The notes beneath the pieces were generated by a model. It made no database searches. It had not been told where the DNA came from and was given only the letters and a program-made list of their open reading frames with translations. Below are positions 1 through 64,000 of a stretch of 64,000 nt of DNA, one piece after another. The translations under genes were made by a program, and so were the position numbers. This stretch comes from Diplonema papillatum (lineage: Eukaryota; Euglenozoa; Diplonemea; Diplonemida; Diplonemidae). Position 1 is the stretch's first letter, and each line of letters opens with the position of its first letter. The DNA lies in the NCBI GenBank assembly GCA_030068145.1, contig JAPJBO010000107.1:1-64000 (forward strand), in the 5' to 3' direction.

Positions 1-386
1 CATCCAACTTAGCCCTAGGGGGCACCGCTGGACTTCCCTCCCTGACTCCCGAGGGCCGGTGCAGGAAGTCGCTCTGCCTGGCAAAAGGGTGGTAAAGCCG
101 AACCCCTCCGCCTCCCTGGGTGTGTGTGTTGGTGGTGGTGGTGTGCATGCCGGGTGCCCTTTGTCCGGCATGCTTGTGATCGGTCGTGACGGCTGGCCCG
201 CTACAGCTCGCACGTGATCTGGGTGGTTGGCGCTGGGTGGTGTGGGGGGGGACTCGGGGGTTCGGCTCTACCCCCCCGGTGATCGGCATCACTTCCCCCT
301 GCACCTGCCCCTGGGGAGCAGCTTGGGCGCCGGGTGCTCGTCCCACATTTCCCTGTTCGCCCACCCCCTCGTCCTGTGGTCGTTCG
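1..386 (-). other. 3' flank of the CRE-type RT ORF
   Basis: This GC- and GT-rich stretch lies downstream (minus strand) of the RT/endonuclease ORF and is probably its 3' UTR. No A-tail or second boundary is visible before the window ends, so the 3' end of the element is outside. An open plus-strand frame here is a shadow of the high-GC minus-strand gene. Confidence 0.4.
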
Positions 387-517
387 TTAAAGGGGGGCCC
401 CGGTCCGGGCGCCGGGGGCGTGGCCCTCATTTTGGGGGTCCTGTCCGGGGTCGTCGTGGCCTCCCCCGGCTCCGCCGTTGCCGCTGCCGCCCCCGCCTTG
501 GCCGCCTCTGTTGTCGC

Positions 518-551
<34 letters not shown>

Positions 552-3500
552 ACTGCTGCCGCTACTGCTACTGCTGTCGTCGAGAATCAGCGGGTCGCCT
601 TGCCCCTCCTCCTCCGGCGCATCCTGATGAACGTCCGCGTTCACCAGGGCGATCCGGGCCATCGCCCTCGCCACCGCGAAGCTGAGGCGATGGAACGCCA
701 GGTGAGAGACAGAGGCGTACGTCTCCCAGTCGTGGCGCCTGTGCACCGCCGACACCAGCGCGCGCAGCTCGGGCAAGGCAGACTCGCCCCAGGCGCCGAA
801 GGTGTCCACCACCATCGGGATCAGCATCAGATCCTGCTGTTCGGGGGCCTCCGCCGCGATGGCTGGCCCGTACGCGGCGCGCTTCACGGCCTCGTACTTG
901 GTGGCGGCGCCGCCTTCAGTCTCTGCCGCCTTAGAGATCGAGGACGGTTGGAGCGGGAAGGTTATTGCCACGTCGATCAACCTCCGCTTTCCTTCGCGCT
1001 CGTAGAGCACGTCCACCCGCTTGTTCCTGTTTGGGTGTTTTGTAAACGGCCTGTCTTCCAGGACCGGGCCGAGGAGCGCTTCCCTGGCCAGGGCCGCCAC
1101 CCCATCACGGAGTGCCGTGTGGGCGCGGGTGCGGAGCCCGGTGTTCAAACACGACAGGGAGTGATCCCCGAAGCGATCGGCCGTGGCTAGCCCGCAGAGG
1201 CGGCACACCCGATCCCGGGGTGCCAGCGGCATCCCCAGCCTCAGACGGACGGCTACCGTCAGCTCGGCTCGGGACATCCACAGGTCGTCCGGAGCGTTGT
1301 GCGCTCCGTAGAGCCACGTCGACGCGTGCTTGGCCGCGCAGCTGCGGACCCTTGCCTGGCCCCTGACTCCGGTGAGCGGGTTCCTCAGCAGGCTCTCCTG
1401 CCTGGCTGCCGAGATCTTCACCGCCCACTCCCTCTGCTTACGCGGAACGCTCGCGGCCCCTGCTTGCAGTGAGTCCCTGACCTCGGTCAGGACCTCCGGG
1501 AAGAGTGCAAGTCTGGGGCAGCTGAGCGATGCCGCGCATACGGAATCCTGTGTGGGTGTGATTGTGTGCGGCCCCCCCTCGGGGGACCTGGTCAGGAGGG
1601 GGAGGCCCTTCATGCCTTCTAGGGTCGCCGCCGCCCCTGCCACGGCCGCCGTGTCCGCGCAGGAGTGCATCCCCAGGCCGCCCAGCCTGAGGGGCAGCGA
1701 CGTCTGCAACCATTCCAGGTCGCTCAGCTCGGCCCCGAGGGTCTTTCCCACAGCTCGCCGCATGAAGGTGTCGACCCTTCCATAGTCGGCCGTCGGTCCG
1801 GTCGCCCGCATGAGCGACACGACGCAGACGAACCCCGCGCACGAGTTCAGCAGGGCCATCGCCACGTGCGGGTCCGGGAGGCTCGCGATGGCCCTCGCCC
1901 TCCTCTCGGCCCGGTCCAGGATCTTCTCCACCGCCTCCTTGACCGCCGCCGCGGACCCGCACGGCGCCCCCAGGATGTCCCAGGAGTCCAGCGAGCGCCG
2001 GGTCATCGCCGCGAACGCATCCGGCACTTCCTCCCCCTCCAGGCAGATGACCTCGCTCTTGCCGTGGTTGAGGTGCATGCCCACGGCCCCGCCCTCCCTC
2101 TCGAAGGCAGCCAGCCATGCCACGAGGTACCGCCACAAGCCCGCTGCTGCGCCATCGTCCAGGTAGAAAGCCCGCGCTTCCAGCTGGGACGCTCGCAACG
2201 GGTCGAGCTGCGCCTGTGCTGGGGGGATTGGTGCCCCTTCCCCATCCACTACCATCCCCTGCTGCGGGGCTGGTTCCTCTTCCCCCCCCGCCTGCTGTGG
2301 TTGTGGTTGTGGGTCTGGCGCTCGGTCCAGTTGGGCTGGGATGGGGGCCCCGGGCGGGATGTCATCGGCCCCCAAGGGTGGCAGGTGACCGGCCAAGGAC
2401 AAGTCCATCTCTCTTAGGACTTGCTCGAGCACCAAGCAAAAGAACAGTGGGCCCAGCGGGTCCCCTTGCTGCACTCCGCACTCGGACCAGACCACCTCGT
2501 GCCCGAAGGACAGCTGTGATCTGTGCCCGTACGCCGCTATTGCGTATGGCAGGAGGCCGGGTGTGCTTTCGGCCACCGCTTTCAGGATGGCTCCCCTGTT
2601 CACATTGTTAAATGCGTTGCGCAGGTCCACCTTCACAATTCCTCGCCCCTGGCCGCTGTGCCGGTAGCGTTCGCCCACGCACCTCATCGCACACGCCATG
2701 GCGTCGGCGCCGGACTTCATCCCGACCCCGGTCTGTCCGCACCTCGCGAGGATTGGCTTGATTGCCTGCACCACGGACTTGTCCCTGGCCAGGATCTTGG
2801 CTGCCACCCTCCTCAGGACCTCCCCGCAGGCAATGGGTCGGAGCCCCCCATCCTTTTTCTCGAGGGCTACCAGCCTCGCCCCGTATCCATGTGGTCTGGC
2901 TTCCTCCGGGATACTCCCCGTGGCGATCCGCCTAATCACCGCCACGAGGGGGGCCTTTATGGGGGAGGCGGGGCTCACCAGGTCCAGCAGGTGCTGCGCC
3001 GACAGCCCCGATGGCCCCGGGGCCGTCCCCCGGGGGAGTGCCCTCAACGTCTTGATGACGTTTCCCCAGGATACAGTGATCTCTGTATCCGCCTGTGGTG
3101 GTATTCGGGGGAGGGGGGGCTCTGGCGCCTGTGGGTGTTTATCGCGCATCACCCTCAACGACTCGGCGTTGACTGGGGACACCTTCGCCGCCGCAAGGGT
3201 GGCCACCGCCTTCCCGAACCATCGGGCCTTCGTCTTGCGGATGACCTGCTGGACCGTCTTGGGGTCCAGCTGGCAGGCGTCGTCCACATCTGTGGCCAGG
3301 CCGACGAACCGCCCGATCTGCTCGTCCTCCTCATCCATGACGAGGAATCGGGCCTGGGGCTCCGCTGCCCTTCCCCTGCTCGACGCGATCTCCCGCGCCT
3401 CCGTCCACAGCTCACTGAAGCGCCCGTGCGCCCAGAGGTGGCACCGCCTCCTCAGAGCGGCCGCCACTTTCTTTTTCCCTCCCCTTTGTGTTCGTGAGAG

Positions 3501-3797
3501 GATGAGAGTGGCGAAGGAGTGGAGCCGGAGCCACCCCGTCACACTCCCCACTGCCGCCGACTGCAGCGCCTTCGCCAGCTGTGCCGCCACCACAATCTGG
3601 GCGTCGAACGGAATCCGCTCCAGCTTCGGCACGGCGAGCGAGCTGATCTCCGCGAAGGAGAACGGCATCTCTTCCTCGAACGCCGCGAGGGCCGGCGCTG
3701 CCGCTGGGCCGGCTGCCTGGCCCGCCGCCGGGGCTCGACGTCGTTGGTTGGCCGGTGGTGCCGCCGGGGCCGCGTCCGGGCGGTGCGCCCGCGACAT
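387..3797 (-). CDS. CRE/R2-type non-LTR retrotransposon protein: reverse transcriptase + restriction-like endonuclease
   Basis: The ORF is open from the poly(A) tract near 4155; the first in-frame ATG is at 3797, giving about 1,137 aa. The RT core has GPSGLSAQHLL, a LVALEKKDGGLRPIACGEVL block, VDLRNAFNNV, GVQQGDPLGPLFF and the catalytic box FYLDDG. A Pro/Gln-rich insertion separates the QGDPLGP block from YLDD. Downstream come a CCHC finger (CRLCGLATADRFGDHSLSC) and a PD-(D/E)XK-like module (KRVDVLYE, then LIDVAITFPL, then ATKYEAVK), the arrangement of site-specific R2/CRE/NeSL-clade elements that insert by target-primed reverse transcription. The C-terminus is a Ser run encoded by CTG/AGC repeats, then Gly-rich. 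It is uninterrupted, so it may be young. The CRE-clade assignment is from motif style only; a related RLE clade is possible. Confidence 0.85.
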
Positions 3798-3893
3798 GGG
3801 GCAGATGTTGCGGTGTCTGCCCTGCACCCCCGGCAGGCGCCCGCAGAGGCAGACCAGCTGCGGGGCAGCTGGTACCGGTGGAGGGGGCGCGGC

Positions 3894-3917
3894 GGGCCCC
3901 GGGTGCGGCTCGACGCA
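3894..3917 (-). other. possible degenerate 2A-like motif (CVEPHPGP)
   Basis: In the open frame 32 codons upstream of the first ATG of the RT ORF the translation reads DDLTVDGCVEPHPGP. The 2A consensus is D-V/I-E-x-N-P-G-P. Here the first D is C and N is H, so activity is doubtful. Its place ahead of an RT matches where 2A motifs occur in other LINEs. It could be chance in Pro-rich coding sequence. Confidence 0.3.
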
Positions 3918-4154
3918 CCCATCCACGGTGAGGTCATCCCCACCGCGCCCCAGCGATCTCGTCGTGGACCTGTGTGTGTGTCCCCCCCTCCCCTTCCTGT
4001 AGGGTGTCCATTTTGGGGGTGCTGCGCTCGCCGCCGGGCGGCCTGGTCCGCTCAGACGTCCAAGCCCCTCGGTCGCTTGGTGGGGTTTTCCCCCCCGGGC
4101 TCCGGCCCTGGGGCCTTCATGGGGGCGTCGCCCTTCGGGCCCTCGGGCTCGCCG

Positions 4155-4570
4155 TTTTTTTTTTTTTTTTTTTTTTTTTAAATAAAAATCAAGCAAATGG
4201 GAAGCGAACGGAAAGCAAGCGGATGAGGACGGTGTTCTGTGTTGCTGGGGCCCCGCGCTTGCGTCCGTCCTCAAGCCCCTTTTCTCTTACTCACCCCAGC
4301 GAAGCAAAACGGTTCACCACAAAGACACAAACAGGTTTCACTCTATTTTATCAGGGCTGAATCATCTTTGGTGGCGGACCACCTGCCCTCTTCGATTCGT
4401 GGTGGCAAGCCACCTCGCATTGTTGTTTTTTTTTTTTTTTTTTTTGGGCCTGTTTGTGTTTTTGCTGGTTGCATGGTGAGGGGGGTTGTGGGTGAACAAA
4501 AGAAAACCGCAAACCCTTGCCGACGGGGGTGGGCCATTGGGCTCCCCCCGTTGGTTCAGGGGCTCGTGCC
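4155..4570 (-). other. inter-ORF region with two A-tails
   Basis: On the minus strand there are runs of about 20 A (4445-4426) and 25 A (4179-4155). The second is preceded by GATTTTTATTTA, which looks like the 3' end of a retrocopy. The layout suggests that the protease ORF's transcript ended near 4445 and that a 250-bp A-tailed insertion (4425-4155) separates it from the RT ORF. Alternatively both ORFs belong to one element with internal A-rich tracts. Confidence 0.45.
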
Positions 4571-7459
4571 TCATTTTAGCGGCAGCGGGACCTGGGCGTA
4601 CAAAGTCGTGTAGACCGCGTCGAGCTCGTGCCATGCGGGGTCCTGGCGGCTTTCTCCTGCCTCGGTGTCCATGAACAGGATCCCCTTCCCTTTCGGGTGT
4701 GCCCTGGCAAACTTCCATTGGCCCTCCTCCCCGTCTTGCAACGTCCCCAGGAGGGCAGACCACCTCCCCGGGGGGTGCTTTCGAGGCGGTTTCCCCCTGA
4801 GGAGGATGATGCCCAGAAGGTCGCGAGCCGCCGCCGTCAGTGTTTCCGCTGTGCACCTCCCTCGCAGTGCGAGCTGCTCGTCTATGGGTGTCTCGAAGTC
4901 CGAGGACCTGCGGCGCTCCCAAGCTAGCCACATCTGGATCCTGAACAACTGGGCGAAGGGCACCCTCCGCCGCCCGTGTGCGACTGCCAGCCAGTTAAGG
5001 GCCGCCCATCCCCACTCGTCCGCCACTCTCCCCTGCCCCGCCTTCCTGTGTAGCGAGATTGGGAACCTGTCCTCTAGCTCCGGGGGTGTCACCACGTCCC
5101 ATGCGTACTTCGGTCCCCTGGCCTTCTTTGTTATTCCCCGGGTTGGCCCTGGGGGCTCGTCCTCGCCTCCCTCATCGCATGCCGAGTCCGCGTCTCTCTT
5201 CCTCCGCACGCCCGCAAGCCGGAAAGCAATGCCCTCCTCTGCATCCATGTCAGGAACTCCCCTCGCAGGGAACAGCTCCGCTCCTGGGTCGCCGGCCTGG
5301 CCATCCGGCCCCGAGGTGCCTGGCCTCGCCGCCGACCCTTGCGCCGTTTCGGGTTCAGGAGTCCGGGGTGTGTCGGGGGGTGTCACGTGAAAGGCCTGCC
5401 CTCCCTGTCCATCCCCTACTCCCATGCCCCTTGCCGCTGTGACAGTCCTCGGGCCTGTTGATAGGGAGTTGGGCTCGTCTGACTCTGAGCTCAACGAGTC
5501 CTTTTCGTCGTCCCCGGCGGCCTCAGCTTCGAGCTTCCCCTCCTGCGGGGCTCTGCCCGCCGCCAATCTCCTTGTTGCTTCTTCGAACCTTGCAAGGTAC
5601 TCCTCGGAGCTCGGCCCCTCGTCGTTGGTCCCACTGTTCGCTGGCCCGTGCCCACCCTCGGTCTCGCTCGTGCGTTGGGGTGTGCTCTGCGTTGTGGCCT
5701 TTGGCGCGGTCACGACGGGGCTGTGGCCTTCGCTGGCCGTTGCCTCTGCTGGCCCCGCCACCGTGTCTGCGGGGCTCCTCATCGCGTCACTCGGGGAGCG
5801 GCCGGGGTGTTCTGGGTAAACCTCGGGGTCTCCTGTCGGTGCCTCCGGCTGCGGGTGGCGCGGGCGCGTAGCTCCCTGCGCCCCCACTCCACCGCCTTCT
5901 CTGTTGCCGTTGTCGGCCTCCCCGGCTTCCGGTATGTCTTGGCTTGCCGAGCCGAGGGGCGCTGCGTCCCTGGTGTCGCCTAGCGCCTCGGGCTGCTCAA
6001 GGGTCGGCTGGTATGCAAAGAGAAAGGTGTCTGTGTCTTCATACCTCGGCGCGGTAGAAAAGCTCGTGTTCATCCCGTCGAGCATTGTCCACCTCTGACC
6101 CCTCTCGGCATGCTCGTTGTGCGCGTGCACTATGTAGTGGCCTGCATTGTTCTCTCCTGTGTGCGACACCACTGCCACGAGTCTCAGTCGTTTGCCTAGG
6201 CCTGGCAGGGTTATCGCAACGTCCGCGGCTACTGCTCTCCTGTCTGTGCCTCCAAAGGGGCGTGCCCTCTGCAGTTGGATAAGCACCGTTGTGCCGGCTC
6301 GACTGAAGGAGGGCTTGGTCTGGGACTCCCCCCTGGTCCCGCAACTCACGCACCTGTAGTCCTCCCCCGCCGAGGACCACGAGAACGCTTCGTCTAAGCC
6401 CTCCTGTAGCGTCCCGGCCCTCACGGGGAGGATGGTTGTGTCAAGGTCCTCGTGGGCAGTGTGGCCAGCCTGGCACTTCCCGCACCTGACATCGACCGTG
6501 TACCTGTGCCCTAGGCCCGCGATCCGGTCTGTCTGCCGAGTGTTGCAGGCCCGGTGGGCGGCGTTCTCTTCCTGGACTGTGGTGGCGACCGTTCGCAGGA
6601 CCTCTCCCAAATCACATTGTCGTCCATCACCAAACGGGCCTGAGATGTTCGCAAATACCGACAGCAGTGCCGCGGCTGACCGCTCCCCTGTCACCCACCT
6701 GTGGACTGCCGCGGTAAGCCCGCCTTTCTCATGCGTACCGCACCCCTGGTAGACCATAACCTGCTGTGCCATGTCAGTGACCGCAATCAGGTTCAAGGCC
6801 GCTTGCAGGTAGCACGAGTTGGTGGTCGAAAGGTTCTCCTGCCACCCCCAGGCCTGGCTATTGTGTGTGGAGTCTGCCGCTGCTGAGGCCGGGGGGGCGT
6901 GGCGTGCGCCTTCCCCGCTGGGGTTGGCCCGTGGCCGGCCACTCTGGTTCGATGTGCGCCCGGCGCCGCCCTCACCACCGTCTGCCCCTGGGGATGGAGC
7001 TTCTATCACGCCTTTCTGCTTCGCCCGCTTCGCTCTAGTCCCACGGGGGGCTCCCGGGACCCGCGGGGCTACCGCCCTCTTTCTCCTTCTCCTTCTGTCT
7101 GCCGCCGCCTGGGAGTCGGCGTCGTCCGATACAGAACTCAGCGAGTCTTCCTCCAACGCCCTGGCGAATCTTCCACTCTGTTTCTCCCAGAGCGCGGCCC
7201 TGTCTGCAGCCTCCCTCTTTGCTGCTTCCTCTCGTCTCGCGATGTACTCCCCGGGCGCTTTGTTCCTGTGACTTGGGGTTGCCTGACCTCCCTTTTTTTT
7301 TTTGGAAGAATCGTACGGGGGCCTTCGAGGCAAACTGGGAAAAATGGGCAAGACAAGCAAGTTCCAAAAGGGGAAGTTCAAATACTTCGTTTGTGGGCCG
7401 ACACTCGGGTATTCTCCGGTGTCTTTTCGATTGGTGTGACTCAGTCCCTCCTGCTGCAA
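4571..7459 (-). CDS. mobile-element-associated ubiquitin-specific protease (peptidase C19) ORF
   Basis: About 960 codons are open. The start at 7459 is a TTG, and the first ATG falls inside the protease domain, so the real N-terminus lies upstream, across a frameshift at the A-run near 7300, or in another exon. The catalytic Cys box is NLSTTNSCYLQAALNLIAV; two CxxC pairs (VRCGKCQAG and YRCVSCGTRG) form the usual USP zinc knuckle; the His box is HTGENNAGHYIVHAHN, followed by the late FLFAYQ strand. These mark a USP deubiquitinase with its key residues. The flanking sequence carries a duplicated acidic unit (EYIARREEA...DSLSSVSD and EYLARFEEA...DSLSSESD) and a separate C-terminal module of unknown function. 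It lies just upstream of, and on the same strand as, the CRE-type RT ORF, so it may be that element's ORF1 or a neighbouring element. Ulp1-type proteases are known in NeSL elements; a USP here is unusual. Confidence 0.7.
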   Translation of the reverse strand: MQQEGLSHTNRKDTGEYPSVGPQTKYLNFPFWNLLVLPIFPSLPRRPPYDSSKKKKGGQATPSHRNKAPGEYIARREEAAKREAADRAALWEKQSGRFARALEEDSLSSVSDDADSQAAADRRRRRKRAVAPRVPGAPRGTRAKRAKQKGVIEAPSPGADGGEGGAGRTSNQSGRPRANPSGEGARHAPPASAAADSTHNSQAWGWQENLSTTNSCYLQAALNLIAVTDMAQQVMVYQGCGTHEKGGLTAAVHRWVTGERSAAALLSVFANISGPFGDGRQCDLGEVLRTVATTVQEENAAHRACNTRQTDRIAGLGHRYTVDVRCGKCQAGHTAHEDLDTTILPVRAGTLQEGLDEAFSWSSAGEDYRCVSCGTRGESQTKPSFSRAGTTVLIQLQRARPFGGTDRRAVAADVAITLPGLGKRLRLVAVVSHTGENNAGHYIVHAHNEHAERGQRWTMLDGMNTSFSTAPRYEDTDTFLFAYQPTLEQPEALGDTRDAAPLGSASQDIPEAGEADNGNREGGGVGAQGATRPRHPQPEAPTGDPEVYPEHPGRSPSDAMRSPADTVAGPAEATASEGHSPVVTAPKATTQSTPQRTSETEGGHGPANSGTNDEGPSSEEYLARFEEATRRLAAGRAPQEGKLEAEAAGDDEKDSLSSESDEPNSLSTGPRTVTAARGMGVGDGQGGQAFHVTPPDTPRTPEPETAQGSAARPGTSGPDGQAGDPGAELFPARGVPDMDAEEGIAFRLAGVRRKRDADSACDEGGEDEPPGPTRGITKKARGPKYAWDVVTPPELEDRFPISLHRKAGQGRVADEWGWAALNWLAVAHGRRRVPFAQLFRIQMWLAWERRRSSDFETPIDEQLALRGRCTAETLTAAARDLLGIILLRGKPPRKHPPGRWSALLGTLQDGEEGQWKFARAHPKGKGILFMDTEAGESRQDPAWHELDAVYTTLYAQVPLPLK

Positions 7460-8085
7460 ATTTTGTGAAATGCAGGAGTGGACTTGTCACAGCCAACCGC
7501 ACAGACAGCCTTGATTTTTTTTTAAACACCAGGCCGTACAGTTTGCCAGACAAGAAACCTGGTGCCTGACCTGGTGGGTTCTCCGGGTTCACTTCTTCAC
7601 AACGAAAAACGGCACAACCACGAACACAGACAGGCGCGGTTTGAACCCGCACCAGTTGCACACTGCAACCGGCGCCTGCCCCACGGCAGAAAAAAACGAA
7701 AGGAGAGTCGGCTAAGGGCCTGGAAAGGCCGCGGCTCAGCCACAAGCCGCCACCTGTCACTCAGACTGGGGCCAACTAATTCAAAAAACCGGGGGCACAT
7801 TGGTAACCATCCCGATTTTACCCCGCCTTCACGATGAGAGGGCCACAAGGGAGTCAAACTTGGCAAGGCTCACCTGGAAGGTGCCTCTTTGCACCGCCCC
7901 CCCCGTTCCTGCTGGGCAGCTTGGGGCAGGATCTTTTACGCCCGGGAAGGGTAGGTGCGCAGCTCGGACGCCAGATACGAAGTAAGGGGCTTTCACCCAC
8001 AGCAAAGGTACTGCTTGCCTTGGCCGCGTTTCGAAAAACACGTTTCCAGGGGACACCGCGAGGAGGTGGCAAGTCAGATTTTGTC
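7460..8085. other. 5' flank of the protease ORF; no gene recognised
   Basis: This holds T-runs (7291-7300, 7516-7524), a short stretch at about 7636-7700 that resembles a tRNA T-arm on the minus strand, and otherwise unassigned sequence. No domain was recognised in any frame. Confidence 0.35.
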
Positions 8086-8518
8086 CCCCGAGGACCTGCG
8101 GCGCTCCCATGCTAGCCACATCTGGATCCTGAAAGGACCCTGAAAGGACCCTGAAAGGACCCTGAAAGGACCCTGAAAGGACCCTGAAAGGACCCTGAAA
8201 GGACCCTGAAAGGACCCTGAAAGGACCCTGAAAGGACCCTGAAAGGACCCTGAAAGGACCCTGAAAGGACCCTGAAAGGACCCTGAAAGGACCCTGAAAG
8301 GACCCTGAAAGGACCCTGAAAGGACCCTGAAAGGACCCTGAAAGGACCCTGAAAGGACCCTGAAAGGACCCTGAAAGGACCCTGAAAGGACCCTGAAAGG
8401 ACCCTGAAAGGACCCTGAAAGGACCCTGAAAGGACCCTGAAAGGATCCTGAAAGGATCCTGAAAGGACCCTGAAAGGATCCTGAAAGGATCCTGAAAGGA
8501 TCCTGAAAGGACCTGAAA
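8086..8518 (-). repeat. 11-bp minisatellite nucleated in a protease-ORF fragment
   Basis: From about 8124 the unit GGACCCTGAAA repeats roughly 35 times without spacing change; the last units carry GGATCCTGAAA. The array starts exactly at the end of a ~45-bp segment (8086-8131) that matches 4887-4935 in the protease ORF, including CTAGCCACATCTGGATCCTG. The first unit is that ORF's own GGATCCTGAA. Being 11 bp, it is open in every frame as an 11-aa repeat, but nothing suggests it is translated. Confidence 0.9.
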
Positions 8519-8904
8519 CCTACCAACCTGTTGTTACGAAAAAAGCGGGGATTCCTAGCCTCTGGTGGCTGAATGCCTACAACAGAATTTCAGCAATGCA
8601 TAGAATGTGAAGAAGGAGTTAGAAATCATAGCATACTGGATGACAGATACCATGGTCAGAGAATGACCTGTGTCCCACATCATTGCATGAAGCCAGAAGG
8701 CAATATCGAGGTGGTACATCATGAATTGGGGAGCAAGAAGATCCAATCCAGGCAAACATAATCACACAGCTTCCTTCAAAGACACAGAAGCAGCTGGCTA
8801 ATGCACACCTATGAGGGGAGGTAGGTGGAACAAAACTTGAAAAATTGAGTGAAATATGCCTGCTCTGTACTCACAGGTTTGTTCACAAAACATCGATGGT
8901 TGAA
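8519..8904. other. 3' flank of TTC39-like gene 1; no gene recognised
   Basis: This AT-richer sequence lies between the minisatellite and the stop codon of the minus-strand TPR gene. It probably includes that gene's 3' UTR. A short frame of about 62 codons exists on each strand (8555-8761) without any recognisable domain. Confidence 0.35.
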
Positions 8905-11222
8905 TCACTTAGATTTATGAAGATAGTGCAGTGCACGGTTGCATCGATTGATGAATGTGTCGGTCTTCTCTGCTTTTAGTTTCTTGCAGATGGTAAGATG
9001 AGCCTCTGCAGCACTGTTGTGCCCAGTGCGATACTGAAGCTCGCCGATTTCATAGTGCAAAAGCGGAAGCAATGGTGAAACCACAGGCAAATTATCTGTC
9101 TCATTACTGCCAAACTTTTTGTTGTGTGGACCATGTACTTTGAAGAGAGACAAAGCTTCAAGCCAACTCGAGAGAGCTTGATTGATGCTTCTACTTGAAA
9201 GAAGGCAACCTTTGAAAAGCAATGTCATAGCTCGTGTGTCTTTTCGAGAAGACAACGAGTGACGCTCATCCATGGCCGATAGGGACACCAATAGCTTTTC
9301 TCGAGCCTGTTCTCCAAGGTGTGCCATATCCCTTGAAGTGTAGAGAACGAGATATGCGGCAAGATACATTTTCGTCCTGTCTTGCCCGAGAATGCGTACA
9401 AGAAACAATGTTTGGATATCCTGTTTAGAATTTCTATTTGAGACCTCCTCCACGGAATTTAAATATTCTGTCGCTCTTGTATAATTGTGCAGCATTACGT
9501 GGGCTGCGCACTGAGCCAGGGCCATTGTCCCTGTGAATTCGAAGTCGTGTCGTTCTTGCTGGACTTCTTCTGAAATCTTTTTGTATGCCTGTGCTGCTTC
9601 TTCCCACTGCTGGTCCATAAAAAGAGTGTCCGCACGCATGTAGCTTAGAAGCAGTGTTCCTCGTGTGCCCTGTGACACAAACTCATTGCTTTCTGCTGCT
9701 CGGTGTGCATTGTTAATTGCTGTGTCAATACAGGTGAGTGCCTTCAAGGTGTCACCTATTTTGCGGCAGTGGAAGTTTCGAAATCCGAAGAAGTAGCTGT
9801 TGTTTGGATAACGCTGGCATGCCAGGTCGAGTACCGATTCGGCTGCCACCAGTTTCTGGGTCGATTCTTCAAGTCCACTTGGTATAAAAAGATAGTAGAA
9901 GAGTAAAACAAGGGCAGCTACAGCCGATCGGACACCTCCTCCGTGAAATACGTCGCGAAGGTACTCTACTCCCACTTCTGCATTAGCGACAAACCCTGTG
10001 AGTTTCAGTTGCTGCAAATACTGAAATAAGTTGTGGGGTTGAGTGTGCTGTGTTGCATTGAAGGGCAATATCGACGACCTGGTGGCATTTATGAATAGAG
10101 GCTGTTGCACAATAATGCTGAAGGTTCAAGTATGCAAATGCACTGCAAGCATTTTTGCGACAGAACGAGTAAAAAAGCCCCTCCCCCTCGTACTGTTTAG
10201 GCAGTCGTACTATTTAGGTAAATAGTTAGTGTTGTTTTTTAAAAGTTTTAAGTGGCGCATTCAGATCACACACACAGAGAGCCCAGGTCCATTATCACTG
10301 ATTCGACAAGGTTCACCATGTGTTTAGTCCTGCTGAGCCCACTATAAAGTCACTGATTAGCATGTGCCACTTAGAGTGAGCCTCGCCGAACCCGGATTCT
10401 CCCGGTTCAGCATCACACATTCCTCTGGTTGGTTGGTAAAATAGTGGATAATTATAGGTAATCGTTCAGAGCCTAAAACCCTGGAATTTCCAGGGCCCGG
10501 GCCCCCAGTTACAGGTACCCCTGGGGAGGGCGCTTTACAGTGCTTGAGATAGATTGAATTTACAATCTACCCTTCTGGTAGAGGGAAGCTCTGCATGCCA
10601 AAACTGTATAATCAATGAATAGCATACCTAGAGCTGACAGTACAACAAGTATAGTGCTAGGAACCAACGACAAAGCCACGTAGAAAGCGCCTACCCCGTA
10701 CTTTATTCGGTCGCAGATACTCAATGGCAAAGAGCTTTGGTGGGATTTGAGGATCTTGTGAAGGCTGTGGTAACACGACCACGCTCGCCGGAAGTTCAGG
10801 CCAGCGTATATGTAATTCTGTGTAAAAACCTGTGACATGGCAAGATTGAGCACAGCATCTGCCTCAATTACTTCACAGAGTAGCTTCCACAGATCGGCAC
10901 TCGACCAGTTTTTGTGTCGATGACTTTCTGAGAATTGTAGGAAGGTGAAAATACTGGAACTCTCAGTGTATTTGTCTTTCTGCGATGAGGCAAGCTCCCC
11001 AGCTGAACCAAACATTTTGCCAAGCCTCATTTTACTGCCAGTATCCGCGCTCATCATGTCCCGCACCAGTGTAACACATGCCAGCTCCATCGCATATCGT
11101 GGATCAGATTTGCTCCGTGGTTTCAATACCGATAAGCTGCCATCGAAGTCGTTGTTCCAACACTTTGCAACAGCTTGTGACAGTTCCTCTTCTGCAACAA
11201 CCATATCATGTTCAGAGAGCAT
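8905..11222 (-). CDS. TTC39/Iml2-family TPR protein, copy 1 (two exons)
   Basis: Exons are 11222-10628 and 9995-8905. The intron (10627-9996, 632 bp) is GT-AG, with donor CTAG|GTATGC and acceptor CTCACAG|GG, phase 1. The spliced product is about 561 aa, near the usual TTC39 length. Exon 1 has the family's N-terminal helical repeats (EELSQAVAKCWNNDFDGSL, YAMELACVTLVRDMMSAD, AGLNFRRAWSCY, IKYGVGAFYVALSLVPS). The splice restores SALGFVANAEVGVEYL, which is continuous with the family pattern. Exon 2 carries the hydrophobic segment AALVLLFYYLFIPSG and TPR-like helices (RYPNNSYFFGF, DTLFMDQQWEEAAQAYKKI). The family includes yeast Iml2 and animal TTC39 proteins; the biochemical role is poorly defined. 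Its tandem partner lies upstream on the same strand, so local duplication is likely. The exon model is my inference from paralogue alignment and frame; exons further upstream cannot be excluded. Confidence 0.8.
10440..10535 (+). repeat. dispersed repeat, KpnI/ApaI-type terminus (intronic copy)
   Basis: It contains GGTAATCGTTCAG, CCTGGAATTTCCAGGGCCC and AGTTACAGGTACCCC. The same blocks recur at 12020-12165, 34975-35045 and 63070-63215. This copy sits inside the intron of TPR gene 1. Confidence 0.7.
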
Positions 11223-11784
11223 TTCTTTTTTGAATATCTTGTCTTGTGATAATAGGCAAGCACAATATCGCTATTGCTTGTGCATTCGAAATCGTTCCTC
11301 GAGTTTGTTGCTTCAAACTTGTTGCGCTTGTAGCAAACATTTTTCTTGTTCATTTGAAACTATTCTATGGCTATACTGGGATCCATCATCAACAATGGTT
11401 TTGTTTTCATGAGCGGTGCTACTTCGACGTCGAAAAGAATCGGTGAAACATACTGGTTTGCTTTTTTTTGTTATATGCTCACAAGACTAATTTTTTGTGC
11501 CTTTTGAAGGTAAGGCTCTGAAAAGGCCGAACTGTGAGAGGAAAAAACGGGGGAGAAGCGTCGACAGTAACGACTCAAGAAACGCACAAAGCCGCGTGCT
11601 GCAGCAGGAATGGGAAATCTGCGGAACTAAAGGCTCTCGACTATTCGAGAAGTCCTACTTCGCTGCGCTAATGCACAGTTAGGTCCTCATGTGGTTAACA
11701 TGGTGATGACTACCTGAACCTCTGGGTAGACGAACAAGGCGTAAACATCATCTTTTGAAAGTCCGTTCTAGTTTAGTCACGCCC

Positions 11785-11907
11785 CCCTGTGTAAGTGTCA
11801 CCAACAATGTTCAGGAAAATAAGGGCACTTAAACGGCGAGGGACACGTACAAGAGTACCCCGTGTAAATGTCCCCCTCAACTTCCCGATAGGGACACCTA
11901 CACAGGG
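11785..11907. mobile_element. 123-bp MITE with 15-bp terminal inverted repeats
   Basis: CCCTGTGTAAGTGTC at 11785-11799 is matched by GACACCTACACAGGG at 11893-11907, with one mismatch when inverted. There is no coding capacity. It lies in the ~1-kb space between the two TPR genes; no clear target duplication was seen. Confidence 0.6.
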
Positions 11908-12004
11908 TGGAAGGGGGAGGACCCGGGGGGCTGGGCCCTTGGCTAGGGGGGCAAGGGTACCTGTAAATCGAGGGCCGGATTGGGGGTGCAGTGTCGCACT
12001 TTTT

Positions 12005-12170
12005 AAGCAGTGTCTGTCAGTGCTCACAGGTCCAGGGCCCTGGAATGGAATAGAAAACGCTTCTTGTACAGAAGAGAGCCTTTCCTTTGGTGATCCTCCA
12101 GGGTCAACCCGGGAATATTTTCCAGGCTCGGGCCCCGGCTTACAGGTACCCCGGGGGGGAAACCTTAGTT
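12005..12170 (+). repeat. dispersed repeat, KpnI/ApaI-type terminus (intergenic copy)
   Basis: It shares CCTGGAATGGAATAG, CTTGTAC, TTTCCTTTGGT and TTACAGGTACCCC with the copy at 63070-63215. It is preceded by AGCAGTGTCTGTCAGTGCTC, which also occurs exactly at about 15499-15518. The remainder of the 11223-12215 spacer holds no recognisable gene. Confidence 0.7.
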
Positions 12171-12215
12171 TCGTGTTCGGGCGCCGGGGAAGCTAGTTTT
12201 GTCGTAGAGCGTTCT

Positions 12216-15200
12216 TTACACTTTGTCTCGAATATGACTCAGAGCTCTTTCGTACCGCTTTGACAAGGTATCAGACTTCTCTGCTTTGCTCTGGTGACCA
12301 AGATTGAAGTGAATACCGGCTTGTTTAACATTCTTCAGTGTGAATTCAAGTTCACCGAGCTCGTAGTGCAACAATGGCAAGACAGGTGATGATGTGGATA
12401 TACTGTGTCCAGCTTTTGATCCAAATGTAACTCCTTTGAACGAATGCGGTGCAAACAAATCAAGCGCCTGCAGCCAGCGACCCTTCGCTTCATGCTCATC
12501 TCCCATTCCTTTAAGTAGTACTCCCTCGTACAGAAGAACCATGGGCCGCAAATTGGGTTTCGCAGACAACTTATGGCAGCTGTTCATTTCGCCCAGTGCC
12601 ATGAACAGCTTCCGTTTAGCCGTTGAATTCAGATGCGCCATATCTCGAGTGATGTACAGTACATGAAACGCTGCAAGATACAGCAGGTAGTTATCACGCT
12701 TAACAGCAGCGGCAAACAGGGGAGCCTGTGTATCCTGCTTCGAGTTCTTGTTGTACACTGCTTCTACTTGTGAAATGTACTTAAATGCACTATCGTAATC
12801 ATCAAGCATCATGTGAGCAGATGCTAAAGACAACACAAGCATCCCAGTGTATTCGAATTGATGGCGCTCTTCTCTAATCTGCTGAAGAATGCAGCTGTAA
12901 GACTTCACAGCAGCAGCCCACTGCTGGTCCATGAACAGGGTGTCAGCCTTTAGGTACTCAAGCAAGAGCGATCCTCTCGTATCTTTTGAAACGAAGTGAT
13001 TTTCTGCTGCAGCTCCAGCCGCATGCTGAATAGCTCTATCGATGTACGTAAGGCCTGCCTTCGTCTCGCCTACCTTGCGGCAATAAAAGCTCCAGAAGGC
13101 AAAAAAGTAGCTGTTTTTCGGGTACCGGGTTGCACATGTGGACAGGATCGTCTCGGCTTTTTCGATATCTTCTGTACGATCTTCTAGTCCACTTGGAATG
13201 AACAGGTAGTAAACCAGTAAAACGAGAGCGGCGACTGGCGAGCGCACGCCGTTGCCTCGGAATACATCATGCAAGTATGCCACACCAAGCTCAGCATTTG
13301 CGACGAATCCTGCAAGGTATATTTAAGATTTTACACTCCCACTTCCAATAAGACAACCGTCAAAGCGCATGTGTACCAAAGCCAAGTACTTACTCAATGG
13401 CAATGTCAGCAGACATTGAGTTATTGTGTCACTTCACCCGTTTTTGGTCTCGGCAACTCTTGCCCAGCCGAAGCATCGTTGCCCAGTTCTATCCCCCGAT
13501 CGCCTTCCTCGCGCCTTTACCGACTTCTCGTGGCTATTACAGGTCGTGCACTAATAGGACTGCACCGATCCAACCAAGCGCAGCATGTGCGCATCTTGAC
13601 ATTACCCGAGTATTGCTTTAAACCGGTGTTTGACACGTGTCCAGCGTTTGCCTTTGTGCAATGCGTGTTGTAGGTGCCGTTCGGTGGGATTGACACTGCT
13701 TTTAGTTGCAACTGTGGAGAGCCAGGATGCTGATGAGCACCACACGACACCTCTCTTTATTTTTTTTTCTGGGTGGCTGACCAGCAGGGACTTATATGGG
13801 TCTGAGAGGTTTGGCGGGAAAGTTGGGAGTGCAGTGGGGCAGTTGGAAAGTTGCCTTTTGGCAGAAGTTTCCGACGCTTCTCGTCTCACGTTGGACACTG
13901 CTGCGTCATGCTCGCCCAGCCAGGTGCCAACTTGGCAGTCAGAACGCGCTGCGGCAAGAAGATCGGGTAAGGGCGTTGGGGCAACAGGGTCTGTTTGTGT
14001 TCCAACTGAGAACGTTAGCCCCGAACTAGTTTCCTGGCGCCAGCACCTGCTCCGGTTAATACAAGACACCACAGAGACAGAGGTCTACGTAATCTAGACT
14101 TCTCTGCGATGTTGCATAATTCCCGCACATAGTTCCTGCATGCGTCGATTGGTATGCGAATCCTCTGGGAGCGAGTTGTTGTTTCATGAAGTCGGCTAGA
14201 GTGGCAGTCGTAGGTGCGATAACCCGAATATTGCTGATGTTGCGCTTTCGAATTGAGCTGCTGACACTTCTCCTTCCTGGGCGCACTCGAGCATGCCCAG
14301 CAGGTTCTGCATTTGGAGCTAAAAAGCCATCGAGTGTGCCATCGAATCTCGCCCGCTTCTTCGGTGGCATGGTGCCCTGACTGACCCTGGCCAACACCCA
14401 AAAAAAGAACTGCCTGTCCAGAAGATTATCATTTTTTTTTTCCCGCCCGCCCAAGTTTTTTTCGGGTAAACAGTAAACTTGGGAGACGGCCCAAGTTTGC
14501 TATTCATATACAAGCCCCTGCTGACCAGGCTATTAGCTTGATTTTGCCTCAGTTTTCCAAATGTCTCAATAGCCAATTTGCTTTTCCCGCTCAGAAACCC
14601 CGAGAAGCTTTGGTTTAGGCTACCGAATCTTCCAACGGGTCCGGGGGCTCTGCCCCCCGGCAAACGGTACGGTACATTCAGGTGGAGTAAGAGTTTGCAC
14701 TTCTCAGTCCGTTTGTCGCGTTAAACATACGGCCAACGTACTGGTGGCACTGTTTGCCATCTGTGTGACCCTCGCCCCGCTCCCCCTGGTGCAAACTCCT
14801 GAAGTCAACAGCCCATTTCAAATTCATCCACCACTCAGATACTGTGCGCTGGTAAATCATTGGCACGAGTAGATGCAGACCAGAGATCACATGGAACAAG
14901 GCACTTGTGTCAACTCGGAAGAATCTGTCAAGAATTTCGGGCTGCTTCTGAGCCTCTCACTCGGCTCAGCACCCGCGGCAGCCCCAAACTTCTGCTAGCC
15001 AGCCCACCATGCCCAGCATTGCCCAGCCGCCAGCTTCCTGGCACAGCTGGCCTAACCCACGCCTCCACCGGACCCCCACGACCTTTTTCATCGAAGGTCT
15101 TTTTTTGCACTTTTTTATATTTTTTGAGCCCGCAGGACCTTATGCAGCCCGTTTTCCCCTTCAGAATAGACATGAAGCCCGTTTTCTCTGGCGAGTCCTA

Positions 15201-17954
15201 ATACAGGGGGGGTCCGGGGGGGGGGGCCCCCCTGCAAACCCGCAAACCGGAAGCCCCCCCGAAGCGGGAAGAATCTGATGTCCTGGCTGAAGGCAGGCCT
15301 TCTGCAGCCAGCTTTCTCCTTCAGAAGACACCTAGCCCACCAAAACGCTGCCCAACCCAACCTCCCACCCGATTTCCAATTTTTCTTTTTTTTTTTTTTG
15401 GGTGAGCTCAGTGCTCCCGCTAACCTCCGAAATGCCGGAGGAAGCCTAAATCTGGAAAAGTTTTTTTTTTGGCGCTGTCGCGGTGTCGCGTTTTTTTTAG
15501 CAGTGTCTGTCAGTGCTCCTGCGGTGAGCTGGAGTTAGAGATGGGTTGCTCCACCACAACCAAAATGCGCGTGAATCTGCACCACACGCGCTTTTTTCAC
15601 TGAAGCTTTGACAGCTTCTGAGATTGGATCCCACCGCCAACCCCCCGACATGCCGGAGGAAGCAAACACCAGCAATTTCATGCTGTTCGTGCAGTGCACA
15701 AGCTGGGTAGTGGTAGATAGATGCAGATGCCACTACAGTGTCAGCCGAAGGTGCTGATCCTCACAAGATCTCGCGAGATCTCATACCGGGATATCACTGC
15801 ACTCCTACCAGTCATCAGCAGACCTTATAAATTTGATATGAATCCTTTGCCGGTGGACACTTTGGACAAAACGAGACAAATGATGACATAGTCCTACATC
15901 CTGCGCCGCAGGCGCGGAAAAAAATTGGAGGCCTTGTCTGGGGCAGTACGAAGATCCCGAAAACTGGCATGGTGTCACACACAGCGGTTTGCCCAAAGAG
16001 TATTCGAGAGCACAAAGACTCCTGATAAGCATGAGTAGACACTGTCCTTCCCTCTTTACAGTTTTGTGTTGGACTCAGTCAGTTTTGATCCCAAACGTGA
16101 CAACATGCTCGCACCAGCAGCCACATCTTGTGCCCCAGGCGCGGTTTTTTGAAGCAGTCCGTGCCGCAGGTGAGGTAAAGATTCTGTCAAGACTTCATGA
16201 CCAGTACTAATCGCGAGCTACACCCACACGGGTTCACTCCTACGCCCCAGGTACCAGGCCGGAGGAATTCCTCAGGGTCCCCCGGAGGAATTCCTCCAGA
16301 GGAATTCCTCCGGGGCATTTTTCAGCACCTTTTTTTGAGGAATTCCTCCGGGTTTTTCCTTAGTGGGAGCACTGGGTGAGCTACCCAGGGGTTTATATAG
16401 CTTTCCCTCCTCTGTAGAAAAGTCCTTTTCGCCCTCGGGGTCCTGTACCGTGCGCTGGGGGGCGCTGCCCCCAGACCCCCCTCTCTTACAAATCAGCTAA
16501 CCATTTTGTCCGATTCTTATTACCAACACTGAGGTTGGGTTGGGTTGGGCTGGGCTGGCATGGTAGTGCTTGCCTCTTGACTACCAATTCTATTTAATTT
16601 TGGATCCCCCACGGTACTGCGAAGAATTCCCGCGCCAGTCAACTTCTATATGGAATCCAAATTTAATTAGAATCGGTAGTCAACGTCTGATGCCGAATTT
16701 TAATTAGAATTGGTAGTCAACATCCAATTTCGGATCTCAAATTTAATTAGACTTGGTAGTCAACGTCTCGCCACCCACCACCCTTCTGCCCTCCCGCCCC
16801 TGGCCCTCCTCCCTCCTCTTCCCCCGCCTCCTTTTTACTCATCCTGCCCCCATGGCTTCGCCATGGCTTCACCCCTTGGCCCTCCTGCCTTGGCTCACCC
16901 CTTGTCGCTGATCCCGATTGGTAGTGACCCGGCCCTACCCCAGCCCCCAGCCCAAAATTAATTCAATTTTTTTTTTCGCGCTCGGGGTGGCCCCGAGCCC
17001 CAGACCCATATATAAATCACTGAGCTACCTCACCCAACCGCTGCAGTGCATAACCCCCTGGCCGCCCGGATTTCCTAATTCCGTCAGCTGACGGAATTTG
17101 GAATGGGAAGCTAATGCCCTGTGGCTGACTGAGCTTTGCTGTGTCTACGGGCACAGTGCCCCAGTTGACCTCATCCTCGAGGATATCAGTCCGAGTAAAC
17201 GCCATTGACGTTTGTACGTGCCTGAGGATTAGCCTTAGGCTAATCCTGTTAGTGATTGATAGTGAGTGAATATGATCGGTAGGCTAATCTTCTCCCAAAC
17301 ACGCTGCCAGCGTTCTCTTTCGTGTTTACAAAGCATTGCTACTACAAAAAAAACAAAGAAAGGCATGCCGAGTGCTGAAAGAACGATCATGATGCTGCTG
17401 GGAACCATCGACAGAGCTATGTAAAAAGCTCCAACTCCGTACTTAATTCTATCGCTCAGACCCTGCGGCAACAACGCTTGATATCTGGTCAGTTTTTCTT
17501 GCAGGGTTTGATATTGTGACCAAGCTCTACGAAAGTTTATTCCGCCTTGAACGTACTTCTTAATCGAAACCTGAGCAAATGCAACGTTTAACAGCGCGTC
17601 TGCATAAATCGCATCACACTCCATTTTCCAGACGACACCAGCTGTGACATCTTTCGCTGATTTCTTAGGGCCAAATGCACTTTTCGGCTTGCTGGTTCGG
17701 AATTTGTCACGCTGTGCCCAGGCGAGCTGGCCGACAGCATCGAACTCTCGAGCAAGTTTTTGCTTACTAGCGGTGTCGGCACTCATCATATCTCGAACGA
17801 GAGTGACACATGCTAGCTCCATTGCAAACCTTGGGTCTTCCTTCCGGGACTCCAATATATGCAAGCTGGCATCGAATTGGTTGTTCCAGCACAAAGCAAC
17901 CGCTTCAGAGAGTTCTGTTTCCACGTCTTGTGGATCTGTGTCAAGAGTCGGCAT
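12216..17954 (-). CDS. TTC39/Iml2-family TPR protein, copy 2 (two exons, GC-AG intron)
   Basis: Exons are 17954-17369 and 13309-12216; the spliced product is about 559 aa. The intron (17368-13310, 4,059 bp) sits at the same codon and phase as in copy 1. The donor reads CTCG|GCATGC, a GC rather than GT donor; the acceptor is CCTTGCAG|GA. The splice gives SALGFVANAELGVAYL, matching copy 1 (SALGFVANAEVGVEYL). Exon 1 opens with ATG and has SEAVALCWNNQFDASL, FAMELACVTLVRDMMSAD and INFRRAWSQY. Exon 2 has AALVLLVYYLFIPSGLED, RYPKNSYFFAF and TLFMDQQWAAAVKSY. The protein is clearly paralogous to copy 1 over its whole length, with many substitutions but no disruptions, so both copies look functional. 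A cryptic GT donor further into the exon-1 frame is possible but would add residues absent from copy 1. Confidence 0.8.
13310..16250. other. large intron of TPR copy 2, 3' part; unassigned repeats
   Basis: This is non-coding apart from short frames. A 104-codon minus-strand frame (14370-14056) begins MPPKKRARFDGTLDGFL, resembling the basic N-terminus of a transposon protein, but it ends without a domain. Repeated blocks GCCGGAGGAAGC (about 15432 and 15652) and the T-rich segment 15370-15510 look like MITE debris. One copy of the CTGCGCCGCAGGCGCGG motif is at about 15901-15918. Confidence 0.4.
16261..16350. repeat. EcoRI-core palindrome cluster
   Basis: There are four copies of the 13-14 bp palindrome GGAGGAATTCCTCC (one lacking the final base, two with a changed first base) within 90 bp, at about 16261, 16284, 16299 and 16336, inside the intron of TPR copy 2. 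Confidence 0.75.
16570..16775. repeat. short repeats AATTTAATTAGAAT-TGGTAGTCAAC
   Basis: Three direct copies of TTTAATTAGA(A/C)T(C/T)GGTAGTCAAC (about 16660-16768) face one inverted copy (GACTACCAATTCTATTTAATT at about 16578). The cluster looks like the remains of a foldback element. Confidence 0.65.
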
Positions 17955-18474
17955 GTTTTCAATTTTTTAGCTGTGTGGGTATGTGTTTAAGTGGGTAACG
18001 TCTGAAGGAAAGTGTACCACGCATGTCAGTTGGTGTTGCCTTTTCGACACACTGCTTGCGGGTCCTGTGACTTTTCCACAGGATGAGTGGGGTGACCCCA
18101 TCTTTGGTGCTTGTCGCAACAGCTGCGTGCACAGGCCGCATCTCACCCGAATGTGACAAGCTGTTCCAAACTCCTGTCAGCATGTTCCGACACACTAGCA
18201 CGGGAAAATGGCGTGAATCATCATTTGTGGTGGCCCACTTCTCGTGGGTCTTGACGAACTGGCTTGGTGATGTAACGTCCCGTCTTCGGATCCTCTCGGA
18301 CTATCATTGGTCCGGGTTTAACGGACTCCCTGGTGAGCCTTCTTTGCTGTTCCAAACGCGATTTTATGAGGGTTTGGGGGTCCCTGGTCAGCTAGCAAGA
18401 TCCCAGCTAAGTACACCCCAACCCGTAAGTTATAGACATATAATTTGTAGAACCCTAATCATACATGTACGCCT

Positions 18475-19225
18475 ATATATTTTATAGGCGCATATAGCAT
18501 ACTTTGCATCCTGGCAGAGTCTGGCAGAGTCTGGCTGAGTCTCGCCAGAGTCCAGCCTGAGTCTGGCGACTCAGGCAGACTCAGGCTGGACTCAGGCAAA
18601 CTCAGGCTGGGCAAATATATTAGTGTTCGGGTCACTTCAGTGGGGCAGTGGGGGCCAAGAATCACAATCACAATTGCAATCACAAGGATTTAAACCCAGC
18701 CACCTGGAAGGGACTAGTGATCTGGTGCTTTGGGCACCACCTCAAGAACCACATCACAAAACTGTTGAGCACGACACACACAGGTGCAAGACAACTTGTA
18801 AAGCTTTCAGCGTTAATTCTAAGTAATTGCCTGTAGGTGGGCACTGGACCAGCTTTAGGGTCCCAAAGTTTCGTTTGCAACACTCAATTTTTGTCTGGTT
18901 AGGAGGAACTTGATTTCAGTGTGTGGGGTCCCAATTTGTTGTCTGATACACCATGCGCATCTGCAAGCTTGCTGCCAAAACCTCAGTGACCAACCACTGA
19001 AGTGACCAGGTGCAGTACTTCAGTACCAGTACAGTAGTTCAACAGTGCAGCCTGAGTTTGCCTGAGTCCAGACTGAGTCTGGCTGAGTCGCACTGACTCA
19101 GGCTCGACTCAGGCTCGACTCAGGCTGAACTCAGGCTCGACTCAGTCTGAGTATTTCTTCCCGGAGGGGAGTATTTCTTGCCAGACTCAGCCAGGATGCA
19201 AAGCATGATATAGGCACCAAAATGA
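18475..19225. mobile_element. non-autonomous hAT-like element with CTCAGGC-rich inverted arms
   Basis: The left arm runs ATATAGCATACTTTGCATCC then TGGC(A/T)GAGTCTGGC repeats; the right arm is its reverse complement, ending GGATGCAAAGCATGATATAG. The subterminal zones (18514-18612 and 19045-19165) are arrays of GACTCAGGC/GCCTGAGTC. A decayed hAT transposase fragment lies between them, so it is most likely a deletion derivative of a hAT transposon. Confidence 0.65.
18648..18836 (+). pseudogene. hAT transposase fragment
   Basis: A 62-codon frame reads WKGLVIWCFGHHLKNHITKLL. This matches the CFGHHLKN box of the intact hAT transposase at 32455-34773 (WEGIVIYCFGHHLKNAIKPWF). There is no start and no further domain; it is a relic inside the inverted-arm element. 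Confidence 0.7.
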
Positions 19226-19316
19226 TAGCATATAGGCCCATATAGGCAAAATAAATTCAGAAAGTACGTGCGTTCGGCTAAAGGCCGGCGCGGGGCGAGA
19301 CTGGAGGCAGCTGTTA

Positions 19317-19615
19317 AAGTTCGGGAAACAGTAAAGTTCGGGCGCAGCTAAGTTCGGGCGATGCTAAGTTGGGTGATGCACATTTCTGGTGAACCAAAGT
19401 TCGGGCGAAGCAAAGTTCGGGCGCAGCTGAGTTCGGGCGAAGCAAAGTTCGGGCACAGCTGAGTTCGGGCGAAGCAAAGTTCGGGCGAAGCTGAGTTCCA
19501 GTGAACCAAAGTTCAGGCGCAGCTGAGTTCGGGCGAAGCTAAGTTCTGGTGAAGCAAAGCAAAGTGTGGGCGAAGCAAAGTTCGGGTTCTGGTGATGCTG
19601 AGTTCGGCGTGTGGT
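19317..19615. repeat. degenerate satellite, AAGTTCGGGCGAAGC/GCAGCTGAGTTCGGGC
   Basis: Blocks of 13-27 bp alternate between AAGCAAAGTTCGGGC and GCAGCTGAGTTCGGGC for about 300 bp, with point differences between units. Confidence 0.75.
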
Positions 19616-19929
19616 AGCAAGTTTAGCGCCAGTACCCGCCCCCGACTCCGTTTCCAGTGGTGCCCGAATTCCGCGAGATACTGAGAAACTCCGCGAAAAA
19701 CGCAAATTTCGGGCACAGTAGACCCGCAACAAACCTCGAAAACAATCTTCGACCGAAAAAGTGTTATGAGCGGCGGGCCTACCGGCCCGAAGGCCGACGC
19801 CCGCTCACTCTGCCATCCCCTTGCCTTTTGGCAGGGAAGAAAAAAGCTATCTCCGCACATAGTCCGCATAGTCCAAAAACAATACACCTTTCGCAACTTA
19901 AAAAGAAGCCGAAAAACAGCCAAAAGTGA

Positions 19930-21370
19930 ACGAAAATAGTTTCGAGCTTTTCAAAAGCAAACGAAGCCCTTCCAAAACTAGAAACGAACCGTTCCAAAAG
20001 TAAGCGAACCGGTTCCAAAAGTAAACGAGCCACCCAAAATTAGAAACGAACCACTTCCAAAACTAGAATCGAACCGATTCCAAAAGTAAACGAAGCGGAC
20101 CCGGGGGGGTCCGGGTTTTTTATTTTGTTTCCCATCACACCCTTGTTCGTGGAGATTTCAGGCTTCGCGGTGGATTTTGCCACGTCCCGTGGTCGTCTGG
20201 TGCTCGTGGGGGTTTGTCCCGCTCTTTGCGGTCCCTTGCATTTCTGTCATCTTCGTCAGCCTACAGGCTGCTGTATCGTATATATTTTGCCGGTTTGAGG
20301 GCCCTTCCGTAGCTTGGAAACCGGAAAGCGAAGCAAGCATCTCCATCGAATCAGAAAGAAGGGCAGAACTTCCTACGCTCGACCCACTCGTCTGTGCCAT
20401 CGGAACGGAAGTCTGCAACAAGCGGATTCGAGAAGGTGCATCCTTTCAAACTGTGGCTGACCAAGCCGCTGTGTGAGCTCTGCAAGGGTTTCGATGCACT
20501 CCGACCGTCGGGTACGAACAACCCCAGCAACTGCGGAGGAATGAACACGCTATACCTTAAAAAGGTGACCTTTACGACAATGGTCACCCGGAGACTTTAA
20601 AACCCCGGATCCCTAAGCGACCTTGCACTCTAAAGTCTTTCTATCCTAGCGGCTATTAACATACACGAGAACCGGATGACATAAAATTGTCCCGCAAATA
20701 CACACAGCAGATCAAAGAAAGGGGGGCAAGGTGGAAAATGCAGATCAAACGGGAGTAGAATGTGCACACGCTTATCCGACTCTTGACTTACTATGCCGTG
20801 TTCTGAAAGCTGTCGAGGGACCCCTCCATAGGTTCTCGCATGATTCGTTCGCCTTTGTAACACTATCCGTTTGTAGTACGCTTCGCATTGTGTTCTTGCA
20901 ATATCTAGCTGAATGGCGGGTGGCGGATTTCCGCGCTCGTGCGCAAGACACAATTATGCTGCTTTTGCAGTGCAAGCCGAACCCGGTTCGCGACTTCGGT
21001 TGCGGTAAAGTGTTACAAAGTCTTGTCTGGTTTTGAACGGTTTGTTTCTAGTTTTGGAAGGTTCGAAACTAGTTTTGGAAGGTTCGTTTCTAGTTTTGGA
21101 AAGGTTCGTTTCTGGTGGTCGAGGTCGATTTTTGACACGATTCCCTTGGAATTTCGGCCGATCTCGTTTTAGTTTTGGAATCGGTTCGTTTCTAGTTTTG
21201 GAATCGGTTCGTTTCTAGTTTTGGAAGTGGTTCGTAACTTTTCGAAAAAGTAAACGAACCACTTCCAAAAGCAAACGAAGCGATTCCAAACTAGAAACGA
21301 AGTTTCCAAAAGTAAACGAAGCGATTCCAAAACTAGAAACGAACCTTCCAAAAGTAAACGAACCCCACAC
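19930..21370. repeat. opposed arrays of the GAAACGAACC-TTCCAAAA repeat
   Basis: Units combining GAAACGAACC, TTCCAAAAGTAAACGA and CCAAAACTAG run at 19960-20100 and 21238-21370, and in reverse complement (GGTTCGTTTCTAGTTTTGGAA) at 21035-21235. The two later arrays meet head to head at about 21238, making a long hairpin. The stretch 20110-21030 between them holds no gene I recognise. Confidence 0.7.
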
Positions 21371-21730
21371 CCCCGGTACACCACGTACTTGTCATGTGTA
21401 TGACAAGTACGTTGTACCTGTCATATGAAAAGTAAGTACTTGTCATATGACAAGTACATACTTGTCAGAGGACAAGTCTTGTGAAGGAATTACTCTAGTC
21501 TCGCATATAATTGGCTGAGAAAAGTATGTATACAATCAATACTCGCAAAAAGTACTAATTCAAGCGACAACTGGCTGATCAAACTCTGTGGCAGAAGAAA
21601 TAAAGACGGAAAGCTCTCCCAGTTCCTGCACCAAGGTCCCAAAGGGGTTTGCACGAGATGGCTATGGTCTGCGGTGCAAATGGAAGGAAGGAGTTGGGTG
21701 TCTACAGGCAAGCTTTTATCAAGGGCTAGT

Positions 21731-22097
21731 TCATCCGAGGATCCCATAAAGATAGTGGCACCACGAAACGAGGAAAAATAGATGTGTTTGTCCCGCTCCC
21801 TTCGAGAACGAAAGGTTGGGGGCACAGAGGACAGGGTTTCTTATCAGCTTCTTTGGATGCACGTACAGTAAGTGTTGTCTAAAGCCAAGTGTCCCGACAC
21901 GCTTCTTGCAGAACGGGCAGTTCTGCTTGACTCGCGTGTAATGGAGGCCGATGGTGGGCGTCATAGTGTGCATACAAACCCCTGATGCTGGAAAAGCCAG
22001 TCTTTCGGCACATGCAACAAAAGACTTCTGCCTCCTCGGTACTGTCCTCTGCTTCAGCAGCACCCTCCACCACGCCACGGTGTTTCTCTACAAACAC
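21731..22097 (-). pseudogene. zinc-finger end of a transposase, frameshifted
   Basis: Two overlapping frames together match the C-terminal fingers of the ORF at 44886-46724. One reads CCMCRKTGFSSIRGLYAHYDAHHRP, against CIICGRSFSRVYGLYAHYDSQHRP; the other continues NCPFCKKRVGTLGFRQHLLYVH, against DCPACAKSVLKRGLSQHILYNH. A frame change separates the fingers, and the body of the transposase is missing. It lies near the left end of element A, which suggests that element A belongs to the same transposon family as element B. Confidence 0.75.
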
Positions 22098-22620
22098 ACG
22101 CCTTCAGAATCGCCCCCTCGTCTTGCGGGCTACCAAAATACTTCTGGTCCCACTGGTATGATCGGTGGGCCAGTTCCCCGTAGTTCCCCCGTAGTTCAAC
22201 ACGAGGGGGGGTGTCTTTTTTTTTTCTTTTTCGTTTCTTGCAGGGGTCTTTAAAAGTTTGGGGGTTGGAGCGGAAAACCCGGTGTCAGCCAAAAACCCGG
22301 TGTGAGGTCAAACTTTTTTTTTCCAACACTTGGGCAGCAGGGATGCCTTGGGACGAAAATATACGCTCTAAACCGGGGGTTTTGGGGAATCACACGGCAT
22401 TCAGCGGTGACCCTACTGTAGCCCCGACCCGCACAGTAGGCTGTGTTGACGCTTCGGGTGGGGGGGAGACCTGCCCGCGCAGCGATATATTTTGTGGTAG
22501 TGAGTCACCTTTTGGCTTCTGCGTGCGTGTACCGCCTCTGGTGCACGATTGAACCAGCGTTAAACTCCGGAACACCGATCCAGCAACTCTTTTTGTGGCG
22601 GGTTTGTGTTTCTTAAGGAG

Positions 22621-22955
22621 CCCTGCGCCGCAGGCGCGGAAACTTTTAAACGGTCGCACTTACGGATCAAAACAGATGGGCACTAGGGTGGCTCGTCACA
22701 ACTACTAGGTTGGCTGACATGTCAATTAAACCTGCGCCGCAGGCGCGGAAATTTTGACGGTCGCACTTACAGTTAAATAGATGGACGGAATCACTTTGGT
22801 TTGTCACCGGCTGCAGCAGGTTTTCGTCCTGCACAACGCCCCTGCATTGCCTGCCACGGTGGAACACTGTGAACAGAATGAGCAAATAATGCGGTAGCCC
22901 CGTGACGGAAAAGATACTCAGCCAAAACACCTGCGCCGCAGGCGCGGAAAATTTT
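22621..22955. repeat. CTGCGCCGCAGGCGCGGAAA motif copies
   Basis: Copies at about 22622, 22730 and 22931 have the hairpin core CCTGCG-C-CGCAGG followed by CGCGGAAA; two are followed by the related phrase ACGGTCGCACTTAC. A fourth copy lies at about 15901 in the TPR intron. Confidence 0.7.
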
Positions 22956-22989
22956 TGGCGCCCTTTCTGGCCAGCCAGCTAAGTACGAA

Positions 22990-23275
22990 GATCGCAAAAC
23001 AGTTTTCCGTGAAAGAAATTTCCGCCGGTGGTTTCCAAGAACATTTCCACCAGGTTTCCACCACGAGAGAAATTTCCACCACCAGTTTCCCACGAAAGAA
23101 ATTTCCGACAGTCGTTTCCACGAGAACATTTCCATCAGGTTTCCGCCACGAGAAATTTCCACCAGATTTCCGCCACGAGAAAATTCCCATCATTTTTCTG
23201 TCGTGAGAGAAAATTTCCACCAACAGTATTCCACGAAGGAAATTTCGGCCAGTAGTTTTCGATGAGAAAATTTCC
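22990..23275. repeat. degenerate satellite, GAAATTTCCACCA-GTTTCC
   Basis: Imperfect units of about 28 bp built from GAAATTTCC, ACCA and GTTTCC(A/G)CCACGAGA repeat about ten times. Confidence 0.7.
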
Positions 23276-23970
23276 AGCCTACACAGTGACAAAACAGAAA
23301 TCTGGAAAATTTTTTTTCCCAGAAATTTTCTGACTTTTTTTTTTTTTTTTCCTCTTTTTTTGACACACCGGGTTTTCCCGGTGTCTGACACCGGGACACC
23401 GGGTTTTTAAAGTCCCCTGGTTTCTTGTTTTTTTGCTGAGTGCTTCAGGGATGCAGCCTTGGGTCCTGGAGAACATTTCTAAGCTACCTTGCACTTTTTC
23501 GTCACAAAATAGGGACAATTTCGGGTAATTCGAGCGTCTCAAGATCAGAAACCCCAGGAGACAAGCCACCTGGTCCGAGCCAAAATCGGTGAATTTCGCG
23601 GGGTAATTCCTTTGTGGCGACCACTTCCCCTGCAGTCGGCCCTGGCGGAGGTGGGACGGAAGAGCTACAAAGGTGCAGCACTACGGCTCCAACTTGCGCA
23701 GAGCGGCCCTGTGCTATGTGCTCCGAAGAGGAACGAATAGGATGAGAAGGAAGGACAGACTGGGAGTCACGGTTTGGCGGGTTGTGACCGGCAAAAAGTG
23801 ACCGGCAAAACGAAGAGCAGGAACGACTCTATCAGGCCCCGTGCCGGCCGGGTTTCGAAGCGATCGCGGGACCGGAGTGCGAGGGTACTCGCAAAACTTT
23901 TAAAAACCGTCAGGATGCGCTGGAGCGAAAGGGCGACGGACCGCTTCTGCCAGGCAGGAAACTGGAGAAG

Positions 23971-24830
23971 ATGGTCGCTGAGAACGGTGGGAGCCTGACG
24001 GGGTACGAGATGAGGCCGATCTTTCGTGGTGCGGAGACGATGGAAGTGCTCGAGACACAGCTGACGACGGCACGAGTTCAGCGGCGAGGCGCGGGGGATG
24101 GATCTTTTCCCGACGTACGGAGGTGGAAGGGCGAAGCGTGCGGCGAGATGGGCGGTGTTCAACGACGCTACGGAACACGAAAAGGGAGTGAGCGGGTGTG
24201 CCGCGAGCACCAGAAAGTGAAGTGCGGCATGTGAAAGCGCCGGGGCAAGTCGGTGGCGTGGTGCTGTGAGGCCCACCACAAGGATGACGACGGCCTAGCG
24301 GTGAAGTTCTGCCGGCAACACCGCATGACGCAGTGCGCGACGTGTAAGACGATAGCAGAGTGCTGCCGCAACGGACAACTGACCATGGCATGCCGACGTG
24401 TGCGCACTGCAGCCGGCTCGCGGACTTGCGAAGTCGAAGGCCCAAACTGTGCTGTCGGAAGGGGCACACCGGGCGGCCGTGGCGAGAGGAGAAGACAGCA
24501 AAGATGAAGAAGGCGGAGAGCCCCGTGTCTGCACCGAAGGTGGCGAAGAGGGAAAACGTGGTGCTGGTGCTCCCAGAAGCAGCGGGAGAAGTTGGGACCG
24601 AAGAGCGGGAAACCTCATCGCCACCGAGAGCGAAGGTCGAGAAGACGGCGCCAACGCGAGCGAAAAAGCGGCAATCGGACTCCGTGGCAGAGCCGGTATT
24701 AAAAGGCGCAGAGGACGCAACGAAGCGCAAACGAAGAAGCCGAGCGGGCAGACGACCCCACAGAAGGCAACACGGTCATCGTCCTAGCGCCTTGAAGAAG
24801 AAGAAATCGACGCGCAGCCGATGAACCTGG
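23971..24830 (+). pseudogene. decayed C-terminal Cys/His and basic region of an EN-RT LINE
   Basis: Frames here spell RVCREHQKVKCGM, then after a stop WCCEAHHKDDDGLAVKFC, then FCRQHRMTQCATCKTIAECC. This follows the Cys/His module of the full-length LINE (CATHHKGKCEAC...CCRHHHHANDGQPIAVC...CTEHSTTKCGECKTAAACC) at moderate identity. A Lys/Arg-rich tail follows, as in the intact element. It is a diverged relative from another subfamily, interrupted by stops. Confidence 0.65.
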
Positions 24831-26734
24831 ACGAGCAATCGAAGAAGAAGCGAGGCACCAAACGCGCGCCTGAGCGCGACGATCAGGACGAGCTAAAGAG
24901 GCGAAAGTATGAGAGAGAGAGAGAGACGAGTTAGAGTGCAGGGACCATCTCTCCGAGGAGTATCCGGTCGCCCCACTACTATCCCGTACTACTACGGCGG
25001 GCGCAAGTCGTTGCGCCGTGGGCGCGGAGCGAGCCGTGGCCCTGTCAAAGATGATTGTTGCACCGATGGTGGCGAAAGTATGACACATCACGTACGAAGA
25101 GATAACCGCGACACCTGCGATGCAAATTATCGCCACAGACTATTTGCTTTCTCATCCAAACTATCAGAGGCGAAGACGGCAACCCGAGCGAGGAGTAAGG
25201 TTGATAACCAGAATGACAGTCAGAATGGCCATGCTGAAGGCAAGGTTGCGTTGCAGGAGGAGAAACTGGTGCTTGGCCGAGGATAAGATGGCTATGGCGG
25301 CAGGAACAGAACAGAGAGACAGCGAGTCCTTCTTGTGTGGGGTAGTCACGCCTTCGCAGTCCCAGGACCTCCACCCACTTGCATACAGCCGTCGACTGAC
25401 CTTTCCGGAGAGAAACGAGTTGGAATGTAGGTACCATCTCCGGAGAGCTTCCGGTTTCTCCCAGAGTAGAGGAGCTGAAGCAAACGCCACCTGGGCCTCT
25501 GAACGTGATTGCGGATCACCTTCTTGCCCAAACCGAAGAGGGATTAGAGTGTCGGAATGACGCACAAGGAGAGGCTCTTGGCTTGTTTGCTTCTTTCGCT
25601 GGCGGGAGGGAGACTTCGGACGCGGCAAAGCCTTGGGTTCTTCGGGCTCTGCATTCTGTTCCAGAGATCGTAGAGCAGTTTGCCCACAACAACATTTTCC
25701 GACCGCATGCTTCGGGTGAGGGCATGCAGTTTATCAAGAAGTAACTTCTTATCAGCTTCCCTTCCATGCAGACACAAGTTGGACTCAGCTTGCTGAGCAA
25801 GCACATCCTTTCGTCTACTGTCCACATCAAATCACCATGGGACTCTTGATTGCGTGCTGCCGGCCAATTTTACCTGTGGGCAGATCTTGATCGGCCTCTG
25901 CCATCCGTCACGATAACGCGTTTATTTTCAAGGATCTGTACAAGCACGCAATGGTCGTAACTGAGCTTTTCCTTCAGTCCTCCTGGCGAACGTTGAAGGG
26001 CTGGTAGCGAGCTTTATTTAGGTTCCTGCAAGCGTGAGCCGACCGACTTTTGCGAGTCCTACGATAGCGTTCGAGTCTACTTTTCAACAAATCCTTCATG
26101 CGCATTCCACGGCGGCACGAAAGCACCACCCCCGACGCCCCCTGTCCACCGACTTCCCGAAGGCTCCGTTTTTTCAAAAGGCTTGGGCCTTTTGTGGAAG
26201 GCCCAAGCAAGAGGAACCGTTTTGGTCACTCCAAAGCTCCGGGTTTTGCGCCGGTGCGTGGCGTTTGAAAAAATTCTCCTACAAAAAAAAAGGACACCTC
26301 AAGGCCAGTTCCCCGTAGTTCCCCTTGGCACACCACCCACCCTGTCTTTTGCCGCTGTGCTCGCTTTCGCCCACTTTGCGAAGTCGAGTCCAACTTTTGG
26401 GTGGCCTGTTTCCACAGGTCAGCACGAGCAATACACTTTTACACAGTCGTTCGTCAGAACTTCTGGAACCTGGTGGAAGAGGCGGAGAGGTTTCAGTCGA
26501 AAATCAACATGTTTGGTCTGGAGTTCGAAGGATAGCATGTCGCGTCGAATGTTTGTCGGGAAGTGTGGGATGCCCATCGCTTCCCATGTCGCGGACTTCT
26601 TGTTCGTGTTTTTGTCTTGTCCAGGTGTGCGGGTTTGCGCTCATGGTGAGGGGCGTGTGTTTGTTGATTATCTTGGCAATGGTGATGTCTGCAAGCAGGG
26701 TTTGGTTGGCCAGACAAGGCAGTTGGTCTGTCTG
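24831..26734. other. interior of element A; no gene recognised
   Basis: There are several frames of 60-150 codons on both strands but no recognisable domain. A weak direct repeat (GACCATCTCTCCGAGGAG at about 24942 and CCATCTCCGGAGAGC at about 25434) and the phrase GGCCAGTTCCCCGTAGTTCC (shared with about 22170) suggest old insertions. Confidence 0.3.
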
Positions 26735-27077
26735 TGTCCTTTCTTCCATTTCGCACCGCAGAACATAGCCATCTCGTGCAAACTCCTTTGGGACCTAGGT
26801 GCAGGGACTGGACTCGAGAGCTTTCCGAACTTTTTTTGTTTCTTCTGTCACAGAGCTTGATCAGTCAGTTGTCGCTTGAATTAGTACTTTTTGCGAGTAT
26901 TGGGTTACCATACTTTTCTCAGCCAATTTTATGCGAGAGTAGAGTAATTCCTTCACAAAACTTGTCATATGACAAATATGTGCTTGTCATACGTATGACG
27001 TGGTGTGAAAGCCCGGCACAAACCCGGAAAAACTCCAAGGTGGATCACACGATTACTACAAGCACATTTACCTCCTT

Positions 27078-28740
27078 TGAGATCGATAATACATATGAGT
27101 CGATGCCAAAAGGGGGGGGGGGGGGTTTGGGCGGAAAAATCCCCGCATAGTTCACCAGGGTCTGACCGGTACTGAGGCCCCATACCCTTCCTAAAACATC
27201 ATTCTGCGTTCAAATACGCCCTCAGAAGCCTCCGGAGAGCCTTCTATGATGTCCCAAATGCGATTTTGTGGGTTTTTAGGGGGTCCCCCCGTCTGCTGGC
27301 CGTAAACCGCCATAGAAGACACATATGCAACCTGATGCTGGGTCGCTCCTCGGAGCAAAATCTCGGCCTAAACACACGTTTTCGGCGTTCTCTATCATTC
27401 TCCAGGTGCATTCGACCCTCGGACTTCATAAATTATCTCGCTTACAGGTGTTCCGGGGTGTGCAAAAACAAGGCGAATGGACCCTACAGACCGTACCACG
27501 CCCTGCCTGTCTATACAGGCTTTGGGGTCGAATTGCGCCGCCTTGGCGCCATGTGCACCGTTTTGGTCTCGTTTGTGCTGCTTTGGGATCCACTAAGAAC
27601 TCTGGTCTGATTTGCGGGACGCTTTGCTCGGTTTTGGTGCCCACTTTCACCGTTCAAAGTGCATCCAGTGGTGAAGACTTTGCGCCGAAGCTGGAGAGGA
27701 AGCGACCCAGTAGGCGCCACTTCACCGTGAGCGGGTCTCGGAACAGGACTCAAACTGGCCCAGGTGATACTGCCGACCATGGCGGGTGTGTGCGCCACAC
27801 AGTTTGTCTGACCAAGCTCACTGCACAGGAGCTTGCCACACATCCCTCGGGTCATGTGCCGCCTGTGCAAAGTCATCCAGCGAGAAGCACTTTGCAGCCA
27901 TGGGTGAGAAAGATGCCAGAAGGGAAGACATTGCCAGGGAAGCTCTGAAAGCCTGCCCTGAAAGCGGTGAAGCCTGCTTCAAAATCATGAAGTGAACGCG
28001 TCGTAGTCAACCGCTTCGACGACGATTGAGAACGGCTGATGATCGCCTGTTACTTAACGCTTGTCCTACTTCGTTCACCAAGCCTTGCAGAATCACCAGA
28101 ATAGCATAACATGATGCAGGTAGAAGCCTGAACAGGCCTTAGAACAGTGAAAGTGGGCGCCAAAACCGAGGAAAGCGTCCCGCAAATCAGACCAGAGTTC
28201 TTAATGGACCCCAAAGCAGCACAACCGAAGCCCGAAACGGTGGATGTGGCGCCAAAGCCGGTGCAATTTGACCCCAAAGCCTGTATAGACAGGCAGGGCG
28301 TAGTTCGGTCTGTCCCCAATGCAGGGGGCCATTCTCCTTATCTTTGCACGTCCCGGAACACCTGTGAGTGAAAGAAACCACGAAGCCCGAGGGTCGAATG
28401 CGCCTGGAGAGTGCTAGAGAACGCCGAAAACGTGTGTTTGGGCTGGGATCTTGCACAGAGAAGCGACCCAGCTTCAGGTTGCATATGTGTCTACTATGGC
28501 GGTTTACGGCCAGCAGACGGGGGGACCCCCTAAAAACCCACAAAATCGCATTTGGGACATCATAGAAGGCTCTCCGGAGGCTTCTGAGGGCGTATTTGAA
28601 CGCAGAATGATGTTTTAGGAAGGGTATGGGGCCTCAGTACCCGTCAGACCCTGGTGAACTATGCGGGGATTTTTCCGCCCAAACCCCCCCCCCCCCCTTT
28701 TGGCATCGTACCATATATATATATATATTATCGATCTCAA
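27078..28740. mobile_element. foldback element 1: ~560-bp inverted arms
   Basis: The arms are 27078-27650 and 28160-28740. Ends read TTGAGATCGATAATA then CGATGCCAAAA then a G run on the left, and the inverse on the right (TATTATCGATCTCAA). The arms match over hundreds of bases (for example CGGTTTACGGCCAGCAGACG against its inverse). The ~500-bp centre contains no convincing gene. Confidence 0.8.
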
Positions 28741-28744
28741 TTAT

Positions 28745-30258
28745 AATATATATATATGAGACGATGCCAAAACCCCCCCCCCTTTGCACTAATAAAAAAA
28801 AAATTGATGTCACCCCATACTGGCCCCGAAACCCCACTTGTGTGGCCCAAAACGGTTCCCAAACGGTTTTTGGCGGGCTGAGTCGAGGTAAAGGGGTCTC
28901 TGAAGGCCCACGAATAGGCCCAGGTGGGCCCAGGTGGGCCCCGGAGCGGGCACTCAGCGCGAGGGGGAGAGCCCCCCAAAATGGGGTCATTTTCGGGCCT
29001 CGCCACTACTCAAGCTAGTCAAACACTTTCTGGCCTCCAGCGGGAAACCCAGACTTCAAAACGACAAGATCGGCTGTGTTCAGCCGTAGATAGCCACCAG
29101 CGGGTCCTCTTGAAGCCGAAGAGTGCTCTCGGGGGTCACAGTTAGCCCCATGTGTGCAGCGCCAGCAGTGGGCAGGCACACGCTTAGAATGTGTGGTATG
29201 CAAGTGCACCCTGCCTAGAATCCGGCTTCACCCGCTTTTGAGAACACAGTGCTTACAAGGAAAACGCAGAATATAAGGTGGAAAAATGCAAAAGAACCAA
29301 GATGAGGACTCCCCCGCCAACGCCAATCTCGGCAGCCTTTCCCCGGTTCTTTCAGAGATTGTCACCCACGACCATTCCAACAGCCCTGTACCGGGCACGT
29401 GCCCAGTCCAAACCGCTCACGATGCGTCGCCGGCTCGCCTCGTCGTCAAGGCTGTTGAAGGCTTCTGAAAGCCTACCAGAAAGGCGCTTCCAGATGTCAA
29501 CGTTCTCCTCCTCTGTCATTAGGGCGAGAAAGAAACCGATCAGGTCCTCACCAGAGACCTTTTCGCAAAAGGTCCTGCTGGCTACGAGTCGTCTCTGCAT
29601 GGACTGACCACGTCTCGTTTCCTCATGAAACGGCGACAACTTCTGCATTGCTCTCACCGATGACTCCACGAACTCCAGACCCGTGATCTTTGGCATTTTC
29701 CCTCTCTTAGTTTCCGTTTTCCTGGGTCAACCTGTATTCTTAATTCGTATTGCTGGTAAAGCCGGATTCTAGGCAGGGTGCACCTGCTGCACCCACTCTA
29801 TTTACAAGGTGTGCCTGCCCACCGCAGGCGCTGCAGGCGGGGTGGCCAAGTAGGGCTATCTGAGACCCCTGAGAACATTCTTCGGCTTCAAGAGGACCCG
29901 CTGGTGGCTATCTACAGCGGAACACAGCCGATCTTGTCGTTGTGTAGTCTGGGTTTCCCGCTGGAGGCCAGAAGGTGTTTGACTAGCTTGAGAAGTGGCG
30001 AGGCTTTGAAAATGACCCCATTTTGGGGGCACCCCCCCTCGCACTGAGTGCCCGCTCCGGGGCCCACCTGGGCCCACCTGGGCCTATTCGTGGGCCTTCA
30101 GAGACCCCTTTACCTCGACTCAGCCCGCCAAAAACCGTTTGGGAACCGTTTTGGGCCACACAAGTGGGGTTTCGGGGCCAGTATGGGGTGACATCAAAAT
30201 TTTTTTTATTAGTGCAAAGGGGGGGGGGGGGGGGGGGTTTGGCATCGTACCATATATC
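28745..30258. mobile_element. foldback element 2: ~470-bp inverted arms and a central ORF
   Basis: It lies immediately next to element 1. The arms are about 28757-29225 and 29765-30246. The ends share ATATGAG/ATATGGT, CGATGCCAAAA and a C/G run with element 1, but the arms are otherwise different. Internal phrases such as GGCCCACCTGGGCCCACCTGG mirror exactly. The centre holds a 114-codon minus-strand ORF. Confidence 0.8.
29352..29696 (-). CDS. hypothetical 114-aa protein in the foldback centre
   Basis: This ATG-started frame fills most of the unique centre of foldback element 2. The product is highly charged and probably helical (MPKITGLEFVESSVRAM, EEENVDIWKRLSGRLSEAFN, DDEASRRRIVSGLDWARARY). 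I recognise no domain. Its placement between long inverted arms, as the only sizeable ATG frame, is what makes it worth listing. It is too small for a transposase; it could be an accessory protein, the remnant of a captured host exon, or a chance frame. Confidence 0.35.
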   Translation of the reverse strand: MPKITGLEFVESSVRAMQKLSPFHEETRRGQSMQRRLVASRTFCEKVSGEDLIGFFLALMTEEENVDIWKRLSGRLSEAFNSLDDEASRRRIVSGLDWARARYRAVGMVVGDNL

Positions 30259-30284
30259 ACGGTTGGCAGATAATCACGAATTAC

Positions 30285-30450
30285 CTAATATTAGATTTCC
30301 GAAATCCGCCCCAAATTATTGGATTTTATTAGAAATTATTAGATATTATTACCTGGTTCCTGAAATTATTAGATATTATTACCTGATTATTAGAAATTAT
30401 TACCCATTATTAGATATTATTACCAGGTAATAATCCATTATTACCTGACT
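30285..30450. repeat. AT-rich repeat TATTATTACC-ATTATTAGA
   Basis: ATTATTAGATATTATTACC and variants recur, ending in the hairpin TATTACCAGGTAATA. It abuts foldback element 2. Confidence 0.7.
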
Positions 30451-32049
30451 TTCCCATGCATTCTCACAGCAAAAGTGCCCCTAGGAGTGGAAGGTGATCG
30501 TCACGGTGGGTGTTCGTGCGTCCAAACCGTTCCTTTCACCCCGTTCGCAATTCCGTTTGTTGCTAAGTCGAAAAGGAAGGATGCCAAAAGAGGTAGGAGA
30601 GGTTTGAGGCAAGATCCTGGCAGAGGACGATGATGTGGCATGTGGGGTATGCGACCTCTACCCGCCAGAACCCGGCAGAATGGGGGTCTAACTCCATCTG
30701 GGAAACCTTCTTTTGAGCACGAATCCCGTTCGCTGGGCATACAGTCCGTTGCATGTGGCCTTTGATGATCGGCATTCGCTGGAACCCCACCGAAGCAGAC
30801 AACATGACAGATCCTGTGTCATTTCACGTTCATTTGCACGCGGAATGTACGGCCTGCTTGTGATCTTCTGCCGGTTCTTCGGGCTGTCTTCTGCAAGCAC
30901 CATAGTCACGTCCTGCCTTTTCACCGCGGCTTACCCACAACCGCTTTGATGAAGTGCTGGGACTTGCGGTGATTCGCACTGCCGGCCTCGATACGTTCAT
31001 ACCAAAGTGGTACGAAAAGAAAGGGTGCCCAAACGGTGGGACGGTTGGGCTGGGGGAAAGGTCGAGCTATCGCTGGGCGATCAGTACCACCGCGAAAGTA
31101 CCGAGACAGCAAAACTACTGACAGAGCATCTGAGAGCTGGTAGTGCACGGCCAAGCTTTGTGCAAGCATTGTGCTCATTCGTTCTTTTTCTTTGGGAATC
31201 ATCGGACCACGACAGGAGGCGCGAACACGCGAGCGAAGAAGGCTTAAATGCTTGAAGTACATTATGGGGCGACATTAACACAATACCATTGCTTAAAAAC
31301 ACCTTGGCGTCACCGCTTGGCTTGCACTGCCAGGCCACCCTCTTCTCGGTGTGAGTCCGTGTGGAGTGCGGGTGGGGTGCGGGTGAACGTTTTCCAATGA
31401 AAAATACTCAGTAGTCTTAGTATTTATTCGTGGACTTTTACTTCCATTCCTGCACATAACAGTCATTGTGAACCTTTTCATTGCGGCTGCGGAGACCAGC
31501 AGCACAATTATGGTGATGATGGTGAGCGGTCAAGTATCCTTGCCACACTCGGGAAGAGCTTATGGCCACTATGAGCCCACCTCCAACCGCGAGTGGGCTC
31601 TGTGTCTGCCGGTCGCAGCCCACGGGCGCACAACTGTTCAATCAGGGTGTGGCCACAGCGGCGCACTGCCTCATGTGCACTGCGTATGTGCACGGTCCCG
31701 ACTGCTTCCGATCCCCTGTGCCCATCTGTGCCGGGTTGAACAGCCAGGACAAGGACCCGTTATCACTTCTCAGCGACACCAGCGGTATGCCGCGTACATT
31801 GTGGCGTACACACGGGGAGTAATCCCACTCGAGGACAGTGTTGGCGACCGAGTCTTCCGCCACGGAACGCAGTTCGCCATGACAATCCGCAATGCCGACT
31901 CACGGTCTCTTGGTGTTCTTCTCTACCCGGCTGGACCATGCGCCAAGAAACCTGATCCAGGAAGATGCGCATGGAAACGAGAAAAGCACAAAGGGATATG
32001 TGCGTAACTTCGTCGTGGCTGAAGAGGGGAAAGATGGGAAACAGGGGAA
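30451..32049. other. unassigned region with one copy of a 150-bp duplicated segment
   Basis: The segment 31351-31492 (GTGAGTCCGTGTGGAGTGCG...GGCTGCGGAGACCA) recurs at 35201-35346 just before the LINE copy at 35.4 kb. Frames of 80-180 codons exist (for example 31468-32007 plus) but carry no domain I recognise and may be fragments of old elements. Confidence 0.35.
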
Positions 32050-32510
32050 AGAACACTTCCGGGGACCTCTCGTGGTGCACACTCTTCCCGGGTTTCGGTC
32101 CAGCGAGCCACGCTGTAGCATGGTGCGCTAAAAAAAGCCACTCCAGGAGTCCCGGAAAAACACTGAAAGTAGGAAAGTAGGAAAAAGGCTTGCACTTTTG
32201 TTCTCAGATGCCTGTTATTGAGAATCACACCCGAGACAGCGAATGTTCGTCGTCGAAGTCTTTGAACCTCCTGGAACAGGGGAAACAGGGGAGAGAACAC
32301 TTCCGGGGACCTCTCGTGGCTTTCACTCTTCCGGTCCAGCGAGCCACACTGTAGCAGGGTGCGCTCAGAAAAGTCACTCCGGGAGTCCCGGAAAAACACT
32401 GAACGTAGAAAAAAGGCTTGCACTGTTGTGTTCTCAGATGCCTGTTATTGAGAATCACACCCGAGACAGCGAATGTTCGTCGTCGAAGTCCTTGAACCTC
32501 CCAGAGATGT
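32050..32510 (-). repeat. tandem duplication of the hAT 3' end
   Basis: Two direct copies of about 240 bp include the last codons of the transposase (FKDFDDEHSLSRV in the minus frame) and the downstream GGGACCTCTCGTGG and CCGGAAAAACACTGAA. The proximal copy supplies the actual stop codon of the transposase. Confidence 0.75.
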
Positions 32511-34773
32511 CTTTGTTGCAGTAGTAAAGGGCTGTCGTCTCGTATGCAGAAGGGTTGATTCTCCCCCCTCTCTCATTTGAGATTGCCCCCAACTGGCTGA
32601 ACACGGCGTCCACCCGCGTTACACTGACGGGCAGGTACAACAGCGTGAGAGCTACGGCTGAGAGATCCGGCCATACCTGCTTCTTCGAAGTCCAGAATGC
32701 TTCGGCATCCTTCCATTTCGTCAGGACGCTGATCGAAACCTTCAGGTACTCGCCCAGTTGGGTTTTGGCGTCGCGGTGAAACACGCCCTTGAATGTGTCC
32801 GTGATTGACTCCACTGAGGGGATGGCAATTCCCGCTGCCTTCTTCGTACCCAGCTTCTCAGGGCAAAAGAGCCACATGGATTTGAAGATGTCCCGGGAAA
32901 GATAGGTGCTCCACATCTCTTTCAGGACGGCGGAGAGATCGTTGCCAACGGCCTTCATGGCTTTTGCAACCATGGCGGGGAGTTCCGCTGCAAGGGGCTT
33001 GCGCGCGGGTGGATCAGCAGCAAAACTGAAAAGGGGCATGACGGGTTCCATGGCTTCCAAGGCCGTTACAAGAGCTGCACACGTTTCTGTGACGTCTGCA
33101 TCGCTGAACTTCCCCGCAAGTAGTTGGATACTCTCGGGTGTGGTGTTCCTTTTCAGTTCTTTCTCAAGAAATGCTGGAAGAGACTGCAGGCGGGGGACCA
33201 GGTGGGCAAGGCATCTGAAGGTGGAATCCCACCTCGTGTCGTTGATAGAGGGGGGGTATTCCGGGCTGGGACGTTGCTCGCGTTGTGGTTCTGGTGTCAA
33301 GTCCACTGGCACGTTCTCATTTTGAGCTTGCGTCAACCTCTCCTTTGCACGCTCCAACATGTCTCCATCTCCTTCACCAAGACACTCAAGGATGTCAGCT
33401 TCGACGTCTTCGCCATCCTCGTGCAACGACAGCAGGGCAGTCAGCTTTTGGGCGATCGGAATCTCGTCTTCTGTAGCGGCTGCATCGACATCATGGGTCA
33501 CGACTGCCTTCTGCGCCTGCACCCACCGAACCTCACGCGTGGGTGCTTTGTAGAAAGCGTTGCTGAAGAGACGCAGTGTGTCGTGGGCGTTCGGGTGACT
33601 CAGCTTGAACCACGGCTTGATGGCATTTTTCAGATGGTGACCGAAGCAGTATATCACAATGCCCTCCCAGTCCTGAAGGGCGACCACGTTCGTCGACGCC
33701 TTGTCAACGACGATGTAAGCGACGTTGGGTATCTTGATCCCGTAGTCCTTGAGGACGTTGGCAACAAACTCCGACTGAGAGGTTGTGTCCAAGGCTTCAC
33801 CGTCCTCTCCAACGCGAAGTCCCAGCAAGTATGCTCGTCCCTTGTCGTATGCGACCACTGCCAATGCCTGCTCCTTGAGCTCGTCGATGATGGATCCATC
33901 AAACCCAATGCCAAACGATGTCCCGATCGTCTCTATTAGATCCTTCTGCATCTGCGTCTTCGCATCGCACCCCCGACTCATATCCATGAGCGTCCTCGTG
34001 TGGGGAATTGCCGGGGAGACATGCTTTCTGAAAAAGACACGCATGCAAGCCACTGCCCCTGCCTTCATGCCGGCCATCGCAACCAACCTCGTGAAGTCCT
34101 GTACGGCGGTCCCCTTTTCAGTGACGTTTGCGGTACCGGCGTCAACGTCCACAACAACCGCGCCAGCCTTTTTTTGTGCCACCAGAAGTGTGTGCCTCTT
34201 CTTGTGTTCTTCGTAGGTGTGATGCTTCTTGCACGTGGTGCTGTCGAGGTAGTTGATTTTCTTTTGGCATGAACCGCACCAGATCACTTCTTCCTGCAAC
34301 GTGACGTTGGGGTCTCTGAGTGCTAACGACTTCCAAGATGAAGGGAGGTCCTTCACCTTCCTGAGCTCCAAGCCTTCCTTTTCTGCGTCTGTGAGCTTGT
34401 TCATCCTTTTTACGGCTGTAATCAGCAGATTGTGGCGTTTGCTGCCGGCCACTGCAACCTTCGCTGCGCCCTTCGCCAGCCCCTTTCGGAGCTGCAGCTT
34501 AGACGGTCTTTTGACCACCTTTGTCTGCGAGGCTGGCGTACCAGCCTGTGAGGCTGACCCGCCGGCCTGTGAACCTGCATCTTCTGTCTGTGAACCTGCA
34601 TCGTCAGCCTGTGAGGCTGCCTCGACTGCCTCAAAGAGCGGACCAAGAACCGACGAGACCGACATCGGGACGGACGAGCCACCTTCGGAATCGCTGGTCG
34701 GTGCTTCACTGTTCGGTGCTTCGCTAGTCGGTGCTTCGCTGCTGGACTCCGCATCCTGCATGGCCTGGCTCAT
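32455..34773 (-). CDS. hAT-superfamily transposase with N-terminal zinc finger
   Basis: A single uninterrupted ORF of 772 aa begins at the ATG at 34773 (six bases inside a GTG-started frame). The N-terminus is Ser/Glu-rich with repeated EAPTS and AGSQ units, then a basic patch. A BED-like finger follows (WCGSCQKKINYLDSTTCKKHHTYEEHKKRH). The catalytic core has the DGSIIDEL region, VVDKASTNVVAL and CFGHHLKN. Near the C-terminus is the hAT dimerisation block (ALTLLYLPVSVTRVDAVFSQLGAISNERGG). These elements move by cut and paste with 8-bp target duplications. I did not find its terminal inverted repeats; the 3' end is tandemly duplicated (32050-32510). The intact frame suggests recent activity. 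Confidence 0.85.
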   Translation of the reverse strand: MSQAMQDAESSSEAPTSEAPNSEAPTSDSEGGSSVPMSVSSVLGPLFEAVEAASQADDAGSQTEDAGSQAGGSASQAGTPASQTKVVKRPSKLQLRKGLAKGAAKVAVAGSKRHNLLITAVKRMNKLTDAEKEGLELRKVKDLPSSWKSLALRDPNVTLQEEVIWCGSCQKKINYLDSTTCKKHHTYEEHKKRHTLLVAQKKAGAVVVDVDAGTANVTEKGTAVQDFTRLVAMAGMKAGAVACMRVFFRKHVSPAIPHTRTLMDMSRGCDAKTQMQKDLIETIGTSFGIGFDGSIIDELKEQALAVVAYDKGRAYLLGLRVGEDGEALDTTSQSEFVANVLKDYGIKIPNVAYIVVDKASTNVVALQDWEGIVIYCFGHHLKNAIKPWFKLSHPNAHDTLRLFSNAFYKAPTREVRWVQAQKAVVTHDVDAAATEDEIPIAQKLTALLSLHEDGEDVEADILECLGEGDGDMLERAKERLTQAQNENVPVDLTPEPQREQRPSPEYPPSINDTRWDSTFRCLAHLVPRLQSLPAFLEKELKRNTTPESIQLLAGKFSDADVTETCAALVTALEAMEPVMPLFSFAADPPARKPLAAELPAMVAKAMKAVGNDLSAVLKEMWSTYLSRDIFKSMWLFCPEKLGTKKAAGIAIPSVESITDTFKGVFHRDAKTQLGEYLKVSISVLTKWKDAEAFWTSKKQVWPDLSAVALTLLYLPVSVTRVDAVFSQLGAISNERGGRINPSAYETTALYYCNKDISGRFKDFDDEHSLSRV

Positions 34774-34929
34774 TGTCACCCTTCTCTTCTTGTTGGACGG
34801 TTCAGACTTGCCGGCCTTCGCCTTGTTTTTCGAGCCCTTAGGCCTTCCTCAAGTTTATTTCGTGTTTTCTTCTCGTTTTTCTCTCCGCTTGTTGTGGGAA
34901 TCTGCAATACGGAAGATTCCACCCTTGGA

Positions 34930-35050
34930 TGGCGTGAGCACCGTGGGCCTGGACCCTATCTGGACCCTAGCGCTAACCCGGGGCCCGGGGCCCGGGGCCC
35001 GGGCCCTGGAGACCCTGGAGTTACAGGTACCCTTGGAGGGGGGTACCCAC
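34930..35050 (+). repeat. GGGGCCC tandem plus dispersed-repeat terminus
   Basis: Four overlapping GGGGCCC units precede CCCTGGAGTTACAGGTACCC, the shared end of the dispersed repeat also found at 10.5, 12.1 and 63.2 kb. This copy is truncated. Confidence 0.6.
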
Positions 35051-35200
35051 CCACCCCGGCCACGGCCCCAGGGTGGGACATTGTCCGTCGGTATTCCAAA
35101 AACGTCATCCCTATATATATATCATACTATGCAGTCCGCCGCATTCCGCCCGACTTACACGGACTAAAAATACTCCCACACGGACTTACACGGAATCGGG

Positions 35201-35346
35201 GTGAGTCCGTCTGGGGTGCGGGTGGGGTGCGGGTGAACGTTTTCCAATGAAAATACTCAGTATCCTTAGTATTGCTTCGTATTCTTAGTATTTCTATTCT
35301 TGCACACAACAGTCGTTGCGAACTTGGTCATTGCGGTTGCGGAGAC
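35201..35346 (+). repeat. second copy of the 150-bp segment seen at 31351-31492
   Basis: It shares GTGCGGGTGGGGTGCGGGTG, AACGTTTTCCAATGAAA and ATTGCGG(C/T)TGCGGAGACCA with the earlier copy. It ends about 40 bp before the LINE 5' junction. Confidence 0.75.
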
Positions 35347-35388
35347 CATTACCCCTGCAAACCCGTGAATAGGTGCTACGGGAGTATC

Positions 35389-35407
35389 TGGCAACCGCTG
35401 CTTAACA
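35389..35407 (+). other. LINE 5'-junction target sequence TGGCARCCGCTGCTTAACA (copy 1)
   Basis: TGGCAACCGCTGCTTAACA immediately precedes copy 1. The full-length copy has TGGCAGCCGCTGCTTAACA at the equivalent place (58524-58506, minus), 18 of 19 identical. The element's 3' ends carry TGCTTAACA. Confidence 0.65.
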
Positions 35408-38400
35408 TGAGTCCGCACATCCTGCGACGATACGCACCTCGCGCGGGCGCCACAGGGGAGCAGGCGGTAGTCACGTATGTGCCGGAACACTACGACCGAC
35501 TCCTACTCCCGGGCAGCGCAATGGCAGAGCTGGCGCGACGTACAGGCACGGTGGAAACTGTGGCAGTCCTACAATCAATCAAAGAATCAGCAAGACAGCG
35601 GCTGATAACCGCGGGGGACGTCGGACAAAACCCTGGTCCCGGCCGCGCGGAGATGAGGTTCGCGACGTTAAACGTAACCAACCTACTACAGTATCTCCCA
35701 GCGGCCGACGCGGTGGAAGCGGATCTTCTCTGCTGCCAGGAGGTGACACTCCTACCGTGCAAGCGGGTGCAGGCGGAGGAATACCTGCGGAAATGGTGCT
35801 GCCACTGGGGTCTGCCACCACCCGGAAGACTCTGTAGGAACTCCGGTAGTCGCTCGACGATGAACGCCGCGAACGGAGGGCTCTCGACACTCTAGTGCTG
35901 AGACCGATACCGGCGTACGATACGATGACGGCGCTCTCGCACGCAGCAATACGGTCCCCGGACCGAGTGAGCCATACGGTAGTAGCAACAGGGGCCGGCA
36001 ACACGTTCGTGCACGTGTTCAATGTCTACTGCCCTTCCGGAAACGGGAGGGCGGAGAGCGAGGAGCGTGAGGACATGCTGGAGAAGATCCTCTTCGCAGC
36101 GGCGGATAGCCTCGGTGACGTCCCCATAATGGTGATGGGTGACCTGAACACAGAAGAAGACCGGTCCCCTGTACTGCGGAAGGCACTAAGGAATGGATGG
36201 TCCGACGCAGCGGAACTGCACCATGCGCGTACCGGTGACACACCACCACCACCGACCTTTACCAGCGCCCGGACATCGGGCACGAGGATCGACCGCATAC
36301 TCCTCAACCGAATAACGACGGGAGCTTTCCGCCAATGCGTCACCACCGCGGTGAACGTGCCGGGACACCGGCTCGTGACAATGACCCTGGACATTGCGGC
36401 GCTGCGCCAAATCGTGTGGCGATTTAAAGTACCGCGGGAAATCTCTACGGAGGGGGGACCCAAGTGGGGCCTCTCGGACACAGAAGCTTACAGGGAAGCC
36501 GTACAGAGACTGGCCAACTCCGATTTCGCAGAACGGCTGGCAGCACAACGCGTGGAAGAGGCCTGGCTCGAGTGGTCACGAGTCAGTGAGCAGTACTTGC
36601 AGGATGCCTTCGGAATCCCTGCGGAAGAAAGGGGAAGAAGTACAGGACGGGGGATAAAGACGTCACCTAAAAGAGTCTGCATCACGGCAAGCACTGCGAG
36701 CGACGGGTCGGGGGCGGCGAACAGCAGACAGCTACGGCTCCGGAAGGCCATCCACAGGATGGAACGCATCTGCAGCTACCTTGCGCAACGGCGCGGGCCG
36801 GAGGCAGTTCCGCATGAGGTATCCCGTTGCTGGCAGAACAGCAGGCGGCTGGCACAGGCGTGCATGAAAGATGGCCAAGGGACAGAAGGATTCCCGGATC
36901 ATGAGGAGGCGAAGCAGCTTCTCACGGCATTGCGGGAAGAGACGAGCAGGCTCGGAAAGGAAGGATCGGCGGCCAGGTTTACGAAATACCGAGACAAGCT
37001 GAACGAGAGGGCCGATGCGAGCAGACGATGTCTGACAACCATCTGCGCCGGACGCGCTGAGCCGTCGGGGGTGTTGCGAAAGGGGGCGGGAGTGACTGCA
37101 AATGTTGACGAGATGGACGAGGTGCTGAACACTGCGTGGGACCCTATCCTGCGTAAGTACAAGGACGGGCCAGAGCCGGAGTACGAGCCGTTTCGGGATC
37201 GGTTCCGGGATCACATCGGCCCACATATGATGGAAGCCGGAACAATCACGGGGGAGGAGCTGCGAATTCTGCTGAGGAAGAAGCCGAAGAAAAGCGCGTC
37301 AGGGGTGGATGGCTGGCGTATGGCTGAACTGCGGGAGTTGCCGCTCCCCCTGCTGAATGCACTTGCAGACGTCATGAACCTGGTCGAAGCAACTGGAGAC
37401 TGGCCGGCAAGCATGACAACTGCGCTGGTGTCGATGGTGCCGAAGGATGAGAGTCAAGACCCGCTGCACACAAGACCGATAACCGTCACATCCGCCGTGT
37501 ACCGCTTATGGGCCTGCCGCAGGCTGGCGGACATAGTTCTGTGGCAAGAGGAATGGATCGAAGAAGGACAGAAAGGCTTTCGACCGGGTCACCGGATCGA
37601 GGACGTCTTGATGGAAATTGGGCTCGAGATGGAGGACGCCTTGTTAGACGGGGAGCCGCTCTACGGTGTGGCGCTGGACTTCCGGAAATGCTTCGACATG
37701 GTCCCGCGAGAGATAGTACTGCGCTTAGCCGAGGACTTAGGATTGCACAATCGGGTTCTCAAGCCGCTGAGGGCTATCTACAGACTGCTCGCGAGACGCT
37801 TCAAGCTACCATTAGGGGTGGGCAGGGAGTTCAGGGTGACCAACGGTATCCTTCAAGGGTGCCCTGTATCCGTCATACTCATCAATGCCCTGCTGTCGGT
37901 AGTGATGAAAACGGTCAAGAAAGAAGCGGGGGGTGTGAGTCCAAAGTCATACGCGGACGACGCCACACTGCTGTCCAGGCTGTCGGAGGCCGCCCTGCAA
38001 AAGGGAGTGGACGTAGTAGACGAGTTCTGCACACTCACCGGGATGGAGCTAAACCTCCAGAAGACGGTCGCGTTCTCGACGAGACGTAGGCATCAGTCGA
38101 CTCTCAAACTCCGCAGCGTGGATGCGCTGCTGCGGTTTAGCAAATCCGTCAAGTGCCTCGGGGTCCTAGTCTCGACGGCGAAGAATAGGACGGAAAGGTC
38201 CGACTCGGAGAGGGTGGAGAAGGCGGCTGCCCTGGCGGAAGGCCTCCGCCATGCGCCGTTCCGGTACGAAAAGCGGGTCCGGATTGTGCAGTCGAATGTG
38301 CTACCGGCGGCGCTGTCAGGCTGCTCTTTCGCGCCGGTATCGAAGGTGGCGATGAAACGGCTGACGACGTCGGTGATGGGACTGATCTGGGGTGGATCCA

Positions 38401-40676
38401 ACCCGAAGCGCGCGAGGGAGATGGTCCTAAACTTTCAGGAGAAGGGCCACCTGACGGATCCCGGTACATGCCTAGCATATAGGGTGACGACAGCGTTTTA
38501 CGCGGCGTGCGAGAGGTTGCCACGACTGCTGCCTCTGATGGAGAGCATCCGGGGAAGATACGCCGAGGGGGACCTACCCCTGGGGCCAGTTGGACTGGCG
38601 ATGAGGAGCATGGAGGAGTGTGGATACGTATGGGGACCCGGGCCCCTGTCTCGCACGCTGAGGAATGGTGCAACATATGACCCGTTAGCCTCGGCACCTT
38701 CGAAGAGGGGACATGAAGTTAGGGCGGACTTGAGGGCGAAGACGTGGTCCCGACTGGTGGCGAGGCGGCCGGGATTTGAGGGCATACAGAGAGCCGACCT
38801 GGAGCGGACGAACACCTTCTGGAGGATGCGTGAATGTCCCGCGCACACCGCGAGGCTAATACGTGTAGCGTTGGCGGGGGGTGTGAACACGGCTGAGTAC
38901 ACGTCGCGGATGAGGCAGGCCGGAGCTGAGCCGCAGGCGCCCAGCTGCAAGCACTGTGGAAGCGGCGACACCGAGGACGAGAAACACGTATTCTGGGACT
39001 GCGGAGCGTACTCGCACATACGGCGACGAGAGGCACATGCCGAGCTGATGGCAGCCAACCGGGCCGACTGGCCCAGATGCACGCTGGAACACGGTGTGGT
39101 AGTACCCGAGAATGCCCAATTCTCGAGGCGGCTCCAGGAGATGATGGCTGAAATCCTTGCGGAACGGGCTGGGCTCGAAGCACGTGGCTGGGTGGCCAGG
39201 AACCCCACGACCCCCTGGTCGAGAGCGGATGCGATGCCTGCCGAGAAATTTGACCACCCCTTCGCGCGGATTGCCCCGGCATGGACGTGGGAGCGGAACA
39301 AGACCTGGGGACTACCGACGTTTTATGCGTTGGTAGCGTGGCTGTCGGACATGCAATGGACCGAGAACGGGCAGGCGTCAATGCTGGAGCTTGCGATCGA
39401 CTTTGAACTCTTCTCGGGCCTCAGCATGCCGCTGCACGGGAATGCGCCGAAGGGGGTGAGAGAACGGGGAAACGTCCTGCGCTGCATGATGAGCGCGTTG
39501 GACAAGCTGGCGGCACAGCAAGGGCTGGGAAGCTGCATGAGAGGAGAGAGGGTGTGCCCGACGACGTCGCTGTCGTTCATGGGCATCACGGGGATATCGG
39601 GTATACGGCCCAGGCCACGCTTTCGCGAGGCACACACGGGGACGATACTTGAGGAACAAGTGAAAGGAAGCGATGTAGGGACGCAGTGCCCGACGTACCC
39701 TGACTGGACGATCGGGAGAGCGGCGAGGTGGGCCCTGCCTGCCCCACCACAACTACACCCAGACCCCGTGCATATGCCGGGAGTCGGAAAAGAGAAGGCA
39801 CTCGTCACATGCGCGACCCATCACAAAGGGAAGTGTGAGGCGTGCAAAGCACTCGTCCGAAGGGACGTTCCCACGGTAGAGATGTGCTGCCGGCACCATC
39901 ACCACGCGAACGATGGGCAGCCGATCGCGGTGTGCACAGAGCACAGCACGACGAAGTGCGGCGAGTGCAAGACGGCGGCGGCGTGTTGCCGCAGCGGGCA
40001 TCATGCCTGCCGCACGCATGGCAGAGCCACCTGCCAAGAGTGCAGAAGGCTCCCTACGCTGACGCAGAGGCGACCGGCGGCATGTTGCAGCCGCGGCCAC
40101 CACCAGTCCAACAAGACGAACGTCCAGTCAACCCCCGGACGCAGCAAGAAGAAGAGGCCCTCCTCACCCACCCAGGTGAGTGTACAGCGGGAAACGCCAG
40201 TAGGAAAGCGAGCGGCGCGAGCGCCGCTCGCGGCAACGAAAAAGGAAACAGCGTCGACCGGACGGGCAACCAAGAGGCCGCCACCAACGCCAGGAACCAG
40301 CGAACGACCAGCGCGGAAGAAGAGGGTGCTCGGCACCCCGAAGGAAGGCCCGATCGCCGGCCGCAAGCGGAAGAAGACGAAGGCGACCACACCCGACTCA
40401 GGGGTGCATCGAAGGAAGAAGAAGGTACCAAGGGCAAGCAGCTCTCAGAAACGACCGGGGACCACGGGCACACCAATGCCCTCGAAAGTGGAAAACGGGC
40501 ACTCCTGCCCGCCATCGTACTCGCCGACTCAGTCTCTGGAATCGCAAGAAAGCCAAACCCCGCTAGCTCCACAAAAAAAATGCTCGACCTTGACGACGCA
40601 ATGGCAGGTGACGACGTCATCCGAGAACCTGACTTTCAAGGCAGTGCATGTTGATCCGTGTGGTTCATGTACTTAA
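35408..40676 (+). pseudogene. EN-RT polyprotein of LINE copy 1 (2-bp frameshift)
   Basis: The leader begins with ATG at 35407 (the A is the last base of the target motif) and runs through DVGQNPGP, a 2A motif with the conserved Glu changed to Gly, into the endonuclease domain. At about 35889 two extra bases (GA, against the full-length copy's GGGCTCTCCACTC) shift the frame and end the first ORF at 35895. The second ORF (35895-40676, 1,593 aa) is otherwise complete: endonuclease GDLNTEED and GTRIDRIL, RT GFRPGHRIEDVL, ALDFRKCFDMV, GILQGCPVS and SYADDATLL, CCHC finger, Cys/His module and basic tail. The tail ends out of register with the intact copy (LQGSAC instead of the LDLDDAMAGDDVIR ending), so there is also a 3'-proximal frame change. 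Confidence 0.85.
35617..35640 (+). other. 2A motif, mutated (DVGQNPGP)
   Basis: This occupies the same position as the intact DVEQNPGP of the full-length copy. The Glu, which is strongly conserved in working 2A peptides, is Gly here. Confidence 0.75.
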
Positions 40677-42335
40677 AAGAACTCAATGCTTAACACGCTG
40701 GAACACGGAGTGGTAGTACCCGAGAATGCCCACTTCTCAAGGCGGCTCCAGGAGATGATGGCTGAAATCCTAGCGGAACGGGCAGGGCTCGAAGCACGAG
40801 GCTCGGTAGCCAGGAACCCCACGACCCCCTGGTCGAGAGCGGATGCGATGCCTGCCAAGAAGCTCGACCACCCCTTTGCGCGGATTGCCCCGGCATGGGC
40901 GTGGGAGCGGAACAAGGCCTGGGGACTACCGACGTTTTATGCGTTGGTGGCGTGGCTATCAGACATGGAGTGGACCGAGAACGGGCAGGCGTCAATGCTA
41001 GAGCTTGCCATCGACTTTGAACTCTTTTCAGGCCTCAGCATACCGCTGCACGAGAATACACCGAAGGGGGTGAGGGAGCGAGGAAACGTCCTGCGCTGCA
41101 TGATCAGCGCGTTGGACAAGCTGGCGACACAGCAAGGGCTGGGGAGTTGCGAGAGAGGCGAGAGAGTATGCCCGACGACGTCGCTGTCGTTCATGGGCAT
41201 CACGGGGATATCGGGGGTGCGGCCCAGGCCCCGCTTTCGCGAGGCACACACGGGGACGATCCTCGAAGAGCAGGTGAAGGGAAGCGATGTAGGGACGCAG
41301 TGCCCGACGTACCCGGACTGGATGGCCGAGAGAGCGGCGAGGTGGGCCCTGCCTGTCCCACCACAGCTGCACCCCGACCCCGTGCATATGCCGGGTGTCG
41401 GAGTAGAGAAAGCACTCGTCACCTGCGCGACCCACCACAAGGGGAAGTGTGAGGCGTGCCGAGCACTCGTCCGAAGGGACGTACCCACGGTAGAGATGTG
41501 CTGTCGGCACCATCACCACGCTGACGATGGGCAGCCGATCGCCGTGTGCGTGGAGCACAGCACGACGAAGTGCGGCGAGTGCAAGACGGCGGCGGCGTGC
41601 TGCCGCAGCGGGCATCATGCCTGCCGCACGCATGGCAGAGGAACCTGCCAAGAATGCAGGAGGCTCCCTACGTTGACGCAGAGGAGACCGGCAGCGTGCA
41701 CTTATCGGTGGATCATGCTATTGCGCTAGTGATATCAGTTACAAAGACTCCCACCATCACAGTAGTATGTCGTTTTGAAGAAACCGCGGAGGGCCGACCG
41801 CACACGATTGGGATGCACAGAGCGTATCATCAAATCACAGCCAACTTCAACGTCAAACGCAAGACTGGCCATTCGCGGCTTTCTTTTTTTTGTAAAAGCA
41901 CCTGCTTTGCAGGAAATGCTTGAGGAGGCTGCCAGCTGCAAAATATCAAAAGAAGTAAATGCGCTGTAGCCCACACGAAACACAGGTAAATCTGGGTTTA
42001 GTGGCGGGCGTGAGCACAAGGCAGTCCCTCGAGTATTTTCTTAGTGCAATCCTCCCGCACCTCCCGAGTGTTCTCAACATCACGCGCCGCCCCTATCCTG
42101 ACCGCTTGTCGGATGTTGAAAGGGAAAGGTCGCGAGCAGGAAAACCTCAACGTTTCCTTCCCGCCTGCTTCTTTTTTCCCGAAAAAGAAGTCCCGTTGTT
42201 CGAAGCATGTAGCTTTTTGGTTGTAGCCACAATTGCAACGTGTGTGCGGAAACTGAACCGCTTGAGAAAGACCCTCTGCGTCAGGTCTGGACAGAGCATT
42301 CTTTTCCAAACACCATTTATCATAGATGGCCGGTT

Positions 42336-42440
42336 GATAACGTTATATAACGTTATATAACGTTATAACGGTGATAACGTTATATAACGTTATATAACGT
42401 TACATAACGGTCGAAAACGCAAAATAACGGAAAAAATAAC
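42336..42440. repeat. palindromic decamer array AACGTTATAT
   Basis: GATAACGTTATATAACGTTA repeats about seven times with small variations and degenerates into GGTTATTTTGCG-like units; strongly self-complementary. Confidence 0.8.
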
Positions 42441-42449
42441 GCAAATAAC

Positions 42450-42855
42450 GGTTTTTAGAATTTTTCCGATTTTGGCCATGTTTCCAGATTTTTGTCATTT
42501 TTTCCTCATTTTGGTCCATTTCGGTCATTTTTTCCGATTTTGGCCATTTTTGCCAGATTTTGGTCAATCTTAGCCAATTTTTCCAGACTTTTGCCGATTT
42601 TTTCAGGTTTTGGCCATTTTGCCGATTTTTTCCAGATTTCGGCAATCTTTGCCGATTTTTCCAGATTTCGGCCATTTTTGCCGATTTTTCAAGATTTTGG
42701 ACAATTTTGAGATTTTGGCCACTCTGGCCGATTTATCCAGATCAGTCAATTTCGGCCATTTTTTCCGATTTTTCCAGATTTCCCGATTTTCCAGATTTTG
42801 GTCAATTTCGGCCATTTTTGCCAATTTTTCCAGACTTTTGCCGATTTTTGGATCC
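42450..42855. repeat. degenerate satellite CCAGATTTTGGCCATTTTTGCCGATTTTT
   Basis: Combinations of TTTTCCAGATTT, CGGCCATTTTT and GCCGATTTTT recur for about 400 bp. The long Phe-rich frames across it are artefacts of the repeat. Confidence 0.8.
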
Positions 42856-44178
42856 CGGTCACAAAAACTGTTCGGAAACAAACCCTGGTCCGAAAAGAAT
42901 TCGTAGTAACCGGTCCTCAGGGGTCCGTATAGCCCCTCCCCAGAGCTTTTTCTCTTTTACTTATTTTCTTGCGAACTTCCACCCAAGCGCGACAAACGCG
43001 ATCCTTCCGGATTCACATGACTCTTTCACTGTGCGATGTTGTTCTTGGGATGTGGATGTCTGCAGTTTTGGGTTTCCGGCGCGTGTCCCTCAGTCGGTGG
43101 CCCGTAACGGTCGTTTGCAGTGTCCTTCGTGAGGCAGCAGATGTCACCAGCATGATCCGGCCACTGGAGTCCAACTTGTCCAAGCTTGTCCACTCGGCAG
43201 ACCGTTGCGTACTATGCCAGTCAGACAAGGTCCCAGTACCAAATATGGGTGCATGATGAGCACGAGACATGCAAAGTCGAGCAGTCACAGCTGGCGCTTC
43301 CCGTAGAACCCAGCCAGCCCGGGGTCGGTTTTCTTGATCCGCTGCCACCATCAACCAAACGAACCTAACGCCCCGGCAACCCCCGGACACAGCAAAAAGA
43401 AGAAGAGACCCCTCTCACCCACCCAGGGGGGCGTACAATGTGAAACGCCGGCGGGAAAGCGCGCGGCGCAGGCGCCGCCCGCCGTAGCGAAGCAGAAGAC
43501 GGCGACGACCGGACGGGCAGCCAAGAGGCCGCCACCAAAGCCAGGGACCGGCGAACGACCAGCGTTGAAAAAGAGGGTGCTCGGCACCCCGAAGGAGAGC
43601 CCGATCGCCGGCCGCAAGCGGAAGAAGGCGAAGGCGACCGCACCCGAGTCAGGGGTGCAACGAAGAAAGAGGATGGCCCTTAAAGCAAACAGCTACCAGA
43701 AACGTTCGACGTCCCCAAGCACTCCAGTGCCCTCGAGAGTGAAAAACGTGCAAGATTGTCCGCACCTGTGCCCCTCCACGCAATCTCCAGAACCGCAAGA
43801 AAGCCCAGCGCCCCTGGCGCCACAAGTACTCGACCTTGACGACGCAATGACAGGTGACGACGTCATAAAGTAACCTTAAGCGGCGGCACAGTGCATGCTA
43901 ATCCATGTGGTTCATGTACTTAAAAGAACTCAATGCTTAACAGTGCTCACGTGGGCGGTGTCTTCGGACAGCACCTCGTGATGTTCGCATCACAAAACAA
44001 AGAAGACAGTGAAATGGTCGTTACCTGGTCGGGTTTCGCTCGCGACCGTTTCCTGAACAATCCTTCACTAAATCCGCGGTTAAATAACCTGGCCTCAGTG
44101 GTGCAAGCACCACGCGCTCTTCAAACCCAAGAAACATTTTCCCCCCTCCTGGTGCAACCCACCCACCTTAGCTTAATT

Positions 44179-44302
44179 CTCTAAGGTGAAATGGTGGAAA
44201 AAGTGGGTCAAAAAATTTTTTTTTCGAGTGCTTTTTTGGGAGGATTTGGGCCAAAAAAAAAATTTTTTTTTCTTGGTCGCTGCTGAGGAAACCACCTTAG
44301 AG
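44179..44302. mobile_element. MITE copy 1, CTCTAAGGTG ends
   Basis: Perfect 10-bp terminal inverted repeats CTCTAAGGTG/CACCTTAGAG bracket 124 bp with an A9T9-like centre. A second copy in the same orientation is at 48749-48883. A 30-base G run and a C run lie just beyond, before element B. Confidence 0.8.
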
Positions 44303-44519
44303 CGGTCACCACCCTGCTGCACACAGGCCCTGCAGGAGGGGGGGGGGGGGGGGGGGGGGGTTTAGGGGGGGCAGTGCTGACACTACCCTGAGAGCCCCCA
44401 ACGACTTTGCAAGGGACCCCCCCCCCCCCCCCCCCCTACAGTGCACACGACGCACTAGTTATGGAGTTTTGCTAGTTATTAACTAGCTCAATGACTAGTG
44501 AAATTTATAACTAGCACGA

Positions 44520-44622
44520 GCTAGTTATATAACTAGCTCGTGCTAGTTATATAACTAGCTCTGCTAGTTATATGACTAGCTCTGCTAGTTATATAACTAG
44601 CTCTGCTAGTTATATAACTAGC
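44520..44622. repeat. left palindrome array of element B
   Basis: Units of GCTAGTTATATAACTAGC start at 44520, 44542, 44563 (TATATG variant), 44584 and 44605, spaced TCGT or TCT, giving a 21-22 bp period, close to two helical turns. Confidence 0.9.
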
Positions 44623-44885
44623 TCTCCCAGCAGAATAACCAGTGAAATACAGTGAAACTGCATTGAGTTGAGTCAAAAAGGACGTGTATATCACTCGGAC
44701 TAGGTATCCTGGCCCGCTTTTTCTGCTATCTGCTCGGCTGTCTCGGTTGTCTCTTCGTTGTGTTCACCTTAGCGGAACGGTGAAGCAAGAAGCGTCTTGA
44801 GGTAATCGATCTGAACAGAAATGCTTTACAGAGCTGTAGAAGGAGACAGATGGTCGGAGAACAAAGCTAACACCGCTCTCTCCCC

Positions 44886-46724
44886 TCACAGATGGCGTTT
44901 CTTCATGTGCGAGTCTCTTAGTCTTGCGGAGGAAAAGCTCTCAAGACACAGAGGACACTTCGTCTTTGTCAGTAGACTTGCATGGTTGTACAAGATATGT
45001 TGGCTCAAGCCACGTTTTAGTACAGACTTCGCACAGGCGGGACAGTCTTCCTTGCACTCACATGTCACGGCAGGGCGGTGCTGAGAGTCGTAGTGTGCGT
45101 ACAGACCGTACACCCGACTGAAGCTCCTTCCGCATATGATACAAGAGTGCGCCTCGCCTTCACTGCTATCACTGCTTTCCGATTCAGCCACTTCGGCGCT
45201 GTCTTTCTCTCTCTCAGGAGGACGAAGCTTCCAGGGGGCTTCCTCACAAACGCAAAACATTATTTCACTAGTTTCAACACCCGGGGTCGCATTGAATTTT
45301 ATTCCCCAGCGCGTTCTGCGACCTACGTGCGCACCAAGGCCCAGATTTTTGAGACGCGCAACTAAGTTTGTCGTGGCATTTTTCCCCCTGTGAACAATGC
45401 AGATGCAAAAATGAAAAGTGTCGTACTCAAATAGTCTCGGTATTCCTGCTGCGGGGGGTGTAAGCTCCGGTAGTGGAGTGCGTTGACCTTTTTTGTCGAA
45501 GTGTTTGTGCTGAAGCTCGCACACTTGCAAGTCACGTTCCATCGTCTGTTGAGACGTGCACGCCACCCATCGTTTGCGTTCACCATTCATCTGCTCGAAC
45601 GCTTCATCAGATGTCACCAACCGATGGGCATCCTGAACATCAAACCAGTGACTCATACTGTGGGCATAAGCTGAACGAGTGACTCCGGGATTGGCCCACT
45701 CCAGCACAAAGATGAGTGCGTGGTAGCTCAGTAAACTGAACAAAAAATACTTCACAATTTGGCTGTCTGGAGTGTCTGCGTAAAAGAAGCGCACAGGTAT
45801 GTCCTGATAGCGAAAGAACACGAGAACATCCATGAGGGAACACAGTGTCAACTGGTTCCCTTGCGTTTGCGCTATCAGGGCAGCCAGCAGTTTGCGTGCT
45901 TGGGAGCCTGTCATGTTGTTGCCAATGCTGCCGATGACAGCGAGCTCTATCCCTGCTGCGTGCGGAAGCGTCTGCACAATGAGGCGTATCATCCCTTTCA
46001 CGTCGTGCAGGGCCGGGGTCATCGTGAAGCACGGTTGCAGGAACCGTTGCGCGATGTGGCATGTATAGCCGGCTGCATGCATCTCTTGCAGGCTGAGCCT
46101 CTCGCAGGCGTGCAGTTGCTCTAGCCAGTCACCGGCAGCCGTCGTACAAAACGCACTACGATGGCCAGAACCGCCAACACCACTGAACAGCGACCACAGC
46201 TCCGCATGATCCCCGCCGAAGCGAAACAGCTGTACAGAGGCTGCGTGCTTCCCTTTGCTGAAACTGCCCGTCTGAATCTGCGTCAGCTGCGGCAAGGCGT
46301 TGAATATCCACCATTCGTGGAACTGCGGCTTTCGCTTGTCACAAACTGTAAGAAAGCGTGTCGCAGTCCTCCCAGCCGAGAGGGAGATGGCCAGCCGCTG
46401 CCTGGAGCTCCGAGAGCGAAAGGCATTCCCCGTGTTGTACGCGTCCATGAATATAATCACGGAGGGAGCCTCCCTACACGTCTTGAACGGAAATTTGCGC
46501 AATAAAAACTGGAGGGATTCCGCGATATTCCCCAGGGCCCTACCTGCCATCAGCTTGAAGTCTTCGCCGGCCTTGGCCACGACCGATTGCGACAGCCCCA
46601 TCGCAATCCCAGTTTCTTCCTTCACTATCCGTCCAAGTTCTGCGCAAGCGTTGAGTGATAGTCCCAATCGCGTCCGGTTCTCGGCTATTATCTTCCCAAT
46701 TGCCCGCACAGTTTCTGCGTCCAT
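44886..46724 (-). CDS. putative transposase of element B with C-terminal C2H2-like fingers
   Basis: The frame is open from 46841, but the first ATG is at 46724, giving 612 aa. I do not recognise the superfamily with certainty. Possible DDE-type acidic positions are IIFMDAYNTG, LFRFGGDHAELWSLF and LVTSDEAFEQM. The C-terminus has an acidic Ser-rich linker and three Cys/His fingers: CIICGRSFSRVYGLYAHYDSQH, CPACAKSVLKRGLSQHILYNH and CPLCLESFSSARLRDSHMKKRH. It is the larger gene of an element with palindrome arrays at both ends, so binding of these arrays by the fingers is a reasonable guess. Relic fingers of the same type occur in element A. No disruptions are seen. Confidence 0.6.
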   Translation of the reverse strand: MDAETVRAIGKIIAENRTRLGLSLNACAELGRIVKEETGIAMGLSQSVVAKAGEDFKLMAGRALGNIAESLQFLLRKFPFKTCREAPSVIIFMDAYNTGNAFRSRSSRQRLAISLSAGRTATRFLTVCDKRKPQFHEWWIFNALPQLTQIQTGSFSKGKHAASVQLFRFGGDHAELWSLFSGVGGSGHRSAFCTTAAGDWLEQLHACERLSLQEMHAAGYTCHIAQRFLQPCFTMTPALHDVKGMIRLIVQTLPHAAGIELAVIGSIGNNMTGSQARKLLAALIAQTQGNQLTLCSLMDVLVFFRYQDIPVRFFYADTPDSQIVKYFLFSLLSYHALIFVLEWANPGVTRSAYAHSMSHWFDVQDAHRLVTSDEAFEQMNGERKRWVACTSQQTMERDLQVCELQHKHFDKKGQRTPLPELTPPAAGIPRLFEYDTFHFCICIVHRGKNATTNLVARLKNLGLGAHVGRRTRWGIKFNATPGVETSEIMFCVCEEAPWKLRPPEREKDSAEVAESESSDSSEGEAHSCIICGRSFSRVYGLYAHYDSQHRPAVTCECKEDCPACAKSVLKRGLSQHILYNHASLLTKTKCPLCLESFSSARLRDSHMKKRHL

Positions 46725-47045
46725 CTTCTTAAGAGTGTAAGCTGGCCAGGAAAGAATGGAGTATTTTTTTTGTCCTGCGGAAGATTTCAAGTGGTATCCA
46801 TGGTCTGGTTCTAACAATAAATTTCCTTCCTCGTTCGACACTTCCCTACGAGGAACCTGGAAGACCGCATCCTACTCATCAAAAACTGTTGTGACCAGCG
46901 AAGTTTTAAAAGTTGCTTACGTAACCCGCAAAGTGTCAATGTTGCTTACCGGTATGTGATGTGCCTGTACCTTGGTTTGCTCAAAAAACGGAGTACAAAA
47001 TAAAAAGGATGATCTGATTTTGGTGCTGCAAAAACAAAAAGGTTT

Positions 47046-48077
47046 TCAGTTGGGAACAAACGTCACGCTCTCATTGTCGCTGGCATCAGGATCATCCTCC
47101 ACGTCGGCTTTGATTTGAGAGTCTTTGTCGTCGTCGTCCTCATCCTCGATGCCATCAGCGTCGTCCCCCGAGTCGGAGAAAAGCCCCACGACATCTGGAT
47201 TGCTGCGCCAGTCACCGGGCTGCAGGCTCACGCTATGTTTCTTCCTCGACAGGGGAAAGTTCACAAAGGTTGCAAATCCCCCGCTAGCCCCCCGGACCTG
47301 CAGGGGCCGGACACTGTCGATCATGACGTCTGGAGGGAGGGTGTAGCTTCCGGTGTACAAACCAGCCTCACAGTGCTCCGACGGACGTTCACGAAGAAAC
47401 GTGAAATCCAGCCGGTTGCCTGTCAGCGTCGGTGGGTGCACAGTCGACACGACACTGCACCCACTTTCGATAACGATGCAGAAGTAGGTGACGTCCACAC
47501 CCTCTTCGCGCACCTGTTTCCTCCCCAGGACAGTGATGTCCGGCCACTTGTTTCTGCGAGTCCCTGTGACAGCAGCAGCGGGAGTAATAGCCCCCGATGC
47601 CGTCTTGCACTTGTATAAGGACGGCAAGTCAACCGTTTCCAGGTTGACATCGCCTACCGTAGCCGCCTTCAATCGGTGGTACGCCTCCGAGTCCTTCGCC
47701 GTGGCCGTCAGCTTTTTGCGGAGCCCGACACCGCGGAACACCAAGTCGGTGTTCATTTTCACCCGCAGCGAATAGAGTTTTGAGCCAATTGTTTGGGTCT
47801 GGTTTTTCAGCGCCTTGAGCGCAGGAAACTTTGCGGCAATAGCCTTGCCGAGGATGCCATTCTTCGTTGACAACGAGAGACCAAAAAGCTGTCCCACCAG
47901 TGCCTTCAAAGGCACGTGTTGGACCTCCTCTCCCTCCTTTACCATCAAAAACAACTCCACGAAGTCTTCCACGATGTTCGCGTCCGTCTTGGCATTCGCG
48001 TCCGGCTCCAAGTCGCCGGACTTCTGCTTCTTCTTCTCGGGTGTCTTCGCCTTTGTCTCACGTGCGCGCTTGCTCAT
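47046..48077 (-). CDS. second protein of element B, 343 aa, unknown function
   Basis: It has an ATG start and a strongly basic N-terminus (SKRARETKAKTPEKKKQK), a likely nuclear localisation signal. The middle is probably globular (EDFVELFLMVKEGEEV, FPALKALKNQTQTIGSKLYSLRVKM, KWPDITVLGRKQVREEG). The C-terminus is very acidic (GIEDEDDDDKDS). There is no recognised domain and no Cys/His finger. It lies on the same strand as, and upstream of, the transposase, separated by 320 bp. As the only other gene in the element it may be a DNA-binding or regulatory partner. The frame is intact. Confidence 0.55.
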   Translation of the reverse strand: MSKRARETKAKTPEKKKQKSGDLEPDANAKTDANIVEDFVELFLMVKEGEEVQHVPLKALVGQLFGLSLSTKNGILGKAIAAKFPALKALKNQTQTIGSKLYSLRVKMNTDLVFRGVGLRKKLTATAKDSEAYHRLKAATVGDVNLETVDLPSLYKCKTASGAITPAAAVTGTRRNKWPDITVLGRKQVREEGVDVTYFCIVIESGCSVVSTVHPPTLTGNRLDFTFLRERPSEHCEAGLYTGSYTLPPDVMIDSVRPLQVRGASGGFATFVNFPLSRKKHSVSLQPGDWRSNPDVVGLFSDSGDDADGIEDEDDDDKDSQIKADVEDDPDASDNESVTFVPN

Positions 48078-48084
48078 TTTGATT

Positions 48085-48545
48085 ATTCGTGTATATCAGC
48101 TGTGGTCGCCGTTCAGTGGGCAGTATTTCAGTGCATTTCTCCGTAAAATACCATGAGGAGCAAGTTACAAGTGAGAGAATTTGCATAATAGGAGCCACGA
48201 TGCGGCAGCCTCGGCGCATAGCAACCCAGTTTCTTCCTTCACGATCCGTATCCGCTCTGCGCATGCGTTGAGTGATAGTCCCAGTCGCGCCCGGTTCTCG
48301 GCAGTTAGTTCCCATGTGCCCGCAGAGTTTCTGCGTCCACACATTCATAGGAGTGCATCAGACGAAGTATCGTGTGGAACATTCTGATTTTCCACGGCCT
48401 CAGTTTGTAACAACACACTTCCCTTCTTGGTCCTGCTGGCACATTCCCTGCGAGGCTGCTGTTTTCTTGTTATTTTGTGTCTTTCGAGCTGTGGTAGCTG
48501 TTTAGTGATGGTGTATTTCAATGCATTTCACCCGTAAAATACCCT
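48085..48545 (-). repeat. duplicated 5' region of element B genes
   Basis: The block 48090-48170 (AGCTGTGGT...GTGCATTTCTCCGTAAAATACC) recurs at 48490-48545, and 48220-48350 duplicates the first codons of the transposase gene (46605-46740: CAGTTTCTTCCTTCAC, GTTGAGTGATAGTCCCA, CGGTTCTCGG). A transposase leader thus lies, broken, upstream of the second gene. Both genes may share related promoter sequence. Confidence 0.6.
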
Positions 48546-48549
48546 AGGA

Positions 48550-48632
48550 GCTAGTTATATAACTAGCAGAGCTAGTTATATAACTAGCACAAGCTAGTTA
48601 TATAACTAGCACGAGCTAGTTATATAACTAGC
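48550..48632. repeat. right palindrome array of element B
   Basis: Units of GCTAGTTATATAACTAGC start at 48550, 48571, 48593 and 48615. Looser ACTAGTTAT units follow up to the outer end. Confidence 0.9.
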
Positions 48633-48748
48633 TCGTGCTAGTCACAAGTTATCAAATATAACTAGTTATAAAATAACTAGTTATTTTCACAAGTTATGTA
48701 CCTTACTAGTGCGTCGTGCAGTTGCCTTGGAGGCTGGGTGGTCGAATT

Positions 48749-48883
48749 CTCTAAGGTGAAATGGTCAAAATTCCCTGGCAAAAGTGGGCCCACAAAAAAT
48801 TTTCAAAGTGTGGTTTTTGGGGTATTTGGGCCAAAAAAAAAATTTTTTTTTTCTGACCACCCACTGTGGTGACCACCTTACAG
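48749..48883. mobile_element. MITE copy 2, CTCTAAGGTG ends
   Basis: CTCTAAGGTG on the left and CACCTTACAG on the right (one mismatch). It shares GGTGAAATGGT, TATTTGGGCC and the A9T9 centre with copy 1. A G run and CCAACGACT follow, as beyond copy 1, so the homology extends past the MITE. Confidence 0.8.
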
Positions 48884-49143
48884 AGTGACAGGTAGCGTCC
48901 CCCCTCCGCAGTGAAAATAGCCTGTATATATACATATATAGGGGGGGGGGGGGGGGGGGTCAGGTCAGATTCTGCCAACGACTCCGCAATCTGGCCGCTT
49001 AGGGCCACCCCTGGGGGTGGGGTACCCACCCACACCTCGTTGCCGTCCGGCTGACAACGATGCCGAGTTTAGGGGCCTTAGCATCAGCACTGGGGGGGGG
49101 GGGAAATGTAAATCTTGATAAAAACGCACACAGTCAGGTGCTA
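48884..49143. other. spacer with a 22-base G run; no gene
   Basis: It contains TATATATACATATATA, the G run (48942-48959) and a second G run near 49092. No coding sequence was recognised. Confidence 0.4.
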
Positions 49144-50112
49144 TCAGCCAATTTTCCTTCGCTTGGGAATAGGCCCCGTCGGTTTGTCCTCTTCTTCCTC
49201 CTCTTCGTCTTCTTCGTCTTCTTCATCTTCTTCGTCATCTTCTTCTTCTTCTTCTTCTTCGTCTTCGTCTTCGTCTTCCTCTTCCCCATTCTCATTCTCA
49301 TCCGTATCACCTTCTTCCTCTTCCTCCTGGTCATCTGAATCTGCAACCTCTTTTGCTACCCCTCTGGCAGCTGTCATCTTCTTCTCCAGCACTTCGAACA
49401 CGGACACACCTTTTTTGGTGCTTGTGTCTCGCTTCCTCAATAAGCGGCGGGTTTTGAGCGACAGCCAGATGGTGGAACAGAGGGTAATGAAACCCTCTGC
49501 GGCGTCCACCCTCGGGCCCATGTCCCGTATCATAAGTTCCGCTGAGAGGGTTTTCACGTCGACCTGCGTGCGCTTCAGGGTGGCGTAGCGCAGCCGGGCA
49601 TACAGCCTTTCAGCCTTGTTGGAGCTACAAGAACTGAAAATGAGGGCGTACTCCAGTGCCTTGCGAACCCGGCCCTTCACCTTGTCCAGCACCACAAACC
49701 AACCGCCCCACCCCATCCCCAGCTTTCTCACCTCTGTCTTGGCGATTAGCCACTGTTCTTTCGTGAACTCTGCCGATTCCTTTTCAAGGCCCGCCTCCTG
49801 CATCCCCAGTGTTTCCATCACCACCTCGAGGTCATCGTCGGCGTATTCGGCGAGATCCTCGTCAGACAGGCACGTTATCTTGTACACGTTCATCATGCGC
49901 AGGAGAGCTGTCTCCACAGCACCGTAGTGGCGAAGGTTTGCCAAGCACTCAATGGCCAGATCGGTAGCGCGGCGCCGCATGCTTCCCGGTACCTGCTTGT
50001 TTTGCAGCTCTTCTAGTTCGGTGATTGCTTCGCCCACCGAAAAGTCGAAATGCAACAAAATTGCATGTTCCCCCTGTGCGACGAGGCTCGGTTTCTGGGC
50101 AATTGAAAACAA
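49144..50112 (-). pseudogene. partial hAT-like C-terminal ORF with long acidic tail
   Basis: The frame opens with TTG at 50112; the first ATG is about 45 codons in, so the N-terminus is missing or in another exon. The segment IFSSCSSNKAERLYARLRYATLKRTQVDVKTLSAELMIRDMGP resembles the hAT C-terminal dimerisation block (C-x-N-x-ERxF...L). The upstream half is helical without a DDE core. The last ~70 residues are almost all Asp/Glu, encoded by CTTCTT/CGTCTT repeats, ending KPTGPIPKRRKIG. It starts only 120 bp from the 3' end of the full-length LINE, so the LINE may have cut off its 5' part. A domesticated gene is the alternative. Confidence 0.5.
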
Positions 50113-50225
50113 CTCGCCAAAGAACTGCGTAGTTTTGTTTTATTCTTTTACTTGTTAGTTGTCGACAACTTTTTTTGTATTGAGGTGTCATTCAGATGTA
50201 AATCCAAAGCCGCCCACGTCAAATT

Positions 50226-50235
50226 TTGTTAAGCA
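50226..50235 (-). other. 3' target duplication of the full-length LINE
   Basis: TTGTTAAGCA here (minus: TGCTTAACAA) equals TTGTTAAGCA at 58505-58514 on the other side of the element, a candidate 10-bp target-site duplication. TGCTTAACA is also present at the 3' ends of copies 1 and 3. Confidence 0.6.
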
Positions 50236-50294
50236 TTGAGTTCTTTTAAGTACATGAACCACATGGATTAGCATGCACTGCCTTGAAAGTCAGG

Positions 50295-53200
50295 TTATCG
50301 GATGACGTCGTCACCTGCCATTGCGTCGTCAAGGTCGAGCATTTGCGGAGCTAGCGGGGTTTGGCTTTCTTGCGATTCCAGAGACTGAGTCGGCGAGTAC
50401 GAGGGCGGGCACGTGTGTCCGTTTTTCACTTTCGAGGGCATTGGTGTGCCCGTGGTCCCCGGTCGTTTCTGAGAGCTGCTTGCCCTCGGTACCTTCTTCT
50501 TCCTTCGTTGCACCCCTGAGTCGGGGGTGGTCGCCTTCGTCTTCTTCCGCTTGCGGCCGGCGATCAGGCCTTCCTTCGGGGTGCCGAGCACCCTCTTCTT
50601 CAGCGCTGGTCGTTCGCTGGTTCCTGGCGTTGGTGGCGGCCTCTTGGTCGCCCGTCCGGTCGTCGCCGTCTCCTTTTTAGTTGCCGCGAGCGGCGCTCGC
50701 GCCGCTCGCGCCGCTCGCTTTCCTACTGGCGTTTCCCGCTGTACACCCACCTGGGTGGGTGAGGAGGGCCTCTTCTTCTTGTTGCGTCCGGGGGTTGACT
50801 CGACGTTCGGCTTGTTGGACTGGTGGTGGCCGCGGCTGCAACATGCCGCCGGTCGCCTCTGCGTCAGCGTAGGGAGCCTTTTGCACTCTTGGCAGGTCCC
50901 TCTGCCATGCGTGCGGCAGGCATGATGCCCGCTGCGGCAACACGCCGCCGCCGTCTTGCACTCGCCGCACTTCGTCGTGCTGTGCTCTGTGCACACCGCG
51001 ATCGGCTGCCCATCGTTCGCGTGGTGATGGTGCCGGCAGCACATCTCTACCGTGGGAACGTCCCTTCGGACGAGTGCTCTGCACGCCTCACACTTCCCTT
51101 TGTGATGGGTCGCGCACGTGACGAGTGCCTTCTCTATACCGACACCCGGCATATGCACGGGGTCTGGGTGTTGTTGTGGTGGGGCAGGCAGGGCCCACCT
51201 CGCCGCTCTCCCGATCGTCCAGTCAGGGTACGTCGGGCACTGCGTCCCTACATCGCTTCCTTTTACTTGTTCCTCAAGTATCGTCCCCGTGTGTGCCTCG
51301 CGAAAGCGTGGCCTGGGCCGTATACCCGATATCCCCGTGATGCCCATGAACGACAGCGACGTCGTCGGGCACACCCTCTCTCCTCTCATGCAGCTTCCCA
51401 GCCCTTGCTGTGCCGCCAGCTTGTCCAACGCGCTCATCATGCAGCGCAGGACGTTTCCCCGTTCTCTCACCCCCTTCGGCGCATTCCCGTGCAGCGGCAT
51501 GCTGAGGCCCGAGAAGAGTTCAAAGTCGATCGCAAGCTCCAGCATTGACGCCTGCCCGTTCTCGGTCCATTGCATGTCCGACAGCCACGCTACCAACGCA
51601 TAAAACGTCGGTAGTCCCCAGGTCTTGTTCCGCTCCCACGTCCATGCCGGGGCAATCCGCGCGAAGGGGTGGTCAAATTTCTCGGCAGGCATCGCATTCG
51701 CTCTCGACCAGGGGGTCGTGGGGTTCCTGGCCACCCAGGCACGTGCTTCGAGCCCAGCCCGTTCCGCAAGGATTTCAGCCATCATCTCCTGGAGCCGCCT
51801 CGAGAATTGGGCATTCTCGGGTACTACCACACCGTGTTCCAGCGTGCATCTGGGCCAGTCGGCCCGGTTGGCTGCCATCAGCTCGGCATGTGCCTCTCGT
51901 CGCCGTACGTGCGAGTACGCTCCGCAGTCCCAGAATACGTGTTTCTCGTCCTCGGTGTCGCCGCTTCCACAGTGCTTGCAGCTGGGCGCCTGCGGCTCAG
52001 CTCCGGCCTGCCTCATCCGCGACGTGTACTCAGCCGTGTTCACCCCCCCCGCCAACGCTACACGTATAAGCCTCGCGGTGTGCGCGGGACATTCACGCAT
52101 CCTCCAGAAGGAGTTCGTCCGCTCCAGGTCGGCTCTCTGTATGCCCTCGAATCCCGGCCGCCTCGCCACCAGTCGGGACCACGTCTTCGCCCTCAAGTCC
52201 GCCCTAACTTCATGTCCCCTCTTCGAAGGTGCCGAGGTTAACGGGTCATACGTTGCTCCATTCCTCAGCGTGCGAGACAGGGGCCCGGGTCCCCATACGT
52301 GTCCACACTCCGCCAGTCCAACTGGCCCCAGGGGTAGGTCCCCCTCGGCGTATCTTCCCCGGATGCTCTCCATCAGAGGCAGCAGTCGTGGCAACCTCTC
52401 GCACGCCGCGTAAAACGCTGTCGTCACCCTATATGCTAGGCATGTACCGGGATCCGTCAGGTGGCCCTTCTCCTGAAAGTTTAGGACCATCTCCCTCGCG
52501 CGCTTCGGGTTGGATCCACCCCAGATCAGTCCCATCACCGACGTCGTCAGCCGTTTCATCGCCACCTTCGATACCGGCGCGAAAGAGCAGCCTGACAGCG
52601 CCGCCGGTAGCACATTCGACTGCACAATCCGGACCCGCTTTTCGTACCGGAACGGCGCATGGCGGAGGCCTTCCGCCAGGGCAGCCGCCTTCTCCACCCT
52701 CTCCGAGTCGGACCTTTCCGTCCTATTCTTCGCCGTCGAGACTAGGACCCCGAGGCACTTGACGGATTTGCTAAACCGCAGCAGCGCATCCACGCTGCGG
52801 AGTTTGAGAGTCGACTGATGCCTACGTCTCGTCGAGAACGCGACCGTCTTCTGGAGGTTTAGCTCCATCCCGGTGAGTGTGCAGAACTCGTCTACTACGT
52901 CCACTCCCTTTTGCAGGGCGGCCTCCGACAGCCTGGACAGCAGTGTGGCGTCGTCCGCGTATGACTTTGGACTCACACCCTCCGCTTCTTTCTTGACCGC
53001 TTTCATCACTACCGACAGCAGGGCATTGATGAGTATGACGGATACAGGGCACCCTTGAAGGATACCGTTGGTCACACTGAACTCCCTGCCCACCCCTAAT
53101 GGTAGCTTGAAGCGTCTCGCGAGCAGTCTGTAGATAGCCCTCAGCGGCTTGAGAACCCGATTGTGCAATCCTAAGTCCTCGGCTAAGCGCAGTACTATCT

Positions 53201-56200
53201 CTCGCGGGACCATGTCGAAGCATTTCCGGAAGTCCAGCGCCACACCGTAGAGCGGCTCCCCGTCTAACAAGGCGTCCTCCATCTCGAGCCCAATTTCCAT
53301 CAAGACGTCCTCGATCCGGTGACCCGGTCGAAAGCCTTTCTGTCCTTCTTCGATCCATTCCTCTTGCCACAGAACTATGTCCGCCAGCCTGCGGCAGGCC
53401 CATAAGCGGTACACGGCGGATGTGACGGTTATCGGTCTTGTGTGCAGCGGGTCTTGACTCTCATCCTTCGGCACCATCGACACCAGCGCAGTTGTCATGC
53501 TTGCCGGCCAGTCTCCAGTTGTTTCGACCAGGTTCATGACGTCTGCAAGTGCATTCAGCAGGGGGAGCGGCAACTCCCGCAGTTCAGCCATACGCCAGCC
53601 ATCCACCCCTGACGCGCTTTTCTTCGGCTTCTTCCTCAGCAGAATTCGCAGCTCCTCCCCCGTGATTGTTCCGGCTTCCATCATATGTGGGCCGATGTGA
53701 TCCCGGAACCGATCCCGAAACGGCTCGTACTCCGGCTCTGGCCCGTCCTTGTACTTACGCAGGATAGGGTCCCACGCAGTGTTCAGCACCTCGTCCATCT
53801 CGTCAACATTTGCAGTCACTCCCGCCCCCTTTCGCAACACCCCCGACGGCTCAGCGCGTCCGGCGCAGATGGTTGTCAGACATCGTCTGCTCGCATCGGC
53901 CCTCTCGTTCAGCTTGTCTCGGTATTTCGTAAACCTGGCCGCCGATCCTTCCTTTCCGAGCCTGCTCGTCTCTTCCCGCAATGCCGTGAGAAGCTGCTTC
54001 GCCTCCTCATGATCCGGGAATCCTTCTGTCCCTTGGCCATCTTTCATGCACGCCTGTGCCAGCCGCCTGCTGTTCTGCCAGCAACGGGATACCTCATGCG
54101 GAACTGCCTCCGGCCCGCGCCGTTGCGCAAGGTAGCTGCAGATGCGTTCCATCCTGTGGATGGCCTTCCGGAGCCGTAGCTGTCTGCTGTTCGCCGCCCC
54201 CGACCCGTCGCTCGCAGTGCTTGCCGTGATGCAGACTCTTTTAGGTGACGTCTTTATCCCCCGTCCTGTACTTCTTCCCCTTTCTTCCGCAGGGATTCCG
54301 AAGGCATCCTGCAAGTACTGCTCACTGACTCGTGACCACTCGAGCCAGGCCTCTTCCACTCGCTGTGCTGCCAGCCGTTCTGCGAAATCGGAGTTGGCCA
54401 GTCTCTGTACGGCTTCCCTGTAAGCTTCTGTGTCCGAGAGGCCCCACTTGGGTCCCCCCTCCGTAGAGATTTCCCGCGGTACTTTAAATCGCCACACGAT
54501 TTGGCGCAGCGCCGCAATGTCCAGGGTCATTGTCACGAGCCGGTGTCCCGGCACGTTCACCGCGGTGGTGACGCATTGGCGGAAAGCTCCCGTCGTTATT
54601 CGGTTGAGGAGTATGCGGTCGATCCTCGTGCCCGATGTCCGGGCGTTGGTAAAGGTCGGTGGTGGTGGTGTGTCACCGGTACGCGCATGGTGCAGTTCCG
54701 CTGCGTCGGACCATCCATTCCTTAGTGCCTTCCGCAGTACAGGGGACCGGTCTTCTTCCGTGTTCAGGTCACCCATCACCATTATGGGGACGTCACCGAG
54801 GCTATCCGCCGCTGCGAAGAGGATCTTCTCCAGCATGTCCTCACGCTCCTCGCTCTCCGCCCTCCCGTTTCCGGAAGGGCAGTAGACATTGAACACGTGC
54901 ACGAACGTGTTGCCGGCCCCTGTTGCTACTACCGTATGGCTCACTCGGTCCGGGGACCGTACTGCTGCGTGCGCGAGCGCCGTCATCGTATCGTACGCCG
55001 GTATCGGTCTCAGTACTAGAGTGGAGAGCCCTCCGTTCGCGGCGTTCATCGTCGAGCGACTACCGGAGTTCCTACAGAGTCTTCCGGGTGGTGGCAGACC
55101 CCAGTGGCAGCACCATTTCCGCAGGTATTCCTCTGCCTGCACCCGTTTGCACGGAAGGAGTGTCACCTCCTGGCAGCAGAGAAGATCCGCTTCCACCGCG
55201 TCGGCCGCTGGGAGATACTGTAGTAGGTTGGTTACGTTTAACGTCGCGAACCTCATCTCCGCGCGGCCGGGACCAGGGTTTTGTTCGACGTCCCCCGCGG
55301 TTATCAGCCGCTGTCTTGCTGATTCTTTGATTGATTGTAGAGTTCTTTGGTGATGAAGCAAAAGTGTCCGTGGCGCGGGGCTGGACTGATGTTGGGGGGG
55401 TGCAGTGGATGCCTGAGGGCTGGGCGGGGGGGGTATGGGAGCTTCTTGCGGGGTGTCCCGGCCTTGCAAACTTTGGGAGGCGGCCTCGCGCACGGCCCTG
55501 TAGGTCAGCGAGACCCGGTCGCGTGCGACATCATCGGGACGAATCCCGTGCGTCCACAGGTTCCTGGCCTCGCCTTCCATGTGGCACAGTGTGCCGACCG
55601 GCAGAGGGGTTCTCAGTCTCCGGCTCCCCCTCTCCCATTCCATGACCGTGTCGCTCAAGAGCGATATGGTCGCTACCCTCGGACCCAGTTCTCTCTGGTC
55701 TCTGTGGGGGTTGATCCCCACTCCCCTCCGGTACCAGTTGGCCAGCAACTGGTCCGGTTCCCACCCAAGGCGGTCACGTATGAGATCCGCCGCTTCTTTC
55801 AGGGGCCCCTCGGGGATACCCCGTTCCAGTCTGATCGGGGGTTCACCTAGTCTATAGGCGTGCCCCCACTGCTGGGTTTCCCTGCTGTGTCCACCCCCCA
55901 GCCTTCCCCATGGGGCTTCCGGGTTGAGCTCGGGTGCTCGGCTCAGTCTATCCAGAAGATCCCGAGGGATCGCCTGGAAACTTAGCCCCGGGATGGGTCC
56001 CTCCACCCTGGCGGGGGGGCCCTCGTTGCAAGTTGGCCGGGCACACTGGCTATTGTAGGGGGATTGTTTGTGCGCAAAACCGGGCCCTCGGGGTATCACT
56101 CCCGGGCGATTGAGGCCAGGCGCGCCGTGAGAGAGAGGGAGGGGAAAAGAGGAGGAGCAGGAATTCTCTTTTTCCGTCTCTGCGTGATCGAACTGCCTAG

Positions 56201-56303
56201 CAGGGGTGCTAGGACTCGGCAGCCCGAACGAGGGCCTCGCGCGCAGGGCAACCCGTAATGGGCTGGCGGGGCCACTGGCGCCGGGTGCGGGCTGTGGAGG
56301 TAG
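50295..56303 (-). CDS. LINE ORF2 polyprotein: AlkB-like dioxygenase - 2A - endonuclease - RT - CCHC - Cys/His module
   Basis: The frame opens directly after the ORF1b UGA (no other stop between) and runs 2,002 aa. The first Met lies inside the AlkB domain, so expression by readthrough or reinitiation is likely. The AlkB domain (about 55490-55990) has NWYRRGVGINPHRD (NxYxxG...HxD), the distal His in WTHGI and RVSLTYR (RxxxxxR): all iron and 2-oxoglutarate ligands. Next are a Pro-rich linker and the 2A DVEQNPGP. The endonuclease has CCQEVTLL, GDLNTEED, GTRIDRIL and GHRLVTMTL. The RT has SGVDGWRMAEL, GFRPGHRIEDVL, ALDFRKCFDMV, ILQGCPVSVILINALL and SYADDATLL. A CCHC finger (CKHCGSGDTEDEKHVFWDC), three Cys/His units and a Lys/Arg-rich tail ending LDLDDAMAGDDVIR follow. 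The AlkB part presumably removes methyl groups from nucleic acid; its benefit to the element is unknown. Confidence 0.9.
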   Translation of the reverse strand, partial: LPPQPAPGASGPASPLRVALRARPSFGLPSPSTPARQFDHAETEKENSCSSSFPLPLSHGAPGLNRPGVIPRGPGFAHKQSPYNSQCARPTCNEGPPARVEGPIPGLSFQAIPRDLLDRLSRAPELNPEAPWGRLGGGHSRETQQWGHAYRLGEPPIRLERGIPEGPLKEAADLIRDRLGWEPDQLLANWYRRGVGINPHRDQRELGPRVATISLLSDTVMEWERGSRRLRTPLPVGTLCHMEGEARNLWTHGIRPDDVARDRVSLTYRAVREAASQSLQGRDTPQEAPIPPPPSPQASTAPPQHQSSPAPRTLLLHHQRTLQSIKESARQRLITAGDVEQNPGPGRAEMRFATLNVTNLLQYLPAADAVEADLLCCQEVTLLPCKRVQAEEYLRKWCCHWGLPPPGRLCRNSGSRSTMNAANGGLSTLVLRPIPAYDTMTALAHAAVRSPDRVSHTVVATGAGNTFVHVFNVYCPSGNGRAESEEREDMLEKILFAAADSLGDVPIMVMGDLNTEEDRSPVLRKALRNGWSDAAELHHARTGDTPPPPTFTNARTSGTRIDRILLNRITTGAFRQCVTTAVNVPGHRLVTMTLDIAALRQIVWRFKVPREISTEGGPKWGLSDTEAYREAVQRLANSDFAERLAAQRVEEAWLEWSRVSEQYLQDAFGIPAEERGRSTGRGIKTSPKRVCITASTASDGSGAANSRQLRLRKAIHRMERICSYLAQRRGPEAVPHEVSRCWQNSRRLAQACMKDGQGTEGFPDHEEAKQLLTALREETSRLGKEGSAARFTKYRDKLNERADASRRCLTTICAGRAEPSGVLRKGAGVTANVDEMDEVLNTAWDPILRKYKDGPEPEYEPFRDRFRDHIGPHMMEAGTITGEELRILLRKKPKKSASGVDGWRMAELRELPLPLLNALADVMNLVETTGDWPASMTTALVSMVPKDESQDPLHTRPITVTSAVYRLWACRRLADIVLWQEEWIEEGQKGFRPGHRIEDVLMEIGLEMEDALLDGEPLYGVALDFRKCFDMVPREIVLRLAEDLGLHNRVLKPLRAIYRLLARRFKLPLGVGREFSVTNGILQGCPVSVILINALLSVVMKAVKKEAEGVSPKSYADDATLLSRLSEAALQKGVDVVDEFCTLTGMELNLQKTVAFSTRRRHQSTLKLRSVDALLRFSKSVKCLGVLVSTAKNRTERSDSERVEKAAALAEGLRHAPFRYEKRVRIVQSNVLPAALSGCSFAPVSKVAMKRLTTSVMGLIWGGSNPKRAREMVLNFQEKGHLTDPGTCLAYRVTTAFYAACERLPRLLPLMESIRGRYAEGDLPLGPVGLAECGHVWGPGPLSRTLRNGATYDPLTSAPSKRGHEVRADLRAKTWSRLVARRPGFEGIQRADLERTNSFWRMRECPAHTARLIRVALAGGVNTAEYTSRMRQAGAEPQAPSCKHCGSGDTEDEKHVFWDCGAYSHVRRREAHAELMAANRADWPRCTLEHGVVVPENAQFSRRLQEMMAEILAERAGLEARAWVARNPTTPWSRANAMPAEKFDHPFARIAPAWTWERNKTWGLPTFYALVAWLSDMQWTENGQASMLELAIDFELFSGLSMPLHGNAPKGVRERGNVLRCMMSALDKLAAQQGLGSCMRGERVCPTTSLSFMGITGISGIRPRPRFREAHTGTILEEQVKGSDVGTQCPTYPDWTIGRAARWALPAPPQQHPDPVHMPGVGIEKALVTCATHHKGKCEACRALVRRDVPTVEMCCRHHHHANDGQPIAVCTEHSTTKCGECKTAAACCRSGHHACRTHGRGTCQECKRLPTLTQRRPAACCSRGHHQSNKPNVESTPGRNKKKRPSSPTQVGVQRETPVGKRAARAARAPLAATKKETATTGRATKRPPPTPGTSERPALKKRVLGTPKEGLIAGRKRKKTKATTPDSGVQRRKKKVPRASSSQKRPGTTGTPMPSKVKNGHTCPPSYSPTQSLESQESQTPLAPQMLDLDDAMAGDDVIR
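50830..51120 (-). other. three-unit Cys/His module in LINE ORF2
   Basis: Three successive units follow C-x2-H-x4-C-x2-C-x(6-18)-CC-x1-3-H-H: CATHHKGKCEAC...CCRHHHH, CTEHSTTKCGECKTAAACCRSGHH and CRTHGRGTCQEC...CCSRGHH. The spacing suggests a zinc-binding tandem domain. It is also present in copies 1 and 3 and, decayed, at 24.2 kb. I do not know a named family for it. Confidence 0.6.
55269..55292 (-). other. 2A ribosome-skipping motif (DVEQNPGP), intact
   Basis: LITAGDVEQNPGP matches the 2A consensus D-V-E-x-N-P-G-P exactly and lies between the AlkB-Pro-rich part and the endonuclease. In 2A peptides translation releases after the Gly and resumes at the final Pro, so AlkB (with any ORF1 readthrough portion) would be separated from EN-RT. 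Confidence 0.85.
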
Positions 56304-56306
56304 TCA
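56301..56306 (-). promoter_or_regulatory. putative leaky stop UGA-CUA between ORF1b and ORF2
   Basis: ORF1b ends AGC TGA CTA CCT. The frame continues open through 68 codons to the AlkB region and on to 50295. UGA followed by CUA is the best-known readthrough-promoting context in animal and viral genes. No in-frame ATG is available near the start of ORF2. Confidence 0.65.
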
Positions 56307-57896
56307 GCTCGTGCAAGTCTTGCACGCGCTGACGTCGCAGCCCTCGCATTCCAAGCGAAGCTGACCCTTCGCCTTCTTCTTCCTACACACGCCGCAGGTG
56401 TAGCCAGCTGCGGCCTTCGTGGGGGTCCCGAAGGCGTGGACGTGCTCTGCACCGTCCATCCGGGCGTCGCTTCCCGCGGGAGCCGGCCCGTCCCCTGCCG
56501 GCTCCGGCGTCTTCCTCTTCTTCTGCGCTGCCGCGTCCGCTGGCGGGGCCGCTGGCGGGGCCGCTGGCGGGGCCGCTGGCGGGGCCGCTGGCGGGGCCGC
56601 TGGCGGGGCCGCTGGCGGGGCCGCTGGTGGAGCCGCTGGTGGGGCCGCTGGCGGGGCCGCTGGTGGGGCCGCTGGTGGGGCTGCTGGCGGGGCTGCTGGC
56701 GGGGCTGCTGGCGCTGCTGGCGGGGCCGCCGGCGGGGCTGCTGGCTGCGGCTCGTCTTCCTCCGGCGCCGGCAGCCGCATCCGCCGCTTCCCGCTGGGGC
56801 TGGCAGCGAGCCGCCTGCGCCGCTCCCTCGGCATCTCCCCTCCGTCGAAGGGATTCACCCGGAGGTCGGGTGCCTCATCCCGCTGCAGCACGCGGAACGG
56901 GGGGTCGGTGGCCGACGTCACGACGCAGACCCGCACCCCACCTCGCAGGAACGACGTGACGACGTCTGCCTGCCAGCCGGCCTGCCGCAGGACGTGCTCC
57001 ACGTCCGCCTCGTGCTCGCGTGGCGCCGCGCCCATGAGCAGGAAACGCGGCTTCGATTCGAGGGGGGCAGCGGCGTGTTCGCCGGCCGCCGCACGCACCT
57101 CTTCCAGCGCGGCGTCGCTGCGTGCGCGTACGAGGAGGCGTTTGCCGGCGAGCACGAGACCGGCGGCCGCCCCGCCTGCCCGCTTCGCCACTTCCAGGGC
57201 GACCGCCCTCGTGGCCCCCTTCTGCAGGGCGACCACCGGCATGCTGTCCCGGCACGCCTTCTCCGTCGACCGCCAGAAGCAGCCATCCCGACCGGAGCTG
57301 GCCAGGATCTCGTCGGCATGGGCGCGGGGCACCCGCACGACCAGCTCGCGCCGCCCCTGCTGCGACGACACGCCCCACATGGTGTCGTCGCGGACACGTA
57401 TGTCCATCTTTAGGGCCGCCCTGACGGCCCTTCGGCATAGGCGTGTCAGCGCCGTGCGGGGGTCCTTCTCCACGCAAGACCACGTCTCCTCCGACGCGTG
57501 TTTGCGGGCCACGACGAAGGCCAGCACCGTCGTGGCAGCGGTCGGCTTCACCGCGCCGACGGGCACTCTCTGCACTGTCACCTGCCCCCGCTGGCGCACC
57601 GGTTCTCCGCCCGTCCACAGGTACATCTCTTGTACCCTTCCGCCCACCATCAGCACGGGGCCCCGTCGCGCGTCGCTGAAGGTCTCACGGCACAGCACGC
57701 CAAGGCGCACCCGCTTCCCGTCGCGCTCCGCGACGTCCACCGCATCCGCAGCGGGTCCCTTCGCTTCCTCTGCTGCGGCGGCGCTGGGGGCGACCCAGAG
57801 CCCAGCCCCGACCGCCTCGAAGTTGGGTTCTGGGAGGACCGGCGCGTCCCAGTCGGCGGCGTCGATCTCGCAGGGCGGCGGGGGCCGCCTGGTCAC
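56304..57896 (-). CDS. LINE ORF1b, gag-like protein with C-terminal CxxC finger
   Basis: The frame is open from 58229 but has no ATG or GTG before GTG at 57896, one base overlapping the stop of ORF1a (GTGA). The product, about 530 aa from there, has an acidic N-terminal patch (CEIDAADWDAPVLPEPNFEAV), a basic central region with probable RRM-like alpha/beta order (LVVRVPRAHADEILASSGRDGCFWRS, PRFLLMGAAPREHEADVEHVLRQAGW), a 200-bp AAPP repeat, and a final finger CGVCRKKKAKGQLRLECEGC...CKTC. This fits an ORF1 nucleic-acid-binding chaperone. Translation likely depends on a -1 shift from ORF1a across the CAG repeat or on stop-start coupling at GTGA. Alternatively, variation in repeat length has simply broken one original ORF. 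Confidence 0.65.
   Translation of the reverse strand: MTRRPPPPCEIDAADWDAPVLPEPNFEAVGAGLWVAPSAAAAEEAKGPAADAVDVAERDGKRVRLGVLCRETFSDARRGPVLMVGGRVQEMYLWTGGEPVRQRGQVTVQRVPVGAVKPTAATTVLAFVVARKHASEETWSCVEKDPRTALTRLCRRAVRAALKMDIRVRDDTMWGVSSQQGRRELVVRVPRAHADEILASSGRDGCFWRSTEKACRDSMPVVALQKGATRAVALEVAKRAGGAAAGLVLAGKRLLVRARSDAALEEVRAAAGEHAAAPLESKPRFLLMGAAPREHEADVEHVLRQAGWQADVVTSFLRGGVRVCVVTSATDPPFRVLQRDEAPDLRVNPFDGGEMPRERRRRLAASPSGKRRMRLPAPEEDEPQPAAPPAAPPAAPAAPPAAPPAAPPAAPPAAPPAAPPAAPPAAPPAAPPAAPPAAPPAAPPAAPPAAPPADAAAQKKRKTPEPAGDGPAPAGSDARMDGAEHVHAFGTPTKAAAGYTCGVCRKKKAKGQLRLECEGCDVSACKTCTS
56534..56750 (-). repeat. 15-bp minisatellite in LINE ORF1b (Pro-Pro-Ala-Ala)
   Basis: GGCGGGGCCGCTGGC-type units repeat about 14 times on the plus strand with a few substitutions, in frame with ORF1b as AAPPAAPP. 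Confidence 0.85.
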
Positions 57897-58009
57897 GTCC
57901 GCCCAGGTGGGCGCGTTCCCTTGCCGGGGGCGTTGTGGTTGCTGCTGCTGCGGCTGCTGTTGGTGTTGCTGCTGTTGCTGTTGGTGTTGCTGTTGCTGTT
58001 GCGGTTGCC

Positions 58010-58074
<65 letters not shown>

Positions 58075-58348
58075 GGTGCTGCTGTTGCTGCTTCGGTTGC
58101 TGCTGCTGCTGTTGCTGTTTCGGCTGCTGCTGCTGCTGCTGCTGCTGCGGTCGCTGCTGTTGCTGCTTCAGTTGCTGCTGCTGCTGCCTTGGTGGTTGCT
58201 GCGCCGGCTTGCCGCTCCGCGCTTCGATCCTACGCCTGAGCAGCGTCGTTGCCACGTCGATGATGCCGTAAACGGCATCCAGCTCGTCGAGGGCGGCGAG
58301 CTCAGCCATCCCCCGCGCCTCCTGGATCAGGACGTTGATCCTGTCCAT
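57893..58348 (-). CDS. LINE ORF1a, short helical protein with polyQ/polyS
   Basis: The ATG at 58348 gives about 151 aa (a TTG-started frame extends to 58474). The start MDRINVLIQEARGMAELAALDELDAVYGIIDVATTLLRRRIEA is likely an alpha-helical, possibly coiled-coil, segment. It then runs into Gln-rich and Ser/Asn-rich stretches encoded by CAG repeats and ends NHNAPGKGTRPPGRT. The stop TGA overlaps the GTG of ORF1b. It overlaps ORF1b's open frame by about 336 bases, in the -1 register. It probably forms the N-terminal part of a single ORF1 product by frameshifting. Confidence 0.55.
57940..58200 (-). repeat. CAG/CTG trinucleotide tract
   Basis: Plus strand CTG repeats with interruptions; the longest pure run (about 58013-58073) has 20 units. 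It encodes Gln or Ser in ORF1a and Gln then Ala in ORF1b. Confidence 0.9.
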
Positions 58349-58505
58349 CGCTTCCGTTTGGGTGAGCAGCGGGCAGCTCGTGTTCTTTAAGCGGGTGGGT
58401 ACCGCTGTTGTGTTAAGGGGGTGTTCGTCCTGGATGTTGTCCGGGCGCACTTTACCGGCCGCGTGAGCAGCCAATAAAGTACAGAAACTGTAGCTTTTAA
58501 ATCGT

Positions 58506-58524
58506 TGTTAAGCAGCGGCTGCCA
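58506..58524 (-). other. LINE 5'-junction target sequence (full-length copy)
   Basis: The minus strand reads TGGCAGCCGCTGCTTAACA, against TGGCAACCGCTGCTTAACA at copy 1. See the site-specificity finding. Confidence 0.65.
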
Positions 58525-58652
58525 AAACTTGCCGTGACACCTATGATCAAAGTAAAGGAGGAAAGGAGAAAATGTTTCTAAAAGAAAAGGGGCAGGTTGT
58601 ATTTTTGGACCCTCGTAGCTCGCTGGGTCAGGCGCGCCAGGTAGATGCTGGG
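58525..58652. other. short spacer between LINE and RT-OTU ORF
   Basis: 128 bp with no gene or repeat recognised; probably contains the 3' end of the RT-OTU element. Confidence 0.4.
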
Positions 58653-60863
58653 CTAGTTTCTGTCTGGACTTGGACTGTGTAGTCCTTCTGAATTCTTTTC
58701 ACAGGTCCGTTCATGCACACCCACACCGAACTGGTTGGCAAACGGGTTGCCAGACCTTGTTGTTGTTACGCCACAATGGCGGCATTGAAGAACCATTTCG
58801 TTTTGGAAGCTGCGTTCTTGTGTTCGTGGGATGTTTGCTGGTGGGCTTGCGTGCCGGGTTTGTGTTTGTGACGGCGTCGATAGTCCTTGCGGTAGTTCCG
58901 GTGTTTGCGGCTGATCCGGCGTTTGCGATCGACTTTCTAGATGCTCCGGTGTCGCCGGGCGAGCAGGTGGCTGTTCCGGTGGTTCCGGTTGAGCGAGTGG
59001 CTCTTTCGGAGATGCCGGTTGCGCTACCGGCTGCTGCTCTTGCGGGCGGGCGAGCTCTTCTGGGAATGTCGAGGAGACAGAAGGACTTTCTGCAGATTTC
59101 GCTCGGGGGTCAAGGAACCTTTTGAGTTGTGTGTCGGAGATTGTGCCTGTGACTGGGATGTAGTGCACCTGAGCTATGTAACCGAGCAATACAAGTGGAC
59201 CCGTTTCTCCAACCGTTTGTGTGTGGAACCTGTTTCTCTCATCGATTGAGAAGAGGCGGATTTGCACCTTCTTAAGCTTTGTGAAGGCTACGAGGGAGAG
59301 GTAATCACCCCAAGTGTAGTTCTCACGTAGCTTTTCGATGTATTGAGAAATGTTCATGTCGGGTAAGAAGAGTTCCAGATCGTCTCTGTGTGCATCCCAG
59401 TAATCTGCCAGTTCGTTGCGGAGAACCATCTGGTCGCCTTGTTCGTAAGTCAAGCTCAAGAACAAACAGTTACCATTACCAGATACGGTTCGCGGTTGCA
59501 ACCCTATTTCTCTCAATCTTGCTGTAAGTTTAAGTTCGCGTTTGAGAAGTCTGTCGCGAGGGTTGTCCTCGTGGAAGTTGGCGGATGGGGAAAGAATTGG
59601 AATGCAGTTTTCTCTCGAAAGTGATGATACCACCTCACTTACTTTCTTTGTTCTTCTGCGGCCTACTCTTTTTTGTTCTTCTATAAGTGGAAACCCCGCG
59701 TAGTACGAGACGGTGCATTTTTGAAACCATTGTTTTAGGGACCGTTGCGACGCGCCGAGGTTCGGCAAACGTTCTTGCACACCGTGGTGGAAGACTGTTT
59801 TCAGCTTCTGGATGCGATGGCCTCTGTTCAGCAGTAAGTAAAGTACTAGCTGAATTTCTCTCAGCGCGTCGTGCCAGTTGTTGCACAAGTTGAGGCAGCG
59901 AATGAGCAAGTTTTTCAGGATGGCTGACCCCTGGTGGTCAGGGATGGTTGACCATTGGTGAACGAACCTTACTGGTTTAAAGTGCCAGTTCCTTGTTTTG
60001 TCATTGACTGAGAGCCTGACAAAGCTAAGGTGCTCGTTGGTGCTTTGCTCCATCCGTATCCGTATGCCTAGATACTCTACGTCGCCTTCTTTTAGTGTTG
60101 TTTCTTTGTACACCATTTTATAAAGTGTTGCTGGGGGCGGCTCCACTCCCCACGTAAGAAAATCGTCCATGTACCTTTTTGAGTCTCTGTGCGCTTTTGC
60201 TTTCGCCTCATCTTCCTTCATGAGTTCGTCTATATATTTGGACTCGACGTCATAGCAGTATAAGTTTGCTAAATCGGGTGACGCGTTGGCTCCGAGAGGA
60301 AGTCCAAAGATCTGTCTCATGCAAATACCGCCTTGCTCTACATAACAGTTATCAACGCAGAGGGCGATGAGAGATTCGATATCTTGCTGGGTATAGGACT
60401 TTTCCTTTTTGGTACCTCCAAAAAGCGTAAACTCGGATGTTTTAGAGAACTCGAAGGCTTCCTTCACCGCATTTGAAACACCTTTTTTAAGGTCTTCTTG
60501 CGGAAGTTCGTTGAACATCGTTTTGAAGTCGAATGTTCGTGGAAGCTTTCTCCGAAGGTAGCGGTATCGTTGTTTGATTTCCGCTGCGACTTCATCGGCA
60601 CTCTCGATGATCCAGTACCTGGATATCCCTTTTTCCGCCTTCAGGATATCATCTTTAGCTTTTAGGAACTGCATCACTAGTTTCAAGAGTTGCGAAAGTA
60701 AGGTATTGGCTTCCGTGGTCGCTGCTTTCGGTTTTCCTTTCGCGGGTTTCGATTGGGGAGGGGGTCGAGGTGCGGGAGGGGGTTCGTCGTCAAAGTCAAG
60801 GCCGTCAAGTTCTTTCTCACAAAGGGGCGGGCTGCGGGAAGAAACTCCTGCTATCCAGCGCAA
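58653..60863 (-). CDS. reverse transcriptase - OTU cysteine protease fusion
   Basis: The frame is open to 60914, where a TAG precedes VSYPTYGLPKLHKENKGLRW, a typical RT motif 2 region, so the coding frame starts upstream of the 60863 TTG. RT landmarks are IFGLPLGANASPDLANLY (motif B) and RYMDDFLTWG (motif C), then YLGIRI and a thumb-like region (FVHQWSTIP, LIRCLNLCNNW, RGHRIQKLKTVF). This RT type is common in invertebrate and protist genomes and is loosely Penelope-like, but no GIY-YIG nuclease is seen. A complete OTU core follows: VSGNGNCLFLSL with the Cys, WGDYLSLVAF, and the terminal VHYIPV with the His. Then come a Pro-rich tail and CRHCG...HERTC, a CCHC finger. A +1-shifted frame (61023-60817, LGFSPVGKLPY) looks like the missing N-terminal RT part, so there may be a frameshift. 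OTU proteases occur in some retroelements, usually with other RT types. Confidence 0.75.
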   Translation of the reverse strand: MRWIAGVSSRSPPLCEKELDGLDFDDEPPPAPRPPPQSKPAKGKPKAATTEANTLLSQLLKLVMQFLKAKDDILKAEKGISRYWIIESADEVAAEIKQRYRYLRRKLPRTFDFKTMFNELPQEDLKKGVSNAVKEAFEFSKTSEFTLFGGTKKEKSYTQQDIESLIALCVDNCYVEQGGICMRQIFGLPLGANASPDLANLYCYDVESKYIDELMKEDEAKAKAHRDSKRYMDDFLTWGVEPPPATLYKMVYKETTLKEGDVEYLGIRIRMEQSTNEHLSFVRLSVNDKTRNWHFKPVRFVHQWSTIPDHQGSAILKNLLIRCLNLCNNWHDALREIQLVLYLLLNRGHRIQKLKTVFHHGVQERLPNLGASQRSLKQWFQKCTVSYYAGFPLIEEQKRVGRRRTKKVSEVVSSLSRENCIPILSPSANFHEDNPRDRLLKRELKLTARLREIGLQPRTVSGNGNCLFLSLTYEQGDQMVLRNELADYWDAHRDDLELFLPDMNISQYIEKLRENYTWGDYLSLVAFTKLKKVQIRLFSIDERNRFHTQTVGETGPLVLLGYIAQVHYIPVTGTISDTQLKRFLDPRAKSAESPSVSSTFPEELARPQEQQPVAQPASPKEPLAQPEPPEQPPARPATPEHLESRSQTPDQPQTPELPQGLSTPSQTQTRHASPPANIPRTQERSFQNEMVLQCRHCGVTTTRSGNPFANQFGVGVHERTCEKNSEGLHSPSPDRN

Positions 60864-61044
60864 GCCTTTGTTTTCCTTGTGTAGTTTCGGGAGGCCGTAG
60901 GTAGGGTAGCTTACCTACAGGGCTGAAACCCAGTGACACGTTTCTTGCTGCCAGAGTGGTTCGCAGCTCGTCGATGTCATGCACATCTGCATAACAGTTC
61001 GAACGGAGCTGATTTTGCAGCATGCGGTGGTAGTGTTTTTTACA

Positions 61045-62760
61045 CTACTCTACTGCCTTCTTGTCAGCACGCACCTTCTTCCACGAAGATCCTGTCTCGA
61101 TATGTGATTTCCACATCATCCACATCCTTGCAGCACGTACCAGCGACGTCCGCACCTTCGCCTGCCAGCGGATGCGATAAGAGAGGGAAGGGCGCAGCAC
61201 AAGTTTCCTCTGTTTGCCGACGGTGGTGAACTTGGATTTGCTGTCTGTTTCAAGCTCGCGGAACAGCACTTTCGACTGCAGATAAACACGGTCGATGGAG
61301 CGAATCCCCTGGATGAGGGTGGCCAGCGCGGGGATCTTACTAACCGGCTTCAGCGCGTTCTGCAAGCGGTGTGCTTGGTCGGGGAAGTGTGGCTGCAATG
61401 TGCGGGTCCTGAGATGCATTCTTCCGACAAGCCCACGAGTTTTGCCCGTGATCGTCCCGCAGCTGTCCGCGATGACCCCGCCAACACGCTCTTCAGGGAG
61501 ATCGACAGTGAGGAGCATTGCTTTCATCTGCTCGTGCAGTGCATCACCGTCTGCCGACACCAACACATTGTCCGTCATCCTGACGAACCGTTCGACACAG
61601 CGGAGGGTGGCTTTGGGGGACGGGCGATGGAGGTACCGCAAGAGGAACACATTCACGTCTTGGTTGACATTCCTCAGGGAGGTTCCGTCTGTCACCATCC
61701 CGATGGAACTCACGCTCTTGAGCTCCTTCTTCACGCGTTCTTGCAGAGCACCGGCCCACACGTGCACCATCTCTCCAACATGCCTGGCGCACGCATATTT
61801 CTTGGGTATGCTCCCGCGAAGTCCTGCTATCGTAGCTGCAACCGTCGTGTGTTCCGTCCCGTGCATGATACCTGCGTACATCACGCAATGCAGGCGCGAG
61901 AAGAGGTCGACCTTCTCTTTCGGTGGCGGGACGATCTTCGGAGCAGCAGCCTGGTGGAAACCCGAACTTGACAGATGTTTGTTCTGGGCTCTGCGGATGT
62001 TGTTGTTGTCGGCAACACGGTACTCAATCCAGGTGTTTTTTGATGCTTGGGCGTGTTTGCGCTTCACACCTGTCGTCACTGCTTTCGCGCACGCCTTGCA
62101 GCCCCAACCTGTGGCCTTCTTCTCGAATAGCGCCTTCGGATCTTCAGGAGTGGCTTTCGGCTGAGGGGCGTTTACCTCACTACCCTGGCACGTAAACGTG
62201 ATGCGCCCATCCTTTGCACCCAACATCACCATCTGTCGGCCATGCTCCGGATTGCGGATGACGATAATGCAGAAGAAGTGCCCCATCTTTTGCATGCCGA
62301 TTGGGGGGAGAAAGACGATGTACACCCCTTCGCAGAGAGACGTGCGTTGGAACTCCGGCGGAGTAACCAACCGAACGAGCGATGAGAGAGTGTCGCAGCA
62401 GAACCGGTTCACTTCGAGGTTGGTCAGCGGAGGGGGGCTCTCGGAACGACGAAGGCACATGTGGATGTTCAACCAGCGGTAGTCTTTCATTCCGAAGTTC
62501 TCGGCGTCGGTGGTAACCCAGAAGGCGGCGATGTCTTTAAGGGTAGGGCAAACCACCAGCCGCGCTTTCTCCCGAACCCACTTGGCAGCCACCATGAGGG
62601 ATATGTACCCGCAGGTCGTCGCCATACCTTGCTCATCAGACACCACGTACCGCGTGTCGTCCTTCTTCGCGGTTCTGGAGGCATGTCTCTCACATGCCAG
62701 CTTCCTTGTTGTCAAGTACGACCAAGCAAAATCGAGCACGAAAAACGCAAACGCAGACAT
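61045..62760 (-). CDS. hAT-like transposase with an N-terminal papain-fold-like segment
   Basis: An ATG-started ORF of 571 aa. Residues 1-200 include DEQGMATTCGYISLMVA and, later, MGHFFCIIVIRN...LGAKDG. A Cys, then His, then Asp order with hydrophobic strands resembles a C39/transglutaminase-like fold; this is tentative. A CKAC finger follows (WGCKACAKAV). The second half has DGTSLRNVNQDV, VGGVIADSCGTITGKTRGL and PHFPDQAHRLQNAL, in the style of a hAT catalytic core (acidic strand, then a C/D-x2-H box). The C-terminal dimerisation block is absent; the ORF ends KKVRADKKAVE at 61045, 20 bp from the RT-OTU upstream frame. It could be a truncated transposase or the first ORF of the same composite element. 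Confidence 0.5.
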   Translation of the reverse strand: MSAFAFFVLDFAWSYLTTRKLACERHASRTAKKDDTRYVVSDEQGMATTCGYISLMVAAKWVREKARLVVCPTLKDIAAFWVTTDAENFGMKDYRWLNIHMCLRRSESPPPLTNLEVNRFCCDTLSSLVRLVTPPEFQRTSLCEGVYIVFLPPIGMQKMGHFFCIIVIRNPEHGRQMVMLGAKDGRITFTCQGSEVNAPQPKATPEDPKALFEKKATGWGCKACAKAVTTGVKRKHAQASKNTWIEYRVADNNNIRRAQNKHLSSSGFHQAAAPKIVPPPKEKVDLFSRLHCVMYAGIMHGTEHTTVAATIAGLRGSIPKKYACARHVGEMVHVWAGALQERVKKELKSVSSIGMVTDGTSLRNVNQDVNVFLLRYLHRPSPKATLRCVERFVRMTDNVLVSADGDALHEQMKAMLLTVDLPEERVGGVIADSCGTITGKTRGLVGRMHLRTRTLQPHFPDQAHRLQNALKPVSKIPALATLIQGIRSIDRVYLQSKVLFRELETDSKSKFTTVGKQRKLVLRPSLSYRIRWQAKVRTSLVRAARMWMMWKSHIETGSSWKKVRADKKAVE

Positions 62761-63069
62761 TGTTATTGGGATTTACTTAAAATGTTTGTATACTCCTGCG
62801 GGTTTGGGACGTCTTTAACTGACGGTGTCCAATCCGTAATGGAACCGGCCGAAAGAGCCAGATTTGATTCGTTTTTGATTGTTCGTTTCCTCAGACAGCT
62901 GTTCTTCAGTAGTAGTAGTAGTAGTTTGAACTTTATATGCAGTAACAATCTGTGGTAATGAAGTGCACAAGCCGCTACCGACTACCTCTTGGCGCGTCGC
63001 GCCGTGCTTGGGTTGTTAAAAAAATAATCCAAGGACGTTTTTGAACGCTTTGGAATCCGTTGAGCTCAA
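62761..63069. other. spacer; no gene recognised
   Basis: AT-richer sequence with an AGT triplet run (62911-62925). It is probably the 5' region of the hAT-like ORF. Confidence 0.35.
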
Positions 63070-63215
63070 GGACAGTCTGGGGCCCTGGAATGGAATAGTA
63101 AACGAATTGCATCTTGTACCAGAGAGTTTTTCCTTTGGTAATCGTTCAGGGCCAAAAAAACTGGAAAATTTCCAGGGCCCGGGCCCCGAGTTACAGGTAC
63201 CCTTGCCCCCCTCCC
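63070..63215 (+). repeat. dispersed repeat, KpnI/ApaI-type terminus (best copy)
   Basis: The order CCTGGAATGGAATAGTAAACG, TTGTACCAGAGAG, TTCCTTTGGTAATCGTTCAG, TTTCCAGGGCCCGGGCCCC, AGTTACAGGTACCC is the most complete in the window. CGAATTGCA-CTTA sequence like its left part also occurs at about 63800. Confidence 0.75.
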
Positions 63216-63225
63216 CCCTAATACT

Positions 63226-63345
63226 GGTCCATTTTTGGTCCAATTTTTTGGTCCAATTTTGGTTCAATTTTGGTCCAATTTTGGTCCAATTTTGGTCCAA
63301 TTTTGGTCCAATTTTGGTCCATTTTTCGTCCAATTTTGGTCCCCG
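63226..63345 (+). repeat. 12-bp satellite CAATTTTGGTCC
   Basis: About ten near-perfect units, directly after the dispersed repeat. Confidence 0.9.
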
Positions 63346-63349
63346 AAAA

Positions 63350-63735
63350 CTATGCGCAAGTACGGAACAACCCAAACAACTATGCGCAACTATGCGCAAC
63401 TATGCGGAAAAGCCCAAACAACTATGCGCAACTATGCGCAACTATGCGGAACGACCCCAAAGTATGCGGAACAGCCCAAACAACTATGCGCAACTATGCG
63501 CAACTATGCGGAAAAGCCCAAACAACTATGCGCAACTATGCGCAACTATGCGCAACTATGCGGAACGACCCCAAAGTATGCGGAACAGCCCAAACAACTA
63601 TGCGCAACTATGCGGAAAAGCCCAAACAACTATGCGCAACTATGCGCAACTATGCGGAACGACCCCAAAGTATGCGGAAAAGCCCAAACAACTATGCGCA
63701 ACTATGCGCAACTATGCGGAACGACCCCAAAGAAT
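63350..63735 (+). repeat. CAACTATGCG satellite with higher-order structure
   Basis: Decamers CAACTATGCG are grouped in twos and threes and separated by either GAAAAGCCCAAA or GAACGACCCCAAAGTATGCGG plus AACAGCCCAAA. The composite block repeats about four times, so it is a higher-order repeat. Confidence 0.9.
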
Positions 63736-64000
63736 GCTTTGTGCGCTTCACTCGGTGACAGTGATAAGTTCAATGATAATGAACGCGAAAGGAAGAAAAT
63801 TAAACGAATTGCACTTACGATGGGGTAACCCCCCGAGATAGCCGCTGAATGGTGAGAGAAACAGGCTAGCCCAGGAGGTCACGGGGGACGGAGGGCGGGA
63901 ACCCAGGTCCCCTGGACCTCGCGCTGAACGCGGACACGAAAAACAAGACAAGCAAACCGGTGTGGGTGGGTGGGAACTTTTGTTGTCTGATTCCTTTGAA
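63736..64000. other. window end; no gene recognised
   Basis: Short unassigned sequence after the satellite. Confidence 0.4.

Follow-up and report, generated by a model that had tools for sequence, protein, structure and literature searches.

Organization of the element

The stretch of DNA analysed here (the window) comprises the first 64,000 nucleotides of contig JAPJBO010000107.1 of Diplonema papillatum, a unicellular marine flagellate. It carries on its minus strand a non-LTR retrotransposon, which we refer to as copy 1, and on the plus strand two shorter relatives, copies 2 and 3 (Table 1). ORF2 of copy 1 stays open for 2002 codons (56303..50295, where its stop codon ends), and in this one frame a leader, an AlkB-type dioxygenase, a 2A motif, an APE-type endonuclease (EN) and a reverse transcriptase (RT) follow one another. 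The EN and RT domains are above their Pfam cut-offs (Exo_endo_phos, PF03372, 34.8 bits vs. 24.5; RVT_1, PF00078, 73.9 bits vs. 29.6), the motifs GDLN and YADD are present, and the APE-like endonuclease lies 5' of the RT within the same ORF, as in APE-type LINEs. With the 5'-truncated copies, their common 3' end and the boundary repeats described below, this bears out the classification as a LINE made in the initial annotation. An LTR element was rejected, since the endonuclease is of the APE type and a repeat scan of 48500-59500 gave no long direct terminal repeats. The idea of a host ALKBH gene lying beside a LINE is contradicted by the single frame, the 2A and the boundary repeats. Five residues that copy 2 and P0002 possess are missing from ORF2 of copy 1.

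Table 1. Features of copy 1 and of the two close copies (window coordinates)
Feature	Position	Strand	Remarks
Copy 1, 5' boundary repeat TGCTTAACA	58506..58514	-	target-site duplication or target motif
Spliced-leader (SL) sequence, last 35 nt of 39	58472..58506	-	putative 5' end of template RNA
First ATG 3' of the SL	58346..58348	-	outside the long ORF1 frame, CAG-repeat region between
ORF1 long frame, 641 codons	56304..58229	-	Gln-rich, Ala/Pro repeats, Cys-rich C-terminus
TGA CTA	56301..56306	-	sole stop between ORF1 and ORF2, which are in the same frame
ORF2 leader, residues 1-104	55992..56303	-	GC even across the codon positions; ATG absent
AlkB-type dioxygenase, residues 105-275	55479..55991	-	Pfam match and structure-sequence alignments
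2A region LQSIKESARQRLITAGDVEQNPGP	55269..55340	-	5' edge is the point where homology of copies 1 and 2 stops
APE-type endonuclease, residues 359-568	54600..55229	-	PF03372 match
Reverse transcriptase, residues 953-1186	52746..53447	-	PF00078 match; YADD at 52961..52950
ORF2 C-terminal part	50295..52745	-	CCHC-like motif from 51980, Cys/His-rich repeats from 51116
Copy 1, 3' boundary repeat TGCTTAACA	50227..50235	-	common end point of homology among the three close copies
Copy 2, 5' boundary repeat	35399..35407	+	
Copy 2, 5'-truncated	35408..40695	+	OTU-like tail, 2A (DVGQNPGP), EN-RT; ends in TGCTTAACA (40687-40695)
Copy 3, 5'-truncated	40696..43942	+	abuts copy 2; ends in TGCTTAACA (43934-43942)

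Copy 1 begins with an exact match to the spliced leader, found in none of 100 shuffles. A euglenozoan SL of 39 nt is described (PMC3795323), and the SL exon of Diplonema is given as 39 bp (PMC10161547); here the first 3-6 nt are absent, their precise number being masked by the overlap with the boundary repeat. With the SL as its 5' terminus and TGCTTAACA on either side, copy 1 was evidently inserted as one unit, with a trans-spliced RNA at its 5' end, although a template-switching RT could produce this pattern as well.

In ORF1 of copy 1 the first ATG and the long frame disagree, and the match of its Cys-rich C-terminus to C1_2 is sub-threshold (14.8 vs. 26 bits). The UGA-CUA that separates the two ORFs is a high-readthrough consensus in human cells (PMC4359377). 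A structured readthrough signal was considered as well, but the RNA 3' of the UGA has no significant fold (z -1.5; 16 of 200 shuffles were as good). The ORF2 leader is devoid of coding periodicity and remained stop-free in 572 of 5000 mononucleotide shuffles, so that its openness is no proof of coding. By the same procedure the AlkB region alone (171 codons) was stop-free in 35 of 5000 shuffles and codons 1-348 of ORF2 in none of 5000. GC by codon position in the AlkB region (0.68/0.53/0.72) resembles that of EN and RT. No in-frame ATG precedes residue 221, which is itself within the AlkB catalytic domain. The EN-RT has an ATG of its own at 55256, directly 3' of the 2A, and hence the 2A may be dispensable for making it.

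The AlkB domain and the 2A motif

The four motifs quoted in the initial annotation, NWYRRGVGINPHRD (55739..55698), WTHGI (55556..55542), RVSLTYR (55517..55497) and DVEQNPGP (55292..55269), were all recovered on the minus strand, in the ORF2 frame and inside ORF2. Its statement that ORF2 begins with the AlkB domain needs qualification: the domain is indeed N-terminal to 2A-EN-RT, but the leader of 104 residues precedes it. The domain matches 2OG-FeII_Oxy_2 (PF13532) at 45.0 bits (cut-off 31.2, E 1.9e-11). A profile built from three sequences of the AlkB segment had matches to 25 different sequences of known structure at a limit of E<=0.01, so the assignment to the AlkB family held under profile search. 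Best among them were ALKBH8 (4.4e-11) and then ALKBH6 (9.3e-8), with weaker matches to ALKBH3 (ca. 3e-5) and ALKBH2 (ca. 3e-4). The iron ligands HxD...H and the RxxxxxR are all present, as HRD, WTHGI and RVSLTYR; the ALKBH8 alignment covers HRD and WTHGI, and that with ALKBH3 takes in all three, up to the RxxxxxR. The catalytic set is thus complete, as had been claimed, and we regard the domain as a complete-looking, ALKBH6/8-like dioxygenase. ALKBH8 and ALKBH6 are cellular proteins, however, and Pfam found none of the ALKBH8 partner domains in ORF2. The bacterial AlkB equivalog TIGR00568 was rejected (13.9 bits vs. the required 231.05). The AlkB alignment was also used to scan viral contigs and retrieved no relative; 10 stretches fitted a pattern, but none of them was confirmed.

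DVEQNPGP, located between the AlkB and EN-RT as had been annotated, fits the canonical 2A consensus D[V/I]ExNPGP given in PMC4981915, and ribosomes may be expected to skip there.

Close copies and insertion target

The comparison of close copies comprised copies 1-3; a diverged fragment lies at 23995-24467. Copy 2 is 98.2% identical to copy 1 from the 2A edge (35569/55340) to the 3' end, with at least two indels that break the frame. On the 5' side of this edge neither blastn nor inspection of the alignment revealed any similarity between them. Over the EN-RT the two differ by 28 synonymous and 32 nonsynonymous replacements, a crude dN/dS of 0.38 (0.34 once three doubtful differences are removed). 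Copy 3 is nearer to subfamily P0003 and is interrupted at about 41709-43338. The common 3' end and the TGCTTAACA boundaries were found in all three close copies, copies 2 and 3 sharing one boundary.

We had initially read the repeat of copy 1 as a plain target-site duplication, TGCTTAACAA; this reading was widened after the same repeat appeared in copies 2 and 3. The 8-mer count is not significant in itself (5 seen vs. 1.55 expected, with up to 6 in 60 simulations); the evidence is the placement of the repeats at the boundaries. On the 5' side, the sequences flanking copies 1 and 2 agree at 31 of 39 positions (22 of 30 outside the repeat), a level equalled by 1 of 20000 segments drawn from the window. 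On the 3' side, ACGTGGGCGG occurs next to both copy 1 and copy 3, with a one-base offset. Provisionally, and from two target loci only, these flanks point to sequence-specific insertion into a target shared beyond the duplication. As to the identity of this target, Rfam at gathering thresholds gave no match in the window, and no tRNA was detected by ARAGORN once the flanks had been joined.

Related gene models and the OTU-like module

The protein search scored the 8000 candidates that shared most words with the query. Among Diplonema gene models, P0006 has an AlkB 93% identical to that of copy 1, and P0007, P0008 and P0012 represent three further clusters with a related AlkB (59-73% identity, varying by stretch; for P0007 the values range over 56-73%). 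The catalytic motifs are invariant across the three aligned AlkBs. P0007 and P0012, with clusters of 8 and 3, make up a second family of gene models in which an AlkB occurs; P0007 is named after a tRNA enzyme. One AlkB-bearing gene model also has OTU-like and pre-RT-like stretches. The AlkB region accordingly occurs elsewhere in Diplonema, which speaks against a one-off chimera, the second refuting outcome named in the initial annotation. That outcome nevertheless keeps some probability, as copy 2 has another module in place of AlkB and the junction of AlkB with 2A-EN-RT was seen in copy 1 only.

The other module is exemplified by P0011, which stands for a cluster of 5 and has an OTU-like domain joined to the same 2A-EN; P0011 is 95.5% identical to ORF2 of copy 1 over 266 residues. 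Copy 2 retains only the tail of the module and starts within it (98% identical to P0011 over 53 residues); both use the same 2A edge. The OTU profile stays below its Pfam cut-off of 23.3 bits in P0011 (18.7) and P0007 (21.0). P0011 matches the above-threshold OTU of the window at 58656-60914 (E 3e-5, a single comparison); it also aligns with OTUD3 at E 0.047, PGDGxCxF motif included. We therefore call it OTU-like. The presence of AlkB or an OTU-like tail at the same spot in near-identical copies hints that the elements swap helper enzymes.

Proposed mechanism and alternatives

The SL cap is heavily methylated in the kinetoplastid relatives of Diplonema. In the account that we favor, copy 1 would be a full-length APE-type non-LTR retrotransposon carrying an AlkB helper module, with a trans-spliced, SL-capped mRNA as its template. 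ORF1 would be translated first, and a minority of ribosomes would pass the UGA-CUA to give ORF1-AlkB; the 2A would end this chain and the EN-RT would then be made as a separate protein. The freed dioxygenase, kept on the element RNA via ORF1, might oxidatively strip methyl groups that mark this RNA or block its reverse transcription, possibly near the methylated cap region of the SL. The 2A boundary would serve as a port at which an OTU-like module replaces AlkB in other copies. In its favor are the kind and order of the domains, the complete catalytic motifs, the change of module at the 2A edge, the retention of AlkB as a protein, the signs of insertion as one unit, the lack of an ATG for AlkB together with the in-frame UGA-CUA, the dN/dS of the EN-RT and the orchid precedent described below. 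Against it stand the single observation of AlkB joined to 2A-EN-RT, the leader, the unstructured RNA after the UGA, the ATG of the EN-RT, the ORF1 frame, the five residues missing from ORF2 and the sub-threshold OTU match. As a whole we give this account slightly less than an even chance. Its most specific form, a 2A-bounded cargo port where AlkB and OTU-like modules are swapped, also across families, with the AlkB version demethylating its own SL-capped template, is more doubtful although quite conceivable. The initial annotation had also proposed that the enzyme might act on element RNA or target DNA, and the domain may do one or the other.

Copy 1 might instead be a chimeric retrocopy, formed when the RT, while copying the RNA of a 2A-EN-RT LINE, switched at the 2A edge to the 5' part of the RNA of another element (SL-ORF1-AlkB). 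AlkB would in this case come from a different element family, and copy 1 would be a one-off fusion. The abrupt loss of homology at this edge, the single observation of AlkB-2A-EN and the AlkB found in a second family (P0007 and P0012) would all be explained, and the SL at the 5' end with repeats at both ends is equally compatible. However, the reading frame passes through the junction with no stop and the 2A is complete, an identity of only 56-73% excludes P0007 as the donor, and the OTU-like arrangement of P0011 and copy 2 uses the very same edge. We consider such an origin rather unlikely, and still less probable a passenger, i.e., a captured host ALKBH fragment with no function and little or no translation. 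The missing ATG and the leader devoid of periodicity would suit the latter, against the retained catalytic motifs, the codon-position GC shared with EN and RT, an open stretch that few shuffles matched and the conservation of the AlkB in a second family.

Other alternatives concern the substrate. ALKBH8 acts on tRNA, so the substrate could be tRNA, and the enzyme might modify host tRNA or mRNA, rather than the element's RNA, and thereby lead the host to tolerate or translate the element, its leaky UGA for instance. Its best structural relatives, its predicted release by the 2A, which would let it diffuse, and the tRNA enzyme's name of P0007 are in line with this, but sequence affinity does not fix a substrate and Pfam detects no ALKBH8 partner domain in ORF2; we judge it improbable. 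AlkB, ALKBH2 and ALKBH3 repair alkylated DNA, and the enzyme could likewise act while target-primed reverse transcription proceeds, repairing or demethylating the target DNA or the cDNA. The matches to ALKBH3 and ALKBH2 and the joint encoding with EN-RT would agree, yet the 2A would separate the enzyme from the DNA-bound EN-RT and ALKBH8 and ALKBH6 are better matches, which leaves this role with a small probability.

If the favored account is true, no earlier LINE is known, so far as the literature searched shows, to encode an AlkB enzyme of its own, and the element would be a testable case for RNA methylation limiting retrotransposition and for selfish elements countering it. The 2A would have a role beyond splitting ORFs, since it marks the junction where near-identical copies differ in their helper module, and the SL would link a LINE template to the spliced-leader system.

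Comparison with known systems

The AlkB of plant RNA viruses is of the bacterial type. Viruses of the Alpha- and Betaflexiviridae and Closteroviridae are described as encoding AlkB with RNA demethylation in vitro (PMC9289625), a similar case of AlkB on a genetic parasite, although in RNA viruses without reverse transcription. No enzyme module is known to lie 5' of the 2A in L1Tc or the animal 2A LINEs, with which our element shares a canonical D[V/I]ExNPGP. L1Tc of Trypanosoma cruzi and animal APE-type LINEs are reported as 2A-bearing in PMC4981915. NeSL and one Utopia family carry an N-terminal Ulp1-like protease, and are thus also LINEs with an extra N-terminal enzyme that differs between families, but the enzyme is a protease, the endonuclease is restriction-like, and the account in PMC4640811 describes no AlkB or 2A. 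The closest parallel is found in Ty3/Gypsy elements of Phalaenopsis orchids (near Ogre, Tat family), retrotransposons with an ALKBH5-like ORF that keeps its cofactor residues and whose product is reported as an RNA demethylase in vitro (PMC9289625). The orchid element has LTRs and expresses this ORF apart from Gag-Pol, whereas that of Diplonema is non-LTR and has an ALKBH8/6-like domain in the frame of its EN-RT, with a 2A between them.

Domain organization of ORF2

The second open reading frame (ORF2) of the minus-strand LINE that we refer to as copy 1 is a single open frame of 2002 codons (56303..50295, minus strand) in which Pfam recovered, in this order, an AlkB-type dioxygenase, an APE-type endonuclease (EN) and a reverse transcriptase (RT). 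The initial annotation had recognized the AlkB site and the 2A from their motifs. We found these motifs where it had placed them, in the same frame as EN and RT, and the AlkB assignment holds at the level of a profile match above the Pfam cut-off. The observation was right, and there is more to it than was described. The main weakness of the case is that the AlkB-2A-EN-RT arrangement was found in one insertion only, copy 1.

Domains and motifs along ORF2 of copy 1
Feature	ORF2 residues	Strand	Evidence or position
AlkB-type dioxygenase	178-269	minus	Pfam, 45.0 bits (cut-off 31.2)
Canonical 2A motif DVEQNPGP	338-345	minus	between AlkB and endonuclease
APE-type endonuclease	359-568	minus	Pfam, 34.8 bits (cut-off 24.5)
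Reverse transcriptase	953-1186	minus	Pfam, 73.9 bits (cut-off 29.6)

As far as the sequence can tell, the AlkB domain looks complete. Its best solved relative, with the window sequence alone as query, was ALKBH8 (E 6.7e-7). A three-sequence profile matched 25 distinct solved sequences at E<=0.01, among them ALKBH8 (4.4e-11), ALKBH6 (9.3e-8), 5yl6 (1.1e-7, labeled in the database as 'Uncharacterized protein P8A3.02c'), ALKBH3 (about 3e-5) and ALKBH2 (about 3e-4). The N-terminal half of the domain is similar to ALKBH6 (W..L.GR..Q.WG) and the ALKBH3 alignment reaches the RxxxxxR end. The bacterial AlkB equivalog model gave only 13.9 bits. The C-terminal part of ORF2 contains unusual Cys/His-rich repeats (CATHHKGKCEAC..., window 50842-51116, minus strand); a diverged relative of this part of ORF2 is found at window 23995-24467 (plus strand).

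A different module upstream of the 2A

Two further close copies of the LINE (copies 2 and 3) are present in the window, on the plus strand. Over 5136 aligned positions, copy 2 (35569-40695) and copy 1 (55340-50227) are 98.2% identical, and the homology starts abruptly at ...CTACAATCAATC, i.e., the start of the 2A peptide; upstream of this edge blastn detected no similarity between the two. The sequence of copy 2 at this place, SPHILRRYAPRAG..., shares 98% identity with P0011 (DIPPA_26192) over 53 residues. P0011 represents a cluster of five and is the member from which the layout was read: an OTU-like domain that precedes the same 2A-EN as in copy 1. The OTU assignment of this module is weak, the domain scoring 18.7 bits in Pfam (below the cut-off of 23.3) and E 0.047 against OTUD3, with the PGDGxCxF motif aligned, and E 3e-5, in a single comparison, against the above-threshold OTU of a neighboring ORF in the window. 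Copy 2 is a dead copy, 5'-truncated, with a 2A that reads DVGQNPGP and at least two frame-breaking indels. In the distant EN-RT relatives P0005, P0009 and P0010 the endonuclease is preceded by GEASHPGP, GEAQNPGP or DVERNPGP, which suggests that a motif of this kind, 2A or 2A-like, may be old at this position within this LINE group.

AlkB in other gene models

The protein search with ORF2 gave nine proteins at E<=0.001 among 8000 candidates scored, six of them named Diplonema papillatum. Three of the six represent EN-RT of the same LINE (99%, 90% and 91% identity; clusters of 73, 23 and 10 sequences). These are uninformative on the region before the 2A since all begin downstream of it, P0002 and P0003 at an ATG and P0004, a partial sequence, further down. 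The remaining three carry AlkB. Between the AlkB of the gene models P0007, P0012 and P0008 (clusters of 8, 3 and 1 sequences) and that of copy 1 identity is 59-73%, varying by stretch, and the catalytic motifs are invariant across the three sequences aligned; P0007 and P0012 are identical over the AlkB stretch and therefore not independent. The BLAST alignments of ORF2 with all three models stop at residue 275, and unfiltered tblastn continues through the linkers beyond AlkB at 52%, gapped. After its AlkB, P0007 has an OTU domain that stays below threshold (21.0 bits, cut-off 23.3) and a stretch matching the region before the RT domain, just entering it, of the ORF at window 390-4286, whose C-terminal end is matched by P0008. 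These architectures are provisional, because gene models may include false introns. P0006 (one sequence), in other respects an unrelated gene model, ends in an AlkB that shares 93% identity with the one in copy 1.

Possible translation of the AlkB

ORF1 (58229..56304) is in frame with ORF2 and separated from it by one stop, TGA followed by CTA. UGA-CUA is described as a high-readthrough consensus in human cells (PMC4359377), which may not hold for Diplonema. The first ATG in the ORF2 frame (55643) lies within the AlkB core and the sole earlier one (55911) is in a different frame, so that translation of AlkB would need readthrough or a non-ATG start. Points against readthrough are that the leader (ORF2 residues 1-104) is flat in GC by codon position (0.66/0.65/0.66, compared to 0.68/0.53/0.72 in AlkB), that a similar stretch was stop-free in 572 of 5000 shuffles, and that RNA folding after the UGA was not significantly better than in shuffles (z -1.5). 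An alternative start for EN-RT is the ATG at 55256, just past the 2A. The first ATG after the spliced leader (58348, minus strand) is out of frame with the long ORF1 frame (58229-56304), with a CAG-repeat region in between; this mismatch may reflect a frameshift peculiar to this copy, an error in the assembly, or recoding.

Insertion of copy 1 and possible role of AlkB

Positions 58472-58506 (minus strand) match a 39-nt euglenozoan spliced leader (SL) exactly over 35 nt; we take this leader to be that of Diplonema. The 39-nt sequence is a table entry in a text whose relevant passage names no species (PMC3795323); for the Diplonema SL, a length of 39 bp is stated in the genome paper (PMC10161547). 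In copy 1 the SL, lacking its first 3 to 6 nt, directly follows TGCTTAAC(A). In the 64 kb we counted the 8-mer TGCTTAAC five times, always at element boundaries, a count not significant by itself. The 3' end of copy 1 also has TGCTTAACA, as do the boundaries of copies 2 and 3; since it closes all three copies on the 3' side, it may be part of the element's 3' end in addition to the target. In their 5' flanks, copies 1 and 2 are alike at 31 of 39 positions, and at 22 of 30 outside the boundary repeat; of 20000 segments taken from the window, 1 equalled the latter figure. Copies 1 and 3 have ACGTGGGCGG in common in their 3' flanks. Our interpretation is insertion into a preferred target, judged from two loci only. 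Copy 3 begins directly at the 3' terminus of copy 2 (window 40687-40695), as if the element's boundary repeat were the target, and tandem repeat arrays (window 42460-42848 and 8124-8518) lie beside or between elements.

The SL and the repeats show that copy 1 arrived as one unit, by a single insertion event. They do not show that a single RNA carried both AlkB and EN-RT, because a template switch during copying would give the same pattern. The function of AlkB in the LINE we infer. Most likely, we think, it is a demethylase of the element's own RNA: the 2A would free the enzyme from EN-RT, perhaps with the ORF1 protein still attached, and it would then remove methyl groups from that RNA, so that the RNA evades a host mark or can be read through by the RT. 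In tRNA sequencing, AlkB serves the latter purpose. In kinetoplastids, the first four nucleotides of the leaders are heavily methylated, as they may be in Diplonema. Demethylation of the element's own RNA is attractive because the template was SL-capped and kinetoplastid leaders are methylated at those nucleotides, which is about where the copied SL ends in copy 1, a point blurred by the overlap with the boundary repeat. Less likely, in our opinion, the enzyme would act on host tRNA or serve DNA repair, copy 1 would be a chimeric one-off, or the domain would be a passenger.

Orchid Ty3/Gypsy elements are, like copy 1, retrotransposons with AlkB, and RNA demethylation by it has been demonstrated in vitro (PMC9289625). 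Both 2A (PMC4981915) and extra protease domains (PMC4640811) are already known in LINEs. No LINE with AlkB appeared in the titles and abstract openings of the matches listed for AlkB with non-LTR retrotransposons or retroelements, a coverage mostly outside subscription journals in which an earlier description is possible, nor among the best matches listed for Diplonema or diplonemid elements.

Neighboring elements

Just upstream of copy 1, an ORF at window 58656-60914 (minus strand) has an above-threshold OTU domain; it gave no RT match in Pfam, and RT-like motifs (GLPLGANASPDLANLY, YMDD) were read by eye. A further element occupies window 390-7486 (minus strand). Its upstream ORF, of 971 codons, contains a ubiquitin carboxyl-terminal hydrolase domain (PF00443, E 3.6e-8); the RT ORF that lies downstream (390-4286, PF00078) has, as judged by visual inspection, a 2A-like VDGCVEPHPGP near its start. 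This places another protease beside a Diplonema RT.
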